Below, in pieces: positions 1-64,000 of a DNA stretch of 64,000 nt. Every line of letters starts with the position of its first letter. Positions within the stretch are counted from its first letter, which is position 1. Under the pieces are notes generated by a model. The model searched no databases and was not told the origin of the DNA. It saw only the letters and a program-made list of their open reading frames with translations. The translations under genes were made by a program, and so were the position numbers. Where the stretch lies: assembly GCA_022843385.1 (NCBI GenBank), contig JALHNT010000007.1, forward strand, positions 20,240 through 84,239, read 5' to 3'. This DNA comes from Anaerolineae bacterium. Its GTDB lineage: Bacteria > Chloroflexota > Anaerolineae > Aggregatilineales > Phototrophicaceae.

Positions 1-1295
1 ACCACGATCCACTGTTGCTGGCTGCTGTAGAGGCAGAGCTTGGCGCTGGTGATGGTCGAGTTCTTCGGGATGGGCAGCGGGTTGAAGCGCAGCCCGCCCC
101 ACGAGTTGGTGACCGAGCCGCCCGTCCCGACCCAGATGGTGGCCGAGCTGGTGGTGAGGACGCCATCGACCTCATTGACATCATCCGTCCCGCTGGTCAC
201 CCGCGCCGTCGGGTTCGCTCCCCCGCAGGTGGCTGTCGGCGGTGGGGTCGGTGTCGCGGTGGGTGGTGCGGGGGTGGGAGTCGCTGTAGCCGGAGGAGAC
301 GAGGTGACGGGTACAATCTGAAATGTGCCAGTCGAAGGTCGAAAAGCGAGTCTGGTATTGTCATGACTCCAGGCCAATGGCAACTTGCTGTTTGTAAAGG
401 TTTCAAGCACCTGTCCCGTACTGGCATCTCGAATTTGAGTCATATTTTGGACCGGTAGATTAATCAACAATCGAGTACCGTCGTTCGACCAGCCTCCTAC
501 AACTGCGTTGTCATTATCGACGTAACTGACTTCCGTATTGGTCACCAAATTCCTGATCGTTATGCCCTTTGTGCTTCTTAGTCGCGCTATAGCCAATCGT
601 GTGCCGCTTGGATCAAGCGCTATTGAGCTGAATGAGCTGAATTCATCCACCGGCACGATGGTGGTCGTTTGATTGGTAGAGCGATCCCAGATCATCACGC
701 CAGCAATGTCAGCGAGTACAATCATCTTTTGATTGCCACCGAACCACAGGATTTGGTTGGTTAAGGGCAGATAGGTGATCTTTACGGGAGTTCCCCAGGT
801 GGATGAATTCCAGATGCGGAGTTCGGTATAGCTTTCATTGCTAATCGATGCTGTGATTGTGATAGCCGCTGCGAACTCGTTTCCATCGGGTGACCACGCC
901 ATGGATGTTATCTGGATCACCGCGTCCAGAATGGTCACGGTTTGCAGGCTGTTGTTGACCAGATCAACGATGTAAATCTTGTCTGTGGGAATATCCATGC
1001 TGTTTTGATTGGCTGCAATCGCCAGTCGATAGGGAAGCGTAGGATGCCAATCAACCTCGGTAATGGAGTCATTCAGGGTTTGTGAGGTGATGACCTGCCT
1101 GGTCGCCGCATTCACAATCTCGATCTTCCCGCCCTGATAGCCCAGAGCGATCAGGCTGTCATTCACATTCCAGTCAATGCTTCGCACAAATACCGGCGTA
1201 GATTGTCCCTGGGCAAATAGCGATTGTGTCATCACCATCAGGCTGATGACAATCATCAGGACTGTTCTAAACTCGCGCCGTTTAGGATTTACCAT
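1..1295 (-). CDS. secreted WD40/beta-propeller protein, 3' part outside window
   Basis: This open frame is missing from the ORF track because it runs off the window edge; I translated it by hand. It starts MVNPKRREFRTVLM with a hydrophobic signal peptide ending near SLFAQ. Propeller-type repeats follow (DWNVNDSLIALGYQGGKI, MAWSPDGNEFAAAI, GGWSNDGTRLLI, LAWSHDNTRLAF). A short Pro/Thr linker (ATPTPAPPTATPTPPP) leads into a domain beginning ITSAKLCLYS, which resembles the DNRLRE/CBM96-like surface domains. I chose the ATG at 1295 because AGGAGG lies nine bases upstream; the ATG at 1301 is too close to it. The start overlaps the stop of the upstream gene, so the two are probably co-translated. 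No enzymatic residues were recognised. Confidence 0.75.
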   Translation of the reverse strand, partial: MVNPKRREFRTVLMIVISLMVMTQSLFAQGQSTPVFVRSIDWNVNDSLIALGYQGGKIEIVNAATRQVITSQTLNDSITEVDWHPTLPYRLAIAANQNSMDIPTDKIYIVDLVNNSLQTVTILDAVIQITSMAWSPDGNEFAAAITITASISNESYTELRIWNSSTWGTPVKITYLPLTNQILWFGGNQKMIVLADIAGVMIWDRSTNQTTTIVPVDEFSSFSSIALDPSGTRLAIARLRSTKGITIRNLVTNTEVSYVDNDNAVVGGWSNDGTRLLINLPVQNMTQIRDASTGQVLETFTNSKLPLAWSHDNTRLAFRPSTGTFQIVPVTSSPPATATPTPAPPTATPTPPPTATCGGANPTARVTSGTDDVNEVDGVLTTSSATIWVGTGGSVTNSWGGLRFNPLPIPKNSTITSAKLCLYSSQQQWIV

Positions 1296-4200
1296 GGGCA
1301 TAAGCCTCCTATGCTTCTTGGGCAGTGAAAGGATATATCCGGACTTTGTTGAAAGATCATCGTGATCCATTGATAACCACTCCCGTCTTTGGCACGCTGT
1401 AACACAGGCATACCAACTGAGTGCTGACCCGGAATGTATGTTGCGACAAAACCAACATGAGCATCATAGGCGTCCCAAATCATTTGCGATGTGATGTCAT
1501 CAATGTCTGTCTTAAATGCCACAAATGATATCCGGCCTCTGGCTGAGTGGAGGTTCATATAATTGTGATTGGGATCGGGGACATCGATTATTGGACTGTT
1601 ATCATTATCGACATCTGCCAAGATCTGACAACCACCTACACAGGTGACAAAAACACCGGTCTTGTTACCTACAGGCTTGTTCGCATGTTTCATGCTGTAT
1701 GCAGCCTCAGTCGGATCAGTCTTGAGGTTGTTCATGAAATCGCTCACAGCCAGTTCAATTTGCGGCCAGATGGTGGCACGATAACTCCGCTGCACACGGT
1801 CAATAACGCTCTCTTCGTTGGGGTCAGGATCCGTCAAGCCATTGATGCAATCCAGATATTGGAACATCCACTCCAGCACGGGTCGATTTTCATTTGAAGT
1901 ATAGCTATTGTTGTAAGCTGCCCCATAAGTGTCATATTGGACATTGTCCACAGTCTGGGTAACGCAACTTGGTGCAATTTCCCAAAGCCTATTGCCCACA
2001 GAAAATGCAGTAACGAAATTGCCTGAGCCATAGGTATAGGCATTGGCAATACCATAATCGCTTTCCGGTCTGCGTTCGAAATAGAGAATACCATTAAGCA
2101 TTGTCTGGGCGGCCATGTAACGATGATCTTCGTAACAATGCCGCATTCCCCAATTCGTGAAATTCTCGCCGGCTCCATTATTCCGCACATTACCATTCAC
2201 GCAGAGCGGACTTGTGTGCAGGAATATTGTTGGTCGCGACGCTCCCCAATGCATATCGTCTACTGCACTGCCTGAGTCAAAAATATCTTCAGACAATTCG
2301 TGGAACAACGCCCAGAAAATCATCGCTTTCAGACCGCGATGCTGGTTGGAAAAGTCAATGCTGGTCTGAAGGCCAGATCGCCAGCCTGGGTCGTAAATCA
2401 GATAAGTATTACCTGGGGGAAGATCGTATTGCAGGGAATACATCGTGTCATCCTGTGCATCATACACTTCCAATCCCATCAGCACATATCGACCACCGGG
2501 CGCATATTTCTGATCCTCACTGTAAATCCCCACCCTATCTCGAATGATGTACCAGGGTTGACCGGGGATGTAACGCAAGGTTGTGGTAGTCGTGGTTGGA
2601 GTTGTATTTTGATAGACTTCAAAAATCAGCGTGTTGGTTGCTGAATCTTTTGTCACACCACGGAAACCAGCAGGTATACCATATAAGGGTATTGATTGAA
2701 TTTCCCAGGGACGGCCGGGCAAGGCAGTTGTCAGATCTGCCCAGGTGACAACTTTCTCAACCGATGAACCAGATTGAAGGATTTTACAGCGATAGATGGC
2801 GACATCGTTTGCAAAGGTTGCGCCAGTTGCATGCTGGTAAGTCCCAAAGTAGTAGTACGATTCACCATCAAGTTCCTTAACCCAATCGATGCCGGTGGTT
2901 GGTCTCACACCGGTCGCAAGTCCTTGACATGATGTTATGGTTTCAGGAATGACTGTGCTGCTACTTCCAATGGTATCGACTCGGTAAAGTTTGGAAGATA
3001 TGTATGTTCCCGTCGGAGTTACAGGTTGTATGAGCAGCCATTGCCTGCTTGTATCTGCGTCGGCTGGCGACCATACAATATCACGCGGCAACAAGTACCC
3101 ATACTGCTGTACATCGCAATAAAATACGGTCAATGTACCATTTTCTTCAAGGTAAGCGATACAGAATCCCTGTTCATACAAGCCGATATAGGGAGAATTA
3201 GTTGCTCCAAAAGCAACATAACGACCATCTGGTGACCAGCTCACCGCATCATTTTGTATCGATCCGATATCGTAAATTACCCAGGTGTTGTGATTAAAGC
3301 TATAACTGACCAGGGTTCTCGTCCCGTTAACAGTTGAATACAGCTTCAGAGTGTTATAAGTTGGAAACCGTGCCCCTGAGTATCTGACTGTCACACTCAG
3401 GTTGAGAGGAGGTTCAAAACGATCAGACGAAATTACAGCGGCAGCAGGTGCGGGGGCGCTGATTTGCTCACCTTGAAGTATTTCTGCTGACGAAATGGTT
3501 GGCTCTATAGCAGCCATATTTTCAGCCGGCACCCAGGCGATCACATCATCCAGCACCAGATAGCCCGCGCCGAGGCCAGCGAAGGAGAAGGTGCCAGGGG
3601 GCAGCGGCGTCGGGTCTTCGGCCACCATCACCTCCACCCCGTCCACGCTCACGCGCAGCAGCCCGCCGATAGCCGAGAGACGGGCGATGCGCCAGGGCGC
3701 TCCCGGTGCCTGCCCGCCACCCAGTCGCGGCGGTGGCAGGACAGCGCTGGCGAGCGGTTGGCCGTTGCGGTTCAGGCTGGCCTGGCCGTCGGCGGTCAGG
3801 TAGAGGGTATAGCTCCCGGCGGCGCTCTCACGGGTCGAGAGGCGCACCATCCCGGCGCTGAACTGCACCCGCGCCTGCACCACCACATCCCCCAGCGTGT
3901 TGTGGACGAAGGTCAGCGGGTCGTCGGCGGTCGTCAGCAGCGCTCGCCCGCCCTCGCTCGGCGTCAATGACCAGCTCGGCCCCAGTGTCCACAGGTAGAG
4001 TGCGCCGCTGTCGAAGGTCTCGGTGAACAACACGCTCAACGGCGCTTCCGGTGGATACTCCCCTCGCCCGGTGGGAGAGGGGCTGGGGGTGAGGGCCGTC
4101 GCGGTTGCAGTCTCGAAGGCCGCAACCGTCGCCGTTTCCGTTGGCGTCACGATCAGGCTGGCATCCGGTGTCAGGCTCGGCGTCTCGGTCAGCGCCGGGG

Positions 4201-4496
4201 TCGCGGTCTCGGCTGGCAGCGGTGTCGGCGGCATCGTTGGCGTCTCCAGCGTCGCGGTCTCGGTGAGCGTCTGGGTCGCCGTTGTGGTTTCAGTGAGTGT
4301 AACGGTTGCGGTTTCGGTAAGTGTTGGGGTTTCAGTTGGGGTTTCGGTGAAGGTGGGCAATGGTGTCTCAGTGAAAAACGGGGGGGGGCGTCGAGGGGTC
4401 AGGCGGTGTTTCCTGTGCCAACCCCGGCACCAGGGTGAAAATCAATAGCAGGCCGAAGAGCATCGCAAAAGTGATCGAGCGTGATGAACGCAGCAT
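1289..4496 (-). CDS. large secreted stalk protein with LamG-like and propeller domains, frameshifted near its start
   Basis: The track ORF begins at a TTG (4360) inside a Thr-rich stalk, which is not a credible start. Reading upstream, an ATG at 4496 with AGGGGGAG before it gives MLRSSRSITFAMLFGLL...PGLAQ, a clear signal peptide. It joins the stalk in frame only if the run of nine G at 4380-4388 is read as eight. Downstream come about 70 residues of TETAT-type stalk, a concanavalin/LamG-like domain (LFTETFDSGALYLWTLGPSW), several propeller-like segments (VSWSPDGRYVAFG, DIVWSPADA) and a C-terminal domain of unknown function. The run may be a sequencing error or a slippage site. Function is probably at the cell surface; no catalytic motif was recognised. 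Confidence 0.72.
4058..4095. repeat. in-frame copy of a widespread 'SPTGRGE' intergenic repeat
   Basis: The stretch ccctcgcccggtgggagagg and following bases encodes SPSPTGRGE inside the stalk gene. This GC-rich sequence is, from general knowledge, a dispersed short repeat seen between genes in many bacterial genomes. Here it is carried inside a coding region without breaking the frame. The attribution rests on recollection of the motif, not on a search. Confidence 0.45.
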
Positions 4497-4880
4497 AACT
4501 CCCCCTAACAACGTATCATTCATTACGACAGTAGCATAGATATTATCTTCTTACCCTACGATTGCTATACGATTAACAGCGATTTAACGCATCTGATGAC
4601 ACCTGTCATGGCTGTGGGGTGATGGTTGTCAGGGCGCGGGACTGACAACCTGCCATTGTCGCTCTGAACAGCGCTGACACACCTAGATCGTAATAAATCG
4701 TAATATTACCTGTTCTTGCCTGTTTATCAGGTCCAATTCGTAATCAACTGAGGGGCGTGTTTACCCTTGGGATGATGCCGACGAGCGGAATCGGACGGAC
4801 TATCGCGGTAATCTTGCCCTCCTTGTGCCGCGTTATCGGGGATACTGAGAGAGCTACATGATGCATCAGGAGGTATGAGC
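4497..4880. promoter_or_regulatory. 384-base intergenic region upstream of the relaxase genes; candidate oriT
   Basis: No gene was seen here. The region holds a 9-bp inverted repeat, GGTTGTCAG at 4624-4632 and CTGACAACC at 4642-4650. It also holds a directly repeated TCGTAATA around 4690-4705 in an AT-rich patch. Both lie just upstream of a ribbon-helix-helix gene and a relaxase gene. An inverted repeat beside AT-rich DNA next to relaxase genes is the usual setting of a transfer origin. No nic consensus could be assigned. Confidence 0.35.
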
Positions 4881-5258
4881 GTGTCCCCAAAAACGGTGCG
4901 TCGCAGCATCAGCATGACCCAGGAGATGCGGGATCGTCTGGCGCTGCTGGTGAGTAAACAACCCCGTGATACCACAGAAGCCGACCTCATCCGCGAAGCC
5001 ATCCGTCTGTATCTAGACAATCGGGATGACCTCATCGGCAGCCGCAAGCACTTCCAGAAGTCGCTGCAAGATCGGCTGGATCGGCTAGAATCCGCGTTCG
5101 CCTTTCACCTGAATGTCCTGGTCTACCTGTTGGCAACGCTGGAACCGGAAGGCAGCCCGGAACGGATCGCCGATGCGATCATCGCTGCCCGGCGCGATGG
5201 CGAGACACTGCTGGCACAGATGGACGCTGTTCGCCAGATGAAGGCTCCTAAACGTTGA
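4881..5258 (+). CDS. ribbon-helix-helix (CopG/MobC-like) relaxosome accessory protein
   Basis: The N-terminus (TVRRSISMTQEMRDRLALLV then TEADLIREAIRLYLDNR) matches a ribbon-helix-helix DNA-binding domain. A probably helical tail of about 70 residues follows. Such proteins bind the transfer origin and help the relaxase or repress its operon. The track start (ATG 4875) touches the AGGAGGT sequence directly, whereas the in-frame GTG at 4881 sits six bases after it, so GTG is preferred (125 aa). The stop overlaps the start of the relaxase gene (TTGA), which implies translational coupling. A free-standing transcription regulator is the alternative. Confidence 0.78.
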   Translation: MSPKTVRRSISMTQEMRDRLALLVSKQPRDTTEADLIREAIRLYLDNRDDLIGSRKHFQKSLQDRLDRLESAFAFHLNVLVYLLATLEPEGSPERIADAIIAARRDGETLLAQMDAVRQMKAPKR

Positions 5259-5929
5259 GCAAAGCCATCATCGTCGTGGATTTTGCCTACAAGGGGACGC
5301 AGCGCAAAGGGCATGGCACCGGTCGCAAGGGGTTGAGTTCCACGCTCAAATATCTGCAATATCGGGACAAGGTACAAAACCAGCTTGCCGCCAACCGGGA
5401 TTATGAGCGCTGGCAGGATCGCGGCATGGGCATTCACTGGCGCGATATTATGAAGAACAGCGATAACCTGCAAAGTAAGCATGTGCTGGCATGGACATGG
5501 GTGATTTCGCCTGCGCCTGATCTGATGGCGCTCATCCCACAAGAAGAACGACGCGATCTTGTCTGCGACCTGACCGAGCGCATCGTCGAGGATTACTATC
5601 TGGAGCGCGGTTTCGAGGTGCCGGAGTACAGCTATATTCTGCATGACCGCAAGGCGAAGATGGACGACGAGGGCGAGACGATGCAACAGCTTCATACCCA
5701 CGTCGTCTTACCGGGAACTGCACCGTTGGATGGAGTAGACCGGGCAGCGGTGTACAACAACAAAGAGCGCGGGCATGATGGGTTGTTCCGCGAGATTGCC
5801 AGCCGCCACTTCAGCGAAGCACTGGATCGGCTTGTTGGTCCAGAATGGCAGCGGTTGCGTGAAGAACCGGAAATTGAACCGGAACAACCAGCGGCGGATG
5901 ATTTGGATGCCTGGTTTCCGCGAAGCTGA
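5255..5929 (+). CDS. small relaxase-like mobilization protein
   Basis: Relaxases nick one strand at oriT and stay covalently bound to it through a tyrosine. Seen here: an N-terminal SSTLKYLQYRDK segment with candidate Tyr residues, a helical middle, and the metal-binding-type histidine motif QLHTHVVLPG near residue 150, which fits the HxH part of motif III. The acidic tail ends at 224 aa, shorter than most relaxases, which often carry a further domain. The start is a TTG overlapping the stop of the RHH gene. It lies over 20 kb from the rest of the transfer genes, probably because cargo was inserted between. A mobilization protein rather than a full ICE relaxase is possible. Confidence 0.62.
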   Translation: MSKAIIVVDFAYKGTQRKGHGTGRKGLSSTLKYLQYRDKVQNQLAANRDYERWQDRGMGIHWRDIMKNSDNLQSKHVLAWTWVISPAPDLMALIPQEERRDLVCDLTERIVEDYYLERGFEVPEYSYILHDRKAKMDDEGETMQQLHTHVVLPGTAPLDGVDRAAVYNNKERGHDGLFREIASRHFSEALDRLVGPEWQRLREEPEIEPEQPAADDLDAWFPRS

Positions 5930-5994
5930 AGATGAGGGAGTGTTCACTGGCTTCGCCAACGGTAGAAACCCGCGTGGTCTGGTAACAATCACGA

Positions 5995-6291
5995 CTATTC
6001 ATGTAGTCCCCCGGAGTGATTCAGCCGCTCCTTTAACTGCTTACTTAGCCGCAGGATCACGCGCTGGATGTAGCGGGGTGCTTGGCCGCTGACGAGCATT
6101 CCGCTATGTTCGCCTCGGTCAATCGTCTGGACTTCCAACACAAAAAGATGCTCCAGTTCAATCCGTCCGCCGCTCACCAGTGCTTCAGTCCAGACCTCAA
6201 TCAGCGCTTCCAGCATCACCTGCACCTCGCGGTTCTTCAGCCGTGTGCGCCGCCCGATTTCACGGATCATTTTGTTCTTGGTCAGGGTCAT
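5995..6291 (-). CDS. HU/IHF-like DNA-binding protein, copy 1
   Basis: This 98-aa protein starts MTLTKNKMIREIGRRTRL, a good match to the first helices of HU/IHF, followed by VQVMLEALIEVWTEALVSGG and a beta segment (GRIELEHLFVLEVQ). The usual RNPxTGE arm tip is not evident. HU proteins bend DNA and assist recombination, replication or relaxosome assembly. It overlaps the upstream traG fragment by ATGA exactly as in the other two copies at 17461 and 27523. The first 60 residues are well conserved between copies and the C-termini differ. It is convergent with the relaxase gene. Confidence 0.8.
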   Translation of the reverse strand: MTLTKNKMIREIGRRTRLKNREVQVMLEALIEVWTEALVSGGRIELEHLFVLEVQTIDRGEHSGMLVSGQAPRYIQRVILRLSKQLKERLNHSGGLHE

Positions 6292-6942
6292 GGCGTCACC
6301 TCTATCACAGCACGCTTGCGCTTTTCATGCTTGCTGCGCATCTCGCTCGTGCTAATGGTCTGAACATTGCCATGGGTTTGCTTCTGAGTTTCAGCAGCGA
6401 CTCGGGCCATCAATGCCGCTATTTCCAGGGTGGATGGTGTCGTTGTAACGGACTCAGATGTATTCGAGTTGGGAAGAGGCGGTACAGGTATAATGACAGG
6501 CTGTAAATTGAGCGTAATCCCCCGTTCCAGCATCAGCGGCTGTACATCCTTCGCCGCCTTGAGACGCTGTTTCCAGTCGTCGCGCTCATAGAAGCGGGTC
6601 AGGCGGGCATTCAGGACGACCTGGGTGGCAAAGCCCGCCTCAACATAGCGGGCGAAGATGGTGCAGTTGCCAACCTGGGGCGTGACCACCTCATCGACGG
6701 TCAGCAGCGGACGCTGGCGCAGATGACTGTTCGGATCGTCCTGATTGGCGTCGGTCGTCGCTGTGCCGCTGGCCTTGCTGTAGAACTCAGCGGTGTCGGC
6801 ATCACAGCCGCCGTAGATGACCTGCGTCGCCAGACCGGTGAACAGCGCCTGTGTGCCTTCATTGCCATAGATCATATGGAACTGCCCTTTGGTCTGTGCA
6901 CCGATGAAGATGTGCTAGACGGGGATGTCGCGTCGATTTAGA
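6288..6942 (-). pseudogene. 3' fragment of a TraG/VirD4 coupling-protein gene, copy 1
   Basis: The frame from MIYGNEGTQALFTGLATQ onward matches the C-terminal third of the full TraG at 27780-29801 almost residue for residue to about RLTRFYER, then diverges. Upstream of the ATG the coding match continues (FIGAQTKGQFH) but is cut by a TAG at about 6917, and homology ends near NLNRRDI at 6942. The Walker motifs are absent, so it cannot drive DNA transfer alone. A short product from the internal ATG is possible, since AAAGGGCAG lies six bases before it. Its tail (SESVTTTPSTLEIAALMARVAAETQ) differs from copies 2 and 3, so it comes from another allele. Confidence 0.8.
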
Positions 6943-6981
6943 TTCCTGGATGATCTGGATGCGCGTTTGGAGAGCGTCGTA

Positions 6982-7608
6982 TCACTGTCCGATCACACAA
7001 AACAGGCGAAAGCCTTCAGCGCCCTGCTCCTTGAACGCAGTGTTCACAGCATCCATCCACGACGCTTGAATGTGCTGATACCCGGCTTTGCGAAGGCAGT
7101 ACACAGCAGTCGCCCAGGTTTGCGTACAGGCAAGAGGCAGCCAATCGGATCGCCTGCCCCAATCGCCTTCTCCCCAGTCGGTGCGCTGCCAGGCGTTTTC
7201 GATCAGTAACAGCTTACCACCCGGTTTGAGCAATCTTTTCCAGAGCGCGAACGTCTCAATTGGATCGGCGAGTTCATGAATGACATAGCGACAGGTGAGC
7301 AGGTCGAAAGTTCCATGCTGACTCAGGAGCGTGTCAGTCAAGTCAGACACCTCGATGTCGCCCTGGCGAAATTGGACATCGGGAAGTCTCGCGTGGGCTT
7401 CCCCAAGCTGCGCTTCGCTCGCGTCAACGCCGATGATGTCGAAATGCAGAGCGTGGAGCAGTTCTGTAAAGACGCCGCTCCCGCAGCCCAATTCCAACGT
7501 CCTGAGTCCAGGTGGCAGACTTCGCAGTCCATCTATCAGTTCTGCACGGTAGGCGCGTGAAAGAGCAGCATCGATGCGAAACCCTGGCTGATGGTCGTAT
7601 GCCGCCAT
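6982..7608 (-). CDS. class I SAM-dependent methyltransferase
   Basis: The SAM-binding motif I is clear (TLELGCGSGVFTELL), followed by the acidic motif II (IIGVDAS), QGDIEVSDL and a post-motif LLKPGGKLLLIE, the usual order for UbiE/BioC-type small-molecule methyltransferases. The substrate is unknown. The track starts at a GTG (7641) touching the WD40 stop, but GGGAGGGAG lies nine bases before the ATG at 7608, so a 208-aa protein is preferred. It is the last gene of the zinc island operon. It ends about 40 bases before the traG fragment, so it marks the left edge of cargo 1. It may methylate a metallophore or a metabolite used under zinc shortage, but nothing here proves it. Confidence 0.8.
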   Translation of the reverse strand: MAAYDHQPGFRIDAALSRAYRAELIDGLRSLPPGLRTLELGCGSGVFTELLHALHFDIIGVDASEAQLGEAHARLPDVQFRQGDIEVSDLTDTLLSQHGTFDLLTCRYVIHELADPIETFALWKRLLKPGGKLLLIENAWQRTDWGEGDWGRRSDWLPLACTQTWATAVYCLRKAGYQHIQASWMDAVNTAFKEQGAEGFRLFCVIGQ

Positions 7609-7640
7609 GCGCGCAGTCTCCCTCCCGAACTTGAGCGTCA

Positions 7641-8687
7641 CTACGTCAGATCAAACACCGCAACGCTGCCGTCGGCGTCGCCAACTGCGAGCGCACTATC
7701 GTCCGGCGACCACACGACATGCGAGACTTCGCCCATGCCGCGAAAGCCCGCGAGCGGTGCATCCGGCTGCCCTGGTTTCCACAATAGCACCGCGCCATCC
7801 TGCCCGCCCGACGCCAGCAGGTCGCCACGGCGCTGGAACATGAGCGATGCCAGCAAATCCTGATGCGCGTTGAGCATCAGCGGTTTGCTGCCTTCAGGAC
7901 CCGCGCCGGAAAAATCCCAGACGATGACCGTCTCGCCGCCGCCCGTCGCCAGATAGCGACTCTGGCGATCCCACGCCAGCTCACGGATTTTCGTCGGATA
8001 GCCCCACATCATCGACGGCTCCGTCTTGCGCGTGTCCCAGAAAATGATGCTGCTGTCCTGCTGCCCGGCAGCAAGGACACGCCCATTCGGACTCCATGCC
8101 AGTTTGAGCGTTGAACCCTGCCACGACAGTCGCTTGATCGGGTCGCCGCCCCCGCTTGCCCAGATGATCGCGCCGCCATAGGCTCCCGCTGCCACCTGAT
8201 CGACGCCGGGTTTCCACTGGAGGTCGGTCACAGTGCTGGGGTGATCGGTGTATTCGCGCGCCTGCTCACCATGACCATCCCACAAACGCACGATCTTGCC
8301 CGCTCCAGTCGCCAGCAGTGTGCCGTCGCGGTTCCATGCCAGACACTCGCCCCACGCTGCGCCGACCGCCAGTGCGTGAAGTCGCGTCCCTGCATCGGCA
8401 TCCCAGATCGCTGCTTTGCCATCCTGCCCGATGCTGGCGAGCAGATGTGACCCCGGTTGCCATCCGATCTGAGATGTCCCCATCACATGACCGGGCAGCG
8501 CCTTGTGGACGCTACCCGCTTTGGCATCGTAAATCGTGATGGTGCCGCTGACTGATGCCGCAGCGATCAGCTTTCCATCGCCTGACCACGCCAGTGCATT
8601 CACATAATCGTCGATTTCACCGCGCCAGCGGCCGACCAGCGTTGGCGCGGGGGCTTTACGCGGCTTTTGCATCATCAGACGAGACAT
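7641..8687 (-). CDS. WD40 repeat protein of the zinc island
   Basis: A 348-aa protein without signal peptide, made of about seven WD40 repeats ([74 protein letters not shown]), enough for one closed seven-bladed propeller. WD40 propellers are binding platforms with no activity of their own. Its start overlaps the end of the COG0523 gene (8675) by 13 bases and its stop touches the methyltransferase frame, so it is co-translated with both. The context suggests it holds together metal-trafficking partners, perhaps the GTPase and its client; that is inference. Confidence 0.85.
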
Positions 8688-10027
8688 GCGCGGAACCCCT
8701 CGTTGAGCGCGGCGCGGTCGAGGTTGCGCCCGATGAAGATCAGCGCGTTATGGCGTTTGTCACTGCCCCAGGGGCGGTCGGGCTGCCCGGTGAAGAGCAT
8801 ATGCACGCCCTGGAAGACGAAACGGCGGTCATCGCCTGCGATGCTCAGGACGCCCTTCATGCGGAAGATGTCCGGTCCCTGCGTGCGTAGAACGCCACCC
8901 AACCACTGGTTGAAGCGCTGCGGCTCAAGGTCGCCCGCAATGGTGATGCCGACCGACGAGACTTCTTCATCATGCTCATGATCCGGCTTGTATTCGCGTG
9001 TGTGCGTCGCTACCAGCGCGCCGTTTGTGCCATGCAGCGCTGCGCTGAATTCGTCGGGGTGATGCTCGGTAAAGAGCGCATAGTTGCCCGGCTCGGTGAT
9101 CTTGACCTTGTAGCGCGTTTCACCGCTCGCATTCAAGACGAATTGCGACAGATGTTTGCCGACGGTCAGCACATGCCCGTCGTGCAGCTCCAGCATCGTC
9201 TCTTCAGAGAAGGTCAGCACCGCGTCATAGAGCGTTTTCTCGACCGCGCTCACGCCCAGGTTGCCCGCTGGCAGCAGCGCCACCTGCATCGCCGGGTCGG
9301 GACCTTCACCCATGACGAACGTGTATTCGCCCGGTTCCAGCGCATAGACCCCCGACCACTCAAACGGATACTCCGGCTCCATGAACTTCGGATCGACTTC
9401 AAGTGCCCGGTCGAGATTAAATCCACCGACGTTCAGCACACGCTCGATCTCAATGCCCGCGTTTTGCGTGCGGTAGATCTTCGCCATCGGGTTCATGGCA
9501 TGAATACGGGCTTCGAGTTTCTCCAATGCTTCCGGCGTGACAAGATCGGTCTTGTTGAGCAGGATGACATCGGCAAAGGCGATCTGCTCCTGCGCTTCGT
9601 CGCTGTCGTCGATGTGCAGCCAGATGTGATGTGCATCAACCAGCGTCACGATGCCGTCCAGCCGCATCTTGCCTGCCATCTCATCATCCATGTAAAACGT
9701 CTGCGCGACCGGACCGGGGTCTGCCATGCCGGTCGTCTCGATCAGGATGTAGTCGAAGCGGTCACGGCGCTTCATCAGATTGCCAAGGATGCGGATCAGA
9801 TCGCCACGCACCGTACAGCAAATGCAGCCGTTGTTCATCTCGAACACTTCTTCGTCTGCGCCGATCACCAGTTCATGGTCGATGCCAACTTCGCCGAACT
9901 CATTCTCGATCACGGCGATGCGCTTGCCATGCTGCTCGGTCAGGATGCGATTGAGCAGCGTCGTTTTGCCGGAACCGAGAAAACCAGTCAATACAGTCAC
10001 GGGGACACGGGTATCTGTCGGGGTCAT
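8675..10027 (-). CDS. COG0523 (CobW/YciC-type) zinc chaperone GTPase 1, with an inserted domain
   Basis: G3E-family P-loop GTPase with Walker [12 protein letters not shown], the metal-binding motif [12 protein letters not shown], the [10 protein letters not shown] segment and the NKTDL guanine motif. COG0523 proteins use GTP to hand metal, often zinc, to client enzymes when the metal is scarce. At 450 aa it is longer than most. The extra length is a segment of about 130 residues after the GTPase core (from [17 protein letters not shown] to [15 protein letters not shown]) before the usual C-terminal CobW domain ([16 protein letters not shown]). A histidine/acid patch ([10 protein letters not shown]) precedes that domain. 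It is the first of three full COG0523 genes in the island and overlaps the WD40 gene. Confidence 0.9.
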
Positions 10028-10057
10028 CTCATTTTCTCTTTCTCTACAAAATCCGAT

Positions 10058-10303
10058 CTAAACAGGAGAAGTACGGCGGCGCGGCGTACAACACAGGCAA
10101 TCGAGCGGATGGCGGCGACCGCTCGTCGGCGCGCTGACCATCGGCATCTGTGCATTGCCGATCTGTGAGGGCACGCTCAGGGTGCGCTGGGTAAGCAGGC
10201 TGCCGCAATCCGGGCAGTCGGCAGGTGCGTCGGACTCAACGAACGGACGGCGCACGTCGAACGTGCTGTGGCATTCATTACAACGGAAGGCATAGAGCGG
10301 CAT
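10058..10303 (-). CDS. FmdB-family zinc ribbon protein
   Basis: An 81-aa protein beginning MPLYAFRCNECHSTFDVRRP with a second pair CPDCG, giving the two CxxC knuckles of the FmdB/CxxC_CxxC_SSSS ribbon family. The C-terminal part also has CLCC. Members are small putative regulators or metal-binding proteins of poorly known role. Its first 26 bases overlap the end of the shortened COG0523 gene. Having a zinc-ribbon protein inside a zinc-scarcity operon is notable: it could sense or store zinc. Confidence 0.82.
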   Translation of the reverse strand: MPLYAFRCNECHSTFDVRRPFVESDAPADCPDCGSLLTQRTLSVPSQIGNAQMPMVSAPTSGRRHPLDCLCCTPRRRTSPV

Positions 10304-10736
10304 TCACCACTTCCTCTGCAGGTGTCTCATCGCTAAAAGTGACGTCGGCGTGTGCGCGCATCCGCTCGTTGGGGTAGCGCAGCAGTGGCGGTGGCTCGTG
10401 TTCGAGCAGCGCGATCACGCGCGTGGTCCAACGTTCGCCGCAGGCATTCGCCAACGTTCGCTGCATGAGCGGCGGATCAATAAACGGTGATGTGTTGAGC
10501 AAGACAACCTCGCTTTCCAGCGTCGGAAGCGTCTTGATCAGCTTGTACGCCAGCTCGCAGCAGATGCAGCCCCCGCTGAAGCGCAGCGTCGGCGTACCCG
10601 TCTCGCCGAGCGGCAACCCGCCGTTGTCGAGTACCGTTATGCTGGCGTGGGGCAGTAAATGAGCGACCAGCGCGCGAACGACATCGCCTTTGCGCTGCTC
10701 GCTCAAGCCCATGACGACGATCATCTGACGCATCAT
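10278..10736 (-). CDS. shrunken COG0523-like protein with CICC motif but no P-loop
   Basis: This 152-aa protein aligns by eye with the N-terminal half of COG0523 GTPases: a hydrophobic strand (MIVVMGL), then RFSGGCICCELAYKL in place of [12 protein letters not shown], then VVLLNTSPFIDPPLMQRTL in place of [14 protein letters not shown]. The Walker A GxxGxGKT is replaced by GLSEQRKGDVV, and the NKxD motif and C-terminal domain are missing. It should keep metal-thiolate binding but not ordinary GTP hydrolysis. It overlaps the DegT-like gene by ATGA and the FmdB gene by 26 bases. I know of no described family for it; it may be a dedicated partner of the full GTPases. Confidence 0.7.
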   Translation of the reverse strand: MMRQMIVVMGLSEQRKGDVVRALVAHLLPHASITVLDNGGLPLGETGTPTLRFSGGCICCELAYKLIKTLPTLESEVVLLNTSPFIDPPLMQRTLANACGERWTTRVIALLEHEPPPLLRYPNERMRAHADVTFSDETPAEEVVNAALCLPL

Positions 10737-11881
10737 CGGGCAATCTCGAAGACCGGACGATAGGCGTCATGCCCCTCTCCGTATATGTTGTCCATGAGCG
10801 CCGCATACTCGCGTGCATAGGCATGATCGCAATACCAGCGCACCCCCAGATAGTCCGCTGCTTTGACGATGCCCAGGACAGCGTGCTTGATTTCCTCTTC
10901 CGTATAATCGGGTCCGACGGGCACCATCAGCCAACGCGCCAGATGTGCGCCTGTCCTCAGGTAATGCGGAGCGCCGCCTGGACGCACCGCCGCGTAATGC
11001 AGCGGCTGCACCTCCGGCAGCCAGCGCACAGGCGTGTTTTCCTCTTTCACATAAGCGTAGAAGGTGGCAGGGTCAGCTTCGGGCGGAATCCGGACGAACA
11101 CACCATGACCCAGCGCGACATCGGAGACCGGCAGCATCGGCATCGCTGTCGACTCTTGCAATGCAGCGTAGACCTCGCACAACTTGTCGCGCTGCGCCTG
11201 GGCGATGGATGGCAGACGCGCCGCCTGTGCCGCCGCCCGTCCCAGATTGGGGAGCAGCTTACCGCTCATCAGCGATTGTGCCGCCCGGTGCAGATCAGCG
11301 GCATCTTCGCCAAAGATGATCAATGCACCGGACTGTCCCGGATCGCAGTCGAGATGCAGCCCGAAAGCGCTCACACCAGTGTGATGTCCGCCGGGCAGCG
11401 GCAACGTATCGCTGTGGTCGTGCCAGCCGCCCGCTTCAGGCATCGCCCCACCTGCGGGTTGCGACCAGGAGATGCATGGACGTTCACCCAGAAGGCGAAG
11501 GTCAGCGTCCAGGTCAAGGAAGCGCGGCTGTGCACCATGATGCTTGACTGACTCGGTCAGATCGCGGCTGGCATTGGCGGGTAAACCAACATAGTCCCCC
11601 TGCGCGACACCCGCCGCACGCAGCAGCAGTTTGCCGGCATGATAGGGGCTGCGAACGAGCAAGAATCGCTCAGTACCGACGATTTGTGCCCACAGCCCCT
11701 CTGCCGCGTCGGGGCTGCCCATCTCGCCAGAAGGGAGTGTCAGCAGATCGCGCAGCGGCGGATGTGCGTTGTACTCAGCATGGCGAATCGGCAAGCCATT
11801 TTGCACGCCCAACGGACAAAAGCCGCCCGTCCAACGCGACCGCCAATCGACCTTGAGCATAGGTGTCATCAGAATATTCAT
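10733..11881 (-). CDS. DegT/DnrJ/EryC1-like protein lacking the PLP lysine
   Basis: The 382-aa product resembles type I PLP aminotransferases of the DegT family: LLVRSPYHAGKLLLRAAGV (for the SGTxAL helix), GDYVGLPANAS, GAQPRFLDLDADL, then a segment corresponding to the SFHxxK region. Where the Schiff-base lysine should be it reads VSAFGLHLDCDPGQSGALI, so the catalytic Lys is absent. The C-terminal part (YVKEENTPVRWLP, YCDHAYAREYAALM) fits the family's small domain. It is therefore probably not an aminotransferase; a sugar-dehydratase-like or purely binding role is possible. It starts overlapping the znuB stop and ends overlapping the shortened COG0523 gene, so it belongs to the zinc operon. 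Confidence 0.65.
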   Translation of the reverse strand: MNILMTPMLKVDWRSRWTGGFCPLGVQNGLPIRHAEYNAHPPLRDLLTLPSGEMGSPDAAEGLWAQIVGTERFLLVRSPYHAGKLLLRAAGVAQGDYVGLPANASRDLTESVKHHGAQPRFLDLDADLRLLGERPCISWSQPAGGAMPEAGGWHDHSDTLPLPGGHHTGVSAFGLHLDCDPGQSGALIIFGEDAADLHRAAQSLMSGKLLPNLGRAAAQAARLPSIAQAQRDKLCEVYAALQESTAMPMLPVSDVALGHGVFVRIPPEADPATFYAYVKEENTPVRWLPEVQPLHYAAVRPGGAPHYLRTGAHLARWLMVPVGPDYTEEEIKHAVLGIVKAADYLGVRWYCDHAYAREYAALMDNIYGEGHDAYRPVFEIAR

Positions 11882-12735
11882 CAGCTCTCCTCATGCGGGG
11901 TGCTTACGATACGATGGGTCTTCACTTCACGAATAATCAGCGCGATGGCAAAAAAGACGGTGCAGGTAAGCACGATGGCTGCGCCAGACGAGACATCAGC
12001 ATAATAGGAGAAGTACAAGCCAATCACCCCTGCGCTGACCGCGAACACAGTCGCCAACCCCATCAACCACGACAGGCGCGTCGTCAAGAGGGCAGCGGCG
12101 GCGGCGGGCGTGACCAGCAGCGCACTCGTCAGGACAACCCCCACAACCTGAATACCTGTGACAACCGTCAGCGCCAGCAGAAACAGCAGCACATAACGCA
12201 GGCGGTCGGCATTAATGCCGATGGCGTGAGCGTGTATCGGGTCATAGGACGTTAGCTCTAATTCCTTATGCAGCAGCGCCAGCAGTCCGAGCGTGATGGC
12301 GGACGCGATGACGATCAGCAGCAGGTCTTCGCGCGTCACGCCCAGGATGTTGCCAAACAGAATGTGCGACAGGTCGCGGAAGGAGTTTGTCATGCTGATG
12401 AGCAGGATGCCGAGCGCGAACATGGCGGTGAACATCACGCCAATGGCACTGTCTTCACGCACTTCGCCGCGCCGCGAAATCCAGCCGATGCCGAGCGCCG
12501 TCAACAGACCTGCCACGACTGCACCACCGAACAAACTCCAGCCATTCAGATACGCCACAACCAGCCCCGGCAGCGCGGTATGCGCCAGCGCATCACCGAT
12601 GAACGCCATCCGCCGCAGAACGACATAGGCACCGATGACCGCACACAACACACCCACGAGCAGCGCGGCGATGAGCGCAGTCTGCATAAACGGGAAGCGG
12701 AACGGCTCGGTGAGCCATTCAATCACCGCATTCAT
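11881..12735 (-). CDS. znuB: zinc/manganese ABC transporter permease
   Basis: A polytopic membrane protein of the ZnuB/TroC family (PF00950), with about eight hydrophobic helices and the typical RRMAFIGDALAHTALPG stretch near the N-terminus. It forms the channel through which the ATPase drives zinc or manganese taken from the binding protein. The track start at 12783 would overlap the ATPase gene by over 50 bases; the in-frame ATG at 12735 gives the normal ATGA overlap and [21 protein letters not shown], so it is preferred (284 aa). The neighbouring regulator and COG0523 genes argue for zinc rather than manganese. Confidence 0.9.
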   Translation of the reverse strand: MNAVIEWLTEPFRFPFMQTALIAALLVGVLCAVIGAYVVLRRMAFIGDALAHTALPGLVVAYLNGWSLFGGAVVAGLLTALGIGWISRRGEVREDSAIGVMFTAMFALGILLISMTNSFRDLSHILFGNILGVTREDLLLIVIASAITLGLLALLHKELELTSYDPIHAHAIGINADRLRYVLLFLLALTVVTGIQVVGVVLTSALLVTPAAAAALLTTRLSWLMGLATVFAVSAGVIGLYFSYYADVSSGAAIVLTCTVFFAIALIIREVKTHRIVSTPHEES

Positions 12736-13505
12736 CCCTGCGCTCCATTCAGTGTGGGGAGGGGCAATGATGGCATCGCCCATTCCGGCTGCTTGACCGG
12801 ACGCCCATGGTCGAGATAGAGCGCGGCGTCAAAGTCATCCGCCAGACGGCTTAGGTCATGCGTGGCAGCGATCACCGTCTTGCCTTCTCGCTTGAGCAGC
12901 GACAGCACCTCATGAATGATGGCGCGCGTCGCCGCATCCACCGCGTTGAGCGGCTCGTCAAGCAGCAGAAGATCGGCTTCCTGTGCCAGCGCCCGCGCGA
13001 TGAGGGCGCGCTGCCGCTGACCACCGGAAAGCTGGCTGATCTGCCTGTTTGCAAGTTCAGACAAACCGAGACGTTCAATGGTAGCGTCTACAATCTGCCA
13101 ATCGACTTTGGTCGGGCGCTTGAGCCAGCCGAGATGGACATAGCGCCCGGTCATGACCAGCCTGTGCAGCGTCACCGGGAAGCGCCAGTCGATGTCACCG
13201 CGCTGAGGCAGGTAAGCAATACGGTGATGACACGCGCCAACGGCGTTGCCATAGATGAGTACGTTTCCCTGCGAGATCGGCAGCAGCCCGGCGATTACCT
13301 TGATGAGCGTGCTTTTGCCCGCGCCATTGCTGCCGACCAGCGCCACACGCCTGCCGACTGGCACGCACAAATCGACCCCGACGAGCGCGGGCGTGCGCTT
13401 GCCGGGGTAGTGCGCGACGAGACCGCGCACTTCCAACGCAGGCGCGCCCGCCACTGGATCGGCATGGTGGCGGTGTGTGCCGTAGGGGAAACGAGGGTCG
13501 GTCAT
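12732..13505 (-). CDS. znuC: zinc/manganese ABC transporter ATP-binding protein
   Basis: ABC ATPase with Walker [11 protein letters not shown]-loop [16 protein letters not shown] (typical of the metal-transporter branch), signature LSGGQRQR, Walker B LLLLDEP and H-loop ATHD. It powers the permease encoded immediately downstream with ATGA overlap. The first 20 residues are His-containing ([10 protein letters not shown]) and may be a metal-binding extension. The start overlaps the stop of COG0523 gene 2. At 257 aa it has normal family length. Confidence 0.92.
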
Positions 13506-14719
13506 GAAATTGGCACTTTCTCATCGACCAACCAATCCTCGAACGGGTCTTCCAAACGCCGCCAGCGTTTCCAGCCCTGACGCATTTCCTCATCGTTCAG
13601 CAGACAGCTTTCTAATGCCTGCCGTACCGATCGCTGATCCATGTCAATCCCGATCATGACCAGTTCTTGCCGACGATCACCATACTCGCCCTCGAAGTTG
13701 CTCATGATCTCAGCATTGAGCGTTGGGTCTTCAGGGAATTCGCTCTTGGGTGTACATGCCCACCAATCGCCGCCATAATCGAGCGAGACCACGTCGCCTG
13801 CTTGTGACCAGATGCCGACCTGATTGTGTCGTGTCGCCAGCCAGATGAAGCCTTTTGACCGCACAACACAATCCAGCGCATCGCTCTCCAGCACTGCCAT
13901 CAGGCGCTGCGGGTGGAACGGACGACGCGCACGATAGACAAAGCTGCTCACGCCGTACTCTTCTGTCTCTGGCGTATGCGGTTCGCCAGACAGCCATTCC
14001 GAGAACGTGGACGCACGGTCGAAGTCGAAATGCCCTGTATTCAAAACGTCGGAGAGACTGATCCGCCCGTGCTCGGTACGCAGGAGCTTTGCGGTGGGGT
14101 TGAGCCTGCGCAGGAGGGCTTCCAGACGCAGCAAGTCATCGGCACCGACCAGATCAATCTTGTTGACGATCAGTACATCAGCGAATTCGATTTGATCGAC
14201 CAGCAGATCGACAATCGTCCGCTCGTCTGCTGCCGTCGCGCCAATGCCGCGATCTGCCATTGTGTCGAGGGATGTCATCTCGCACAGGATATTGTGCGCG
14301 TCCACGACTGTAACCATCGTATCCAGCCGGGTGATGGCGGAAAGCCCGGCGTCGTCCTCATCGACTGGAAACGTGAATGTCTCGGCAACCGGTAGCGGTT
14401 CCGAGATGCCGGACGACTCGATCAACAGATAGTCGAAGCGACCTTCGCGCGCCAACCGGGCAACTTCCTTAAGTAGGTCATCGCGCAGGGTGCAGCAGAT
14501 GCAACCATTCGTCATCTCGACCAGCTTCTCTTCGGTGCGGCTGAGGGCTGCCCCACCTTCACGCACGAGCTGTGCATCAATGTTAACTTCGCTCATGTCG
14601 TTGACGATGACGGCGACGCGCAAACCCTCGCGGTTGTGCAGGATGTGATTGAGCAGCGTGGTCTTGCCCGCGCCGAGGAAACCTGAAAGTACTGTGACTG
14701 GTAGACGTTTATTCACCAT
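13502..14719 (-). CDS. COG0523 zinc chaperone GTPase 2
   Basis: A 405-aa G3E GTPase with [15 protein letters not shown], the DMSEVNID switch region, [25 protein letters not shown] and NKIDL. The C-terminal CobW domain ([37 protein letters not shown]) is complete. The sequence is closest in style to YciC-type members, which take over metal delivery in zinc shortage. It is the gene immediately upstream of znuC (ATGA overlap) and is separated from znuA by a perfect 32-bp palindrome, which may set its level relative to the binding protein. Confidence 0.92.
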
Positions 14720-14740
14720 CGTATTCCTGTTAAAATGTGT

Positions 14741-14772
14741 ATGCGGTCTGCTTTGTACAAAGCAGACCGCAT
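14741..14772 (-). promoter_or_regulatory. perfect 32-bp palindrome between znuA and COG0523 gene 2
   Basis: The sequence ATGCGGTCTGCTTTG followed by TA and its complement CAAAGCAGACCGCAT forms an uninterrupted palindrome. In RNA it gives a stem of up to 15 pairs. It lies in the only sizeable gap of the operon. The bases after it on the minus strand (acacatttt) are only weakly U-rich, so it is a partial terminator, an RNA-stability element that keeps znuA mRNA high, or an operator. The sequence is unlike the ATTGATAC-type operator near the regulator gene. Confidence 0.6.
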
Positions 14773-14784
14773 CACCTCGTTCAC

Positions 14785-15762
14785 TTACATTGATCCAGTT
14801 AACGCTTCGACAATTGTCGTCACGTTGTAGCGCACCATCTCCAGATAGGTCGCACCGGGCGTACCTTCGGCACCCAGCGCGTCAGTGTAGAGCGTCGGCG
14901 CGAGGATGACCCCCGCGTTGTCGGCGATCTGCTGCATCAGGTCGGTACCCGCGATATTTTCAGCGAAAATGGCGGGGACACCCGACTCCTGAATCTCAGT
15001 AATCAGTTCCGCGACTTCGCCAGCGGAAGGGTCGGCAACTTCTGTCGAAAGCGACCCCAGAGCCGAGTCCACGATGAAGCCGTACTGAGATGCAAAGTAA
15101 CCAAACGTATCATGATTGGTGAACAGGATGCGCTGTGCTTCCGGGATGGTCGCTACCTGTTCGCGGATGAAAGCATCGAGTGTTTCAAGCTCGGCAATAT
15201 AAGCAGCAGCGTTTGCCTGGAACATCGCCGCATGGTCGGGATCGAGTGTCATCAACGCATCGCGCACATTTTCGACCATGATGATGGCATTATTGGGATC
15301 ATGCCAAATGTGCGGGTCGAACTCGCCGTGTTCGTGATCGTGAGCCTCTTCCTCGCTGTGTTCAGCCTCGCCTTCATGCTCGTGTCCGTGTTCGCCCTCG
15401 AATTCGAGCGGCACAATGCCCAACGCAGCGACAACCCGCAGTGCTTCCGACCCAGATGCTTGGTAGAGATCGTTGAGCCAGCTCTCGAACATCAATCCAT
15501 TCTCAAATTGCACATCCGCTTCAAGGAGCGCTTCTGCGTCGGACGGGGTGGGTTCGTAGGTGTGTGCATCGCCATCAGCACCGACCAGCACGGTGACTTC
15601 GATATGATCGTCGTCGCCAACGACATTACGCACAAAATCGCCAAGAATGCTGTAGGTGACGACGACATGCAGGTCGTGTTCGTGTTCTTCCTGTGCAGCA
15701 GCAGGAACGGCACTGATGACGAGCATTAGCACAATCATGAGCCAAAGTAGACGTGAACGCAT
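14785..15762 (-). CDS. znuA: zinc-binding periplasmic/lipid-anchored solute-binding protein
   Basis: Cluster A-I metal-binding protein (PF01297). The signal peptide is [24 protein letters not shown]. Candidate ligands are the His in [30 protein letters not shown] and a distal acid near YTDALG. Between the first two ligand regions lies a His/Glu-rich loop ([20 protein letters not shown]), the hallmark of zinc-specific members. No lipobox Cys is seen. The track start is a TTG at 15789; the ATG at 15762 has GAGAGGA eight bases upstream and opens the signal peptide, so it is used. It follows the regulator gene with a short gap. Confidence 0.92.
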
Positions 15763-15792
15763 AGATAGTGTCCTCTCTTCTGTCAACAACTG

Positions 15793-16224
15793 TCAGGAAA
15801 CAAGCTCCTGACAGGCTTTACACATCCCCAGCACCTGAATACGGCTTTGCGAGATAATGAAACCATCCCTTACCAGCATTTGCAGTCCATGTCGATCAGG
15901 TTCCAGCCCCTCTAACAATCCCACCCAGCCGCACTTGCTGCATATAAAAAGCGCCTGATGCGCGTCTTGCACTGGAATGAACGAGCTGCATCCGCGTACA
16001 CCATGCACACGCTCGATCAAACCAAACGACTCCAGCTTCTCAACGGCTCTGTAGACGGAAGCTCGTCCAGTCGCGGGACGGCGCTCACGGACTTTCTCCC
16101 ACAAATCTTCTGCGCTTAGGGCACAGTTGCTTTCGGAAAGCACTGCAATGATGGTGAGCAGACCGCTTGTCATACGCACCTGATGCGAAGTGAGCATGTC
16201 TAGCCATTGGTCAGGTGTTTTCAT
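15793..16224 (-). CDS. zur: Fur-family zinc regulator (Zur-like)
   Basis: A 143-aa Fur-family repressor: winged-helix N-terminus with the RPATGRASVYRAVEKLESFGLIERV recognition region, and a dimerization part with two CxxC pairs (CSKCG and CKACQ) for a structural zinc. It heads the minus-strand operon containing znuA, znuC, znuB and the COG0523 genes, and faces a third COG0523 gene on the other strand. The palindrome at 16262-16285 between them is the natural operator. Context makes zinc the likely signal; Fur (iron) or Mur are less likely. It probably represses itself and both flanking units when zinc is plentiful. Confidence 0.85.
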   Translation of the reverse strand: MKTPDQWLDMLTSHQVRMTSGLLTIIAVLSESNCALSAEDLWEKVRERRPATGRASVYRAVEKLESFGLIERVHGVRGCSSFIPVQDAHQALFICSKCGWVGLLEGLEPDRHGLQMLVRDGFIISQSRIQVLGMCKACQELVS

Positions 16225-16261
16225 CCCTATTTCTCAGACTTGAAAATATAAATGAGACTAC

Positions 16262-16285
16262 GTATCATTGATACCGCGTATCAAT
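16262..16285. promoter_or_regulatory. candidate Zur operator between zur and COG0523 gene 3
   Basis: Two overlapping inverted repeats lie in the 111-base divergent gap: GTATC-ATT-GATAC (16262-16274) and ATTGATAC-CGC-GTATCAAT (16267-16285), the latter a perfect 8-3-8 palindrome. Length and symmetry fit a Fur-family site, and overlapping sites are common where two dimers bind. The track start of the divergent gene (16252) falls within this area, which supports the later start at 16336. Confidence 0.72.
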
Positions 16286-16335
16286 TAAAGCGTCAAGAGC
16301 AGAGTTGTCCGCGCTGGTCAATTGAAAGGCGTGCA

Positions 16336-17439
16336 ATGAGCGATAAACCGAAGTTCCCGATTCCGCTGACCATCCTGACGGGCTTTCTGGGCGCAGGGAA
16401 GACGACGCTGCTCAATCACATTCTGCACGGCGAGCATGGCTTGAAGATCGCGGTTCTGGTCAACGACTTCGGCGCAGTCAATATCGACACGCAGCTCGTC
16501 GTCGGCATTGAAGGCGAGACCGTCAGTCTCTCCAATGGCTGCATCTGCTGCACGATACGCGATGATTTACTTCTGGCAGTGATCGATCTGCTCAAACGCC
16601 CCGAACCGCCCGAATACATCCTGATCGAAACCAGCGGCGTGAGCGACCCGGCGTCGGTCGCAGTGACATTTGCACTGCCGGAGGTTGCACGCGCTGTGCG
16701 GATCGACAGCATCGTGACGGTCATCGACGCCGAGCAGTTGCGGACGCTGGATGATGAGTACAGCCAGCTCGCTTTTGCACAGATCGCCGTCGCCGACATC
16801 ATCATCCTGAACAAAGTTGATGTGACGCCGCCGGACGTTATGACGCAGCTTAAGGACGACATCGGCAAATTTATCCCGATGGCACGTATCTATGAGACCA
16901 GTTTCGCCAGCGTGCCGCTCGAACTGCTGCTGGGTGTCGGGCAGTACGACTCGGAGCGCGTGCATCAGCGCACAGCGAAAGATGTCCATGTGCATGGGGT
17001 GGGTGAAGCGAGTGACCACGACCACGAGCATCATCACGAGCATGAGGATGACCACGCACATCATGATGATCACCATGACCACGATCATAGTCTGGTCTTC
17101 AGCACCTGGAGTTGGTCGAGCGAAGCACCGTTGGCATTGAACAACGTGCGTGACTTCCTGGAGATGCTGCCCAAAACGATCTACCGGGCGAAGGGCTTCC
17201 TGTGGATTACGGAGTTCGCCGCCAAACGTGCGGTTGTCCAGGTCGTGGGGCGGCGCGCCAGTCTGCGTCTGGGTGAAGCGTGGGGGGAAGGCGAAACGCG
17301 CCGCAATCAACTGGTCTTCATCGCGTCACACGGCGGTATCGATGCGGAAGCGTTGCAGAGTGCGTTGGATGCGTGCGCTGTGCCGGACGAGTCTGGAACC
17401 GCCGGGCAAGGGCAAAGTCTGGAGATTGTCCGCCAGTGA
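16336..17439 (+). CDS. COG0523 zinc chaperone GTPase 3, with long histidine loop
   Basis: G3E GTPase with [49 protein letters not shown] and NKVDV, then a very His-rich linker (DHDHEHHHEHEDDHAHHDDH) and the CobW C-terminal domain (IYRAKGFLWITEFAAKRAV). Such His loops bind several zinc ions. The track begins at 16252, upstream through the operator; the ATG at 16336 with AAAGG before it opens the family-type N-terminus MSDKPKFPIPLTILTG and is preferred (367 aa). It is transcribed away from zur and is the only plus-strand gene of cargo 1. Confidence 0.92.
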   Translation: MSDKPKFPIPLTILTGFLGAGKTTLLNHILHGEHGLKIAVLVNDFGAVNIDTQLVVGIEGETVSLSNGCICCTIRDDLLLAVIDLLKRPEPPEYILIETSGVSDPASVAVTFALPEVARAVRIDSIVTVIDAEQLRTLDDEYSQLAFAQIAVADIIILNKVDVTPPDVMTQLKDDIGKFIPMARIYETSFASVPLELLLGVGQYDSERVHQRTAKDVHVHGVGEASDHDHEHHHEHEDDHAHHDDHHDHDHSLVFSTWSWSSEAPLALNNVRDFLEMLPKTIYRAKGFLWITEFAAKRAVVQVVGRRASLRLGEAWGEGETRRNQLVFIASHGGIDAEALQSALDACAVPDESGTAGQGQSLEIVRQ

Positions 17440-17460
17440 AGGAAGATTTCTCGTACGGCT

Positions 17461-17772
17461 TTATGTATTCTCACCAGAGGGTGAATGTATGCTTGACAAC
17501 TTTTTTCTGAGATGTTTTGCGAGCCGCAAGCTGACTCGTACAATATGACGGGGTGCTATCCGATCTCGGTCGAGTTGTCCGGTGCGCTGTCCGCGGTCAA
17601 TTCGTTTAGTCTCCAAGATTACAAAATTCTCAAGTTCAATCCTTCCGCTTCCCTCTACCAGCTCCTCAATCCACACCTCCACGAGCGCCTCGAGCATCGC
17701 TTGCACATCACGGTTCTTCAGGCGCGTACGGCGTCCGACTTCGCGTACCATCTTGTTCTTCGTTAGGGTCAT
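17461..17772 (-). CDS. HU/IHF-like DNA-binding protein, copy 2
   Basis: Same N-terminus as the other two copies (MTLTKNKMVREVGRRTRLKNRDVQAMLEALVEVW) and HU/IHF fold pattern; 103 aa. From about residue 50 it departs from copy 3 (ENFVILETKRIDRGQRTGQ against EGLFVIEVQTIRHAANR). Its last residues (IHSPSGENT) may be encoded by sequence joined at the cargo boundary, since COG0523 gene 3 ends only 21 bases away. It overlaps the traG fragment by ATGA. Divergence between copies means these are not very recent exact duplications over their whole length. Confidence 0.78.
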   Translation of the reverse strand: MTLTKNKMVREVGRRTRLKNRDVQAMLEALVEVWIEELVEGSGRIELENFVILETKRIDRGQRTGQLDRDRIAPRHIVRVSLRLAKHLRKKLSSIHSPSGENT

Positions 17773-18395
17773 GACTTCACCTCCACGCTGCCTGCCCGTC
17801 CACCCCGCATCGCGTCTCGGCTGGAGAACTGGACTTTGCCACCAGATTGCTGCGCGGCATCTTCGGCGATACGCGCCATGATTGCCGCAGCCGCCCGATC
17901 TAGATTCGGAGTGGGTTCGGCTGATGTTGCCACTTCTATTATTTCGTGCGAATGGCTGCTCAGACTCATCGACAGTCCGCGTTCCAGCAGCAAGGGCTGC
18001 GCGGATTGAGCAGCGGACAAACGGCGCTGCCAGTCGATGCGCTCGTAGAAGCGGGTCAGACGCGCATTGAGGACCACCTGTGTCGCAAAGCCTGCTTCGA
18101 CATAGCGCGCGAAGATGGTGCAGTTGCCCACCTGCGGCGTGATGACCTCATCGACGGTCAGCAGCGGACGTTGGCGCAGATGACTGTTCGGATCATCCTG
18201 GTTGGCGTCGGTCGTCGCTGTACCGCTTGCCTTGCTGTAGAACTCAGCCGTGTCCGCATCGCAGCCGCCGTAGATCACCTGCGTCGCCAACCCTGTGAAT
18301 AACGCCTGTGTGCCCTCTGAACCGTAGATCATATGGAACTGCCCTTTAGTTTGTGCGCCGATGAGGATGTGAAAGGCGTAGATGTCGCGTCGTTT
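17769..18395 (-). pseudogene. 3' fragment of a TraG/VirD4 gene, copy 2
   Basis: From MIYGSEGTQALFTGLATQ to the end (RGGRAGSVEVKS) this is almost identical in protein sequence to the last 187 residues of the full TraG at 27780-29801. Upstream the frame stays open through KRRDIYAFHILIGAQTKGQ and then loses homology at about 18395, where an IS-end-like sequence begins. Copies 1 and 2 share RRDI plus extra residues at this point, whereas the full gene reads KRRISILIGAQ, so both fragments derive from a related traG allele cut at nearly the same place. The ATPase motifs are missing. Confidence 0.82.
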
Positions 18396-18412
18396 GAACT
18401 GACCCCCAGTTT
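18395..18412. other. sequence resembling an IS3/IS150-type terminal repeat at the cargo 2 edge
   Basis: TGAACTGACCCCCAGTTT lies exactly where homology of traG copy 2 stops. Its form (TGxACTGACCCC...) recalls the ends of IS150-group elements. No transposase gene and no matching opposite end were found nearby, so at most it is a remnant. The match is from memory. Confidence 0.3.
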
Positions 18413-18510
18413 AGTGCAGAGAGAAATTGTCACGGGTGAGCGGCCCGCTCGAACGCCTCGGAGCTGAGGTAGTCGAGAGTACACCACAACCAGAGTTTGA
18501 CCTTTGGACC

Positions 18511-18537
18511 AACAGCCCGGCAGGTGTCCGGGCTGTT
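18511..18537. terminator. strong hairpin upstream of the APH-like gene
   Basis: AACAGCCCGG and its complement CCGGGCTGTT enclose a seven-base loop. The following plus-strand bases (cgtgtttct) are weakly U-rich, so it may end transcription arriving from the left. The rest of the 18396-18690 gap holds no gene that I can support. Confidence 0.45.
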
Positions 18538-18690
18538 CGTGTTTCTACCACCAAGAACCTGTTAAGATGAAATTGCTGTGTACATTTGAAGTATGGCGCG
18601 AGCATGTGGCCCAGGATTACAGTGCGGACACTGAACTGCTCGTTAGGGACAAGCTTAAACGGTAAAGTTCCTCTCACGGAGAATGCCCGC

Positions 18691-19500
18691 ATGACCGACG
18701 AAAAACACACTATCCCGCCAAAAAACGACAAGTTAGCCGAAGGAAACACTGCTGAAGTCTTCGCATGGGGCGAGGGGCGCATCCTCAAGTTATGGCACAG
18801 CGGCTATTCGCGCCAGGCAGCTCAACACGAAGCTCTCGTCGGGCGCACTATCTACCAACTTGGGATCCCGTCACCAGAGGTCATTGAGCTTGTCCAACTG
18901 GAAGAGCGATATGGGATCGTCTATTCGCATGTTCCAGGCGTAGCGCTCAAGACTTGGTTACTGGCAGTACGCCAGCGTTTGGACACCGCTGCCCGCTGGC
19001 TTGGTCGCCTGCACGCACAAATTCATAACCACACTGCAGATAGTACCCTGCCATCGCATCGTCACCGTACTCGTGATCGCATTATGTCGGTCTCAGAGCT
19101 TTCGATCCCTGACCGCGAGCGACTCGTGCTAATCCTGGATGCTCTCCCTGACGGAGATCAAGTCTGCCATGGTGACTTTCATCCAGACAACGTATTGATC
19201 GAAGGCTCACATGCGATTGTCATAGATTGGTCTGACGCATCAGCGGGACCTCCCGAAGCGGATGTCACTAGAACCCTGCTGTTGGTTGAGGGTGCCGATG
19301 TGCCACTGAAGCTCCGTAAAGCATTCAACAAAGTATACATTGAGGAATACCAGCGTCATCGCACGCTCGACACCGCACTCACCACGCGCTGGTATCCGAT
19401 TCTGGCTGCGGCTCGGCTTGCAGAAAACCTTGAACGACTACCGGGCGAAACACAACGACTTCAAACAATCGTAAACAAGGTACTACTGAATCGCGTCTAG
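18691..19500 (+). CDS. aminoglycoside phosphotransferase-fold (APH) kinase
   Basis: A 269-aa protein of the APH/choline kinase-like family (PF01636). The N-lobe has GNTAEVFAWGEGRILKLW with the nucleotide-binding Lys; the catalytic loop is HGDFHPDNVL; the metal-binding Asp follows in VIDWSDASAGPPEADV. These kinases phosphorylate small molecules, and most are not resistance enzymes; the substrate is unknown. The track start (18586) is replaced by the ATG at 18691, preceded by CGGAG nine bases upstream. It is the first gene of cargo 2 and ends in a possible hairpin (AAGGATG...CATCCTTTT at about 19519-19548). Confidence 0.85.
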   Translation: MTDEKHTIPPKNDKLAEGNTAEVFAWGEGRILKLWHSGYSRQAAQHEALVGRTIYQLGIPSPEVIELVQLEERYGIVYSHVPGVALKTWLLAVRQRLDTAARWLGRLHAQIHNHTADSTLPSHRHRTRDRIMSVSELSIPDRERLVLILDALPDGDQVCHGDFHPDNVLIEGSHAIVIDWSDASAGPPEADVTRTLLLVEGADVPLKLRKAFNKVYIEEYQRHRTLDTALTTRWYPILAAARLAENLERLPGETQRLQTIVNKVLLNRV

Positions 19501-19580
19501 CGCACCGTGGGAGATGAGAAGGATGAGCCACAGGGCCACATCCTTTTGCAGAGCGAAAACCGCAACCCTTAGAAACAAAT

Positions 19581-19616
19581 AGACCGCCAGGAACTGGATA
19601 AAGTCCCTTGCGGTCT
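19581..19616 (-). terminator. rho-independent-type terminator of the minus-strand hydrolase gene
   Basis: On the minus strand AGACCGC and GCGGTCT close a stem that continues with AGG/CCT, followed by ATTTGTTTCT. It lies 15 bases past the end of the alpha/beta hydrolase gene and faces the end of the APH gene. Confidence 0.6.
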
Positions 19617-19631
19617 AACACATTCGCCGCC

Positions 19632-21044
19632 CTACCGATTAATCCATTCCACGATGTCCGCAATGACTTCGGCATCGACAAATCCCGGCTCACTGTAATC
19701 GGTCGGAACCGCCATCCGATCCAGCGAACCCAACGCCATGAAGATGTGGTTCAGCGTCGGATAGGACACGAGCGTGACGTTTTCGCGTTCACCCAGCAGT
19801 TCTTGCCACGTCGTAAAGTCTGACATGGTGACCTGATAGTCCCGTTCGCCTTGCAGGATCAGCATCGGCGTTTCGAGCGACTGTGCGGTATCGCCAGGAA
19901 CATATTCCATCATGCTCGCCCAGTAGGCAGCCTGGTTGGTATCCCCACCAAAGGCGGCGACCGGGTCTGCGCCATTGCGGATAGCGTTCAACACCTCCAC
20001 CAGCGCATCCAGCCCACCCACATCCGCGTTCGCATCCAGGCTGCGCAGGTAATTGACCTGTGTACTCAAGACCTGATCGAACGAGAATGGTGTCCCCGCC
20101 ATCAGAACAGCACCTGCCAACGCGGTGTCACGCTCGGCAATGCGCGGAGCAAACATCGCACCCAGGCTATGCCCAATTACGAAGATACGAGTGCTATCGA
20201 TGCGGTCGTTACCGCGCAGTAATGCGATGGCAGCGAGTGCGTCATTGGTCACTTCATCATCCACCGTAAAACCGGAGATGGGTTCACGATAGACATAGGT
20301 GCGCTTGTCATAGCGGAGGACGGCGATACCCTGTGATGCAAGACCCTGGGCAAGATCGCGATAGGGTTTGTTCAGTCCCAGCGTGCCATCGCGGTCGTTC
20401 GGTCCTGAGCCGTGAACAATCACCACCGCTGGGAATGTTCCCTCACCTGCGGGTAATGAGAGCGTCGCAGGCAATTCGAATGTTCCACTGGTCAGGACAA
20501 TCTCCTGCTCGGTGAAGTTTTCCGTATTAACGTAGGCGGCGGTAACCGGCGTTGTCGGAGCCGCATTTGTCAGGGTATGTCCCAGCAATGTCTGGTTGAT
20601 GATGGCGCTTTCCGCCGCCAACACATCCTGTGCCGCAAAGATCGCGATGACATAGGTGAGATCATTGTCAACACGCCCCAGTACGGCGGCAAGCATTCCA
20701 TCTGGAAGCATATAGACATTTTGCGTCCATCGGTCACCGCTCGGCAGTGGAATGTCCATGGTCTGAACGGGTTGTGCAGAGAAATCTGGGCTAATTTGAC
20801 TTAACGCTGCCTGGATGCCCGCCTGCACATCGGCACCTTCGACCACCAGCGCGTACAGGTTCGCGGTCGCCGCTGGATTGATGAAGTGTGCCATCTCCGG
20901 TGTGCTTTGATTTGCCCAACCTGCCGGGATGGGGATTTGATAAAGTCCTGCACCATCGGTATACATGTCAGTCTCCTCCTGGGCATGGGTTGTCACGGGC
21001 AACGTGAATAACAGCACGATCAACATGAGCATCAGCTTCTTCAT
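19632..21044 (-). CDS. secreted alpha/beta hydrolase
   Basis: The N-terminus MKKLMLMLIVLLFTLPVTTHAQ is a signal peptide. A first domain of about 150 residues (GLYQIPIPAGWANQSTPE...) resembles the accessory domain of the second hydrolase of this island. The C-terminal alpha/beta hydrolase has an oxyanion-type IVHGSGPNDRDG, nucleophile GHSLG, acid in LQGERDY and histidine in TLNHIF. It probably acts outside the cytoplasm as an esterase or peptidase of unknown substrate. It is transcribed divergently from the MalT-like regulator, which may control it. Confidence 0.85.
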   Translation of the reverse strand: MKKLMLMLIVLLFTLPVTTHAQEETDMYTDGAGLYQIPIPAGWANQSTPEMAHFINPAATANLYALVVEGADVQAGIQAALSQISPDFSAQPVQTMDIPLPSGDRWTQNVYMLPDGMLAAVLGRVDNDLTYVIAIFAAQDVLAAESAIINQTLLGHTLTNAAPTTPVTAAYVNTENFTEQEIVLTSGTFELPATLSLPAGEGTFPAVVIVHGSGPNDRDGTLGLNKPYRDLAQGLASQGIAVLRYDKRTYVYREPISGFTVDDEVTNDALAAIALLRGNDRIDSTRIFVIGHSLGAMFAPRIAERDTALAGAVLMAGTPFSFDQVLSTQVNYLRSLDANADVGGLDALVEVLNAIRNGADPVAAFGGDTNQAAYWASMMEYVPGDTAQSLETPMLILQGERDYQVTMSDFTTWQELLGERENVTLVSYPTLNHIFMALGSLDRMAVPTDYSEPGFVDAEVIADIVEWINR

Positions 21045-21245
21045 GGGGTATCTCTCTTGGCTATGTAGACGATGACCTGATCATAGGGCGGTCCAAGGCA
21101 CAAGTGAATTCCTCGCAGGTGGAGACTCTGAGAGGCAGCGAGGGTAGACCAAAGTAGAGGGTAAACAGCCATTGCTGTGTCAGTGTTGAAAACAGGTACA
21201 ATTGACGGACATCCATCTAACAACCATCGCAGAGGACTTATCTCC

Positions 21246-23846
21246 ATGTCCATTCCGAAGACAAAGATCAGGATGCCTCTGCTCCGTTCCGACCGGATTG
21301 AACGCGCGCTTCTGGTAGATCGAATTGAACAGGGTATCTCTCAGGGCGCACGACTGACGCTGCTCTCCGCACTTGCCGGGGCGGGCAAAACCACGCTGCT
21401 GACCGAATGGGCGAATCAAAAGCAACATCCAGTCGCCTGGGTCTCCCTCGACTCAAACGACAACGATCTAGCTTATGCCTGGCAGCACATCCTGGCTGCT
21501 GTCGAAAGTGTGGCTGGTGGACTATCCAAAGACATCCTGCCATTACTGAAGCACGATGGTGGCTCGGTACAGGCAGCCATTCGAGCCTTCCTGAATGGGG
21601 TCGACGACCATGAAATACCGTTATTTCTTGTTCTCGACGATTACCATGTCATCACCCACCAGGAGGTGCATGACAGTCTGAACTACATCCTCTCGAATCA
21701 ACCCCATACGCTGCACATTCTGATCACCACCCGCGCCGACCCGCCGCTGCAACTGGCTCGCTTGCGCGCAAACGGACAACTGAACGAGTTGCGAGGAGCC
21801 GATCTACGCTTCGGGGAAAATGAAATCAGTGAGTTGTTTCAAAACGGGCTGACCATCGCTCTAGATGATGCACAAATCCAGACGCTTGCGACCCGCGTTG
21901 AAGGCTGGGCAGCCGGGCTGTATCTGGCAGGGGTTTTCATCCGGCAAAGTAATGCGGAAAAGTTCTTTGCTGGCTTGGAGAAGACCGGGCGCTTCGTTTT
22001 GGATTACCTCACTGAAGAGGTCTTGGCACAGCAACCTGAACAGGTCTATCAATTCCTCGTCCAAACAGCCATATTGAGTGAATTTGACACCGCACTTTGC
22101 GATGAAATTCTCGCGCGTACCGATAGTGCTGAGATCATTGCGCATCTGCTGCGAGCCAATCTATTCATCCAAGATATGGGAGAGGTGTATCGCTACCATC
22201 ATCTGTTTGCTGATGTGCTGCGTCTGAAGCTCAAGAGTCACTATCCACCTGAGCATATCCAGGCTCTCTACCGACGAGCAGCACTGTGGTTTGAAGCACG
22301 CAACGATCCAAGGCAGGCGCTGGAATACGTGCTGAAAATCCCTGACTACGAACTTGCCGCAAGCTGGATCGAGCAGCATGCCCATGACATGACCTATCGT
22401 GGTCAGCTCGGAACGATAGACGCATGGCTTAAGTCATTCCCTGAAGCAACGCTCAATGCGCATCCTATGCTAAATTTTCTGAGAGGTATGCAGACGCTGA
22501 CAAAAGGCAATGCGCCACAGGGTGAAAAGATATTGCGTTTTGCGCTTGAGTACGCAAGTGATCCGGGGCTAGTCTACGAAATTCGCTCTCAACTGCTGCT
22601 TGCACTCATTCACCAGGGCGAAGCTGCCTCTGCTCTGCAACTGGCTGATGAACTCTTACAAGAAGACGTCTCTGAACTCGTCATTGATAAGAACAGAAGT
22701 CGCAAGGCACTAGCGCTCTTGTATCTTGGCAGATTGACTGAAGCGGTTAAGTTTCTGGAAAGTTGCCCCCCGACTCCCCAGTTCCCAAATAGTCATGTCG
22801 TGGAAATTCAGGCTCGCCAACGTCATGCTGACGTACTCATGCACCTGGGCTTGATGAGTCAGGCGCAACAGATTCACCAGCACATTATCGACGAATCCTT
22901 GCATGAGGTTCGTATCAATAATCCATTTTTCCTGTCAGCGGAAAGCTATATGAGCATGGCTGCGCTGCTCACGGAACGGGGTCAACTTCAGGACGCAAAA
23001 ACAATGCTGGAACGTGGCATGTTTTTGGGCGAGCAGGCATATTGGCCTGATGTTGTACATCGCGGCTATGTGGTTGCTGGGCAGGTAGCATTTGCCTCTA
23101 ACTATTTGGATGAGGCACTCCATATCCTGACTACCCATGAGCCAGAGTTGCGGACAGCGAATAATCCTCGTGTACATCTCTGGTTGCTGGTTCGACTGGT
23201 TCAGTACAATCTGAAGGTAGGGGCGGTCGAAACAGCACGTTACTATTACGAGCAAATCGTAAAGCATCGGATGCAAAACCCGCCTGATCTGGAACTTCAG
23301 GTAATCACGCGAGCATGGATTGATCTTGCGACCGGTGAGAACAATCGCGCCATTGAAGGTTGTGAATCTATCTTCTACAACGGCGGCGAATACAAATACT
23401 ACCGTCTGCTCGCAGGGTTGGTACTCGTCAACGCACATCGAATGTCTCATGCAGATGAGAGGGCGAATCAAATACTGCTACAAGTTGTGAATGAGGCAAT
23501 GACATCGGGTTATGTGCGCCTGTTCCTGGATGAAGGTGAGTCGATCATCACTCAACTCAAATCCCTTCGCAAAACCCTGGCTACAAATGATCCTTGCCTG
23601 ACCTATATCGATAGACTTCTCGATACTACTGTTGATGCTGCGCCAGTCCAGGACACTATCCTGACCGAACGGGAGCGCGAAATCCTGACGCTGATCGCCC
23701 AGGGAGATGCCAATAAGGAAATCGCAGCCAGACTCTTCATCACCGTGCATACGGTCAAGAAACATACCACCTCCATTTATGAGAAGCTGAATGTACTGAG
23801 TCGTACACAGGCGATCTTGCGTGCTCAGGAATTGAACCTCCTATGA
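21246..23846 (+). CDS. MalT-like large ATP-dependent LuxR transcription activator
   Basis: An 866-aa STAND-type regulator. It has an N-terminal NTPase with Walker [12 protein letters not shown] and LVLDDYH as Walker B, a winged-helix-like region (RYHHLFADVLR), a long TPR-like helical middle, and a C-terminal LuxR HTH (LTEREREILTLIAQGDANKEIAARLF...VKKHTTSIYEKL). MalT-type proteins bind an inducer and ATP, assemble and activate transcription. The track start 21177 is replaced by the ATG at 21246, which opens the family-typical MSIPKTKIRMPLLRSDRIERALL. The secreted hydrolases on both sides are likely targets, but no operator was identified. Confidence 0.88.
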   Translation: MSIPKTKIRMPLLRSDRIERALLVDRIEQGISQGARLTLLSALAGAGKTTLLTEWANQKQHPVAWVSLDSNDNDLAYAWQHILAAVESVAGGLSKDILPLLKHDGGSVQAAIRAFLNGVDDHEIPLFLVLDDYHVITHQEVHDSLNYILSNQPHTLHILITTRADPPLQLARLRANGQLNELRGADLRFGENEISELFQNGLTIALDDAQIQTLATRVEGWAAGLYLAGVFIRQSNAEKFFAGLEKTGRFVLDYLTEEVLAQQPEQVYQFLVQTAILSEFDTALCDEILARTDSAEIIAHLLRANLFIQDMGEVYRYHHLFADVLRLKLKSHYPPEHIQALYRRAALWFEARNDPRQALEYVLKIPDYELAASWIEQHAHDMTYRGQLGTIDAWLKSFPEATLNAHPMLNFLRGMQTLTKGNAPQGEKILRFALEYASDPGLVYEIRSQLLLALIHQGEAASALQLADELLQEDVSELVIDKNRSRKALALLYLGRLTEAVKFLESCPPTPQFPNSHVVEIQARQRHADVLMHLGLMSQAQQIHQHIIDESLHEVRINNPFFLSAESYMSMAALLTERGQLQDAKTMLERGMFLGEQAYWPDVVHRGYVVAGQVAFASNYLDEALHILTTHEPELRTANNPRVHLWLLVRLVQYNLKVGAVETARYYYEQIVKHRMQNPPDLELQVITRAWIDLATGENNRAIEGCESIFYNGGEYKYYRLLAGLVLVNAHRMSHADERANQILLQVVNEAMTSGYVRLFLDEGESIITQLKSLRKTLATNDPCLTYIDRLLDTTVDAAPVQDTILTEREREILTLIAQGDANKEIAARLFITVHTVKKHTTSIYEKLNVLSRTQAILRAQELNLL

Positions 23847-23904
23847 TGGTGAAAGTACGCATACCGCCTTGATTGACTCCTTTTGATAGATGAATCCTAT
23901 TGTG

Positions 23905-25533
23905 TCAACCCTGCCCTCCTTCGCGCGCGATCAATGTGCTTTCGGGATATGCCTCGGTCAGCATCAAGCCATCAAAATGTCCGCCATGAAGGGACTGATC
24001 GAAGAAAGCCAGCACATAGGCGGTCGTGATCTCCAGTGCATAGTCTGGCTCTATCGTACCCAGCGCGTCATTGAATGATGGGACTAGGCTCGCCAGCAAA
24101 CCCGCATCGCTGAAATTCATGTGATCGGTGCCAGCAATCGTGACGAAATACGCGGACGTAGACTGTCGGAAGAATTCCTCTGCGCGGCTGGTGATGGCGA
24201 TCACCTGGTCAAACTCCTCCTGCGAGAGACCCATCCCTGCTAGTTCCGCATCGCTCGCTGTGGTTGCGCCGACAAATTCGCTGGCAATTGTCATCAACCC
24301 GCGACCATCAATCGGCACGACATCGCTGAATACAGTGCCATCCAGGTTGACCGCTGCTGTAATCCGCGCATCTTGCAAGAGCGCCTCAATCGCGGCTGCT
24401 CCGCCAATCGAATGCCCCAACACGCCAATACGCTCCAGATCAAGCGCACCTTCAAATCGCGTGTCATGGGCATTCAGCATCTCAACTTGGTTCAATACAA
24501 AGCGGATATCCGATGCAAGCTTCCCAGCAACCATTCGCCCCTGCCGATCCACAGCCTGCACGATCTCCAATGCGGTCATATCGGGTCGAACATCAAGCGG
24601 TTGTGCGCTGGCTTCCGGGAGCGCAGTGACGATGCGACCGTCTGGATACACGACTGCCGCGGCATTGTACGGATGGGCGATTCCGAACACGACGTAGCCG
24701 TGACTGGCAAGCGCTTCCGCATAGGTGGTGTAGAGTGCGGGCAACATACCATCCCCATGCGACATGATGACGGTAGGAAAGGAGGCATCGTGTGGAGCAA
24801 GAACTGCGTCCAAAGCTGCATTCACCTGAATGCTCGTGAAGCGTTCGGGTGGTAGATTGAGCAACCCTCCATACGCAGACGCCAGGGCGGGTGAAACCCA
24901 TGTGCTTTCATTAGGCACGTCCGTCAACTCGGTAGGATACCAGACCGTGACGACCAGTTCGCGCTTGTCCGCCGTATCCTGGCTATACATTTCGTCACGT
25001 TCGCTATCCAGCCAGACATACTCAACGCGCCCCACTCCAAAGGCACCATTGGGTTTCGGGTAGGTGAAAGGCTCCTGAGCCTCATAGACATTGTCTCGAC
25101 CGATCACCTTATAGCTGCTGATGGTTGCTTCAATGGTTGGCACTAAACGTTCCGCAGCACTCAATGGCGCGACAGCGATCATCACATGAGTTTGCATACT
25201 GACCGCTTGTGACCAGACGACAGTCAAGATGTCGCCGTTGACATAAGTGGACTGGGACCACTCCCCGCTGGGCAGTTGGACGCTGGTCGTCTCGATCAAG
25301 TCCCCAACCTCTATACTCAAGCTGCTCAGTGCGTCTTCCACGGATAGTGCAGTCAAGGCGTAGAAGGTTGTTCCAGTCAGCGAATCCGTTGCCTGTGCCA
25401 GTCGATCTGTGCTGGTGTTCTCCCAACCCGCTGGCAACTGCACAGCGAATTGATCGTTTTGGTAGATCACATCCTGTGCCATAACGGGCACGGCGAGTAA
25501 CAATAGTGCTACGAGAATTATCCACTTCTTCAT
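23905..25533 (-). CDS. secreted alpha/beta hydrolase, PAF-acetylhydrolase-like
   Basis: Signal peptide MKKWIILVALLLLAVPVMAQ, then an N-terminal domain like that of the 19632 gene (FAVQLPAGWENTSTDR), then a hydrolase of the PAF-AH/chlorophyllase type: VTVWYPTEL, VIMSHGDG oxyanion region, nucleophile GHSIGG, acid near VNLDGTVF and histidine in IAGTDHMNFSD. It probably cleaves small esters or lipids outside the cell. It starts overlapping the stop of the small 80-aa gene (ATGA). It is convergent with the MalT-like gene. Confidence 0.85.
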   Translation of the reverse strand: MKKWIILVALLLLAVPVMAQDVIYQNDQFAVQLPAGWENTSTDRLAQATDSLTGTTFYALTALSVEDALSSLSIEVGDLIETTSVQLPSGEWSQSTYVNGDILTVVWSQAVSMQTHVMIAVAPLSAAERLVPTIEATISSYKVIGRDNVYEAQEPFTYPKPNGAFGVGRVEYVWLDSERDEMYSQDTADKRELVVTVWYPTELTDVPNESTWVSPALASAYGGLLNLPPERFTSIQVNAALDAVLAPHDASFPTVIMSHGDGMLPALYTTYAEALASHGYVVFGIAHPYNAAAVVYPDGRIVTALPEASAQPLDVRPDMTALEIVQAVDRQGRMVAGKLASDIRFVLNQVEMLNAHDTRFEGALDLERIGVLGHSIGGAAAIEALLQDARITAAVNLDGTVFSDVVPIDGRGLMTIASEFVGATTASDAELAGMGLSQEEFDQVIAITSRAEEFFRQSTSAYFVTIAGTDHMNFSDAGLLASLVPSFNDALGTIEPDYALEITTAYVLAFFDQSLHGGHFDGLMLTEAYPESTLIAREGGQG

Positions 25534-25772
25534 TGCGCTTCGTCCTTATCGTCATCTTGACGTTCGATTGATATGAGCGTAAGGCGCAGGTCGCGGATGC
25601 GCGCCAGAACGCCGTGTAGCGCTGCCTGGTCGACAAAGTAGCCTGTGATGAACGTGCCGCTATCGGATTGCTGAATGCTCATACCCTCAAAAGCGGCTTC
25701 CAATGTGCCGATTTGCTCCTCGATGTGAATACTGTAGATACCAGGTTGCTCGACCACACTCTTGCTCCTCAC
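25530..25772 (-). CDS. 80-aa hypothetical protein
   Basis: A small soluble protein with pattern IYSIHIEEQIGTLEAAFEGMSIQQ and DQAALHGVLARIRDLRLTLISIERQ, which looks like a compact alpha/beta domain. No family is recognised with confidence. Such small proteins often sit beside membrane or secreted proteins in Chloroflexota. Overlap with the following hydrolase gene by ATGA supports its being translated. Upstream is the beta-lactamase-fold gene, separated by a hairpin. Confidence 0.7.
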   Translation of the reverse strand: MRSKSVVEQPGIYSIHIEEQIGTLEAAFEGMSIQQSDSGTFITGYFVDQAALHGVLARIRDLRLTLISIERQDDDKDEAQ

Positions 25773-25822
25773 GTATGAACCATCCCATCTGTGCGGGAGT
25801 TAGCCCCGGCAGGATGGAACAG

Positions 25823-25845
25823 TGGCAGGAAAAGACTTCCTGCCA
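25823..25845 (-). terminator. perfect 9-bp hairpin after the beta-lactamase-fold gene
   Basis: TGGCAGGAA and TTCCTGCCA with a five-base loop, 14 bases past the stop of the upstream gene on the minus strand. No clear U-run follows (ctgttcc), so it may attenuate rather than fully stop transcription into the 80-aa gene. Confidence 0.5.
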
Positions 25846-25858
25846 TTGATGACGCTGA

Positions 25859-27346
25859 TTAGTTCAGCGGCTGTAACAGTAGACTGGGTGATCCCACATT
25901 GCCGAACATCAGTCCGTCCTGAGTGATCTGAAGCCCATAGACCATGATGCCTTCGCTGATGAAGCTGCCATCCGCCAGCACATACAGTTTTCCTGCAAAG
26001 TTGCCGCGATTGAGCCAGACCTCATTGTCGCGCACCTCAATACTCACATGCTCGCTGTAGTCACCGGCATATGCACCCAGCATCTCGACCGTCGCGGGAC
26101 CAACAATCATTTGTGACATGCTTGCAAGCTGCTGCTGCATAGCGCTGTTGATCTGCGTAGCAATCTCATCAAATGTCTGGGGGAAATCGTAGACCAGTTC
26201 GACCAGACGGTTTGACAGCGCCAGAGAAAACACGTTCGCCTGCGCCTTGTTGGTCATGATGACAATCCCGGTGTTGCTGTCCGGCAGCATTGCCATGTAA
26301 GCGGTGAAGCCACCTGCATTCCCAGGCACGCTGATGATTTCCACGCCATTGTAGGCATCGATGAACCATCCCATACCGTATCCACGTGACTCGAAACCCG
26401 GCAACTGCATGCCACCAGCGATAGCCACACCGGGAGTCCAGGTCTCGTTCAGATTGGGCTGTGAGATGACCTGTGTGCCATCCGCTACAACCCCGCGATT
26501 GACCTGCATGAGCAAGAACTGCGCCATATCCAGCACCGTGCCTGTGAGCATTCCGGCAGGAACCTGAGATGCCTCGTAGACGAACGGCGTCGGCAGTAGT
26601 GAGCTACCATCCAGAGCAGTCAGATACCCGGTTGCCAAATTTTCATCCGCAGTACGGGGGGACAGGCTTGCACTTTCCATACCCGCAGGCGTGAAAATGC
26701 GCTGCTCCACTAGATCGATATAGGTGTCGAGCAGGTCGGCATCGTCGTTGACCGCTGACGCGGCGATGAAACCGCCGATAGACGCAAGATTGTTGTTGTA
26801 GTCGAACATCTCACCGGGCGCGGCATTGAACGGCTCATCTGCTATCGAAGCAATGAGTTCCCCCGCACTCAGTGGCACGCCAAACGTCTCCAGATCATTG
26901 TTGGCAATGCCAGAACGAAATCCAATCAAATCTCTCAGTGTCAGCGTGGCTGTCCGATCAGCATCCGCAAGTTGGAAGTCGGGCATGATGTCAATAATCG
27001 GCTGGTCCCAGTCAAGAACGCCCTGGTCAACCAGAGTAGCGATCACGCTTGAATTGATCGATTTCGCCAGTGAACCCAACTGGAAGATAGTGTCGCTCGT
27101 GACAGGCACGTTGGTTTCAAGGTCGCTGACACCAAACCCCTCCGCCATGATGATTTGACCATTCTGAATCACCGCAACCGCAGCGCCCGGAATGGCGTAT
27201 GCATTTAGCGTGGTCTCAACATAATCCCGAAATGCTTGTTGTTCTTCCACAGTAAGCGCACTGGCATCAGTGGGGTCATTCTGGGCAGCAACGCTGAGAG
27301 CATTCATCAGCACGATGGCAAGGGCAATCAGCAGTTTTCCGTACAT
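25859..27346 (-). CDS. secreted serine hydrolase of the beta-lactamase class C/DD-peptidase fold
   Basis: Signal peptide MYGKLLIALAIVLMNALSVAAQ. The catalytic SxxK is in FQLGSLAKSINSS and the YxN in FDYNNNLASIGG, followed by the usual alpha/beta domain and a C-terminal lipocalin-like part (LGAYAGDYSEHVSIEVRDNEVWL). Family members are esterases, peptidases or true AmpC enzymes; the extra C-terminal domain favours an esterase/peptidase. The track start (TTG 27370) is replaced by ATG 27346, preceded by GAGG six bases upstream. Its promoter should lie in 27347-27522, between it and HU copy 3. Confidence 0.85.
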   Translation of the reverse strand: MYGKLLIALAIVLMNALSVAAQNDPTDASALTVEEQQAFRDYVETTLNAYAIPGAAVAVIQNGQIIMAEGFGVSDLETNVPVTSDTIFQLGSLAKSINSSVIATLVDQGVLDWDQPIIDIMPDFQLADADRTATLTLRDLIGFRSGIANNDLETFGVPLSAGELIASIADEPFNAAPGEMFDYNNNLASIGGFIAASAVNDDADLLDTYIDLVEQRIFTPAGMESASLSPRTADENLATGYLTALDGSSLLPTPFVYEASQVPAGMLTGTVLDMAQFLLMQVNRGVVADGTQVISQPNLNETWTPGVAIAGGMQLPGFESRGYGMGWFIDAYNGVEIISVPGNAGGFTAYMAMLPDSNTGIVIMTNKAQANVFSLALSNRLVELVYDFPQTFDEIATQINSAMQQQLASMSQMIVGPATVEMLGAYAGDYSEHVSIEVRDNEVWLNRGNFAGKLYVLADGSFISEGIMVYGLQITQDGLMFGNVGSPSLLLQPLN

Positions 27347-27522
27347 GGGTTTCCTCACTTTGATTGGCAAGCTTCCTCAAGGCGGTTAAATGAACGGCAG
27401 AACTGCCACCGTGTTGCCTTGACATGAAATCAGTTTAGGGAAAGACTAGGTGGTCGTGAATTCAACAGAGGTGGAAACCTGCTTTGTCGTCATGCGGTAG
27501 ACTAAGGTGGAATGCGTGACCG

Positions 27523-27783
27523 TTACAGTCGCGACTTAATCCCTTTGCTCACGCGCACCGAGATCTGACGAAAGCGACGTTCTGGCAGCAGGCGATTTGC
27601 CGCGTGCCGAATCGTCTGTACTTCGATCACGAACAACCCTTCTAACTCAATCCGCCCGCTTCCATCGACCAGTTCCTCCGTCCACACCTCGATCAGCGCT
27701 TCCAACATCGTCTGCACATCGCGGTTCTTCAGGCGGGTGCGGCGTCCGACTTCGCGTACCATCTTGTTCTTCGTTAGGGTCAT
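27523..27783 (-). CDS. HU/IHF-like DNA-binding protein, copy 3 (resident copy)
   Basis: An 86-aa HU-like protein with MTLTKNKMVREVGRRTRLKNRDVQTMLEAL and GSGRIELEGLFVIEVQTI, shorter at the C-terminus than copies 1 and 2. It overlaps the intact traG by ATGA and is the last gene of the long transfer operon, so it is taken as the resident copy. An HU-like protein made together with the coupling protein could shape oriT or the integrase site. Confidence 0.82.
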   Translation of the reverse strand: MTLTKNKMVREVGRRTRLKNRDVQTMLEALIEVWTEELVDGSGRIELEGLFVIEVQTIRHAANRLLPERRFRQISVRVSKGIKSRL

Positions 27784-29801
27784 GACTTCACCTCCACGCT
27801 GCCTGCCCGTCCACCCCGCATCGCGTCTCTGCTAGAGAATTGGACTTTGCCACCAGATTGCTGCGCAGCATCTTCGGCGATCCGAGCCATCACTGCCGCA
27901 GCTGCCCGATCTAGATTCGGATTGGGTTCGGCTGATTTTGCCACTTGTGATATTTCGTGAGTAGGACTGCTCAGACTCATCGACAGTCCGCGCTCCAGCA
28001 GCAACGGTTGGGCGGCTTGAGCAACGGACAAGCGACGCTGCCAGTCGATGCGCTCGTAGAAGCGGGTCAGACGCGCATTCAGGACAACCTGCGTCGCAAA
28101 GCCTGCTTCGACATAGCGGGCGAAGATGGTGCAGTTGCCGACCTGCGGGGTGATGACTTCATCAACGGTTAGCAGTGGGCGTTGGCGCAGGTGGCTGTTC
28201 GGATCGTCCTGGTTGGCATCGGTGGTCGCTGTGCCACTCGCCTTGCTGTAGAACTCCGCAGTGTCCGCATCGCAGCCGCCGTAGATGACCTGCGTCGCCA
28301 AGCCGGTGAATAGCGCCTGTGTCCCTTCCGCACCATAAATCATATGGAACTGCCCCTTAGTTTGGGCACCTATCAGAATGCTGATTCGCCGCTTGCGGAC
28401 CAGGTTCACATCGGCCACCAGACTGTTGAGTTTACCGAGCGTCGGGAACTCATCCAGAATCACACCGATGGGAACGGGCAGCGGACCCTGGTTGCGCTCG
28501 CCGATGGTGTCCAGATCGAGCATCAGCTTACGCAGCGTCGCGCCTAAGTAAGATGCATAGACCGCTCGCATCCTGCCGGGACAGGTCAGGACAACCACCG
28601 TCGGCTGCCCCACCACCAAATCGGCATCGAAGTCGGAGGCGCTGGTGTTGGCGCGCACATCGGTGGAAGCCCAACCTGTTAAAGCTGTCGCCAGCGTCGC
28701 CACCACATTTGAGGCGACTTTGCCATCTGACCCCACCGACGCAATGAAACTATTCGCCAGCAGCGCCGCGTCATCTCTTTTAGCTGCCAGCTTGCCCGCC
28801 AGCCCTTTGAGGTCGTTCATGGCGTTGTAGATTTCGCCCAGATTCGGAAAGCGAATCAGGCAGGCGGCCAACAGCGCCGCCGCGCTGTCGGTCCAGAAGC
28901 GGTTATCGCCGGCGGCAGATGGCACCAGCACGTCGGCGATAGCGCGGGCATCGGACACATTGTCGATGCCTTCCGCCAGGTTGTAGCGCGGGCCAATGGT
29001 GCTGGTCGGGTCATGGACGACGACCAGATGGCGAGTGACAGCGGCATACTTCAACACATGCCCGGTGATTTCACCCTGCGGATCGGCCACCACTAGCGAG
29101 TGTCCCGCCAGCATCCGGTCGGCGATGGCGGGCAGGATAATGCCCTGCGTCTTGCCCGAACCCGGACCACCCAGCGTGAGGATGCCACGCGCCACATCTT
29201 CGCCGCTAAGGGAGAACCTGCCCATGCCCAAATCAAGGCGACGTTTCTCTTCGCCCCAGAATGCGCCGAGCAATGATAACCCTTCGCCATCTTCGCGGCG
29301 AAAGCGTTTGTACTCGCGCAGGGTGCAGAAGTGCGACGAACCCAGTGCCCCACGCTTCACCTGTGGATTTCGCAGACGATCCACCCGTTCGCGCAGCCAG
29401 CCGCCATTTCGGATGCCGCTGTGCAGACCGATGGTCAGGAAGAAGCAGAGCATAACGAGCATCATACCGAACATAAGCAGCCGCATGGCGTTCACATGAG
29501 ACGGTGCACCGACGAGCAGTTGGACAAAACTGTTGGTGGACTGCCGCCCGCGCAGCGGCTGCACCGCCATGTCGCCGAGCAGCGTGAGATAGATCGCCGA
29601 CACGCCCAGCACCACGATCAGATGGACAGACAGCTTCGCGCCGCGCTTCCAACCGGATGTCTCTTGCGGTTCGCTGGTTCGCTGGATGCCCGCCCCCAGC
29701 AGGACACTGACCAGGATCGGCGTAGTCAGCGTCAGACAGAGGAGCGGGGTGAGACAGCCGCCCAGCAGCACTCGCCCCTCGGTGAACAACCAGTAGAACA
29801 T
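27780..29801 (-). CDS. traG: TraG/VirD4-type conjugative coupling protein
   Basis: The coupling ATPase recruits the relaxase-DNA complex to the T4SS and pumps DNA. Of 673 aa, the first 150 hold membrane helices (FYWLFTEGRVLLGGCLTPLLCL, LIVVLGVSAIYLTLLG, LMFGMMLVMLCFFLTIG). Walker A (GGPGSGKTQGIILPAI) lies near residue 211 and Walker B (VILDEFPTLGKL) near 446. The last 187 residues recur as two truncated copies at 6288 and 17769. It is near the end of the transfer operon. This is the only complete copy, so the only one able to support transfer. Confidence 0.92.
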   Translation of the reverse strand: MFYWLFTEGRVLLGGCLTPLLCLTLTTPILVSVLLGAGIQRTSEPQETSGWKRGAKLSVHLIVVLGVSAIYLTLLGDMAVQPLRGRQSTNSFVQLLVGAPSHVNAMRLLMFGMMLVMLCFFLTIGLHSGIRNGGWLRERVDRLRNPQVKRGALGSSHFCTLREYKRFRREDGEGLSLLGAFWGEEKRRLDLGMGRFSLSGEDVARGILTLGGPGSGKTQGIILPAIADRMLAGHSLVVADPQGEITGHVLKYAAVTRHLVVVHDPTSTIGPRYNLAEGIDNVSDARAIADVLVPSAAGDNRFWTDSAAALLAACLIRFPNLGEIYNAMNDLKGLAGKLAAKRDDAALLANSFIASVGSDGKVASNVVATLATALTGWASTDVRANTSASDFDADLVVGQPTVVVLTCPGRMRAVYASYLGATLRKLMLDLDTIGERNQGPLPVPIGVILDEFPTLGKLNSLVADVNLVRKRRISILIGAQTKGQFHMIYGAEGTQALFTGLATQVIYGGCDADTAEFYSKASGTATTDANQDDPNSHLRQRPLLTVDEVITPQVGNCTIFARYVEAGFATQVVLNARLTRFYERIDWQRRLSVAQAAQPLLLERGLSMSLSSPTHEISQVAKSAEPNPNLDRAAAAVMARIAEDAAQQSGGKVQFSSRDAMRGGRAGSVEVKS

Positions 29802-29804
29802 CGG

Positions 29805-30005
29805 CTAGGCCTCCCGCTCTTCAGATGGATTGGCACAGCATCGCAGCATCATCTGATTACTCAGCACGAGTGCCATCAACTGCACCCCAATCGCATAGAG
29901 CGTCCCCCCAAAGCTCATGCCCTGCACCCGTCCGACGGCAGCGCTAGCCAGCAGGGTAATCAGGGCAAAGCCCCTCAGCGCGGACTGTGGTGGGAGCGTG
30001 GTCAT
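29805..30005 (-). CDS. small membrane protein of the transfer operon
   Basis: A 66-aa protein with two short hydrophobic stretches (FALITLLASAAVG and LYAIGVQLMALVLSNQMML) and a charged tail. It sits tightly between the repeat protein and traG (3-base gaps), so it is probably a real accessory subunit of the transfer machine. No family recognised. Confidence 0.6.
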   Translation of the reverse strand: MTTLPPQSALRGFALITLLASAAVGRVQGMSFGGTLYAIGVQLMALVLSNQMMLRCCANPSEEREA

Positions 30006-30008
30006 CGC

Positions 30009-32630
30009 TCAGAAGTCCAGTTCCGATGCGCTGGATGCAATTTCCGGCCCATCGCCTTCAATGATCTGCTGAGTCGGGTCGGTGTACAGTCCTTCCGCCG
30101 CGACGCGAGCATCGCGCTCGGCGTTCGGGTTGTAGGGATGCCAGTCAGCCGGGTCGCGGGTGAGCGTCATTTCGGCATTCTGGTAGGCTTTGAGTTCATC
30201 GCCTTCCAGCGTTTTCCACTCAACCGGCAGTCCTTCCAGCCGCGCCACTTCCAGCGCCAGCTCCGGCCCGTCGAGTAAGCCAGGCACCAGAAAACTGTTG
30301 AATTCTTTGCTGAATTTGTCGACCGCCTCCGAGGTCTCGAAGTGGGCCATCTCCAGCAGCTTGAATGGCTCATCCGTCGCCATGGTCGGACTGCCCACCG
30401 CATCCGGGTTGCGTTCCACAGCGGGATAGACGACCATATGCAGAGCCTGTCCCAGCGGTTCGCCGTTCGGCTCACTCACCGGGATTGGATCCAGCCGCCA
30501 GTAGGGATATTCCACTCTCGCCTCTGGTGTCGGGTCTTCGATCTGCTCACCAGCGGTGTTCCAGTACGGGTTGATTTCGCTTTCCAACTGCTGTGCCAGC
30601 GTCTCGAAGCGATCCGGTGGTCCCTGGGTGAACAGGCGCGGGTCAGAGCGCTCGGCATCCAACCAACCAGCGCGAATGGCGGCCAGTTCGGCCTGATGCA
30701 TCATCGCCTCCAATCCCCGTGTATCGTGGGTGGCGATCAGTTCCTGTCGTTCGGATTCAGCTGCCTGCCGCGCCGGATCGTCTTCCGCATCGAAGGTCGT
30801 CAGGGTCTGGCTGGCGCTGCCCAGATAACTGCCCGGCGCTTTCCAGTATTTCTCCACTGCCAGCTCAGTCGTCCAGGGATCAACGCCCTGCACCACCACG
30901 GCATAGTTCACGCTATCGTGAACCGGCTGGAGCAGTTCAGTTGGCGCTGGCTCGAAGGTGGCCTCAAACCAGGCTGCGCCCGCCAGGGCTGCGTTTGCCT
31001 CGCGTTCACGAGCCGCGGCGGCGAAGTTGGGGGAGAAAGTGGCGTTGTCAGCCGGGGCAAGCTCGGCGGTCACCGGCCGATCGGGCTGGGTGTCCATCTC
31101 GGTGATCGAGGGGGAAGCATTAATTTCCAGCTGCCGCAGGGTGATGAAGGGATCGGGCGGCCCAGCGGTGAATAGACGGGGATCGTCGCGCTGCGGATCG
31201 ATGACACCGGCTTCGATAGCGCTCACTTCCACCAGCATCATGGCCCCCTGAACATCCCCTCGTTCCAGCATCCGATGAGCCGTGTCAGCCCATTGGCGGG
31301 CGGTCTCCCAGTCCGGTTGTGGGATGAGCAGCCGCTGCTCCTGATCGGCTGCATCACCCCAGGTTTTCACCGCTTCCAGACGCGAGAAGCCGTCGGCGCT
31401 GATGGCATCCACCCGGTATTCCGGCTCACGCGCGATCTCGTCCGATCGCTCTTGCTGGCGCTGTGTGGTGAAAGGATCGGGCGGGCCGTGGGTGAACAAG
31501 CGGGAATCAGCCCGTTCATCATCGATCAGTCCCTGCATGGCAGCCATCCGTTCGGCTTCGTTCATGGCTGTTTCCAGCCCAGCCGTCTGCTGCAAGGCGG
31601 TCAGGCGTTCGGCTTCCGCCGCCAAGTGCGCCAGCGCTGGGCCGCCGCTGTCGCCTTCACGATAATCGAGGACGACAGAGTCGGACTGGCGCGTGCCATC
31701 GACTTCTGACCAGGTTTTGTAGGCTTCGAGCGTCAGCCCGTCATCGCCGAAGCGGTTGTAATCAAAGAAGTAGGACAGCGAGTCGCCCGATAGCGTTCGC
31801 TGGCGTTCGGTGATGAATGGATCGGGAGGCGCATCGTCCGCCAGGAAGACCCGCCCATCGGGACGGTCAGGATCGAGATAACCGCCGGCCACCGCCATGC
31901 GCTCAGCCTGATTCAGGGCAGCTTCCAATCCCTGCGCTTGCAGCGTCGCCTCCAGCGCACGCTCATCCGCCCGCGCTTCCTCCCACTGACCGTATTCGGC
32001 GATAGTGAAGCGGTCAAAACGCCGCTCGCCCCCATCCACCCAGGTCTTGACCGCTTCCAGCGAGGGGGCATTGGATGGGCCGATGCCGTAGCCGAAGGCG
32101 TATTGCGCCGCCGTGACCTGCGGAGCATCGGTCCCAGGCTGGTCGGGATCGGGCGGCTGGGTCAGATCGAGCGACCCAGGCTCTCCATACCGGGCCAGAC
32201 CGTCCACCTCAACCCCGCGCTGCACCCAGATCTCCCGTTCTGTCGGGCTAGTTTCCTCGGCGCTTGAAAAGAGGTTCAGTCCGGCGCGTTCGCTGGACTG
32301 AGCGTCGGAGGGATCAGTCGCAAAGCGGTACTGACCGTCGTAGAGGACGGGTTCGTGCCGAACGCGTTCAACCACGTCGCCCATGCCAGCCAGCCCAAGC
32401 TCAAGCAGCGTCCGCTCCATTTCGCGCTGCTCTGCCAGCGCCGCCTGGCGCTCCTCGAACTCGGCCAGCGTCAGCCGCTGCTCGATCGACTCGCCGAAGC
32501 GTCCGTTCAGCGAGCGCACCAGATCCAGGTCGTAGTGCAAGTGTTCCTCATCGCTTCGATCGCGGATGACATCGAAGCTGTAACGGGCACCATCGTCGCC
32601 AGTCAGATGAAATGGGGTCTCTTCAGCCAT
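30009..32630 (-). CDS. 873-aa acidic repeat protein of the transfer operon
   Basis: A soluble-looking protein with no membrane segment. It is built of about five degenerate units of roughly 110 residues, each running LEAVKTWxD, a helical GLExAMxxAE stretch, then DxRLFTxGPPDPFxTxRQ (for example DPRLFTAGPPDPFITLRQ and DSRLFTHGPPDPFTTQRQ). No known domain was recognised. Its place between the RHH gene and traG, and its related neighbour at 32859, suggest a scaffold or relaxosome/antirestriction-type component carried into the recipient; none of this is shown. It is probably specific to this ICE family. Confidence 0.72.
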   Translation of the reverse strand: MAEETPFHLTGDDGARYSFDVIRDRSDEEHLHYDLDLVRSLNGRFGESIEQRLTLAEFEERQAALAEQREMERTLLELGLAGMGDVVERVRHEPVLYDGQYRFATDPSDAQSSERAGLNLFSSAEETSPTEREIWVQRGVEVDGLARYGEPGSLDLTQPPDPDQPGTDAPQVTAAQYAFGYGIGPSNAPSLEAVKTWVDGGERRFDRFTIAEYGQWEEARADERALEATLQAQGLEAALNQAERMAVAGGYLDPDRPDGRVFLADDAPPDPFITERQRTLSGDSLSYFFDYNRFGDDGLTLEAYKTWSEVDGTRQSDSVVLDYREGDSGGPALAHLAAEAERLTALQQTAGLETAMNEAERMAAMQGLIDDERADSRLFTHGPPDPFTTQRQQERSDEIAREPEYRVDAISADGFSRLEAVKTWGDAADQEQRLLIPQPDWETARQWADTAHRMLERGDVQGAMMLVEVSAIEAGVIDPQRDDPRLFTAGPPDPFITLRQLEINASPSITEMDTQPDRPVTAELAPADNATFSPNFAAAAREREANAALAGAAWFEATFEPAPTELLQPVHDSVNYAVVVQGVDPWTTELAVEKYWKAPGSYLGSASQTLTTFDAEDDPARQAAESERQELIATHDTRGLEAMMHQAELAAIRAGWLDAERSDPRLFTQGPPDRFETLAQQLESEINPYWNTAGEQIEDPTPEARVEYPYWRLDPIPVSEPNGEPLGQALHMVVYPAVERNPDAVGSPTMATDEPFKLLEMAHFETSEAVDKFSKEFNSFLVPGLLDGPELALEVARLEGLPVEWKTLEGDELKAYQNAEMTLTRDPADWHPYNPNAERDARVAAEGLYTDPTQQIIEGDGPEIASSASELDF

Positions 32631-32862
32631 GGGCTGCCTTTCGTTTGAAGCGAATCGGGATCGACTGTGTCGAGCCGCAGGCCATGAAGTGACCGCTGTG
32701 AGGCAGCGACGGCTGAGAGGTCAGCGCCGCCCGCAGGGCGCGGCGGACGGCGTTGGGTCGATCCAGCCCATAACGATCGCACAATTCGGTCAGCGCGGCC
32801 TGATCGGACGTGGTGAGGCGGATGCTGAAACGACCGGAGGGTTTCTCGTGTGTCTGCCTCAC
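32623..32862 (-). CDS. ribbon-helix-helix-like small DNA-binding protein
   Basis: The segment SGRFSIRLTTSDQAALTELCDRYGLDRPNAVRRALRAAL fits a CopG/Arc-type ribbon-helix-helix. The track ORF extends upstream to 32949 through the preceding gene, but a GTG at 32862 overlaps that gene's stop (GTGA) and opens the domain directly, giving 79 aa. It may regulate the transfer operon or serve the relaxosome together with the RHH protein at 4881. Confidence 0.7.
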   Translation of the reverse strand: MRQTHEKPSGRFSIRLTTSDQAALTELCDRYGLDRPNAVRRALRAALTSQPSLPHSGHFMACGSTQSIPIRFKRKAAHG

Positions 32863-34001
32863 AGCTCCACCTCCCACTCGTCGCGGGTGTAGGCCGCGAT
32901 TTCGCCGACGCTGCCGGCTTCCAGCGCCAGGCCGCGTTCGGTCTGCCACAATTGGCGCTGATCGGTCGCCAGCGCCATGCCCTCTGCCGCGTCAAAGCAG
33001 CGCTCAATCCCGCCTTTCTGCGCCACCTGAATCAGGTACTCGGCGGCGTTATAGGCCTTGTCCCATTCGCCGGGGACACAGGGAGCCAGCTGCGCCTCCA
33101 ACTCGCCCGTCTCCGGATGGCGACCCAGCGACAGGATGCTGGTGACACAGTGCTCGCGGTCGTCCCTATCGGGTTGGAAGACGCCGATCCAGTAGGCGGT
33201 GCCGGTCGCGGCATCCACCAGGGGCGGCGGATCGCGGGTGGGGTCAAAGCCGTCGGCGGCGATGCCAATGGCGTTAAGCGCCTGAAACGCCAAACCGTCG
33301 GCCTCGGCGGGCAGATCATTCCTTGGCCGGAATTCACCCACCACGCCGCCTAATTCCAGCGCCGTCTGCGCCAGGGGATCAAGGGCATCTTCCGGCGGTT
33401 CGTCCCATCCGGAGCGGCTGTCGCCTTCCCGCTGGCGCAGGTGTTCGTACGCGGCATATTCGGCAGCCGTCGCTCCACGCCAGGATGAGGGTTCAGGCTG
33501 GATGGCTGCGGCTTGTTCAGCGGCGAAGGCCGGCACCTGATGCGCTGGCGCAGCCTGGTCAAGCAGCAGCTGCTGCAAATCGTGATAGAAGGCGGTTGCC
33601 ACCGCAACATCGGCGAATGCCGCTACTTTCAGATAACTCCCACCCAGATCGCCGGTGGCGGCATCGGCATAGACATCGATGGCTCCGATCTCGTAGCGCC
33701 CAGCGCTGTCGCTGTCGCGCTCCACTCCGATCAGGCGCGCATCCTGCCAGCTCCAGCGGTCATCGGCTGGTTCGGGCGGCGCAAAGCCTCCCAGTCCATC
33801 CTGATCGAGCGGTGGCAGGTCGGAAAGGGGCAGGTGATCGGCTGGCACCCAGCCGTCATCCTCCAGCAGCCAGGGATCAACGGCTGGGAATTCGTCCTCG
33901 TCCGGCAGCGCGTGGCTGAACCGGTCATCAGGCGGGAGCGGTGGCAGCCAGTCAGCATCCTCGACGGGCGGTGGTTCGGGCAGGGTGGTTGGGTCGCTCA
34001 T
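32859..34001 (-). CDS. 380-aa acidic protein related to the repeat protein
   Basis: Asp/Pro-rich N-terminus (PPPVEDADWLPPLPPDDRF), then a globular part that includes LKVAAFADVAVATAFYHDLQQLLLD, a unit WRGATAAEYAAYEHLRQRE, and a C-terminal helix GIERCFDAAEGMALATDQRQLW that echoes the GLExAMxxAE helix of the 873-aa protein. No catalytic motif. It is linked by overlap to the RHH gene and lies four bases after topoisomerase. Function unknown; probably cytoplasmic and part of DNA processing for transfer. Confidence 0.68.
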   Translation of the reverse strand: MSDPTTLPEPPPVEDADWLPPLPPDDRFSHALPDEDEFPAVDPWLLEDDGWVPADHLPLSDLPPLDQDGLGGFAPPEPADDRWSWQDARLIGVERDSDSAGRYEIGAIDVYADAATGDLGGSYLKVAAFADVAVATAFYHDLQQLLLDQAAPAHQVPAFAAEQAAAIQPEPSSWRGATAAEYAAYEHLRQREGDSRSGWDEPPEDALDPLAQTALELGGVVGEFRPRNDLPAEADGLAFQALNAIGIAADGFDPTRDPPPLVDAATGTAYWIGVFQPDRDDREHCVTSILSLGRHPETGELEAQLAPCVPGEWDKAYNAAEYLIQVAQKGGIERCFDAAEGMALATDQRQLWQTERGLALEAGSVGEIAAYTRDEWEVEL

Positions 34002-34005
34002 CCCG

Positions 34006-35739
34006 TCATCCCTCGGCCGGACGCAGCAGTAACGGTTTGGCTGTCTGCCGCGCCCGATGGTCGCTGGCAGCAGCTTTCAGTTGGGGCTGGAAGTGTTCCC
34101 AGAACCCGCGCAGGAGCGCCAGCCGGGTCAACTTCCCCTGCGCGACCGCATCGAGCTGCGCTTCCAGCCGGGCGGTGTAGTCATACGACAGGACATCGGC
34201 GAAGTGTGCCATCAGGAAGTCGCACAGCGCCCTGCCGCTCGCGGTGGGGACCAGCCGCCGCTGCCTGATCTTCACATACCCCTTATCCTTGAGGGTTGTC
34301 ACCATGCTGGCAAAGGTCGAAGGGCGACCGATCCCACGCTGTTCCAGCGCCTGCACCAGCCCCGCTTCGGTGTAGCGGGCCGGAGCGCGGGTCTGGTGGT
34401 CTTCCACCTGCAGCGCGACCCGTTGAAGCAGCTGGTTGTCCTGCAACGGCGGCAGTGTTCTCGTCTCGTCATGCCCAGCTTCGTCCTCATCAGCCGGTTC
34501 TTGATAGACCTTGAGGAAACCGTCGAACAGCAGCGAATGGCCCTGCGCCCGAAACTCCAGCGGGAACGGCTGCCCCTGTGTTTGGCCGGCAAAGATGATC
34601 GCGCCGGTGACGGTGTAGCGGGCCGGTGACATCTGCGAAGCGATGAAGCGCTGCCAGATCAGGCGGTACAGCGCCGCCCCATCGCCATCCACGTGCTGCG
34701 GCAGACGCTTCACAGCGGCAGGACGGATGGCTTCGTGTGCCTCCTGCGCGTTCGCCGTCTTGACGGTGTAGGTGGGCGGCTCAGGCGGCCGGTAGTCCGC
34801 TCCATGCTCACTGGCGATGAAGTCCCGCGCTGCCTTCTGGGCTTCGGCGGCGATTGACACACTATCCGTCCGCATGTAGGTGATCCAGCCTTGCTCATAA
34901 AGCAGCTGCGCCAGCGCCATCGTTCGGTCGGGCGACAGCCCGAGCCCCTTCGAGGCGGCCTGCTGCAGCGATGCGGTGGTGAAGGGCGGCAGCGGCTGAC
35001 GGACTTTCACGCTCCGTCCGGCTTGGCTGACCCACAGCTGGGCGGTTTGCAGCCGCCCCACCAGTTTGTCCAGCGGTTCGCGCGTCTTGAAGGTGCTGCC
35101 CCCGCCTTTGCCGTGATACAGCTTTGCCGTGAATTCAGCGCCATCCGCCGCCAGCCTGAGCGCCAGTATCCAGCAGGTCTCGGGCGTGAAGGTCTCGATC
35201 GCGCGTTCGCGCTCGACCACCAGCCGCAGGCAGACGCTCTGCACGCGCCCGGCGGAGCAGCTGCTGTCCAGCGCTTTGGCCGCCAGCGGGGAAGCCAGAT
35301 AGCCCACCAGTCGATCCACGATCCGGCGCGCCTGCTGGGCTTCAACCCTATTCACATCCAGCTCACGCGGCTGCGCCACCGCCGCCTGTACCGCTTCGAC
35401 CGTGACCGCCTGGAAGACGACCCGCTTAACCGGTACGGCTGCTGGCAGTCGCGCCAGCTCGAGCACATGCCAGCCGATGGCTTCGCCTTCGCGATCCGGG
35501 TCGGTGGCGATATAGACGGCGGCAGCGCCTTTCAACGCCCGCAGCAGCCGCTTCAGGACGCGGCCTTTGCCGGGCAGAACGCGGTAGCTGGGGCGGAAGT
35601 CGTCTTCCAGCGCGACCCCCAGTTCAGTATCAGGCAGGTCGCGGACATGCCCCAGACAGGCTTCTACCCGCCAGCCGCTGCCGAGAAAAGCAGCGATCCG
35701 GCGCGCCTTGGCCGGCGATTCGACAATCATCAGGTTCAT
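34006..35739 (-). CDS. topA: type IA DNA topoisomerase of the ICE
   Basis: Toprim N-terminus MNLMIVESPAKARRIAAFLG with the acidic ATDPDREGEAIGWHVL, and the active-site Tyr near residue 287 in QGWITYMRTDSVSI. Type IA enzymes relax negative supercoils by a single-strand break. At 577 aa it lacks the C-terminal zinc-finger extension of chromosomal TopA. Topoisomerases are common passengers of conjugative operons and probably process the transferred strand. Its start overlaps the stop of the 58-aa gene (ATGA). Confidence 0.92.
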   Translation of the reverse strand: MNLMIVESPAKARRIAAFLGSGWRVEACLGHVRDLPDTELGVALEDDFRPSYRVLPGKGRVLKRLLRALKGAAAVYIATDPDREGEAIGWHVLELARLPAAVPVKRVVFQAVTVEAVQAAVAQPRELDVNRVEAQQARRIVDRLVGYLASPLAAKALDSSCSAGRVQSVCLRLVVERERAIETFTPETCWILALRLAADGAEFTAKLYHGKGGGSTFKTREPLDKLVGRLQTAQLWVSQAGRSVKVRQPLPPFTTASLQQAASKGLGLSPDRTMALAQLLYEQGWITYMRTDSVSIAAEAQKAARDFIASEHGADYRPPEPPTYTVKTANAQEAHEAIRPAAVKRLPQHVDGDGAALYRLIWQRFIASQMSPARYTVTGAIIFAGQTQGQPFPLEFRAQGHSLLFDGFLKVYQEPADEDEAGHDETRTLPPLQDNQLLQRVALQVEDHQTRAPARYTEAGLVQALEQRGIGRPSTFASMVTTLKDKGYVKIRQRRLVPTASGRALCDFLMAHFADVLSYDYTARLEAQLDAVAQGKLTRLALLRGFWEHFQPQLKAAASDHRARQTAKPLLLRPAEG

Positions 35740-35912
35740 TGATCTTTGTCCTTGGGTTGTATCCTGGCTTCAGGCGAAGCCGTCACATCGCGAAGCGGCG
35801 TCAACAGTGCCTCCAGTTCGCGCTCGCGCAGCGCCAGCCAGATCGGCCACTCGCGATAGGCGTGATAGGCTTCCTGTTCCAGGGCGGCGAAGGGACTGTT
35901 TTCAGGCTTCAT
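35736..35912 (-). CDS. 58-aa protein below the ORF-track cutoff
   Basis: Hand translation gives MKPENSPFAALEQEAYHAYR, then a stretch with WPIWLALRERELEALLTPLR. There is a good ribosome site (CCGGAGG, five to six bases before the ATG), and the stop overlaps the topoisomerase start by ATGA. Both make it likely to be translated. It looks helical and amphipathic; function unknown. Confidence 0.68.
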   Translation of the reverse strand: MKPENSPFAALEQEAYHAYREWPIWLALRERELEALLTPLRDVTASPEARIQPKDKDQ

Positions 35913-35927
35913 GATTTCCTCCGGTCA

Positions 35928-38036
35928 TCAGGTGGTGCGAAAACGACGCAGCTCGCCTTCGGATGGCCGGCCGTAGAGATGCCACAGCCCTTCATCCTGT
36001 ATGTCGAGCAGAAAGTGAAAGCGCGGCAGGTTGGCGATGATCGCGCGATGCTGTGGGTTCAGATGCTGAAAGGCAGCATCCTCATGAAACACATGCAGTC
36101 CCTGCCGCTGGCTGAAAATGACGCGGATCGGACAATTCTCGAAGATCAGCCGCGCCTTCCCCGTCAGGAACACGCTCATCTGTTGATCGATCATCAGGGC
36201 CTTTTTTCGCCGGGTGCGGAAGGTCTTGGCCGCCTCAATGAGGAAATCCAGCAGTGAGGGATGACGCATCAGCCGGTAGACCTCGTCCACCGCGATGATG
36301 CGCGGCTGCTCGTCGATCAGGCTGTCGCGGCGGATGGCTGAGAGCACTTGCGTATAGGCCAGCGCCTGCATGATCGGATCACCCTCCAGATCGTGGAAGC
36401 TGAAGACCCGCGGTCGGATCCAGTCGCGCCCGCCGCGCGTCAGGTCGATGGTGGTCACGCCGTTGAGGAAGCCAGCCCAGGGACCCGATCCGGTGCACAA
36501 ACCGGCGATCTCATCGGCCAGATCGCGAGCGATGAGCTGGGTCTGTGGTTTGTCCCCCAATCCGGCCAGCACGGCGCACACTGTCTCGCAAGTCGGCGTG
36601 ATGTCAGGTGTGACCCGGCTGAGGTCGGCGAATCCGTCGTACAGGATTTCCAGCGCTTCGCCCAGCAGCCCACGCTCCAGATTCTCGCGCTGGCCGCCGG
36701 ACAGGGAACGCCCCATCACCGTCTCGTAAATGCGGATAGCATGATTCTTTTGTTCGATCAGGGTGGGAAACATGACATCCTGCGGATTGAGGCAGGTGGC
36801 TTTGGCGCTCATGACATACCAGGGTAGATCAAAGGCTTCGGCCAGATGTCGCCCATGTCCCATGGGCTCGAGCAGATCGAACGGGATGCCATTCTCGGCA
36901 TATTCGCGCGTCAGATAACAGTTCAGGCCAAAGGTCTTGCCGTAACCGCTGCTACCCACCCAGATCTCGTGAGTGGCGCGTTTGTCGCGCCATGAATGAT
37001 GGAAGACCGGATAGAATGCCCCCACGGCTTCCCCGCGCAGCACCCCATCGGTGCTGGCGAGCTTGCGATAGCCGAGCGGGGCCAGCAGCAGCGCCAGTTC
37101 ATGCGAGGTGACCGGCCAGGTGGTGTCGGGCAGCCCCAGCAGCCGCGTCGGCTGGGTGCCGAACAACCGCAGCGCCCGCGCCAGCAGCTCACCCACCTCC
37201 GGCCGCAGACTGAACCAGGCGCGCGTCTCGTTCATGACCGTCGCCACCCGTTCCTTGAGCGTGTTCAGATCGTCAGCCGCCACCGCCACCGTCAATTGCA
37301 CATGATGGAGCGCATCCCCCTGATTGATCTCCTGCAGCGTGCGACGACAGTCGGCGATGCGCTGTACTGAACGGCTGTCCTCGCCGCTGATCCCGGCCAG
37401 ATGGGTCTGATAGGCCTGGATGATGCCTTCTACTGCGTTGATCGCGGCATTGCGATCATCAGTTCGCGGGATATCGACCACGATTGCCAGCGGCAGGTTG
37501 AGTAGCAGCAGCACCGCCAGTGGGCGAAAGAAGTTCCACGGGGTGGGCAGGAACTCGTAGCTGCTGAGGATCGCCCAGTACGGCCGCCCACCGGGTCGCC
37601 CGGCCGGAGCCAGATGCCAGTCGGGGTGATCGCGCAGGTGATAAGCTCCCTCGAACAGCGGCGGCCAATCCCCTGGTGTGACCGCCGTATCGAAAGCGGC
37701 CGCCATCGCGCCCGCTTGAGCCCGGCTGTTTTGATCGGTCCACAAGGCCATGCCACAGCGCGAGCGCTGGTAGTGAGCGCTGGACTGAAGCTGCTCATAA
37801 TGACGGCGGTATTCCATCAGCAGCGCCGCTCGCTGCGGTTCGTCGGTCGTCTGCGCCGCGCGACTGACACGGGCGATCTTGTCGTCCAGATTGGCCGGCG
37901 TCTGCCAGCAGATGAAACGCGCCGGGCAGTTGAGCGTCCGCAGCCAGGTGGCGAAGCGATTTTGCAGCGCCTGTACGCCGTCCTCGGTGGCGTGCATCAG
38001 GATGTCGAACGGTTCGATCAGGTAGGTTTGGGTCAT
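35928..38036 (-). CDS. virB4: VirB4/TraE-type T4SS ATPase
   Basis: A 702-aa protein with Walker A GSSGYGKTFGLN near residue 360 and Walker B RIIAVDEVYRLM near 578, followed by FLIEAAKTFRTRRKKALMIDQQ, typical of the VirB4 C-terminal motor. The N-terminal half (RFICWQTPANLDD, LPTPWNFFRPLAVLLL) fits the domain that docks to the inner membrane complex. It energises assembly and transfer. It follows the PrgI/VirB3-like gene with ATGA overlap, the usual order. Confidence 0.9.
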   Translation of the reverse strand: MTQTYLIEPFDILMHATEDGVQALQNRFATWLRTLNCPARFICWQTPANLDDKIARVSRAAQTTDEPQRAALLMEYRRHYEQLQSSAHYQRSRCGMALWTDQNSRAQAGAMAAAFDTAVTPGDWPPLFEGAYHLRDHPDWHLAPAGRPGGRPYWAILSSYEFLPTPWNFFRPLAVLLLLNLPLAIVVDIPRTDDRNAAINAVEGIIQAYQTHLAGISGEDSRSVQRIADCRRTLQEINQGDALHHVQLTVAVAADDLNTLKERVATVMNETRAWFSLRPEVGELLARALRLFGTQPTRLLGLPDTTWPVTSHELALLLAPLGYRKLASTDGVLRGEAVGAFYPVFHHSWRDKRATHEIWVGSSGYGKTFGLNCYLTREYAENGIPFDLLEPMGHGRHLAEAFDLPWYVMSAKATCLNPQDVMFPTLIEQKNHAIRIYETVMGRSLSGGQRENLERGLLGEALEILYDGFADLSRVTPDITPTCETVCAVLAGLGDKPQTQLIARDLADEIAGLCTGSGPWAGFLNGVTTIDLTRGGRDWIRPRVFSFHDLEGDPIMQALAYTQVLSAIRRDSLIDEQPRIIAVDEVYRLMRHPSLLDFLIEAAKTFRTRRKKALMIDQQMSVFLTGKARLIFENCPIRVIFSQRQGLHVFHEDAAFQHLNPQHRAIIANLPRFHFLLDIQDEGLWHLYGRPSEGELRRFRTT

Positions 38037-38503
38037 GGACTTGTCATCCCATATGGATCATCCAGCAGCGCCAGACCATCATCGCGATCGGCATCAGCCG
38101 CCTGGCTAAAGGTCACCCACTCGCCGATGTTCCAGGCATTCCCCGCCGCTGCCCCAAAGAGCTGTTGTGCATCGAGCTGCATCAGGTGCAGTGGCAGATC
38201 GAATAAGCGCGCCAACTGTGCCGCCAGACCCTCCGGTTGACGCGCGGCTCGCAGCAGCCACCAGCCCCGCAGCCCATAACCCCAGCGCTGCCAGCGCGGC
38301 AGCCCTCCCTGGGTGCTGCTCAGGATCAGGCTGACGATCCCGACAACGATCCCAATCGCGATGGCATAAGACGAAGCCGTCAGCCGGATCCCGGTGTAGG
38401 TCAACCCGCCGCTAACCGCCGCCAATAGCAGCCGTTTGAACGGGATGCCGGCAAAGCCCTTCTCATCCCGGCGCAGGACATGCGACTTGAAGACCGCGCT
38501 CAT
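38033..38503 (-). CDS. PrgI/VirB3-like T4SS inner-membrane protein
   Basis: A 156-aa protein with two close membrane helices (KRLLLAAVSGGLTYTGIRLTA and YAIAIGIVVGIVSLIL) after a short N-terminus and with a cytoplasmic tail. Position directly before virB4 and topology match PrgI/VirB3, which anchor VirB4. The sequence match to named families is weak by eye. Confidence 0.68.
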   Translation of the reverse strand: MSAVFKSHVLRRDEKGFAGIPFKRLLLAAVSGGLTYTGIRLTASSYAIAIGIVVGIVSLILSSTQGGLPRWQRWGYGLRGWWLLRAARQPEGLAAQLARLFDLPLHLMQLDAQQLFGAAAGNAWNIGEWVTFSQAADADRDDGLALLDDPYGMTSP

Positions 38504-38510
38504 CGGTCGA

Positions 38511-38750
38511 TCAGGCGAAGGTGACGAGTGTGGTGACGGTGGAGGCGAAGATCACGAACAACAGCCCAATGACCACCTGATTGGCAGCTTTGGGATTCTC
38601 CTTTTTCCAGTCAGACAGGAACGGCCAGCTCGAACCCATGTACATTATGCCCAAACCAAGAAAGCCTATGACGGCGGCAATCGGCGCGATGATCTGCGCC
38701 ACATCGCGCACATCGCCAAACAACTGTTGGATGAAATCGGCAATACTCAT
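38511..38750 (-). CDS. pilin-like (VirB2/TrbC-type) small membrane protein
   Basis: From ATG 38750 (AGGAG eight bases upstream; the track start at 38777 lacks a site): MSIADFIQQLFGDVRDVAQI, then two hydrophobic helices (IIAPIAAVIGFLGLGIMYMGS and QVVIGLLFVIFASTVTTLVT) joined by a polar loop with WKKENPKA. Size and two-helix layout fit a T4SS major pilin or TrbC/VirB2-like subunit. No cleaved signal is apparent. The following 38751-38944 gap holds nothing that I recognise. Confidence 0.65.
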   Translation of the reverse strand: MSIADFIQQLFGDVRDVAQIIAPIAAVIGFLGLGIMYMGSSWPFLSDWKKENPKAANQVVIGLLFVIFASTVTTLVTFA

Positions 38751-38944
38751 GCGGTCTACTCCTGTTGTGGGTCGCAAACGAAGGGAAGCCGGGTCGCGGC
38801 GTGCGCCATGACACCAATGGTATGCGTGAGGTCATCCTGGCACGAGAAAACACGCGGCCCAACTTCCATCACCAGCGTAGCAAAGTCGGTCGGGATTTCC
38901 GGCGACCGATTCCGGTTTGGTGTGGGAATCTTCCCTGTTTGGCA

Positions 38945-40267
38945 TCAGTTGAAGTCCAGACCCCAGCGCCAATCGCCCAGGCTCAGGCTGCCAAAAGGTT
39001 CTCCCCCCCAGCGCCAGCTCAGGCTGATGTCGGCAGCCTGGTCGGGCAGCAAAGCAAACGGAAGCAGATGCAGGGCGGAAATGCGTGGGCCGGCGGGCTG
39101 AGGGATATAACCCAGCGCAAGGGTGAAGTCGCTGGCTTGCAGTGGCAAAACGGTTATGCCACCGTTGTAGAGCCAGAGGCGAATGATGACCTCCCCCTCC
39201 TGGACAGCCGCTTCCACCACTTCAACCGTCAATCCAGCCAAAGGCAGTGGCGTCGGGCTGGGCAGCATCGTCGCAGTCGGCAGCGGTTCGACTGTTGGCT
39301 GTCCGTCGTCTCGCGCCAGTTCCTGATCGGATGGATAATGGGCTGTGACCAGCCAGCGCCAGTCGGTCGGCAATCCGGCCTCATCGGTCTCGCCGATCAG
39401 CAGCAGGATCAACCCGGGCGCGATCTGGCGGAAGAGGCTGGTGTCGCTGCGGCGGATCAGCTGCCGGTCGGCGAAGTGGTAGCGCAAGCGCGCCCCGGTG
39501 TTCAGCTGGAGTTCGAAGGTTGTGGTCTGATCCATCGCCTGGAAAGCGGCAGCGTTGCCCGGCGACCAGGGGATGCCGATCACCGGACGGACGCTGAGAC
39601 CGCTGACAAAGGATGCCACCGCCGGATCCGGATCAAAATACCACTGGGCTGCTCGCACCGCCCGCCGCTGCACCACCCACACCAGCGGAGCTGATCCCGC
39701 GCTGTCCACGCGCAGGTTGACCGGATAGGCCACCGTTCGCCCAGCATCACCCCCCTGAATGATGGCATCCGGATCATCCAGCGCCAGCGGTGTTGGTGTC
39801 AGGGTCAGGCTGCGCGTCGGCGTCAACGCTGTCGTCGGCGAACGCGGCATGGCGTCAACCGCTTCCGGCCGATTGAAGAGCAATAATCCCATCCCCATCA
39901 GACCCATCAGCACCAGCCCGACGACCAGCAGCAGCGGATTGCGCCGCCCGCCAGGATGATCATCCGCTTCCGAAAGCGCCAGACGGTCTCCCTGCTGCGC
40001 CGCCTGACGCACCCGTGACGGGGTCCGCGCCCAGCGCGATCCCACTGGCACCAGATCGTATTCCTGGTAACGGCGCAGCAGTTCGGCATTGATCTGCCGT
40101 TCCAGCGCATCCGAGCCGAGCGCTTCAGCCCGGCGCAGTTCGCGCTCATAGATCTGCTGGTAATGTCGCTGGCGATCGGTCGGCACCAGCTCCCACAACG
40201 CCTGTAACGCCTCCAGCGGCTGAGACCGGAGTTGATCCAGCGGGACAAAGGGCACGGGTTCGCTCAT
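38945..40267 (-). CDS. single-pass membrane protein with stalk and extracytoplasmic domain
   Basis: 440 aa: a cytoplasmic helical N-terminus (ERELRRAEALGSDALERQINAEL), a membrane helix (LLLVVGLVLMGLMGMGLLLF, about 110-130), a TPTRSLTLTPTP linker and an outside domain with beta-strand character. The topology resembles VirB8 or TrbF-like scaffold proteins, but no sequence match can be claimed. Overlap with the VirB6-like gene (40264/40267) places it in the channel complex. Confidence 0.62.
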   Translation of the reverse strand: MSEPVPFVPLDQLRSQPLEALQALWELVPTDRQRHYQQIYERELRRAEALGSDALERQINAELLRRYQEYDLVPVGSRWARTPSRVRQAAQQGDRLALSEADDHPGGRRNPLLLVVGLVLMGLMGMGLLLFNRPEAVDAMPRSPTTALTPTRSLTLTPTPLALDDPDAIIQGGDAGRTVAYPVNLRVDSAGSAPLVWVVQRRAVRAAQWYFDPDPAVASFVSGLSVRPVIGIPWSPGNAAAFQAMDQTTTFELQLNTGARLRYHFADRQLIRRSDTSLFRQIAPGLILLLIGETDEAGLPTDWRWLVTAHYPSDQELARDDGQPTVEPLPTATMLPSPTPLPLAGLTVEVVEAAVQEGEVIIRLWLYNGGITVLPLQASDFTLALGYIPQPAGPRISALHLLPFALLPDQAADISLSWRWGGEPFGSLSLGDWRWGLDFN

Positions 40268-42642
40268 GGCAGATTCCCTTCCTCAGGCGGTGGCACGGCC
40301 ACCCGACCGTAAGCGCTGATCTGAGACGGTAGCAGCGCTGCTGCTTGCTCCAGTCGCCGCACTGCGTCGCGAGCATCATCCCAGGAAAAGCTGTGTTGGT
40401 CGCGCATCTGTTCCGTCAATGCTTGACGCGAGGGTTCACTCAACCGTGACTCAGGCGAGTCGCTGATTTCCCAGGCCACCTGTTCGGTCTGTTCCGGCGA
40501 CAGCTTGAGCTGCTGCGCCTGGCGCGGGAACAAACCCAGCCGCGCCAGATCGGTCTGCACTGGCGGGATGTCTGCCACGGGCTCGACGCCGAGCGCCTGG
40601 GCAATACGCTGTCCCGTCTGGAGATGATCGAGCGGCGATGATGGCTCCGGATCGTTCTGCGACAAGCGCAGCACATCTCCCATCACGCTGGCGACCGCCT
40701 GACTGCCGCTGATCGTCATCTGACCGACCGCGTACAGGCTGGCGGCGCGACTGAGCGCCTCAGCGCTCGCTTCCAGACGAGCCGCCGCTTGTTCCAGGGC
40801 TGAGGCATCGCTAGAACGGTCTGCCTGAAGCGCTGCTGTCCGTTGCGGTTCGATGTCCTCACCGGGCTGATGGGTCGCTTCATCGCGCTCGTCCCGCTGC
40901 TGGCGGCTCGCAACCGAGTCAACCCGTGCCAGCGGTGTGAACTGACCCAAACGGCGTGGCTCGACTGGGGTGAAGGCGCTCCCATCGGCGGAGTCTTCGC
41001 CCGTGTCACGTTTATGCCGGGCTTGCCTGGGTACCGTCCAGGCAGCCAGCGCCTCGCCCACCGCCGGGATCAGCATCGGGCGAGACGTCACCTGCCCTGG
41101 CGCACCGTACCGGGCATGATCGGGATCACGGTCGCTCAGGAGAGCAGCACCCAGCAGCGGGCCAGTCGCCCGTCCGACAAAAGGCACCTGTCCGGCGACC
41201 CGTCGGGTGGCTGCGCCCTCGCTGAACTGCTCCGCGGCTTCGCCCAGCGGTGTATCGCGCACACCGGGCAGATAAGCCAGCGCTCGCGCGGCCTGCGTCA
41301 TGGTCTGTGAGCCACCCAGCAGCAGCCCGGCGGTCTGAGCCGGCGTTGCGCCGTGTTGAAGTGCCAGCGATCCAGCCATTGCGCCGGCACCCAGACCGGC
41401 AACCGCTCCCACCGCGCCCATGCCGGCGCTGGCGAGGGTTCCCGCGGCCTGACCGGGCGTGATGAAGCTGCCACCCGCCGCCTGTCCAAAGGCACCGAAG
41501 AGCCGGTTGAAGCTGTTCCACACCGCTTTCAGGCTCGATACCAGCACGATCAACATGAAGACCAGACAGATCAGACCGATGCCGAACATGACCATGCCGC
41601 TGCCGCTGGTGGTCCCGGCCAGGAACAGCGCCACCACCAGCGCCTGGATCAGGGCGATGATGACGGTCTGGATGACCAGTTCCAGCCATTGTTGCAGAAT
41701 CGACTGGGCGATGATCTCGGTGCGCTTGAAGAAGGCGAACAGGATGGCGATGGCGAAGGAGATGAAGGTGATGCCCTGCGCCAGGGTGATCAGCGCATAC
41801 ACCAGTTGTTCGATCACACCGAAGAGCAGCAGCGGCCAGGCGGTCAGCAGGCGTCCCTGGGAACCCATCGCCAAACTGATCGAGGCACTGCGTTCAGCCG
41901 CCGACATGATCGCAAAATTCATGGGCGAGTTGGCCGCAGCAAAGTACGAACCGGCGAAGTTCCACTCCATCGGCACTGGGCTGAGATAAGACCCGGTCAA
42001 CGGATGGAAAAAGTGTGGTGGGCAGCCGGGCGAATACCACGGCTGGGCATAGCCCATCACATCCGGACCATCAGCACGCAGATAGGCCAGCGCTACATCC
42101 AGGCCATCAATAGTGGCCGCGCCGGTCGCGCCGGGCAGATAGACACCCAGATTGTCGCAGGGCGGCAACATCCCCAGGTCGGTAGTCTGCACTGGACTGA
42201 GCGAGGCGAAAGCGCCGCTGTTGCTTTGCAAGCCATTCAGCACACTCAGGTAAAAGGCCTGTCCAACGCCCAGACGAAATTCATTCATCTCGCGATAGAA
42301 GGTTGGGCCGATGGTGAAGAACAGGATGCCGGCCAGATACCACAGCATGGCGCTGCGTGCTTCCACAACCCGCCAGCGCACCAGTGCTGACAGCAGATAG
42401 GTCAGACCCAGCACCAGCAGGGCGATGACAAAAGTCAGGCTGACCGCGACGCGCAGACTGTCGTTCGTCAGGTCGATCAGCGGGCTGAAAGCTACTTCAA
42501 TCAGCCAGCGATTGATGAGTTCCAGCGTGTAACCCATCATGATGAAGCCGCGCTGCATGCCCCAGTGGATTGCTGCCAGTTGATACACCAGGTTGTACCA
42601 CAGGCTGTCGATCTGAATCTGGATGCCGCCCAGGATGTCCAT
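40264..42642 (-). CDS. VirB6/TrbL-like polytopic channel protein
   Basis: 792 aa. The N-terminal 400 residues hold several hydrophobic helices (LRVAVSLTFVIALLVLGLTY, WYLAGILFFTIGPTFY, ALITLAQGITFISFAIAILF, VIIALIQALVVALFLAGT, VMFGIGLICLVFMLIVLVSS). They are followed by a Gly/Ala-rich stretch and a long soluble tail rich in Ala, Glu and Arg. This is the layout of TrbL/VirB6-type proteins that line the inner-membrane pore. The large tail may regulate entry into the recipient. Confidence 0.78.
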   Translation of the reverse strand: MDILGGIQIQIDSLWYNLVYQLAAIHWGMQRGFIMMGYTLELINRWLIEVAFSPLIDLTNDSLRVAVSLTFVIALLVLGLTYLLSALVRWRVVEARSAMLWYLAGILFFTIGPTFYREMNEFRLGVGQAFYLSVLNGLQSNSGAFASLSPVQTTDLGMLPPCDNLGVYLPGATGAATIDGLDVALAYLRADGPDVMGYAQPWYSPGCPPHFFHPLTGSYLSPVPMEWNFAGSYFAAANSPMNFAIMSAAERSASISLAMGSQGRLLTAWPLLLFGVIEQLVYALITLAQGITFISFAIAILFAFFKRTEIIAQSILQQWLELVIQTVIIALIQALVVALFLAGTTSGSGMVMFGIGLICLVFMLIVLVSSLKAVWNSFNRLFGAFGQAAGGSFITPGQAAGTLASAGMGAVGAVAGLGAGAMAGSLALQHGATPAQTAGLLLGGSQTMTQAARALAYLPGVRDTPLGEAAEQFSEGAATRRVAGQVPFVGRATGPLLGAALLSDRDPDHARYGAPGQVTSRPMLIPAVGEALAAWTVPRQARHKRDTGEDSADGSAFTPVEPRRLGQFTPLARVDSVASRQQRDERDEATHQPGEDIEPQRTAALQADRSSDASALEQAAARLEASAEALSRAASLYAVGQMTISGSQAVASVMGDVLRLSQNDPEPSSPLDHLQTGQRIAQALGVEPVADIPPVQTDLARLGLFPRQAQQLKLSPEQTEQVAWEISDSPESRLSEPSRQALTEQMRDQHSFSWDDARDAVRRLEQAAALLPSQISAYGRVAVPPPEEGNLP

Positions 42643-42653
42643 CTCTAGTGGCC

Positions 42654-42758
42654 CTAACCGACCAGCGCCATCAGGCCGATCACAACGCTCAGAAACAGGA
42701 TCACGGGCAGCAGGAGCAGCACGATGGAACGGCGCAGCAGAATCGGATCATATCGCAT
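42654..42758 (-). CDS. 34-aa single-helix membrane peptide, below the ORF-track cutoff
   Basis: Hand translation: MRYDPILLRRSIVLLLLPVI, followed by FLSVVIGLMALVG. The ribosome site is AAAGGA seven bases before the ATG. The stop lies 11 bases before the VirB6-like start. It has an Arg-rich N-terminus, then a single hydrophobic helix, the look of a small assembly subunit. Its site, spacing and operon position support it. Confidence 0.6.
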   Translation of the reverse strand: MRYDPILLRRSIVLLLLPVILFLSVVIGLMALVG

Positions 42759-42787
42759 CAGCAAATCCTTTCGATCAGTTGTCGGTT

Positions 42788-44011
42788 TCAGGGAATCAGC
42801 CCCGGTTGATTGCCGGGCGTGAGCAGCAGGGTGAACCGCGTCGGACCGTTGGCGCGCTGCGGCGGCACATCCCAGGTCTTGCCAAAATACGGCACAATCA
42901 CCCGGATTGCGGTCGTGGTTGTGACGGACAACTGCGCCAGTCCAGCCGCGTCGGTCAGCGTTTGCGCCAGCACCCGATTGCTGCGAATTTCGACCAGTCG
43001 CACTGAAATCCCGATCAGACCTTCGGCAGGTTCAACTGCGCGGTTGCCATTCTCGTCGTAAGCGATCACCACCATCACCTGCATCTGATAAGCGGCTGGC
43101 GGCGTCGGTGTCGGCCGCAGGCGTGATGGATCGGCCAGTTGCTCAACGACTATGGGCTGTGGACTGGGAGTGGGTGTGATGGTCGAAAGGTACGGCGTCA
43201 TCACCAATAGGTCTGGGCTGCCGCGAAAGACCTGGATAGCATCGAGGGCGATGACCGTGCCACTGCTGGCAGGGTTTTTGCGCCCAGTGTGGCGGATTTC
43301 CAGCACATGAGTGCCGGATCCGACGATGTAGGTTGGTGATGTGGCATAGCGCAGTTCAGACGCATAGGCATCCAGCGCGTCAATCACCTGACCATCAATG
43401 GTAATGTCCATCCAGCCCATATTGGTGGCGGCCACATAACGAAGGCTGATCCCCTGCCCCTCAAAGATGAAGCGCGCCACCGCCCCCACGACATCAGTCC
43501 GATGGTATTGTCCACGACTGGCCTCGTGTGCCTGCCGTCGTTCCCACAGCGGTGTATAAATAACCGAGGGGAAATCCGATTCGAAACGATACCAGCCCAC
43601 AAAGGGCGGCGCGGCACGGGTCGCGTCGGGCAGGGGTTCGAACTGGGGTGGTAGTTCGGCTATTAAGGTGACAGCAGACAACTGTCCCGGTGTTGTTGCA
43701 TCCGATGACTCGGAAGATTGGGCGCTGATGTTCAACACGTGCGTGGACAGCGTGGCGGTATCAGTTGCTGTAGCCGTTGCTGTCTCAGTAAAGGTGGGAG
43801 TCGCTGTCCCCGTTGGCGTTACGGTGGCGGTTATGGTTGCCATTGGCGTCCGACTGGGTCGGGCAGAGGCGGTGAGCGACGGCAGCACATGGCGTGTTGG
43901 CAGCACGGTATCGTCCCCGCTCCCCCGTCCCATCCACCACAGCCAACCCGTGCCTGCCCCCAGAAGCGGGCAAAACACCAACACCATCAGCCAGAGCGCT
44001 GTCCGTCGCAT
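42788..44011 (-). CDS. stalked surface protein at the head of the transfer operon
   Basis: 407 aa: membrane anchor/signal MRRTALWLMVLVFCPLLGAG, a Thr-rich stalk (ATITATVTPTGTATPTFTET), a lectin-like domain (GWYRFESDFPSVIYTPLW...GTHVLEIRHTGRKNPAS), a short TP linker, and a Cna-B/SdrD-like immunoglobulin domain (VIAYDENGNRAVEPAEGLIGISVRLVE). It is likely exposed on the donor cell and could recognise recipients. It shares its stalk style with the secreted proteins at the window's left. The TATA/TP stalk appears to be the host's way to span its envelope. Confidence 0.7.
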   Translation of the reverse strand: MRRTALWLMVLVFCPLLGAGTGWLWWMGRGSGDDTVLPTRHVLPSLTASARPSRTPMATITATVTPTGTATPTFTETATATATDTATLSTHVLNISAQSSESSDATTPGQLSAVTLIAELPPQFEPLPDATRAAPPFVGWYRFESDFPSVIYTPLWERRQAHEASRGQYHRTDVVGAVARFIFEGQGISLRYVAATNMGWMDITIDGQVIDALDAYASELRYATSPTYIVGSGTHVLEIRHTGRKNPASSGTVIALDAIQVFRGSPDLLVMTPYLSTITPTPSPQPIVVEQLADPSRLRPTPTPPAAYQMQVMVVIAYDENGNRAVEPAEGLIGISVRLVEIRSNRVLAQTLTDAAGLAQLSVTTTTAIRVIVPYFGKTWDVPPQRANGPTRFTLLLTPGNQPGLIP

Positions 44012-44095
44012 ACCGCACCTCCTTGTCTGTCAGGATATGCGGACAATCAAGAGGGCGAGGCGGAATCGGCGGCTTTGGCGCGGTAAGATTCCGAG

Positions 44096-44737
44096 CTAGA
44101 CGGTTTCCAGATAGAAGAAGCCTTCAGCAGCAGCGCGGCTGACGAGATGGGCATTGGTATCAGCGGCGAAACGTAGGCGCAGCCGTTCGCAGATGCCGTA
44201 CACCTGACGGCGCGTCAATCCCAACCGGGCGGCGATCTCGCCTGGAACAAGTCCCTGCGCCAGTCCCTGCAATACGCGCTGTGCCGGGGCATCCAGCGAA
44301 CGGGTCTGGCGTGGTGCCTGCAGGGCGATCAGATATTCGGCGTTGGCAGTTGGCGACAAAAAGGGGCGATCGCGCAGGACGGTATCCACGGCCAGACTGA
44401 GACAGTCCTGCAGATCATCGCTGCGGTACAGATAGCCCTTTGCCCCTTGTTGGAACAAGTCGCGGATCAGCAGGCCATCGACCAGACCGCCGATCACGAT
44501 GATCCGCAGCTTTGGTTTCAATCTGCGAAGCTGCTGTACTGTGTTGAGGACATCGCCTGGATAAAGCCACTCTCCCAGGAGAAGGACATCTGGATAATGG
44601 CTGCAAACCTGCTCCAGCAGTGTGGGAACATCCCGTGCTGTCCCGACCACCTGATAACGATGATCGGATTCCAGTACCGTCTGAGCACCGATTATGCTGA
44701 GATCAGCATCGTCAGCAATCATCAAGCGTATCGCCAT
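44096..44737 (-). CDS. NarL-like regulator with a dead receiver domain
   Basis: 213 aa: receiver-like N-terminus (MAIRLMIADDADLSIIGAQTVL) and a GerE-type HTH (RVLQGLAQGLVPGEIAARLGLTRRQVYGICERLRLRF). The place of the phosphorylated Asp reads PDVLLLGEWLYPG, with Gly instead of Asp, so it cannot be phosphorylated at that site. Such pseudo-receivers work without a kinase, often through partner or ligand binding. It is a paralogue of the next gene, and no kinase gene is near. It probably regulates ICE genes. The 44012-44095 gap is upstream of the transfer operon. Confidence 0.8.
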   Translation of the reverse strand: MAIRLMIADDADLSIIGAQTVLESDHRYQVVGTARDVPTLLEQVCSHYPDVLLLGEWLYPGDVLNTVQQLRRLKPKLRIIVIGGLVDGLLIRDLFQQGAKGYLYRSDDLQDCLSLAVDTVLRDRPFLSPTANAEYLIALQAPRQTRSLDAPAQRVLQGLAQGLVPGEIAARLGLTRRQVYGICERLRLRFAADTNAHLVSRAAAEGFFYLETV

Positions 44738-44790
44738 CCCTCATTTCCCCCCACGAGATCACGGTATGGATGAATGGATTGTGACCTACC

Positions 44791-45429
44791 TCAATCGTCT
44801 AGCAGACCCCGTTTGCGCGCGGTATCGACAAGCTGTTCGTTGGTGCGAACGCCCAGCAGCTGCCGCAAACGGCCATAAATGCGATAAATGCTCCGTACCG
44901 ACAGGTCGAGGTGGAGCGCAATTTCCTGTGGAATGAAGCCTTCGCCCATCAGTTGCAGCACGGCCAGATCGCTCTGATTGAATTGGTCAGGATTGGATGA
45001 TTGCCAGTTCGAGCAAAACAGAGTCATCGCTCGGGGCGACAAATAGGTATTGCCATCCCAGACCGACTTGATCCCTGTCACCAGTGTGTCTTCCAGCCGA
45101 TCCAGCTTGTAAATCAGGCCGCGTGCTCCACTGTCGAACACGCGCCGGACATAACGTGGATTCAGACGATTTGCCAGAATGATGATGCTCAGACCGGGAT
45201 GATCCCCGCGCAGCCGATCTAATAGCTGGTGAAGATCAACAGCACGCGGCAGCGAATCATCCAGCAGCAGCATATGAGCCCGATTGGCTTCCAGAAACAG
45301 CTCGGCTTGGCTCAGATCAGTGTAGGATCCCACAACCTGAAGGGGAAAATCACAACTGCTCAACAGCATTTGGATGCCATGTCGGCTCAAATCCTGTTTG
45401 TCAACGATCACGAGTCGAAGAGGCTGCAT
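44791..45429 (-). CDS. NarL-like response regulator, orphan
   Basis: Receiver domain with AHMLLLDDSLP, keeping an Asp at the phosphorylation site, though the usual DD acidic pair at the N-terminus reads VIVDKQD. The C-terminal LuxR HTH is AVLQLMGEGFIPQEIALHLDLSVRSIYRIYGRLRQLLGV. The track start at 45489 is replaced by ATG 45429 (AAAGG nine bases upstream; MQPLRLVIVD is the family-type start), giving 212 aa. It is divergent from the XRE pair and shares with it the operator-like repeats at 45494-45591. Confidence 0.82.
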   Translation of the reverse strand: MQPLRLVIVDKQDLSRHGIQMLLSSCDFPLQVVGSYTDLSQAELFLEANRAHMLLLDDSLPRAVDLHQLLDRLRGDHPGLSIIILANRLNPRYVRRVFDSGARGLIYKLDRLEDTLVTGIKSVWDGNTYLSPRAMTLFCSNWQSSNPDQFNQSDLAVLQLMGEGFIPQEIALHLDLSVRSIYRIYGRLRQLLGVRTNEQLVDTARKRGLLDD

Positions 45430-45493
45430 GATGGGATACCTTTCCTGATGTCTGATCATAGTGTGACAGATGGCGCTCAGCCACCACAAGCAT

Positions 45494-45591
45494 CATGGTC
45501 AATTTTGCCGCAGGCATTGTCAGCAATTGACCATGCGGAAGAGCCATCATGGTATAATTGCCAGATTACTGTGTACGATTGTGTGGTACAC
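45494..45591. promoter_or_regulatory. divergent control region with two inverted repeats
   Basis: CATGGTCAATT (45494-45504) and AATTGACCATG (45525-45535) form an 11-bp perfect inverted repeat with a 20-base spacer, a three-turn centre spacing expected for a looping or two-site regulator. Further right, GTGTAC (45571-45576) and GTACAC (45586-45591) form a second one. On the plus strand TTGACC (45527) and TATAAT (45553) look like -35/-10 boxes, but the 20-base spacing is long. The region controls the XRE pair and the orphan regulator. Confidence 0.5.
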
Positions 45592-45646
45592 TTCGCGTTG
45601 ATTATAGATAAGTTGAAAATAAAAGCAACAGATATGGTAAAGTGAA

Positions 45647-46108
45647 ATGGCGGACCTGCTTGAAGACTTCCTACCGCTTGCCGAACAGGTCAATATCCTG
45701 TTCCAGCATGTGCTGCATCCAGAGGGTCGGCCTTATACACTCGATGAAGTCAGTCAGCAATGCCACGTCAGTGTGGCAACCTTGAGCCAGTTACGCACCG
45801 GGCGCATCACCAATCCCCAGTTGAGCACTTTGCGGTCGCTCTGTCGTTTTTTTCAGGTGCCGCTGCGCTATTTCGAGACGCGTTCGGTAGAAGCCTGTTA
45901 TGCCGTGCTGGCCGAAAAACAGCCCGATGACAACACAACAGAATTGAACGAAATCGCGTTTCGCGCGATTCACTTGTCACCAGAAGCCCAACGCGATGTG
46001 CTCAAAGTGATTCAGTGGGTTCAGGCAGCCGAGCGGCTGCGCCACAGTGGTATTGATATTCCAGCCCTGCCGGGTCTGGATGACAACAGGGAACCGAGCG
46101 GTGACTAG
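45647..46108 (+). CDS. XRE-like HTH regulator 1
   Basis: 153 aa. The HTH-like part reads YTLDEVSQQCHVSVATLSQLRTGRITNPQLSTLRSLCRFFQVPLRYF, a cro/C1-type domain. A helical C-terminus (AIHLSPEAQRDVLKVIQWVQ) resembles regulators paired with ImmA proteases or quorum peptides. It overlaps the next gene, a clear paralogue, so the two may form a heterodimer. Confidence 0.8.
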   Translation: MADLLEDFLPLAEQVNILFQHVLHPEGRPYTLDEVSQQCHVSVATLSQLRTGRITNPQLSTLRSLCRFFQVPLRYFETRSVEACYAVLAEKQPDDNTTELNEIAFRAIHLSPEAQRDVLKVIQWVQAAERLRHSGIDIPALPGLDDNREPSGD

Positions 46109-46517
46109 CCGGAGAAGCAATCCGGCCGGTTCGGCAGCCATCACTACCACTCAACAATTACAACTGCTGCTGAACAGCGTCCCCCCGGGTCACGATCGTC
46201 CTAGTAATCTCAGCGAAATCGCCCAGACGGTGGGCTTATCCGTGCAGACGCTGGCGAAACTGGTGAGTGGGCAAACGGCTGATCCCCGTCTGGATACGCT
46301 GCGCCGCCTGTGTCAGTATTACCGGGTTTCGCTCGATTACTTTTCTGGTCAAACCCTCACCGAATGCCAGGCTTACCTCAATCAGCAGCGTCTGGCTGCT
46401 GCATCTTCCGTCATCCACGAAATCGCCAGACAGACCGATTCTCTGTCGCAACGGAGCCAGGGCAATATCCAGCTCATTCTCCGGTGGCTTGAAGCCGATC
46501 AATTACCGCATAGCTAA
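46101..46517 (+). CDS. XRE-like HTH regulator 2
   Basis: The same layout as its neighbour: NLSEIAQTVGLSVQTLAKLVSGQTADPRLDTLRRLCQYYRVSLDYF, then a helical tail (SQRSQGNIQLILRWLE). A GTG at 46101 within the end of gene 1 is preferred to the track start at 46047, giving 138 aa. It ends four bases into the convergent PAP2-like gene. Paired paralogous XRE proteins next to ImmA resemble ImmR/ImmA control of Bacillus ICEs. Confidence 0.78.
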   Translation: MTSRRSNPAGSAAITTTQQLQLLLNSVPPGHDRPSNLSEIAQTVGLSVQTLAKLVSGQTADPRLDTLRRLCQYYRVSLDYFSGQTLTECQAYLNQQRLAAASSVIHEIARQTDSLSQRSQGNIQLILRWLEADQLPHS

Positions 46518-47122
46518 ACCGGATTACCCAGCACCAACGGAAACACGATCAGTACCGGTAGGATGCCGACCAGCAAACCCAGAATAACCTGAGTGACGGT
46601 GTGGTTCTTGGTAACCACCCGCGCCCACATCGTGATTGCCACCAAGCCCACGATCAATATCTGGAGGGCAGGCGTACCGAGCTCCCCCAGCAACCATAAC
46701 GCACTGGCGCAGCCAGCGGCTACCGCCGCGTGTGTTGATAGCTTCGTGAGGTAGCGGTTGATCAACCACTGTGCTGGCACCCAGATCGCCAGGGTCAGTA
46801 GACAGGCGATGAGGACTACTGGCGCGCGCAACAACACCAGCAGCCCCAAACAAACCAATGTGCTCACCCAACCTGTCAGATACAAAGGATCACGGGTCCG
46901 GCGCTGATAGATGAACTGCTGCTGACGACGCAGATAGGCTTCCAGCAGCAGACCGGGGATCAGCAGGAGTCCCAATATCAGCACCGACCACAGGACGATT
47001 TCGCTCAGCGACAAGTCTTTCAGGATGACGACTAATGTCGGCAGCCCCAGCAGGTACGGGTGCAGTATCCGTCCGATCCAGTAAGCCAATCGATGACGAT
47101 TGTCGGGAACAACATCCATCAC
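46514..47122 (-). CDS. PAP2-like membrane phosphatase
   Basis: 202 aa with five or six hydrophobic helices. Two parts recall PAP2 phosphatases: KLSTHAAVAAGCA for the SGH motif and ARVVTKNHTVTQVILG for the SRxxxxxHxxxD motif, though the Ser and Asp positions are changed, so activity is uncertain. PAP2 enzymes dephosphorylate lipid phosphates. It overlaps the DUF6545-like gene by ATGA, so the two are made together. Confidence 0.65.
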   Translation of the reverse strand: MMDVVPDNRHRLAYWIGRILHPYLLGLPTLVVILKDLSLSEIVLWSVLILGLLLIPGLLLEAYLRRQQQFIYQRRTRDPLYLTGWVSTLVCLGLLVLLRAPVVLIACLLTLAIWVPAQWLINRYLTKLSTHAAVAAGCASALWLLGELGTPALQILIVGLVAITMWARVVTKNHTVTQVILGLLVGILPVLIVFPLVLGNPV

Positions 47123-48093
47123 ACCAACTCCGAAAGCGTTGTAATGAGTCGCGAATAAGAATGTGACGACTGAACAATTGCCTGGATTTCATGATACAGC
47201 GTTTTGCCCTCGTCGCGGATCCGAATCAGCGGGTAGTGATCCAGGATGAAGATCAACAGACGATAGATCGTCAATTCCAGTTGATCTGGAAGCAGTTCTC
47301 GCCGAGAAAGCACAAGTGATGGTCGCTGGAACTCAGCCATCGTCTGAATTTGCTGGGCGAGCCGCCTGATCTGCCACCAGCGATAGAGCCGTGATGGATA
47401 CTGCAAGGGAACGAGCCAGCGATGAGGCAGAAGAATCACAACAAAGTTCAACAGCCCGATGTAAACCAGGATCACGAAGGGTGCGCCAAATGCCTCAGCA
47501 TTGGGAACCTTCAGGACGTACAGGATCAGCACGGCGATATTGACAACGGCGACACCAACGTAACAGACACAGGCAATGATTGAGGCGATATGTTTGACCT
47601 TCATCGAGCCAACCTGTTCTCGTCGTGCCAGGCGAAAACTGCTGGGGAGAAAGGCGCTAACCAGATAGATGAGCATGACGGCATCCCGCAGCCCTACCGT
47701 CAAATGACGAAATCCAGTTCTGGAAAGGATAGTCTCATTGTTGAAGAGCAGGAAGTAAAGGATACCGCCAACCAGCGTCAACGGTCCGAGGTAAGCCAGA
47801 AAGTGATAATGCTCTGCCTCGATATCAATGTCGCGGAGCGAGAGATAGTAGAGATGAAACATGCCAATCATGGCTGCTGACTTCACCAGAACCGTTACGG
47901 AGTGACCGGCAAATAACTGATCAAACGACTGCTCGACCGCCGCTCCCATGAGGGAAACCGTTGTCAGCGCGAGGAAGAATTGGATCCAGATATAGGTGGA
48001 TCTCCGGCTGATGAAGCGCCGCCGGATGAGCGCTCGGCACAGCATCCAACCAAAGATCAACCACAGAACACCAACGATCAGACTGTAAACCAT
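47119..48093 (-). CDS. seven-helix membrane protein, DUF6545/MAB_1171c-like
   Basis: 324 aa. About seven membrane helices fill the first 230 residues (MVYSLIVGVLWLIFGWMLC, FFLALTTVSLMGAAV, VLVKSAAMIGMFHLYYLSL, VVNIAVLILYVLKV, FVILVYIGLLNFVVILL). A cytoplasmic tail follows with LELTIYRLLIFILDHYPLIR. This plan, and an ImmA-type protease immediately upstream, match the actinobacterial MAB_1171c/DUF6545 proteins as I remember them, whose role is unknown. It could be a sensor or transporter for a signal. The family assignment is by pattern only. Confidence 0.62.
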   Translation of the reverse strand: MVYSLIVGVLWLIFGWMLCRALIRRRFISRRSTYIWIQFFLALTTVSLMGAAVEQSFDQLFAGHSVTVLVKSAAMIGMFHLYYLSLRDIDIEAEHYHFLAYLGPLTLVGGILYFLLFNNETILSRTGFRHLTVGLRDAVMLIYLVSAFLPSSFRLARREQVGSMKVKHIASIIACVCYVGVAVVNIAVLILYVLKVPNAEAFGAPFVILVYIGLLNFVVILLPHRWLVPLQYPSRLYRWWQIRRLAQQIQTMAEFQRPSLVLSRRELLPDQLELTIYRLLIFILDHYPLIRIRDEGKTLYHEIQAIVQSSHSYSRLITTLSELV

Positions 48094-48102
48094 TAGTCCT
48101 CG

Positions 48103-48615
48103 CTAACCAACAAAGCCCATGCCGGACGCAAACTGAGAAAACGCGGCGATAGACGATAACTCACCGGTCAATTCCATCATCCGTCGCGCACGCACAATCT
48201 CGGTCTGAATGAGAAAGACGAAGAATTCCGATTCCTGCTCCTGCTCATCATCGGTAATCTGGAGCTGGATCTGCCGTGATCGTCCTGTGGCGGCCGTTCC
48301 TTGAAGCTGCTTGAGCAGTTCAGGGGGTAGTATCTCTTCCAGGGGTTGGCAGCGATGTTTCAGAACGATGTGAGCCAGTTCATGCAGGATGATGTGAATC
48401 TGATGCATCGGGTGGGTGTTCTGGGCATAAAAGATGTAGTCAACCGCCGAAGCAGGAATCCACAATCCAGTCAAACCCGGATGAAAGGGATACCCAACAC
48501 AGATAATCTGGCGCTGTCGCTGAGTCTGTACCCGCTGCAACAGGCTCTTCAATTCGAACTGCTGAAAGTCATAGTCCAGGTCCTTAATCGCCTGGCGAAC
48601 GCGGTCGAACTCCAT
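48103..48615 (-). CDS. ImmA/IrrE-type zinc metallopeptidase
   Basis: 170 aa with the zinc-protease motif IILHELAHIVLKHR (HExxH), preceded by a beta-rich segment (RQIICVGYPFHPGLTGLWIP) typical of ImmA/IrrE (PF06114). ImmA cleaves the XRE repressor ImmR in Bacillus ICEBs1, triggering excision. Here two XRE-like proteins lie close by and the integrase gene diverges from this gene. It is the first gene of a three-gene unit with the seven-helix protein and PAP2-like protein, suggesting membrane-borne input to the protease. Confidence 0.82.
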   Translation of the reverse strand: MEFDRVRQAIKDLDYDFQQFELKSLLQRVQTQRQRQIICVGYPFHPGLTGLWIPASAVDYIFYAQNTHPMHQIHIILHELAHIVLKHRCQPLEEILPPELLKQLQGTAATGRSRQIQLQITDDEQEQESEFFVFLIQTEIVRARRMMELTGELSSIAAFSQFASGMGFVG

Positions 48616-48969
48616 TCAGTTGCTCCTCAATGGCTAACACAGAGCCTCACCAACACAGACCACAACAAGACGAGTCATCGCAGCGGCTCGTGAAGGTAAG
48701 TCACAGATACATAGGTTGTCGGTTTTTGCCAATTCCCCTGGCACATTTTGCTCGTGACGCTGTCACAAAACGGTCATCCAGCCCACGCGAATCGGGTTAG
48801 CCTAATGCTATCGACTGGATCGCTCAGACTCGTACAATCGCCGTTTTGGGGTCACAGAATTCAGCGGACGGTATTATGGCACAGGTTGCTTTGTAATAGC
48901 AGTGCTATTTGTTGCATAAAGGCCATGAAATGCCTGTATTGGACGTGCCGCTTTAGAAAGAGGTGATCG
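48616..48969. promoter_or_regulatory. divergent region between immA-like gene and the integrase unit
   Basis: 354 bases without a gene. It contains two short perfect inverted repeats of operator size: GTGAC-GCT-GTCAC (48754-48766) and AATAGC-AGT-GCTATT (48895-48909). The second lies just upstream of the 63-aa gene and the integrase. XRE-type dimers could bind these sites. Confidence 0.45.
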
Positions 48970-49161
48970 ATGACATCTGATTCATTGACAACGGGCAAAC
49001 CAGAGGAGATGCTCAGACGCATCCTGCGCGTGGCTGAATTGCTGGCACACAGTCTCAATGCAGATGTTCAAACGCAATCGGAGATGGGCGTAGACGATAA
49101 TCTGGATTCGAATGACGACACGCCGGGAACACAAAAACACAGGACTCCGAATTGGGTGTAA
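48970..49161 (+). CDS. 63-aa protein upstream of the integrase, possible excision factor
   Basis: MTSDSLTTGKPEEMLRRILR continues through an amphipathic helix (VAELLAHSLNADVQ) and an acidic tail. The site AGAGGTGAT precedes the ATG. It is followed 30 bases later by the integrase. Recombination directionality factors of serine integrases are often small, varied and encoded nearby, so it is a candidate; nothing in the sequence proves it. Confidence 0.5.
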   Translation: MTSDSLTTGKPEEMLRRILRVAELLAHSLNADVQTQSEMGVDDNLDSNDDTPGTQKHRTPNWV

Positions 49162-49191
49162 GCTCTGGCAAAGGTATAGATGTAGGATGAT

Positions 49192-50922
49192 ATGAGTCGT
49201 CGAAACAGCAAGCGCCTGCCGCCGAAACCGGGATGGGCAGTCTATCTGCGGACCAGTGATGAGGAGGCGCAGAACCCGGAAGCATCCCAGGCGCGACAGC
49301 GTTATCTCATCCAGAAATCCGTTTTGGATCGCTCGGATTTGCCAGTCCTTGATGAATACATCGACTTGCTGACCGGACGCACACCTCGGCGCACCGGCTA
49401 CCAGCGAATGCTGGAAGATGCCCGGATGGGACGCTTCTCGCATGTGATTGTCGAGCGTGCTGACCGTTTTGGTCGTAATGATACTGAAGCGTTACGTGCC
49501 ATTGATGAACTGGATGAGTTTGGCGTAGCGGTACGTTTTGCCAATCAGCCTGATCTTGATCCGATGTCACCCGACGACCGAGTGATTGTCGCGCTTTCGT
49601 TTACCCTAGCGCGACGTGAGAGCATGATGACCAGCCTGAGAATCAAAGGAGCTGTTGACGCTAAACGGGACAACGGCGGCTACATTGGACGTGCGCCCGA
49701 TGGGTATATCAGCGTCGAAGATGAGCAGCCCCATCGCAAGACGTATGCGCGACGCACCCATCATATTGAACCCGACCCCGAACGTGCTCCGATCTGGCGA
49801 CTGGCGTGGGATTTACTGCTCGAAGATCGTTTGACCCTGGCTGAAATCGCTGAAACGTTACATGCACGTGGGTATCGCTACCGCAGTGGTCGCCCTTTTG
49901 TTGAGGTGAAAGCCAATGGCAAACGCAAAGCCAACTACAACTCAATGGCGTACAGCTTCCACAACTGGTCTTATGCGGGTTGGATTGTCAACGAAGAACT
50001 GGGCATTCTCCCGAAAACACTGCGTGGCGACTGGGAACCGCTGGTTTCGACTCAGGAATTTGAGCACGGGCTGGAAATCCTGGCGAAGCGGTCTCGCCAC
50101 AAATACGCCAAGCGCAAAAATGATTATCTGTTAAAGAGGCTCATCTTTCTATCCGCGTCACCGCTCGATCCAACCCAACCGGGTGACAAACTCTATCGGC
50201 TGACTGGCTCAACCTCCAACCCAGGTCGCTCAGGCGGTGGCACCGCCCATTACCGATTGGATCACCACCCCATTCATTTTCTTTGTTCTGAGGTTGAAAG
50301 CCAGCTTGCTTCCCACCTTCAGCAGGTTCAGGTCGATGATGCGTTAATGCCTCTGATTCGTGATTACTATATCAACGAAGTGGCTGACAAACTCGGACGG
50401 CTGCGCCCGGATGAACGAACAGAGATTGAACGCGCATTGAAGCAGATCGACGAAGAGGAAGCCAGAGTCCTGCGGCTCTACGCAGCGACGATGGTCACAG
50501 AGGAAAACTGGCGTAACTTGTGGGCAGAATGGCAGGACAAGCGCCATAAACTGCGGGCAAGTCTGGACTTGCTCGACCAGAAATGTGAGAGCTACATCGA
50601 TGATCTGGATGAGGCGCTCACCATAATTGCGAAATTGGGTATACTGTATGAAACATTATCGCGCAGCGACCAGAAGGAACTGCTGCGAAATGTGGTTGAG
50701 AGAGTCATTGTCAATGTCGGGGGCGAGATAGAACGTGTGGAATTGCTGCCGCCCTTTGCTTACCTGCGCGAAGTCTGCGAGAAGGTAAGTGGCGGTGAGG
50801 AAACTTCGGAGAACCTCGCGAGAATCGAAACAGGTGACATTGCCGCCACCTGTTCGAGTAAAGTCCTGGAATGTGGGCCCGCCAGGATTCGAACCTGGAA
50901 CCTCACAGTTATGAGCCGTTAG
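49192..50922 (+). CDS. int: large serine recombinase (integrase) of the ICE
   Basis: 576 aa. The resolvase N-domain has the catalytic Ser near residue 22 (WAVYLRTSDEEAQ), then FSHVIVERADRFGRNDTEALRAIDEL and a recombinase domain (IGRAPDGYIS, LTLAEIAETLHARGYRYRSGRPF). The zinc-ribbon region, which usually has CxxC pairs, reads LLKRLIFLSASPLDPTQPG and lacks those cysteines. A coiled-coil stretch follows (EEEARVLRLYAATM). The last residues (PARIRTWNLTVMSR) are encoded by the antisense of the tRNA-Met gene, so the coding end overlaps the likely attachment site. Confidence 0.92.
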   Translation: MSRRNSKRLPPKPGWAVYLRTSDEEAQNPEASQARQRYLIQKSVLDRSDLPVLDEYIDLLTGRTPRRTGYQRMLEDARMGRFSHVIVERADRFGRNDTEALRAIDELDEFGVAVRFANQPDLDPMSPDDRVIVALSFTLARRESMMTSLRIKGAVDAKRDNGGYIGRAPDGYISVEDEQPHRKTYARRTHHIEPDPERAPIWRLAWDLLLEDRLTLAEIAETLHARGYRYRSGRPFVEVKANGKRKANYNSMAYSFHNWSYAGWIVNEELGILPKTLRGDWEPLVSTQEFEHGLEILAKRSRHKYAKRKNDYLLKRLIFLSASPLDPTQPGDKLYRLTGSTSNPGRSGGGTAHYRLDHHPIHFLCSEVESQLASHLQQVQVDDALMPLIRDYYINEVADKLGRLRPDERTEIERALKQIDEEEARVLRLYAATMVTEENWRNLWAEWQDKRHKLRASLDLLDQKCESYIDDLDEALTIIAKLGILYETLSRSDQKELLRNVVERVIVNVGGEIERVELLPPFAYLREVCEKVSGGEETSENLARIETGDIAATCSSKVLECGPARIRTWNLTVMSR

Positions 50923-50945
50923 CTCTGCCGTTGAGCTACGGGCCC
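50874..50945 (-). tRNA. tRNA-Met (anticodon CAT)
   Basis: The minus strand gives acceptor GGGCCCG, D-arm GCTC...GAGC, anticodon loop CTCATAA, T-arm with GGTTCGAATCC and 3' CGGGCCC plus A. The anticodon CAT means elongator or initiator Met, or Ile2 if modified. The integrase ORF ends inside it at 50922 and adjoins its 3' end, so this is the presumed integration site. Confidence 0.92.
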
Positions 50946-50949
50946 GAAG

Positions 50950-51020
50950 AGCGGGTAAGGGGACTCGAACCCCTGATGAGACCTTGGAAGGGTCGCGTGT
51001 TACCACTACACCATACCCGC
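50950..51020 (-). tRNA. tRNA-Gly (anticodon TCC)
   Basis: The minus strand has acceptor GCGGGTA and TACCCGC, anticodon loop CTTCCAA, and T-loop GGTTCGAGTCC. Five bases from the tRNA-Met gene. CCA is not encoded. Confidence 0.93.
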
Positions 51021-51051
51021 ATGGTATGTATTTTAGCAGAAACCCTGCCAG

Positions 51052-51126
51052 TCGGGGTGCCCGGATTTGAACCGGGAGTCTCTTGCTCCCAAAGCAAGCG
51101 CGATGACCAGGTTTCGCTACACCCCG
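51052..51126 (-). tRNA. tRNA-Pro (anticodon TGG)
   Basis: The minus strand has acceptor CGGGGTG and CACCCCG, anticodon stem CTTGC with loop TTTGGGA, and T-loop GGTTCAAATCC. First gene of the Pro-Gly-Met cluster. Confidence 0.93.
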
Positions 51127-51251
51127 TTGTTATAGGGCATTCTACCATTGATGATTTCAGGTGTCTATGCGCGGTTGCCGGGTGAATTGCGCCCTCCTGA
51201 CAAGCGCAGTAAGATAGATATAAAAATAATCAAACTATCAGGATGACCACC

Positions 51252-52076
51252 ATGATCCGGCAGTCCCGTTTCTTCTCCATAATTCTGCTTCTGGCGATGG
51301 CACTGCTGCTGGCGCTGCCTTTCATGAGTGTGGCGGCTCAGGCTGGCGCGATTGCGACTGTCAACACCGGACGACTGAATGTCCGTACGGGTCCCAGCAC
51401 ATCTTTCGCCATCATCACCAGCCTGCCCAATCGTACCCAGGTTACACTGGTTGGACGCACATCCAGCAACAATTGGGTTCAGGTGCGCATTCCGGATGGT
51501 CGGGTGGGTTGGGTCAATCGCACATTGCTGCGGACAACCGCCGACTATAATTTACTGCCCATCACCTTTACCGGTGATATCATCACGCCGCCCAGCCAGC
51601 CCAGCCAGACAGTGCATGTGGTTCAGCCAGGGGAAACGCTTCAGATTATCGCGGCGCGTTACGGTACGACCTGGCAGGCGCTGGCTGCGGCCAACAACCT
51701 TGCCAATGCCAATGTCATTTTCGCCGGTCAGCGGTTGGTGATTACACGCGGTGGAACGCCGCCGTCACAGCCACCCCCATCCGGGCAGCGCGTTCACATT
51801 GTTGCGGCTGGCGAAGACCTCCGCATTATTGCTGCTCGCTATGGCACGACCTGGCAGGCTATCTCAGCGGCCAACAGCCTGACCAATCCCAACCTGATCT
51901 ATGTTGGTCAGCGGCTCGTCATTCCCGCTGCGCCACGCTACTACACGGTGCAGACCGGCGATACCCTGGCGCGCATCGCGGCTCGCTTCGGCACCAGCGT
52001 ACAGGTTCTGGCAGCCGCCAACAACATCGCCAACCCGAACCTGATCCGTCTGGGGCAAACGCTGGTCATTCCCTAA
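51252..52076 (+). CDS. secreted SH3b plus triple LysM cell-wall protein
   Basis: Signal peptide ([25 protein letters not shown]), then a bacterial SH3 domain ([20 protein letters not shown]) and three LysM domains ([60 protein letters not shown]). LysM domains bind N-acetylglucosamine-containing glycans, so the protein likely attaches to peptidoglycan or extracellular polysaccharide. It has no catalytic domain. The start at 51252 has AGGA eight bases upstream and is preferred to 51243. Confidence 0.88.
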
Positions 52077-52556
52077 CGGCCCTACCCTCTATGGGTATCG
52101 ATTTTCGCCATAAAGAGGGAATGACTCAGATTAGATGACTGACGATGAACGGCGGGTATTTCGATCACTGACTGAGAGGGATCGTGCATTGACCTGTTAA
52201 TCAGGTAACGTGTTGGTAAAGGACGTGAGCGCGACCGGTCGATTCCTTCGCATTCACTTAATAATTCGCTGTGTTGGTTTATCTTGTGAAGCCGCCAGAC
52301 TCAGTCATCATCCTGAACACCTCGATGTATGATAGTCGGCCTGCTGCCGAATAAACAGAATTGGGCTGCCTGATCTCCGCCCTTTGCATGATCCTTCCTG
52401 ATTCTATCGTGGTTATGATCATAGAAGGTATCGTTTCACAGTTAGAGGCACTATTGAAGGTTGTCTGTCGCCTTAAGGAGAAAGGTTCGTCCATGAAATT
52501 CCCCTTTGGAGTAAGATCCGAATTCTGCTTCTGCTGGTAGGCTAGGAGGTGTCTTC
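52077..52556. other. 480-base intergenic gap
   Basis: No gene with codon support; the 71-aa minus ORF at 52279 lacks a ribosome site. A short piece near 52480-52545 (AAGGAG, ATGAAATTCCCCTTTGGAGT, then CTGCTTCTGCTGGTAGGC in another frame) looks like the broken start of a membrane protein such as a histidine kinase. A small inverted repeat ACCTG-TTAAT-CAGGT lies near 52195. Confidence 0.4.
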
Positions 52557-53321
52557 ATGCCACCGATAGATACGGCGCGGGGTGTAGTGTTTTATGCCGA
52601 TCATCGTGACCCACTGGCACATCGCCCAATTTCACTGTTGATTCATGGTGCTGGCGGGACTCATCTTGATTGGCCGGCTGAGATTCGTCGAATGCCGGAA
52701 GCCAACGTGATTGCTATCGATCTACCTGGTCACGGTCGCAGCCCTGGCGATGGACAGACAACCGTAGGCGCATATGCGGCAGACATAGTCGCCCTGTTGG
52801 ATGCGCTGGATTTACAGCAGGCTATCGTCGTCGGCCACAGCATGGGCGGGGCCATCGCACAGACAATAGCACTAGAGTATCCTGGTCGGGTGAAAGCACT
52901 CGCCCTAATTGGTACGGGAGCTAAACTGAGCGTTCATCCCGATATTCTGGACGGATTACGGACGGAAGTTGCCAAAGCGCTCGATTTCATCGTTGGCGGG
53001 TACTTCGGACCGGAAGCCACCGATTCGATGCGGCGTCGTGCCAGACAGATCCTGGCCGATTTCGACCCGCTGGTGCTGGCAAATGATTATGCCGCCTGCA
53101 ACGCCTTCGACGTGCGTGAAGAATTGGTGCACATTACACAGCCAACGCTAATTATGGCTGGCTCAGATGACCGGCTAACACCCCTCAGCTTCAGTGAGTA
53201 TATGCAGCAGAACATCTCCAACTCCAGGCTGGAACTGATCGAAGGCAGTGGTCACATGATGATGATTGAACAGCCCGTTGCGACGGCGGATGTACTGCGC
53301 CGCTGGTTGCTGTCGCTATGA
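52557..53321 (+). CDS. cytoplasmic alpha/beta hydrolase
   Basis: 254 aa, no signal peptide. Oxyanion region LLIHGAGGTHLDWP, nucleophile GHSMGG, acid in MAGSDDRLTP and histidine in GSGHMMMIE complete the triad. Similar proteins hydrolyse small esters, lactones or homoserine-lactone-like amides; substrate unknown. A strong ribosome site (TAGGAGGTG) precedes the ATG. It overlaps the next gene by ATGA. Confidence 0.88.
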   Translation: MPPIDTARGVVFYADHRDPLAHRPISLLIHGAGGTHLDWPAEIRRMPEANVIAIDLPGHGRSPGDGQTTVGAYAADIVALLDALDLQQAIVVGHSMGGAIAQTIALEYPGRVKALALIGTGAKLSVHPDILDGLRTEVAKALDFIVGGYFGPEATDSMRRRARQILADFDPLVLANDYAACNAFDVREELVHITQPTLIMAGSDDRLTPLSFSEYMQQNISNSRLELIEGSGHMMMIEQPVATADVLRRWLLSL

Positions 53322-53734
53322 AGCTCGACTCGCTCTGGCGCATGGCGAGCGCAGCCAGCAGTGTTGCCGAATTGGCTCGCCAGTCGCAGCAATATCAATT
53401 TCAAGTCGAGGGAGCGGTCACCTTATACCTGCAAGCGCAGCAATCAGCGGTCCGGCTCAGCCGCCATGATGAGCCGCAGATTACGGTGCAAGTACAGCTT
53501 CAGCCGGCTTTCGGCTGGCGTATCGCCACTGATCAGGATGAGAATGGGGTGTATGTTGTCGCCGCCCGCCGTCCCCTAATCGGCAGCCTTGCCAGCGCGT
53601 TATTCACTGTTACTCTGCCGCCCGCCACCCACGTTATCCTCAGGTTGTCAGGAGGGCAGGTCACGCTGGAGGGAGTGGACGGCACTGTCGAAATTGCGCC
53701 ATCGGCGGACGGTTGGACAGTACAACCGAAGTGA
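53318..53734 (+). CDS. hypothetical protein with DUF4097-like beta segment
   Basis: 138 aa. After a helical start (LWRMASAASSVAELARQS) the protein is beta-rich, with LPPATHVILRLSGGQVTLEGVDGTVEI, a pattern like the DUF4097/adhesin-type beta-helix. No signal peptide, so it probably works in the cytoplasm with the hydrolase it overlaps. Function unknown. Confidence 0.65.
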   Translation: MKLDSLWRMASAASSVAELARQSQQYQFQVEGAVTLYLQAQQSAVRLSRHDEPQITVQVQLQPAFGWRIATDQDENGVYVVAARRPLIGSLASALFTVTLPPATHVILRLSGGQVTLEGVDGTVEIAPSADGWTVQPK

Positions 53735-53809
53735 CAAAACAGTCTGCCATGTAGAAAGACTGAAGCCTTGATGTCCGCTGACACCAGACCTCAGCCCCCT
53801 ACCAGAGCA

Positions 53810-55264
53810 TCAGCCGAAGCGCTTATTCGACCACACGCGGGCGTTCAACACCTCGCCGATGCTCGACAGATCATCGCCGATGATAAGCAGGTCAAACAAC
53901 ACATTGGGGTATTGCTTCTGGATCACCTCGCGCATGGCATCAGCCACATCCGACGGCGCGATGACGGTAGCCGCCAGACTCATATTGTTGGGGATGTAAT
54001 TGATGTAATCCCAGATCGTCGCCACGATAGGCCGGTAGGTATTCCAATAGCCCTGCGCTGTCTCGAAGAACCAGCGTGGCTCCAGCCCCGGTGCCAGGAT
54101 GACGATGTGGAAGCTGGGCTGACCGCGTATCGGTCCCGGCCCGCGTCCAGCCATGGCGAAATCGCCCGGCTCGCCTGAACTGAGGGGCGGCACCGTCTTG
54201 CGCAGTTGTGGCACTTCACCCAGCCGTCGCAGCGCCGGCAGATCAGCGTCGTAATACTCATCCTCTTTCCACACGCTGATGCCAAAATGCCAGGCCGGGG
54301 CGTTGGTCACGATCCAGTTGAACATGGCAACAGTCGCCTCGGCGTGGGCATCCGGGTCATACCAGGGATAACGTGTATCTTGCTGCAGACGCTCGTTGTT
54401 CAGCGGCGTCGGATACACCCCGCCTTCGGTGCCGACCACCGGCACAGTGCCAGAATCAAACCACTGTTGCAGCCGGTAATGGAAGGCGATGCCCATCGCG
54501 TTGATGCCATTGGGGTCGCCATAGGGGGAAAGCGCTGTCCCGCCGAACACCGTCCGTCCGGGGTCGGTGGCCTGACAGATCGGGTCGTAGGGATACTCAA
54601 AATGCCAGCCGGGTTCCGTTCCGTTGTACTGGCGCTGGTCACGCGGGATGTAGGGCTGACCGGGGACTTCCTGATAAAAATGGTTGAGGGTCGAAGGATG
54701 TACCGCCATGTACAGGCCGTTGTTGATGATGGCGCGGAAGCGATCGCGGTGACGATCGCGCACATAGGCCAGCATGGCATCCATCCAGGGTACCGAGCCT
54801 TCGTTGACGGTAGCAGCTTCGGCCAGCGCCGGAAAGCCGGGATAACAGCCCATATTGATGGTGAACTCGGCGAAGTTCAGCCAGTTCTCCATGATCGGGC
54901 CAACCGCCCCGGCCACATTGCGCGGGCTGATCTCGATGCCGGCTGGCGGCCACTCGAAGGCCAGATTCGGCTCGTTATAGAACTCGAACCACTTCACGCC
55001 GACGCTGGCATAAGCCTGCCACAACCGCATCAGTTCGGCATCCACCGGCATCGCACCCGGCGAGTGGCGGTAGATGCGGATGACCGGCGTGATGTTGTTC
55101 GCCAGCAGCATCTGGCAATCATCGAGGAACTCATCGCCCGCCGCCGTCAGCTTGTACCAGCCCATCTGCATCCGCAGACATTCACTCAGCGTCGGCCCAC
55201 GATACACCATCGCGTTGTGCATCCCACGTGGGTTCAGTGACCATTGGTATTCGTTTAACAGCAA
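53810..55264 (-). CDS. GH39/GH5-like TIM-barrel glycosidase
   Basis: 484 aa. The barrel pattern includes NNITPVIRIYRH, the acid/base Glu in VKWFEFYNEPN and a second Glu in VVGTEGGVYP, matching the retaining clan GH-A. No clear signal peptide; the protein begins MLLNEYQWSLNPRGM, so a longer upstream start might be missed. It likely acts on a plant or microbial polysaccharide. The exact family needs a profile search. It ends convergent with the DUF4097-like gene. Confidence 0.72.
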   Translation of the reverse strand: MLLNEYQWSLNPRGMHNAMVYRGPTLSECLRMQMGWYKLTAAGDEFLDDCQMLLANNITPVIRIYRHSPGAMPVDAELMRLWQAYASVGVKWFEFYNEPNLAFEWPPAGIEISPRNVAGAVGPIMENWLNFAEFTINMGCYPGFPALAEAATVNEGSVPWMDAMLAYVRDRHRDRFRAIINNGLYMAVHPSTLNHFYQEVPGQPYIPRDQRQYNGTEPGWHFEYPYDPICQATDPGRTVFGGTALSPYGDPNGINAMGIAFHYRLQQWFDSGTVPVVGTEGGVYPTPLNNERLQQDTRYPWYDPDAHAEATVAMFNWIVTNAPAWHFGISVWKEDEYYDADLPALRRLGEVPQLRKTVPPLSSGEPGDFAMAGRGPGPIRGQPSFHIVILAPGLEPRWFFETAQGYWNTYRPIVATIWDYINYIPNNMSLAATVIAPSDVADAMREVIQKQYPNVLFDLLIIGDDLSSIGEVLNARVWSNKRFG

Positions 55265-55329
55265 GGCTCATGCCTCTCCATCACTGGGGATACGGTCAGC
55301 CCATATCCCGACTCACGATTGTTCGCTGC

Positions 55330-56751
55330 TTATGGCCCCGGCATCGACCACGCCCAGGGACCGACATGCGTCCGCACCACCTCGACCAGCACCTCCCAGC
55401 GGTACGGATGCTGGAGGAATCCGCCGATCATCGTCGCTGGATCGCCCAGCAGATAACCGTCGGCGTTGGTCCAGGTGAAGACCAGGAACGACGCGATATA
55501 CAACCCGGTATACATCAGCAGCCCGGTCAGCGCCAGTCCATGAACCCACCAGAAACGCCGGACATAGGGCGGCCACTTGACCAACGGCTGACCGACCAGG
55601 GCGCAAACCAGCAGGGTATAGACCGGAACCAGCTCGCTCATGCGCCGCATTCCGTAGGATTCGCCCGCCCACCAATCCAGCGCCGCGCCGTTGATGAACA
55701 GTTGCAGCCCGATCATGGCGAGGCAGGCCACCGCCCAGCGCCGCTGACTGCGCCATAACGGGATCAAGCCCAGCAGGCCGAGCAGCACCACTGGCGAGTG
55801 TAACAGGGTTTGCGCCAGCACGTCCAGCGCGTGATTTTGGCTGCCCAGGAATGACCCGGCACCGCGCTGCCCCTCAACCGCATCGAAGGGGACGAGGAAC
55901 GGGCTGCCGAAATAGGTCTGCCACACCAGCGGCAGGGGCAGCAGCGTCAGCCCAGCCGTCACCGTCATGATGAGCAGGCCGCGCCAACGCCGTTCATAAA
56001 CCAGCAGCAGCCAACCGGGAGCGATCACCAATGCCAACTGCCAGCGCGACAGCACCGCGATGCCAGCGCTGATGCCCATGATGACCCAGATCAGGGATGC
56101 GCGAACATGCGCTCCAGAGGATGGGTGTAGGGGTGGTTCGAGAACCACCCCTACCGACGAACGCCACAGGGTGAATAGAAACACCGCCACCCCGAACGCT
56201 CCGCCGCTGTGGGAATTCAGCGGGGTGATGGTGCTGTAGTAGAGGATCGGTGTGCCAACGAAGGTGACATAGACGGCCAGCGCGGCCAGCCAGGGATGCG
56301 CCAGATCGCGCCCGACCAACCAGGCGCAAGTCACGCCGACCAGCAGCAGCAGATTGGCCCCGATCATCAGCCATAGGCTGTAGGGCAGCGGGACGCCCTG
56401 CATCTGGGCGAAGTATTCCGGGTTCAGGTTCAGCCATCCCTGTTGGGTGAAGGTGTGACCGATGGCGTAGAACGGCGTCTGGAGCAGTGCCACGCCGAAA
56501 GGGAAGATGATGACGTAGCGCCCGGTGGTCTCGTTCCACTGAATCTGATAGGTGTTGACAGCCGCCAGCCGTTCAGCCTGATTGCTCAGATCGAGGTCGC
56601 CATCGACCGCCAGCGTATCCACCCAACCGAGATAGGCCACACCGTCGCCACGAATCAAGGGACGATCCAGCAGCAACAGCGTCAGCAGGGTGCAGAACAG
56701 CAGCGTCAGCAGCGGCGCGTAACGGGTGAGCCAGGCAGGGGATTGGGTCAT
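55330..56751 (-). CDS. multi-pass membrane protein, GT-C glycosyltransferase-like
   Basis: 473 aa with about ten hydrophobic helices (LLTLLFCTLLTLLLL, LLLLVGVTCAWLVG, LLIMTVTAGLTLLPLPLVW, LLGLLGLIPLW). The N-terminal loop RPLIRGDGVAYLGWVDTLAVDGDLD with acidic residues after the first helix is the place where GT-C enzymes such as ArnT/PMT have their catalytic Asp. It would use a lipid-linked sugar at the membrane. A 28-bp palindrome is embedded in its coding sequence. A glycosidase gene follows 65 bases later. Confidence 0.65.
   Translation of the reverse strand: MTQSPAWLTRYAPLLTLLFCTLLTLLLLDRPLIRGDGVAYLGWVDTLAVDGDLDLSNQAERLAAVNTYQIQWNETTGRYVIIFPFGVALLQTPFYAIGHTFTQQGWLNLNPEYFAQMQGVPLPYSLWLMIGANLLLLVGVTCAWLVGRDLAHPWLAALAVYVTFVGTPILYYSTITPLNSHSGGAFGVAVFLFTLWRSSVGVVLEPPLHPSSGAHVRASLIWVIMGISAGIAVLSRWQLALVIAPGWLLLVYERRWRGLLIMTVTAGLTLLPLPLVWQTYFGSPFLVPFDAVEGQRGAGSFLGSQNHALDVLAQTLLHSPVVLLGLLGLIPLWRSQRRWAVACLAMIGLQLFINGAALDWWAGESYGMRRMSELVPVYTLLVCALVGQPLVKWPPYVRRFWWVHGLALTGLLMYTGLYIASFLVFTWTNADGYLLGDPATMIGGFLQHPYRWEVLVEVVRTHVGPWAWSMPGP
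56127..56154. repeat. 28-bp palindromic repeat inside the GT-C-like gene
   Basis: GTAGGGGTGGTTC, then GA, then GAACCACCCCTAC, a perfect palindrome. It is encoded in frame as part of a soluble loop (VVLEPPLHPSSG). GTAGGGGxGGTTC palindromes are, from general knowledge, common dispersed repeats in Chloroflexota. Insertion into a gene without breaking it is unusual. Confidence 0.55.
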
Positions 56752-57085
56752 GTCACCGAGTTGCTGTTAGGGGCCGACGATGACTGGCGGAGACGACCAA
56801 ACAAGAACGATTCACCACAGAGGCACAGAGGACACAGAGAGCAAGCAGAGTCTTTCACTTTGAACTTAACACTCAGCACTTTCAACTTTCAGAACAGAGT
56901 TCCGGCGGACGTGCCGTTGCACGTCCCTCCACCCATCGGGTCATTCGTAGGGACACCCAACGGGGTGTCCGCTTAAACCATTACCCGGATGTTTTCTTAA
57001 CCTGCTTCAGCCCCCAGCGCGATCAGTCGCCTCGAACAACCAAAAAACCAGGAACTAACAACTAACAACTTTTCTCTCGCTCATC
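56752..57085. repeat. 334-base gap with paired hairpin repeats
   Basis: Holds a CACAGAGGCACAGAGG direct-repeat tract (about 56815-56840). It also holds two hairpins of one design: GGACGTGC-CGTT-GCACGTCC (56907-56926) and GGACACCC-AACG-GGGTGTCC (56951-56970, same CGTT loop on the other strand). No gene. Such sequences look like dispersed palindromes of the host. Confidence 0.5.
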
Positions 57086-58015
57086 TCACTCCGGGATAGG
57101 CAGGGTGAAGCTGAAAGTGCTGCCGACGCCTGGCTCGCCGTAGAAGAAAAGCTGCCCATTCTGCTGCGCCAGCACTTGCTTGTCGATGAACAGGCGCAGC
57201 CCAGTGCCGGTATGGGCCCGCACCAGCCGGTGATGGACCCCGCGCCAGAAAGGCCGCGAAACATTCTGGGTATCGTCTTCGGTCAGCCCGATGCCGCTGT
57301 CGGCGACGGTGAACAGCACATGCGTCCCCATGTTATCGACCGACAGGCGGATGTTGCCGCGCGGTGGCGTATAGCGAATAGCGTTGTCCAACAGATCGGT
57401 CAGGACGATCAGGCTGTGGTAAAAGTCACCACGCGCCAACGGTACGATGTCCGGTGCCTGAATGCTCACTTCATGTTCGTACTCATGAGCGCGATCACGC
57501 TGCCGTTCCCAGGCTTCCGACAGCAGATCGGTCGAGAGGAAGTTGACGGGTGTGATGCGGAGCCGTCCTTGCTGGAGCTCGATCATCTCCTGCACAGCGT
57601 CCAACACAGCGAAAGCACGGTTGGTGTTCTCCTGCACCGCCTGCAACCATTCATCCTGTTCCTTGGTGATTTGCCCCAGCAGACCTGCCTGCACCAGTTC
57701 AGCCCGACTGCGGATAGCGACCAGCGGCGGGCGCAGCGCATCATTGACGCCCCGATACAACTGCTGGGCGGCTTCGGGGAGCTGGGCAGCGCTGAACGGC
57801 AGCAGCGGGTTATCAATCGTCGCTTGCAGCGAATTGGGGCGCTCGGCCATCAGCCGGGTGTAAAGCTGCGTGTTCTCTTCGGAAAGCGATTGCAGCAGCT
57901 CGACAATCTGGCCCAACCGGGTCGCGGTCGGCGAAGGCGCAGCGGATTGCAGGCGCTTAAGCGTATCGAAAGCCTCATTCATGTCAATCGGGGTGCGGGT
58001 AACGGCGTCGCTCAT
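57086..58015 (-). CDS. histidine kinase-like ATPase without the phospho-His
   Basis: 309 aa. The HATPase domain is good (DNAIRYTPPRGNIRLSVDNM, FTVADSGIGL, GTGLRLFIDKQ). In the dimerization helix the H-box reads VNDALRPPLVAIRSR, with no His where SHELRTPL is expected. It may act as an accessory or dead kinase of its neighbour 58022, which starts upstream by six bases. No sensor domain. Confidence 0.78.
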   Translation of the reverse strand: MSDAVTRTPIDMNEAFDTLKRLQSAAPSPTATRLGQIVELLQSLSEENTQLYTRLMAERPNSLQATIDNPLLPFSAAQLPEAAQQLYRGVNDALRPPLVAIRSRAELVQAGLLGQITKEQDEWLQAVQENTNRAFAVLDAVQEMIELQQGRLRITPVNFLSTDLLSEAWERQRDRAHEYEHEVSIQAPDIVPLARGDFYHSLIVLTDLLDNAIRYTPPRGNIRLSVDNMGTHVLFTVADSGIGLTEDDTQNVSRPFWRGVHHRLVRAHTGTGLRLFIDKQVLAQQNGQLFFYGEPGVGSTFSFTLPIPE

Positions 58016-58021
58016 CGCTAC

Positions 58022-58903
58022 TCAACTCATCCCACTCAACGTAACCGTGACGACTGTTCCCTGATCGGGTTGACTTTCGAATTGGATGGTGCCGCCCAAC
58101 AGATTGAGGATGCCCATGGCGATTGGAACGCCAAGACCGCTGCCTTTATAGTTTAACACCACCTCATGATCGGAACGGAAGTAGGGCGTCCCAATTTTGG
58201 TCATATCCTCAGCCGTGATACCGATGCCATTATCCTGAATCTGGATATGGAGCTGGCTGCCTTCGGCCATGCCGATCACCCGCACCACGCCCGGCACCTC
58301 CGGGTTGATGTAACGCAGGGCATTCTCGGTCAGTTTGTTGAGAGCTTTCGCCAGCAGTTCGCCATCGGTGTTGAGGATCGGCAAGCCCTGGGGAATCTCG
58401 AATTCCAGCGTCCGGTTCAGTTCGGTCGCCAGCGGTTTCATTTGCTTCTCGACCATCATGGCGATGTTCTTGAACATATCCATTTTGACGCTGGCCTTGA
58501 GCGTGCCGTTCCAGATTTTGCTGATGTCGCTCACATCGCCCAACAGCGCTTCCATGCGCTTGACGTTGGATTTGATCGTCCCCATGAACTGCTGCTGCAT
58601 GTCACTGAGTGACCCCATGGCCGGATTGCCTAGCATATCGGAGTAGCCGCGAATGCTCGTCAGCGGCAGGCGCAGATCGTGAAAGCCATGTGAGAGCAGT
58701 GCCCCTAATTCCTGGCGGTAGGTATCCAGATCAGGGGCGGCTGCGCTGCTGGCAGCGGCCCGTTGTTCCATGCCAGCATCGAGCGCGATCAGAATTTCTT
58801 CCAGTTGGTCAGGAAGTTGGCGCGGAATAATCATCCCTTTACGGGCGTTCTCAAGCAGGTTGTTCAGGAGCGTCCGGCTGTGCATCAGTGCATCGTCGGT
58901 CAT
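58022..58903 (-). CDS. soluble histidine kinase
   Basis: 293 aa. The H-box LSHGFHDLRLPLTSIRGYSDML keeps the His followed by Asp-Leu-Arg. HATPase motifs are NALRYINPEVPGVVRVIG, IQDNGIGI and GSGLGVPIAMGILNLLGG. No membrane segment, so it responds inside the cell. No receiver gene is next to it. It precedes the His-less kinase and follows the LmbE gene by 12 bases. Confidence 0.82.
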   Translation of the reverse strand: MTDDALMHSRTLLNNLLENARKGMIIPRQLPDQLEEILIALDAGMEQRAAASSAAAPDLDTYRQELGALLSHGFHDLRLPLTSIRGYSDMLGNPAMGSLSDMQQQFMGTIKSNVKRMEALLGDVSDISKIWNGTLKASVKMDMFKNIAMMVEKQMKPLATELNRTLEFEIPQGLPILNTDGELLAKALNKLTENALRYINPEVPGVVRVIGMAEGSQLHIQIQDNGIGITAEDMTKIGTPYFRSDHEVVLNYKGSGLGVPIAMGILNLLGGTIQFESQPDQGTVVTVTLSGMS

Positions 58904-58915
58904 GCTGGGTGTCCT

Positions 58916-59704
58916 CTAGGGCTTTATGATCCAGTAACGCTCGGCCAGCGTGCCCTTCCCCGCCTGTTGCAGCGCGGTCAGGATGCGCTGACGCATCTCA
59001 TCACGGTCACGGAAGAACGAGCTGAGCTGCGAATCGTACAATCCAACGGCGTGTATTTTCGCTTCGGCGTCAGCCTCGCTCACCGACATCACCTCGACAT
59101 CCAATTCGAGCGGCGGATTGAGAGTCGCGTAATGCTGGAGCGCGGTCTCCACTGCTCCCGGCGTTTCTGTATAAGGATACTCCTCATACAATTTCAGCGC
59201 TACCCAGGGGAGATGGCGGTGCAGCTCCAAGGCCCAGTTGCGTACCGCCTGGTGATCGACGTGATTGCCAACGCCTAGTGGAGCATAGATACAGGCGTAT
59301 TTATCCTGGTGAGGCAGCGTGACCGTTGGCAGCAGCGTCGCCGCCGGGTCATCAGGATGCAGCATATCGAAGACCGAGGGCCAGGTGGTATAAAAAGGAG
59401 TGCCATCGCGCCGGGTGCGGTAGATGCAGTCCAGCCAGATAGTCATACGGATGATCTCAACCCCCAGGCTGTGCAGCGCCGCCCGATCTTCCTGAATGCG
59501 GGCTTCGACCGGGTTTTCCCCACGCTCCCAACGATCGTGCAGTTCATGGACCACCGGGCTATCCGGCAAGCGCCCGGCCTGGGGAATGCCCCCCATGACG
59601 TTGCGCACCACTACCTGCTTGCCGGCTTGCACTAATTGATGAATCGTCGCACCACAACTGAGGGCGGCATCATCGAAATGAGGAGACAAGAATAAATGGA
59701 TCAT
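58916..59704 (-). CDS. LmbE/PIG-L-type deacetylase
   Basis: The zinc-binding motif PHFDDAALSCG (family consensus PHPDDxxxxxG) opens the protein, with HVDHQAVRNWALELH carrying the other zinc ligands. Family members remove acetyl groups from N-acetylglucosamine-containing compounds (mycothiol or bacillithiol precursors, PI-GlcNAc). The track start (59785) would put 27 odd residues ahead of the motif; MIHLFLSPHFDD at 59704 is preferred although the ribosome site is weak. Confidence 0.8.
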   Translation of the reverse strand: MIHLFLSPHFDDAALSCGATIHQLVQAGKQVVVRNVMGGIPQAGRLPDSPVVHELHDRWERGENPVEARIQEDRAALHSLGVEIIRMTIWLDCIYRTRRDGTPFYTTWPSVFDMLHPDDPAATLLPTVTLPHQDKYACIYAPLGVGNHVDHQAVRNWALELHRHLPWVALKLYEEYPYTETPGAVETALQHYATLNPPLELDVEVMSVSEADAEAKIHAVGLYDSQLSSFFRDRDEMRQRILTALQQAGKGTLAERYWIIKP

Positions 59705-59829
59705 CCATACCATCCACTCAGTAAAGAAGACCTGCTCATCAATACGCCCGAAGGGGTTAGTCCGGGTGCATTCTCCGCAATACATCCGGGGTAAATTGGG
59801 TATCGTCGGTGTTATTCTGCTGGCAACCG

Positions 59830-61692
59830 TTACTCGCAGGTTGCCACGCTGAAACTAAACGTGCTGCCCGCCCCCAATTCGCTGGTAATGCGAATGTGGC
59901 TGCCCATCTGCTCGACCAGGCTGCGGGTGATGGCAAACCCCAACCCTGTCCCAGGGCGGGAACGGGTGAAATCATCCTCGGAGCGCCAGAACTTGGTGCC
60001 GAGTTTGGCGATGGCTTCCGGCGACAGGCCGATGCCGTTGTCGATCACGCTGAATTCCACCCGCTTCTGTTCTCCCAGCCGGGCGCGCATCCGTATCTTG
60101 CCGCCGGGCGGGGTATATTTATAGGCGTTGCTCACCAGGTTGGTCAGCACCTGTACCAGCCGGTAGTAATCTACCTGCATATCCGGCAGATCAGGGTCAA
60201 TTTCCTGGATGTATTCGTGCTGGTAATCCTGCATCTGCGTCATGGTGCCGTCGTAAACTTCCTGCACCACTTTGGCGACCGGCACGCGCGTGTCGTTCAT
60301 GTAGAAGTGACCACTTTCGATGCGGCTGATGTCCGCCAGATCGGATACCAGGATCGCCATGCGGTTGACGGTATCCTTGACGCGAGTCAGGAAATCCATC
60401 TGGCGTTCAGAGATCGTGCCTTGCATCAGGATCAGGTCGGCATACCCCTTGATGCTGGTCATCGGCACTTTTAGGTCATGGGCGACGATGCCCACGAACT
60501 CGCTCTTGGCTTTGTCGGCGGCCTGGACAGCGGCATATAGCCGGGCATTCTCCAGCGTGAACGCGGCGCGCGCCACCATGCGCTCGATCAGGTCGATCTG
60601 TTCCGGGTTGAACGGCTGTGAACCATGCCGCTTGACGACCACAACGGCGAAGACCTTGTTCTCGCGGCGCATCGGTACGATAACCATCGCATCGCCATCT
60701 TCCCAATTGCTGGTGACGATGACAGTCGCCCCCCGATTGACGGCATCCAGCACCGCCGGGTACATGCTGTCCAGATAGGCGGGCTGGGTATCGCCATTGG
60801 CCTCGCCATAATGCTGAATGGCACGCACACGGGGCGGATCGCCGTCGACCGTGCCGAAGTGTCCGCTGGTTGCGCCAGAAAGCCGGCAGGCCCATTCCAT
60901 CGTGGTCTGGACGGCCTTGGCGGTATCCAGTGTCTCATTGAGCAGCAGATCAACCCGCCGAAGCTGCTGCAACTGCTCGATGCGCCCGGCCAGCGCTTCA
61001 TCGGTGGCACTGAACAGACGGGCATTGTCGATGGCGACAGCAGCCTGTCCAGCAAAGGTATCGAGCGCGGCCAGATCGTCATCGTTGAACAGACCGGCCA
61101 TCATACGATTATCGACGTAGATCACGCCGATGACCCGCCCACGCGCCCGCAGCGGCGTTGCCATGATGCTGCGCAGCGCCTGTCCGACGATGCTGGCCTG
61201 GTTGGCGAAACGCGGGTCTTCGACAGCATTGTTGGTCAGGATCGGTTTGCCATTGTCCAACACATCATTGGCGATGGTGCGACTGAACTTGAAGTTATCG
61301 CTGGTGAGCGTCTTCTGGTCGAGGCCGCGCGCCGCTTTTACATCCAGACCACCATCATCGTCGCGCAGCATGAGGAAACCGCGCTCGGCAGCCGTCAGGT
61401 GAATGATGGCATCCATAACTTGATCCAGCACTGTTTGCAGTTCCAGCGATGAACCAAGCAGGCGACTGACGCTATAGAGCGCCTGAAAACGCCCTTCCTT
61501 TTTGCGCTGTTTGCGTTCTTCTTCGATCCGATCAAACAGACCGAGCATCCCATCCATCTGTTTCGCCAGGAAAGACTGATCGAGCCGCCCGGCCTGAAGC
61601 TGGCTGCGAATCAGGTTGAGGTTGTGCCGCATACTGGCGAACTCGGCGTCAGAGACGGGCGTAGGGGCAGACGATACCGGGTTGGTGGTCAT
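59830..61692 (-). CDS. GAF-domain histidine kinase
   Basis: 620 aa. Helical N-terminus, two GAF-like sensor domains (LTAAERGFLMLRDDDGG... and VDLLLNETLDTAKAVQTT...), then HisKA (FVGIVAHDLKVPMTSIKGYADL) and HATPase (SNAYKYTPPGGKIRMRARL, DNGIGLS, GTGLGFAITRSLVEQMG). Soluble, so it senses an internal signal or a bound cofactor. It overlaps the endonuclease III gene (ATGA) and may signal to the same targets as the two smaller kinases downstream. Confidence 0.88.
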   Translation of the reverse strand: MTTNPVSSAPTPVSDAEFASMRHNLNLIRSQLQAGRLDQSFLAKQMDGMLGLFDRIEEERKQRKKEGRFQALYSVSRLLGSSLELQTVLDQVMDAIIHLTAAERGFLMLRDDDGGLDVKAARGLDQKTLTSDNFKFSRTIANDVLDNGKPILTNNAVEDPRFANQASIVGQALRSIMATPLRARGRVIGVIYVDNRMMAGLFNDDDLAALDTFAGQAAVAIDNARLFSATDEALAGRIEQLQQLRRVDLLLNETLDTAKAVQTTMEWACRLSGATSGHFGTVDGDPPRVRAIQHYGEANGDTQPAYLDSMYPAVLDAVNRGATVIVTSNWEDGDAMVIVPMRRENKVFAVVVVKRHGSQPFNPEQIDLIERMVARAAFTLENARLYAAVQAADKAKSEFVGIVAHDLKVPMTSIKGYADLILMQGTISERQMDFLTRVKDTVNRMAILVSDLADISRIESGHFYMNDTRVPVAKVVQEVYDGTMTQMQDYQHEYIQEIDPDLPDMQVDYYRLVQVLTNLVSNAYKYTPPGGKIRMRARLGEQKRVEFSVIDNGIGLSPEAIAKLGTKFWRSEDDFTRSRPGTGLGFAITRSLVEQMGSHIRITSELGAGSTFSFSVATCE

Positions 61693-62384
61693 ATTGCTGT
61701 CTTTTGCTGGTAGAAATCACAGTGTGCGGTCAGGGGGCAGCGTTCACAATGCGCCACTCGCGCTGTACATACTTCTCGTCCGTGCCGGATGAGGTTGAGA
61801 TGAAACGCCAGGTGATCTTCAGACGGCACAATCGCTTCCATAAAGGGATGGGCTTTGTCAGCGCTGATGCCCTCTGGCAGGAAACCGATGCGCTGGCCGA
61901 CGCGATGCACATGGGTATCCACCGGGAAAGCCGGGCGGTTGAAGCCGAAGCACAGCACGATGGCGGCAGTTTTTGGGCCGACCCCATTCAGGCTGGTCAG
62001 CCAGTCTTTGGCTTCCTGAAGCGGCAGGTCACGCAGGAAGTCGATGCTCAGTTCGCCACGTTCCTGAGTGATGCGCCGCAGGACATCCTGGATGCGCGGC
62101 CCTTTCTGATTGGCGAGTCCGGCGGGTTTGATGGCCTCGATGACCGCTTCGATGGCGGCATCCCGTACTGCTTCGTAGGTGGGGAAGCGTGCCTTCAGCG
62201 CCGCGAAAGCGCGGTCACGGTTAGCATCGGTGGTGCTTTGGCTGAGGATGCAGCTCACCAGCTCATCCATTGGGGAAAGCCACTGCCGCCAATCGGTGCT
62301 GCCGTACATCTGGGTGAGTGCGGCTTCGATAGGTTCATACTTGGCCTTGCGGCGTTCAAAGTCGTCGAGGGTCTGTTGCTTCAT
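61689..62384 (-). CDS. nth: endonuclease III-like DNA glycosylase
   Basis: 231 aa HhH-GPD protein. The helix-hairpin-helix LNGVGPKTAAIVLCF carries the Lys, and the catalytic Asp is in FPVDTHVHRVGQRIG. A C-terminal [4Fe-4S] motif spans C-x6-C-x2-C-x5-C (CTARVAHCERCPLTAHC). It removes oxidised pyrimidines. The Lys/Asp pair indicates a bifunctional lyase. First gene of a unit with three kinases and LmbE. Confidence 0.88.
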   Translation of the reverse strand: MKQQTLDDFERRKAKYEPIEAALTQMYGSTDWRQWLSPMDELVSCILSQSTTDANRDRAFAALKARFPTYEAVRDAAIEAVIEAIKPAGLANQKGPRIQDVLRRITQERGELSIDFLRDLPLQEAKDWLTSLNGVGPKTAAIVLCFGFNRPAFPVDTHVHRVGQRIGFLPEGISADKAHPFMEAIVPSEDHLAFHLNLIRHGREVCTARVAHCERCPLTAHCDFYQQKTAI

Positions 62385-62507
62385 ACCATGATTGTATGTC
62401 GGAATCCGATTGGAGCAAGCGGCAGGTGAGAAGATTCATGAAGCGGATTCGGCTCAGATCGTGGCGTGTCGCTATAATTGAATCAGACCGATGAAAGTGA
62501 GCGCACG

Positions 62508-63479
62508 ATGGTCATCCGTTCGATCCGAAATCAATACCGGGGCATCAATGCCCACCTGCACAGCTACTGGCAATCACAACCCGGTTGGCCTGAATTTCAC
62601 ACCGGCTACCTGCTCAATCTGCTGTATGCCCTGAAGCCGCTGCTGCTCACACGCGGCTACACCGTTGAACTCGAACCCTCGCTGCAAATCCGGCGGCTGG
62701 ATGGAGTTGGGGGCAGCGAGTATCCCGAATCGGATCTGACGATTTTTGACCTGAGGCCAGAACGTCGGCCAATGCCACAGCCCTTCCCCGGCCAGACCCA
62801 CGCTGGTGAGTTGACGCTGCCAATTCGTGAGAGTATCTTTCTCGAACCCCAATCGGAAAAGACCTATCAAGCACTGCGGATCGATGATGCGCGCACCAAA
62901 CGGGGTGAGCCGCTGGTCTGGATCGAGGTGTTGTCACCTTCCAATAAACCTGGTGGACGCGATGCACGCCAGTATTTCGCCAAGCGCGAGAAGATCGTCG
63001 AGACCGGTATCGTGTTCGTCGAAATCGATTATCTGCACGAGTCCGACAGCACCATCCTGCGCCTGGAAAGCCCGACGACGGATAGTCCCCATCCCTATCA
63101 TGTGCTGATCGTTGATCCGCGCCCGACGCTGAACGACGGGGTGGCGCGGGTCATCGGCTTTGATGTGGACGAGGTTATCCCCACGCCGGAGATCGCGCTC
63201 AACGGCGATGATCGGCTGACGCTGCCACTCGATCTCCCTTATCACACCACGCTGCAACACGCTCTGTACGGACTGGAACGGGTGGATTATGCCGTGCTGC
63301 CGCTGCGCTTTGAACGCTACCGCGAACACGATCAGGCGCGCATCCTCAACCGAGTGCTGGCGGTGCTGCAAGCCTGGAAAGCCGGACTGGATTTGGAGAG
63401 CGGCCCCTTCCCGGCTCTTGAAAGACCCTATGCAGAAGCGATGGAACTATGGCAGCAGATGCAAACAAAAGCACCCTGA
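62508..63479 (+). CDS. DUF4058 family protein
   Basis: 323 aa from ATG 62508. The N-terminus (MVIRSIRNQYRGINAHLHSYW then WPEFHTGYLLNLLYALKPLLL) fits DUF4058, found mostly in cyanobacteria and Chloroflexota. A conserved IEVLSPSNKPGGRDARQYFAKRE resembles the core of PD-(D/E)XK/Uma2-like nuclease folds (Glu, later Lys). Whether it cuts DNA is unknown. No partner nearby. The track start at 62478 has no ribosome site. Confidence 0.7.
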   Translation: MVIRSIRNQYRGINAHLHSYWQSQPGWPEFHTGYLLNLLYALKPLLLTRGYTVELEPSLQIRRLDGVGGSEYPESDLTIFDLRPERRPMPQPFPGQTHAGELTLPIRESIFLEPQSEKTYQALRIDDARTKRGEPLVWIEVLSPSNKPGGRDARQYFAKREKIVETGIVFVEIDYLHESDSTILRLESPTTDSPHPYHVLIVDPRPTLNDGVARVIGFDVDEVIPTPEIALNGDDRLTLPLDLPYHTTLQHALYGLERVDYAVLPLRFERYREHDQARILNRVLAVLQAWKAGLDLESGPFPALERPYAEAMELWQQMQTKAP

Positions 63480-63500
63480 GCCACATCGGTCAGGGTGCTG
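63471..63500 (-). terminator. terminator of the GlsB-like gene
   Basis: AGCACCCTGA and TCAGGGTGCT form a perfect 10-bp stem with a ten-base loop. On the minus strand it is followed by TTTTGTTTG. It overlaps the end of the convergent DUF4058 gene. Confidence 0.75.
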
Positions 63501-63518
63501 AAGGGATAACCAGATAAC

Positions 63519-63803
63519 TTACCGATTCGACCAGATCATGTCGGCCATTTCGGCCACGACCACTGCGCCGACCAGCGCCACGGCGGCGCTCGGCAGACTG
63601 AGGACGGTGCTGAGTTCGGCGTCGCCGATCACGCTCAACAGCCGCAGCAGCGCGCCACCGGCAAACCCGCCGATGATCCCCGCCACCACATCATAGACCA
63701 TCACGATGGGCGTTTGTTCGCGCCGGAACATGCGCCCCACTGTCAAACCAACGACCGCACCAATCACACCCCAGACGATGAGGTTTATCAGTAGTGTGTT
63801 CAT
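63519..63803 (-). CDS. GlsB/YeaQ/YmgE-like small membrane protein
   Basis: 94 aa with three membrane helices (LINLIVWGVIGAVVGLTVGRM, VYDVVAGIIGGFAGGALLRLL, AAVALVGAVVVAEM). The GIIGGFAGG centre is typical of the family, which is linked to envelope stress and is sometimes annotated as transglycosylase-associated. Its own terminator follows. Confidence 0.82.
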   Translation of the reverse strand: MNTLLINLIVWGVIGAVVGLTVGRMFRREQTPIVMVYDVVAGIIGGFAGGALLRLLSVIGDAELSTVLSLPSAAVALVGAVVVAEMADMIWSNR

Positions 63804-63874
63804 GAGTATGCTCCTTCTTCGTTGCTGGCTGCATTTCGACTTACCTTCAGTCTAGCACAGCCTTTTGAGCAAAT

Positions 63875-63894
63875 TGCATGAAGATTGTCATGCA
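63875..63894. promoter_or_regulatory. inverted repeat upstream of the GlsB-like gene
   Basis: TGCATGA-AGATTG-TCATGCA, a 7-6-7 perfect inverted repeat about 70 bases upstream of the start. It may be an operator for the GlsB-like gene, for the divergent gene at 63987, or for both. Confidence 0.4.
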
Positions 63895-63986
63895 GGTTGC
63901 ACACATTCATCCGGTTATGATCTGCCCGTCGAAAAAAGTGGCGCGGCTGTGTATAACTGAGTCGATGCCATCTGGAGGAATCGCGC

Positions 63987-64000
63987 TTGATCCGACGCCG
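63987..64000 (+). CDS. possible gene start at the window edge
   Basis: GGAGG at 63974-63978 lies eight bases before a TTG (TTG ATC CGA CGC), preceded by TATAAC near 63953. Only four codons are in the window, so this rests on the ribosome site. Confidence 0.35.

Follow-up and report, generated by a model that had tools for sequence, protein, structure and literature searches.

A conserved module of XRE, ImmA-like, seven-helix and PAP2-like genes in a Chloroflexota conjugative element suggests a membrane route to switching DNA transfer on

The locus described here lies in a window of 64,000 nucleotides from an Anaerolineae bacterium (Chloroflexota; contig JALHNT010000007.1 of assembly GCA_022843385.1). 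Two paralogous XRE genes on the forward strand converge on a reverse-strand operon that encodes an ImmA-like protease, a seven-helix membrane protein (7TM) and a PAP2-like protein (Table 1). A first-pass annotation, made from the sequence alone, had described XRE paralogues facing a three-gene unit, and the whole gene set is located where it was placed. Two NarL/LuxR-type regulators (RR2 and RR1) and a transfer operon lie on one side of the module and a recombinase on the other.

Table 1. Features of the element and its module (positions within the 64,000-nucleotide window)
Feature	Position	Strand	Basis
VirD4/TraG coupling protein	27780..29801	-	T4SS-DNA_transf 1.2e-32
Type I DNA topoisomerase	34006..35739	-	Topoisom_bac 2.5e-107
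VirB4-like ATPase (GSSGYGKT)	35928..38036	-	Walker A; colinear homologues
VirB6-like multi-TM protein	40264..42642	-	sequence character; colinear homologues
Conserved ICE protein, 407 aa, head of transfer operon after RR1	42788..44011	-	homologue after module in relatives
RR1, NarL/LuxR-type regulator	44096..44737	-	Response_reg 2e-9
RR2, NarL/LuxR-type regulator (start MQPLRL)	44791..45429	-	Response_reg 4.8e-9
Perfect 11-bp inverted repeat, 20-base loop, upstream of RR2	45494..45535	.	window only
Predicted sigma-70 promoter toward RR2-RR1 and transfer operon	45601..45629	-	conserved register in aligned loci
XRE1, candidate EspR-type HTH repressor, 153 aa	45647..46108	+	HTH_3 4.3e-7
XRE2, XRE1 paralogue, 138 aa	about 46101..46517	+	HTH_3 8.7e-9
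PAP2-superfamily membrane protein, 202 aa	46514..47122	-	start codon overlaps 7TM stop by 4 bp; Pfam PAP2 in relatives
7TM protein, 324 aa, MAB_1171c/DUF6545 superfamily	47119..48093	-	AlphaFold2; positive-inside; hhalign
ImmA/IrrE-like zinc protease, 170 aa, first gene of operon	48103..48615	-	HELAH; M78 matches in family; hhalign
Small conserved ORF, 63 aa (EEMLxRVxRVAELLA)	48970..49161	+	just before recombinase
Large serine recombinase of ICE	49192..50922	+	Resolvase 3.6e-22, Recombinase 8e-6
tRNA-Met, putative right-end attachment site	50873..50945	-	ARAGORN

The integrase reported beside the module is a large serine recombinase whose 3' end falls inside the tRNA-Met gene, and tRNA overlap is also found in relatives. 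Integrase and T4SS (VirB4 and coupling protein) are conserved as a unit, as expected of an ICE. The T4SS operon is colinear beside the module in the three copies that were fully read (G419, G302 and G387) and was partly read in two others (G443 and G368). Most relatives whose flank is long enough have a homologue of the 407-aa ICE protein after the module. Pfam recognised no relaxase in the element, and when window positions 1-31000 were compared with the tRNA end to place the left end of the element, no shared direct repeat reached 11 bp.

The eight-gene set forms clean orthologue groups in about 15 loci, which is far beyond chance, and a recombinase adjoins it wherever the flank is available. 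For the gene order of the window, the same serine recombinase family adjoins all 13 copies with enough flank. The recombinase family itself is found mostly without the module. The four genes XRE, ImmA, 7TM and PAP2 are also found as a set in other Chloroflexota and on plasmids of Streptomyces, Amycolatopsis, Rhodococcus, Kocuria and Tomitella; in the Rhodococcus plasmids ImmA-7TM-PAP2 again converges on XRE. A further 24 7TM loci (Chloroflexota and Actinomycetota) have visible flank; in all of them the ImmA gene immediately precedes the 7TM gene, and 23 have an XRE gene within 5 kb. ImmA likewise directly precedes the 7TM gene in IMG/VR contigs L183-L186. One locus, L030, contains ImmA and 7TM, and neither PAP2 nor XRE1 was found there. 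A plasmid search with the window 7TM as query returned nothing. Three loci in which ImmA lies beside a PAP2 fragment (L050, L061 and L063) were left out of the analysis as apparent remnants or assembly chimeras. The neighbourhood search that the annotation had proposed did not yield a set residing mostly outside mobile elements and devoid of XRE genes, because nearly every copy of the module has an XRE gene. In some Chloroflexota loci of the module no recombinase was seen. The module is not peculiar to ICEs, occurring in both mobile and non-mobile settings.

The protease of the window scores 15.7 bits with Peptidase_M78 (Pfam), below the cut-off of 22, and the model is matched by 9 of the 16 ImmA-like family members (best 4e-6). 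The HELAH motif and the downstream E126/E130 are kept in nearly all members, and the metal-site residues are conserved. As in ImmA/ImmR-type switches, the locus has a member of the ImmA/IrrE (M78) family with an HEXXH site. A PDB sequence search with the ImmA profile gave no match. The same profile aligns with actinobacterial 'toxin/ParH-like' proteins (hhalign E 1.4e-26). These annotations, together with the proposal that Xre-COG2856 pairs are TA-like modules (PMC2701414), favour an addiction module in which ImmA is the toxin and XRE the antitoxin. We regard this as highly improbable, given that the analogous TnSmu1 pair proved on testing to be a regulator and not a TA system (PMC10233336), that the 7TM and PAP2 genes and the promoter layout would be left unexplained, and that in PADLOC the XRE proteins had only weak HTH matches while ImmA, 7TM and PAP2 had no match at all.

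The 7TM protein of the window, searched alone, has no Pfam, NCBIfam or PADLOC match. Its family profile reaches MAB_1171c/DUF6545 (hhalign 95.7%, E 8.9e-9, 287 columns), as the annotation had surmised. The window protein does not attain the curated cut-offs of NF042915 or PF20182, being too diverged for direct HMM matches, and 2 of the 16 family members match weakly. The assignment rests on homology over the whole protein and on the neighbourhood, for MAB_1171c/DUF6545 proteins (NF042915, PF20182; 'putative transporter') also have seven helices, an ImmA-like gene directly upstream and XRE nearby. Their C-terminal motif is LYRRVIEIRDG-like and that of the window protein IYRxVIxILDxY; the window protein differs in a shorter C-terminal part, an ICE context and a PAP2 partner instead of a P450 or FAD monooxygenase. 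The AlphaFold2 model (pLDDT 82) predicts seven long helices and a helical cytosolic part at the C-terminus, and the positive-inside rule indicates an N-out/C-in topology. Against PDB, Foldseek retrieved only GPCRs at non-significant E values above 1, and a sequence search with the 7TM profile gave no match. MAB_1171c has been handled as a transport gene and its knockout has a lower biofilm mass, which does not define its function (PMC8707978). The annotation had described DUF6545 proteins as lacking a known function, and the literature searched here gave no published function for them.

The PAP2-like protein of the window falls just under the Pfam gathering cut-off (24.8 bits as against 27.2), and 9 of 13 family members match. 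Eight residues (R74, R77, K127, S129, H131, R168, H174 and Q178) are invariant in the 13 homologues. They include the Arg and the two His of the three PAP2 motifs (R74/R77, H131, R168 and H174); in motif 3 Gln takes the place of Asp, giving HxxxQ instead of HxxxD. We take this HTxxQ motif to be CAX4/DOLPP1-like. No match was found in a PDB sequence search with the PAP2 profile. Chloroflexales PAP2 proteins (30% identical, L051 on) have no such ImmA, 7TM or XRE gene nearby and represent a separate use of the fold.

The linkage of the membrane genes to the protease is firmer than had been claimed. They belong to its operon, the 7TM and PAP2 reading frames share exactly 4 bp in each of the 12 copies that were measured, the order is kept across two phyla, and in three Chloroflexota loci (L113, L114 and L115) 7TM and PAP2 are fused into a single polypeptide. 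PAP2 is not obligatory, since a P450 or FAD monooxygenase gene often takes the fourth position in Actinomycetota. The two membrane proteins could be an output, expressed under ImmA/XRE and serving to remodel envelope lipids or to exclude a second copy of the element during transfer. Genes for exclusion or envelope proteins are common on conjugative elements, and a shared operon and conserved catalytic-type residues of PAP2 would suit such a role. We nevertheless hold it to be unlikely: ImmA heads the same operon and always neighbours 7TM, even where no conjugation genes are seen or PAP2 is replaced, and an exclusion protein would need no fixed protease partner. An ordinary cytosolic ImmA/ImmR switch, set off by DNA damage and with the membrane genes as passengers, would agree with the mobile-element examples in PMC6540685 and PMC10233336, which answer to RecA/DNA damage or Rap/Phr peptides. 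It is quite improbable here, where the membrane gene follows ImmA in every such locus seen in two phyla, with a constant overlap and with 7TM-PAP2 fusions.

Both XRE genes are potential sources of the repressor that an ImmA/ImmR-type switch has in the same locus. XRE1 matches EspR over its full length (E 4.5e-13) and DdrO in the HTH only, and an orthologue is present in every module locus with flank except L030. Overlapping the XRE1 end and convergent with the PAP2 gene, XRE2 forms its own orthologue group and weakly matches CapH (E 5e-5). The candidate repressor gene adjoins a predicted transfer-gene promoter: 18-60 bp before XRE1 lies a predicted promoter aimed at RR2-RR1-T4SS, which reads TTGCTT-16-TATAAT in the window and TTGACa-16-TATAAT in relatives. 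Its register is identical in 10 aligned loci. The copies of 9 relatives outscore shuffles (p<=0.01), and that of the window is weak (p 0.3). A TTG-N10-CAA dyad was found by eye inside the conserved promoter. Of the operator-like repeats noted earlier, one perfect 11-bp inverted repeat exists, but it was dropped as a shared operator because the relatives do not have it; the conserved element is the predicted strong sigma-70 promoter.

Both NarL-like regulators seen earlier are present, and their receiver domains are degenerate. In an alignment of 12 orthologues, RR2 retains the phospho-Asp without the Mg-binding acid pair. The phospho-acceptor Asp of RR1 is replaced, being missing in 11 of 12 RR1 orthologues. 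Neither protein combines the phospho-acceptor Asp with the acidic pair of a two-component response regulator.

What is observed is which genes are present, their order and conservation, their coupling in an operon, the 7TM-PAP2 fusion, the promoter sequence and the link to recombinase and T4SS; repression, cleavage, the direction in which control runs and the kind of signal are what we infer. On balance we lean towards the view that the module controls a conjugative element integrated at a tRNA gene: XRE would repress, ImmA would inactivate XRE and 7TM-PAP2 would govern ImmA from the membrane. XRE1, with XRE2, would bind immediately before its own gene, blocking the RR2-RR1/transfer-operon promoter. 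7TM would form a unit with the PAP2-like protein, its cytosolic C-terminal part controlling ImmA at the inner membrane face, and the zinc protease would inactivate an XRE protein. A membrane or lipid-linked condition might thereby decide when the repressor is removed, and RR2 and RR1 could then act as phosphorylation-independent activators. The full-length EspR likeness of XRE1, the mostly module-free recombinase, the weak window promoter, L030 and the dispensable PAP2 count against this reading, as does the non-significant Foldseek result for 7TM. That the protease destroys the co-encoded repressor is probable, and has a precedent in ICEBs1, where ImmR is cleaved by ImmA (PMC6540685); TnSmu1 is under the control of a similar module (PMC10233336).

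The linkage of an ImmA/XRE switch to an ICE, as annotated, stands, and the locus would be a form of the ImmA/ImmR switch not described before. It shares with ICEBs1 ImmR/ImmA and TnSmu1 ImmRA an ICE-borne candidate XRE-family repressor, an HEXXH protease and a predicted transfer promoter by the repressor gene. Unlike in those elements, the protease is in a separate operon with 7TM and PAP2-like membrane proteins, there are two EspR-type XRE genes and two degenerate NarL-like regulators, and no Rap/Phr was found among the module genes. XRE1 resembles EspR, the M. tuberculosis nucleoid/ESX-1 regulator, in sequence but not in context; we know of no EspR that works with an ImmA protease. In DdrO/IrrE and CapH/CapP an M78-type protease inactivates an HTH repressor, and the XRE1 HTH matches DdrO. 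These systems respond to DNA-damage signals and have, to our knowledge, no membrane partner. ImmA/IrrE proteases are common mobile-element switches, and the inputs known to us are all cytosolic (RecA, Rap proteins and single-stranded DNA).

The recurrence of the four-gene set in a second phylum and on plasmids suggests an undescribed membrane route to switching DNA transfer on. If a conserved membrane partner is at work, there would be a path by which a signal at the surface or in lipids could reach an XRE repressor. DUF6545 and the numerous actinobacterial genes annotated as 'toxin/ParH-like' would then have a function, and conjugation could become open to manipulation in Chloroflexota and on Rhodococcus plasmids. 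More speculatively, and with considerable doubt on our part, XRE-ImmA-DUF6545 with PAP2, P450 or FAD monooxygenase may signal across the membrane in Chloroflexota and Actinomycetota generally, as a class of its own. A small hydrophobic signal, for example an isoprenoid, would be made or edited by the variable fourth enzyme; the seven-helix protein, as its receptor, would turn on ImmA, and the repressor would be destroyed; ICEs and plasmids would have adopted the system as a mating or quorum switch.

At the recombinase end of the element, the 63-aa ORF has similar ORFs in the same position in several relatives and is a candidate directionality factor. Serine recombinases of this family run into the 3' ends of a wide variety of tRNA genes.

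All the genes that the first-pass annotation had listed for the module are found in the window. The ImmA-like protease, the seven-helix protein (7TM) and the PAP2-like protein form a tight, leftward operon, with which the XRE1-XRE2 pair is convergent. XRE1 is divergent from the genes of the NarL/LuxR-type regulators RR2 and RR1, which continue into the leftward transfer genes. The large serine recombinase is divergent from ImmA and ends inside a tRNA-Met gene. Several family calls are weak for single proteins and firm only at the family level: M78 is matched by 9 of 16 ImmA homologues, PAP2 is matched by 9 of 13 PAP2-like homologues, and 7TM is assigned to MAB_1171c by profile comparison only. 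Between ImmA and the recombinase lies a small conserved ORF (EEMLxRVxRVAELLA), also present in several relatives, which is a candidate recombination directionality factor. The T4SS region encodes VirB4, VirD4, a VirB6-like protein, a topoisomerase and uncharacterised conserved proteins of 873 and 380 aa. No relaxase was recognised by Pfam among these genes, and the left end of the element was sought and not found.

Coordinates of features in the window and in related loci
Feature	Locus	Coordinates
T4SS genes	window	27780-44011
Perfect inverted repeat	window	45494-45535
XRE1-XRE2	window	45647 to 46517
ImmA-7TM-PAP2 operon	window	48615 to 46514
Small conserved ORF	window	48970-49161
Serine recombinase	window	49192-50922
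tRNA-Met	window	50873-50945
Recombinase with tRNA-Met	window	49192-50945
MAB_1171c 7TM-PAP2 natural fusion	L113	5172-7100
MAB_1171c 7TM-PAP2 natural fusion	L114	5872-7902
MAB_1171c 7TM-PAP2 natural fusion	L115	6055-8043
uppS	L122	4652-5371
Tandem serine recombinases	L027	10606-13283
Tandem serine recombinases	L034	9839-12567

Searching 151 genomes from the window's order recovered full-length 7TM homologues (21-39% identity). In their neighbourhoods RR1, RR2, XRE1, XRE2, PAP2, 7TM, ImmA and the recombinase fall into clean one-to-one groups. Metagenome assemblies make up most of the genomes, and contamination of the window's own is 7%. The best-kept module proteins are XRE1 (45-67%) and PAP2 (46-55%), and the recombinase adjoins the module in all 13 copies with enough flank. 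The order after RR1 common to relatives is p407, VirB6, p440, VirB4, topoisomerase, p380, p873 and VirD4. One genome (G419) keeps the whole order but has VirD4 on the other strand, two (G302, G387) keep it without VirD4 within the stretch read, and in G443 it is followed up to VirB4. In a class-wide sample this type of ICE occurs in 5 of 298 genomes, all of this order.

The set extends beyond this ICE family. Another genome of the Chloroflexota (G016) carries a bona fide MAB_1171c gene (E 1.4e-76) in the order XRE > ImmA > 7TM > PAP2, with no recombinase recognised within the stretch read. The same order is found on Amycolatopsis and Streptomyces plasmids, while Rhodococcus and Tomitella plasmids have the window's layout, ImmA-7TM-PAP2 facing XRE genes; in Kocuria the XRE gene is co-directional. 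In further Streptomyces copies XRE, ImmA and 7TM are kept and PAP2 is replaced by a P450, FAD monooxygenase or polysaccharide deacetylase. PAP2 is present in 6 of 14 loci found through 7TM; its share among all 24 further loci with flank is not a frequency because 8 were chosen through a PAP2 search. In Streptomyces, two MAB_1171c/ImmA loci (L099, L105) lie near lanthipeptide or LxmA-type RiPP genes, and the XRE-ImmA-7TM trio occurs on IMG/VR contigs called viral (L183-L186). No earlier description of the four-gene set was found in the literature searched, largely outside subscription journals; one may exist.

ICEBs1 is an established case of ImmA cleaving an XRE repressor (PMC6540685); for TnSmu1 such cleavage is proposed (PMC10233336). 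Toxin-antitoxin function is a main rival; the TnSmu1 pair did not behave as one (PMC10233336). For Xre-COG2856 pairs, a survey from 2009 had anticipated a third component (PMC2701414). ImmA lies directly upstream of 7TM in 24/24 of the further loci, with an XRE gene within 5 kb in 23/24, and on sequence inference, the basis of all claims on the module, 7TM is the constant third component. 7TM would exert control over ImmA at the membrane, and what 7TM reads would be supplied or removed by PAP2 or by the enzyme that replaces it. Another main rival is DNA-damage control of the switch, with the membrane genes as passengers.

The start of PAP2 overlaps the 7TM stop by exactly 4 bp in 12/12 loci measured, and in three loci (one of G081, two of G089) a single open frame of 643-677 residues encodes 7TM and then PAP2. 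The fusion and the fixed coupling argue that the two act together. In the remaining main rival, the pair is an output acting on the envelope or in exclusion. A prenyl or polyprenyl lipid as the cue would fit but rests on little, namely the CAX4-like motif of PAP2 and uppS (polyprenyl diphosphate synthase) directly after the four genes on a Streptomyces plasmid.

The AlphaFold2 model of 7TM, built on 11 sequences and with a pLDDT of 82, shows seven long helices plus a tail of about 100 residues that is also helical; odd loops and tail are positive, which predicts N-out, C-in. Foldseek gave no significant match in the PDB. The best entries are mostly GPCRs (E above 1, TM-scores about 0.33-0.43), a likeness that is, for the predicted fold, one of shape only. 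XRE1 has an HTH and a helical C-terminal part; its nearest solved relative by sequence and fold is EspR, over the full length, followed by DdrO, over the HTH only.

Before XRE1, ATTATA stands in the same register in ten aligned loci, as does GTCAA in all except the window. Read toward RR2, the shared motif is TTGACa-16-TATAAT, a putative promoter 18-60 bp before the XRE1 start with, by eye, a TTG-N10-CAA dyad inside; the window carries a weaker copy (TTGCTT) than its relatives do. As for the operator-like repeats reported earlier, a perfect inverted repeat is present but private to the window locus. The phospho-acceptor aspartate is lost in 11/12 RR1 orthologues; in RR2 it persists in most orthologues, and the acidic pair is lost. 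Both regulators probably work without a kinase.

The recombinase family is commoner than the module (47/151 genomes) and the module is mostly absent beside its members; the module is thus one among the control cassettes of such elements. Recombinase genes of the family (window, L021-L038, L129-L158) end at tRNA genes of opposite orientation, either inside the tRNA 3' end or a few bases from it. This holds at 13 of 15 loci checked and, in another set that partly overlaps the first, at 24 of 30. The tRNAs are of many kinds (Met, Gln, Ser, Lys, Ala, Asn, Leu, Glu, Val). Such targeting is more typical of tyrosine integrases. Some family elements carry tandem serine recombinase genes (about 313 and 576 aa). 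The window's genome has four further recombinases of the family (C18, C45, C89 and C15), one of them (C89) at a second stretch resembling the window's tRNA-Met.
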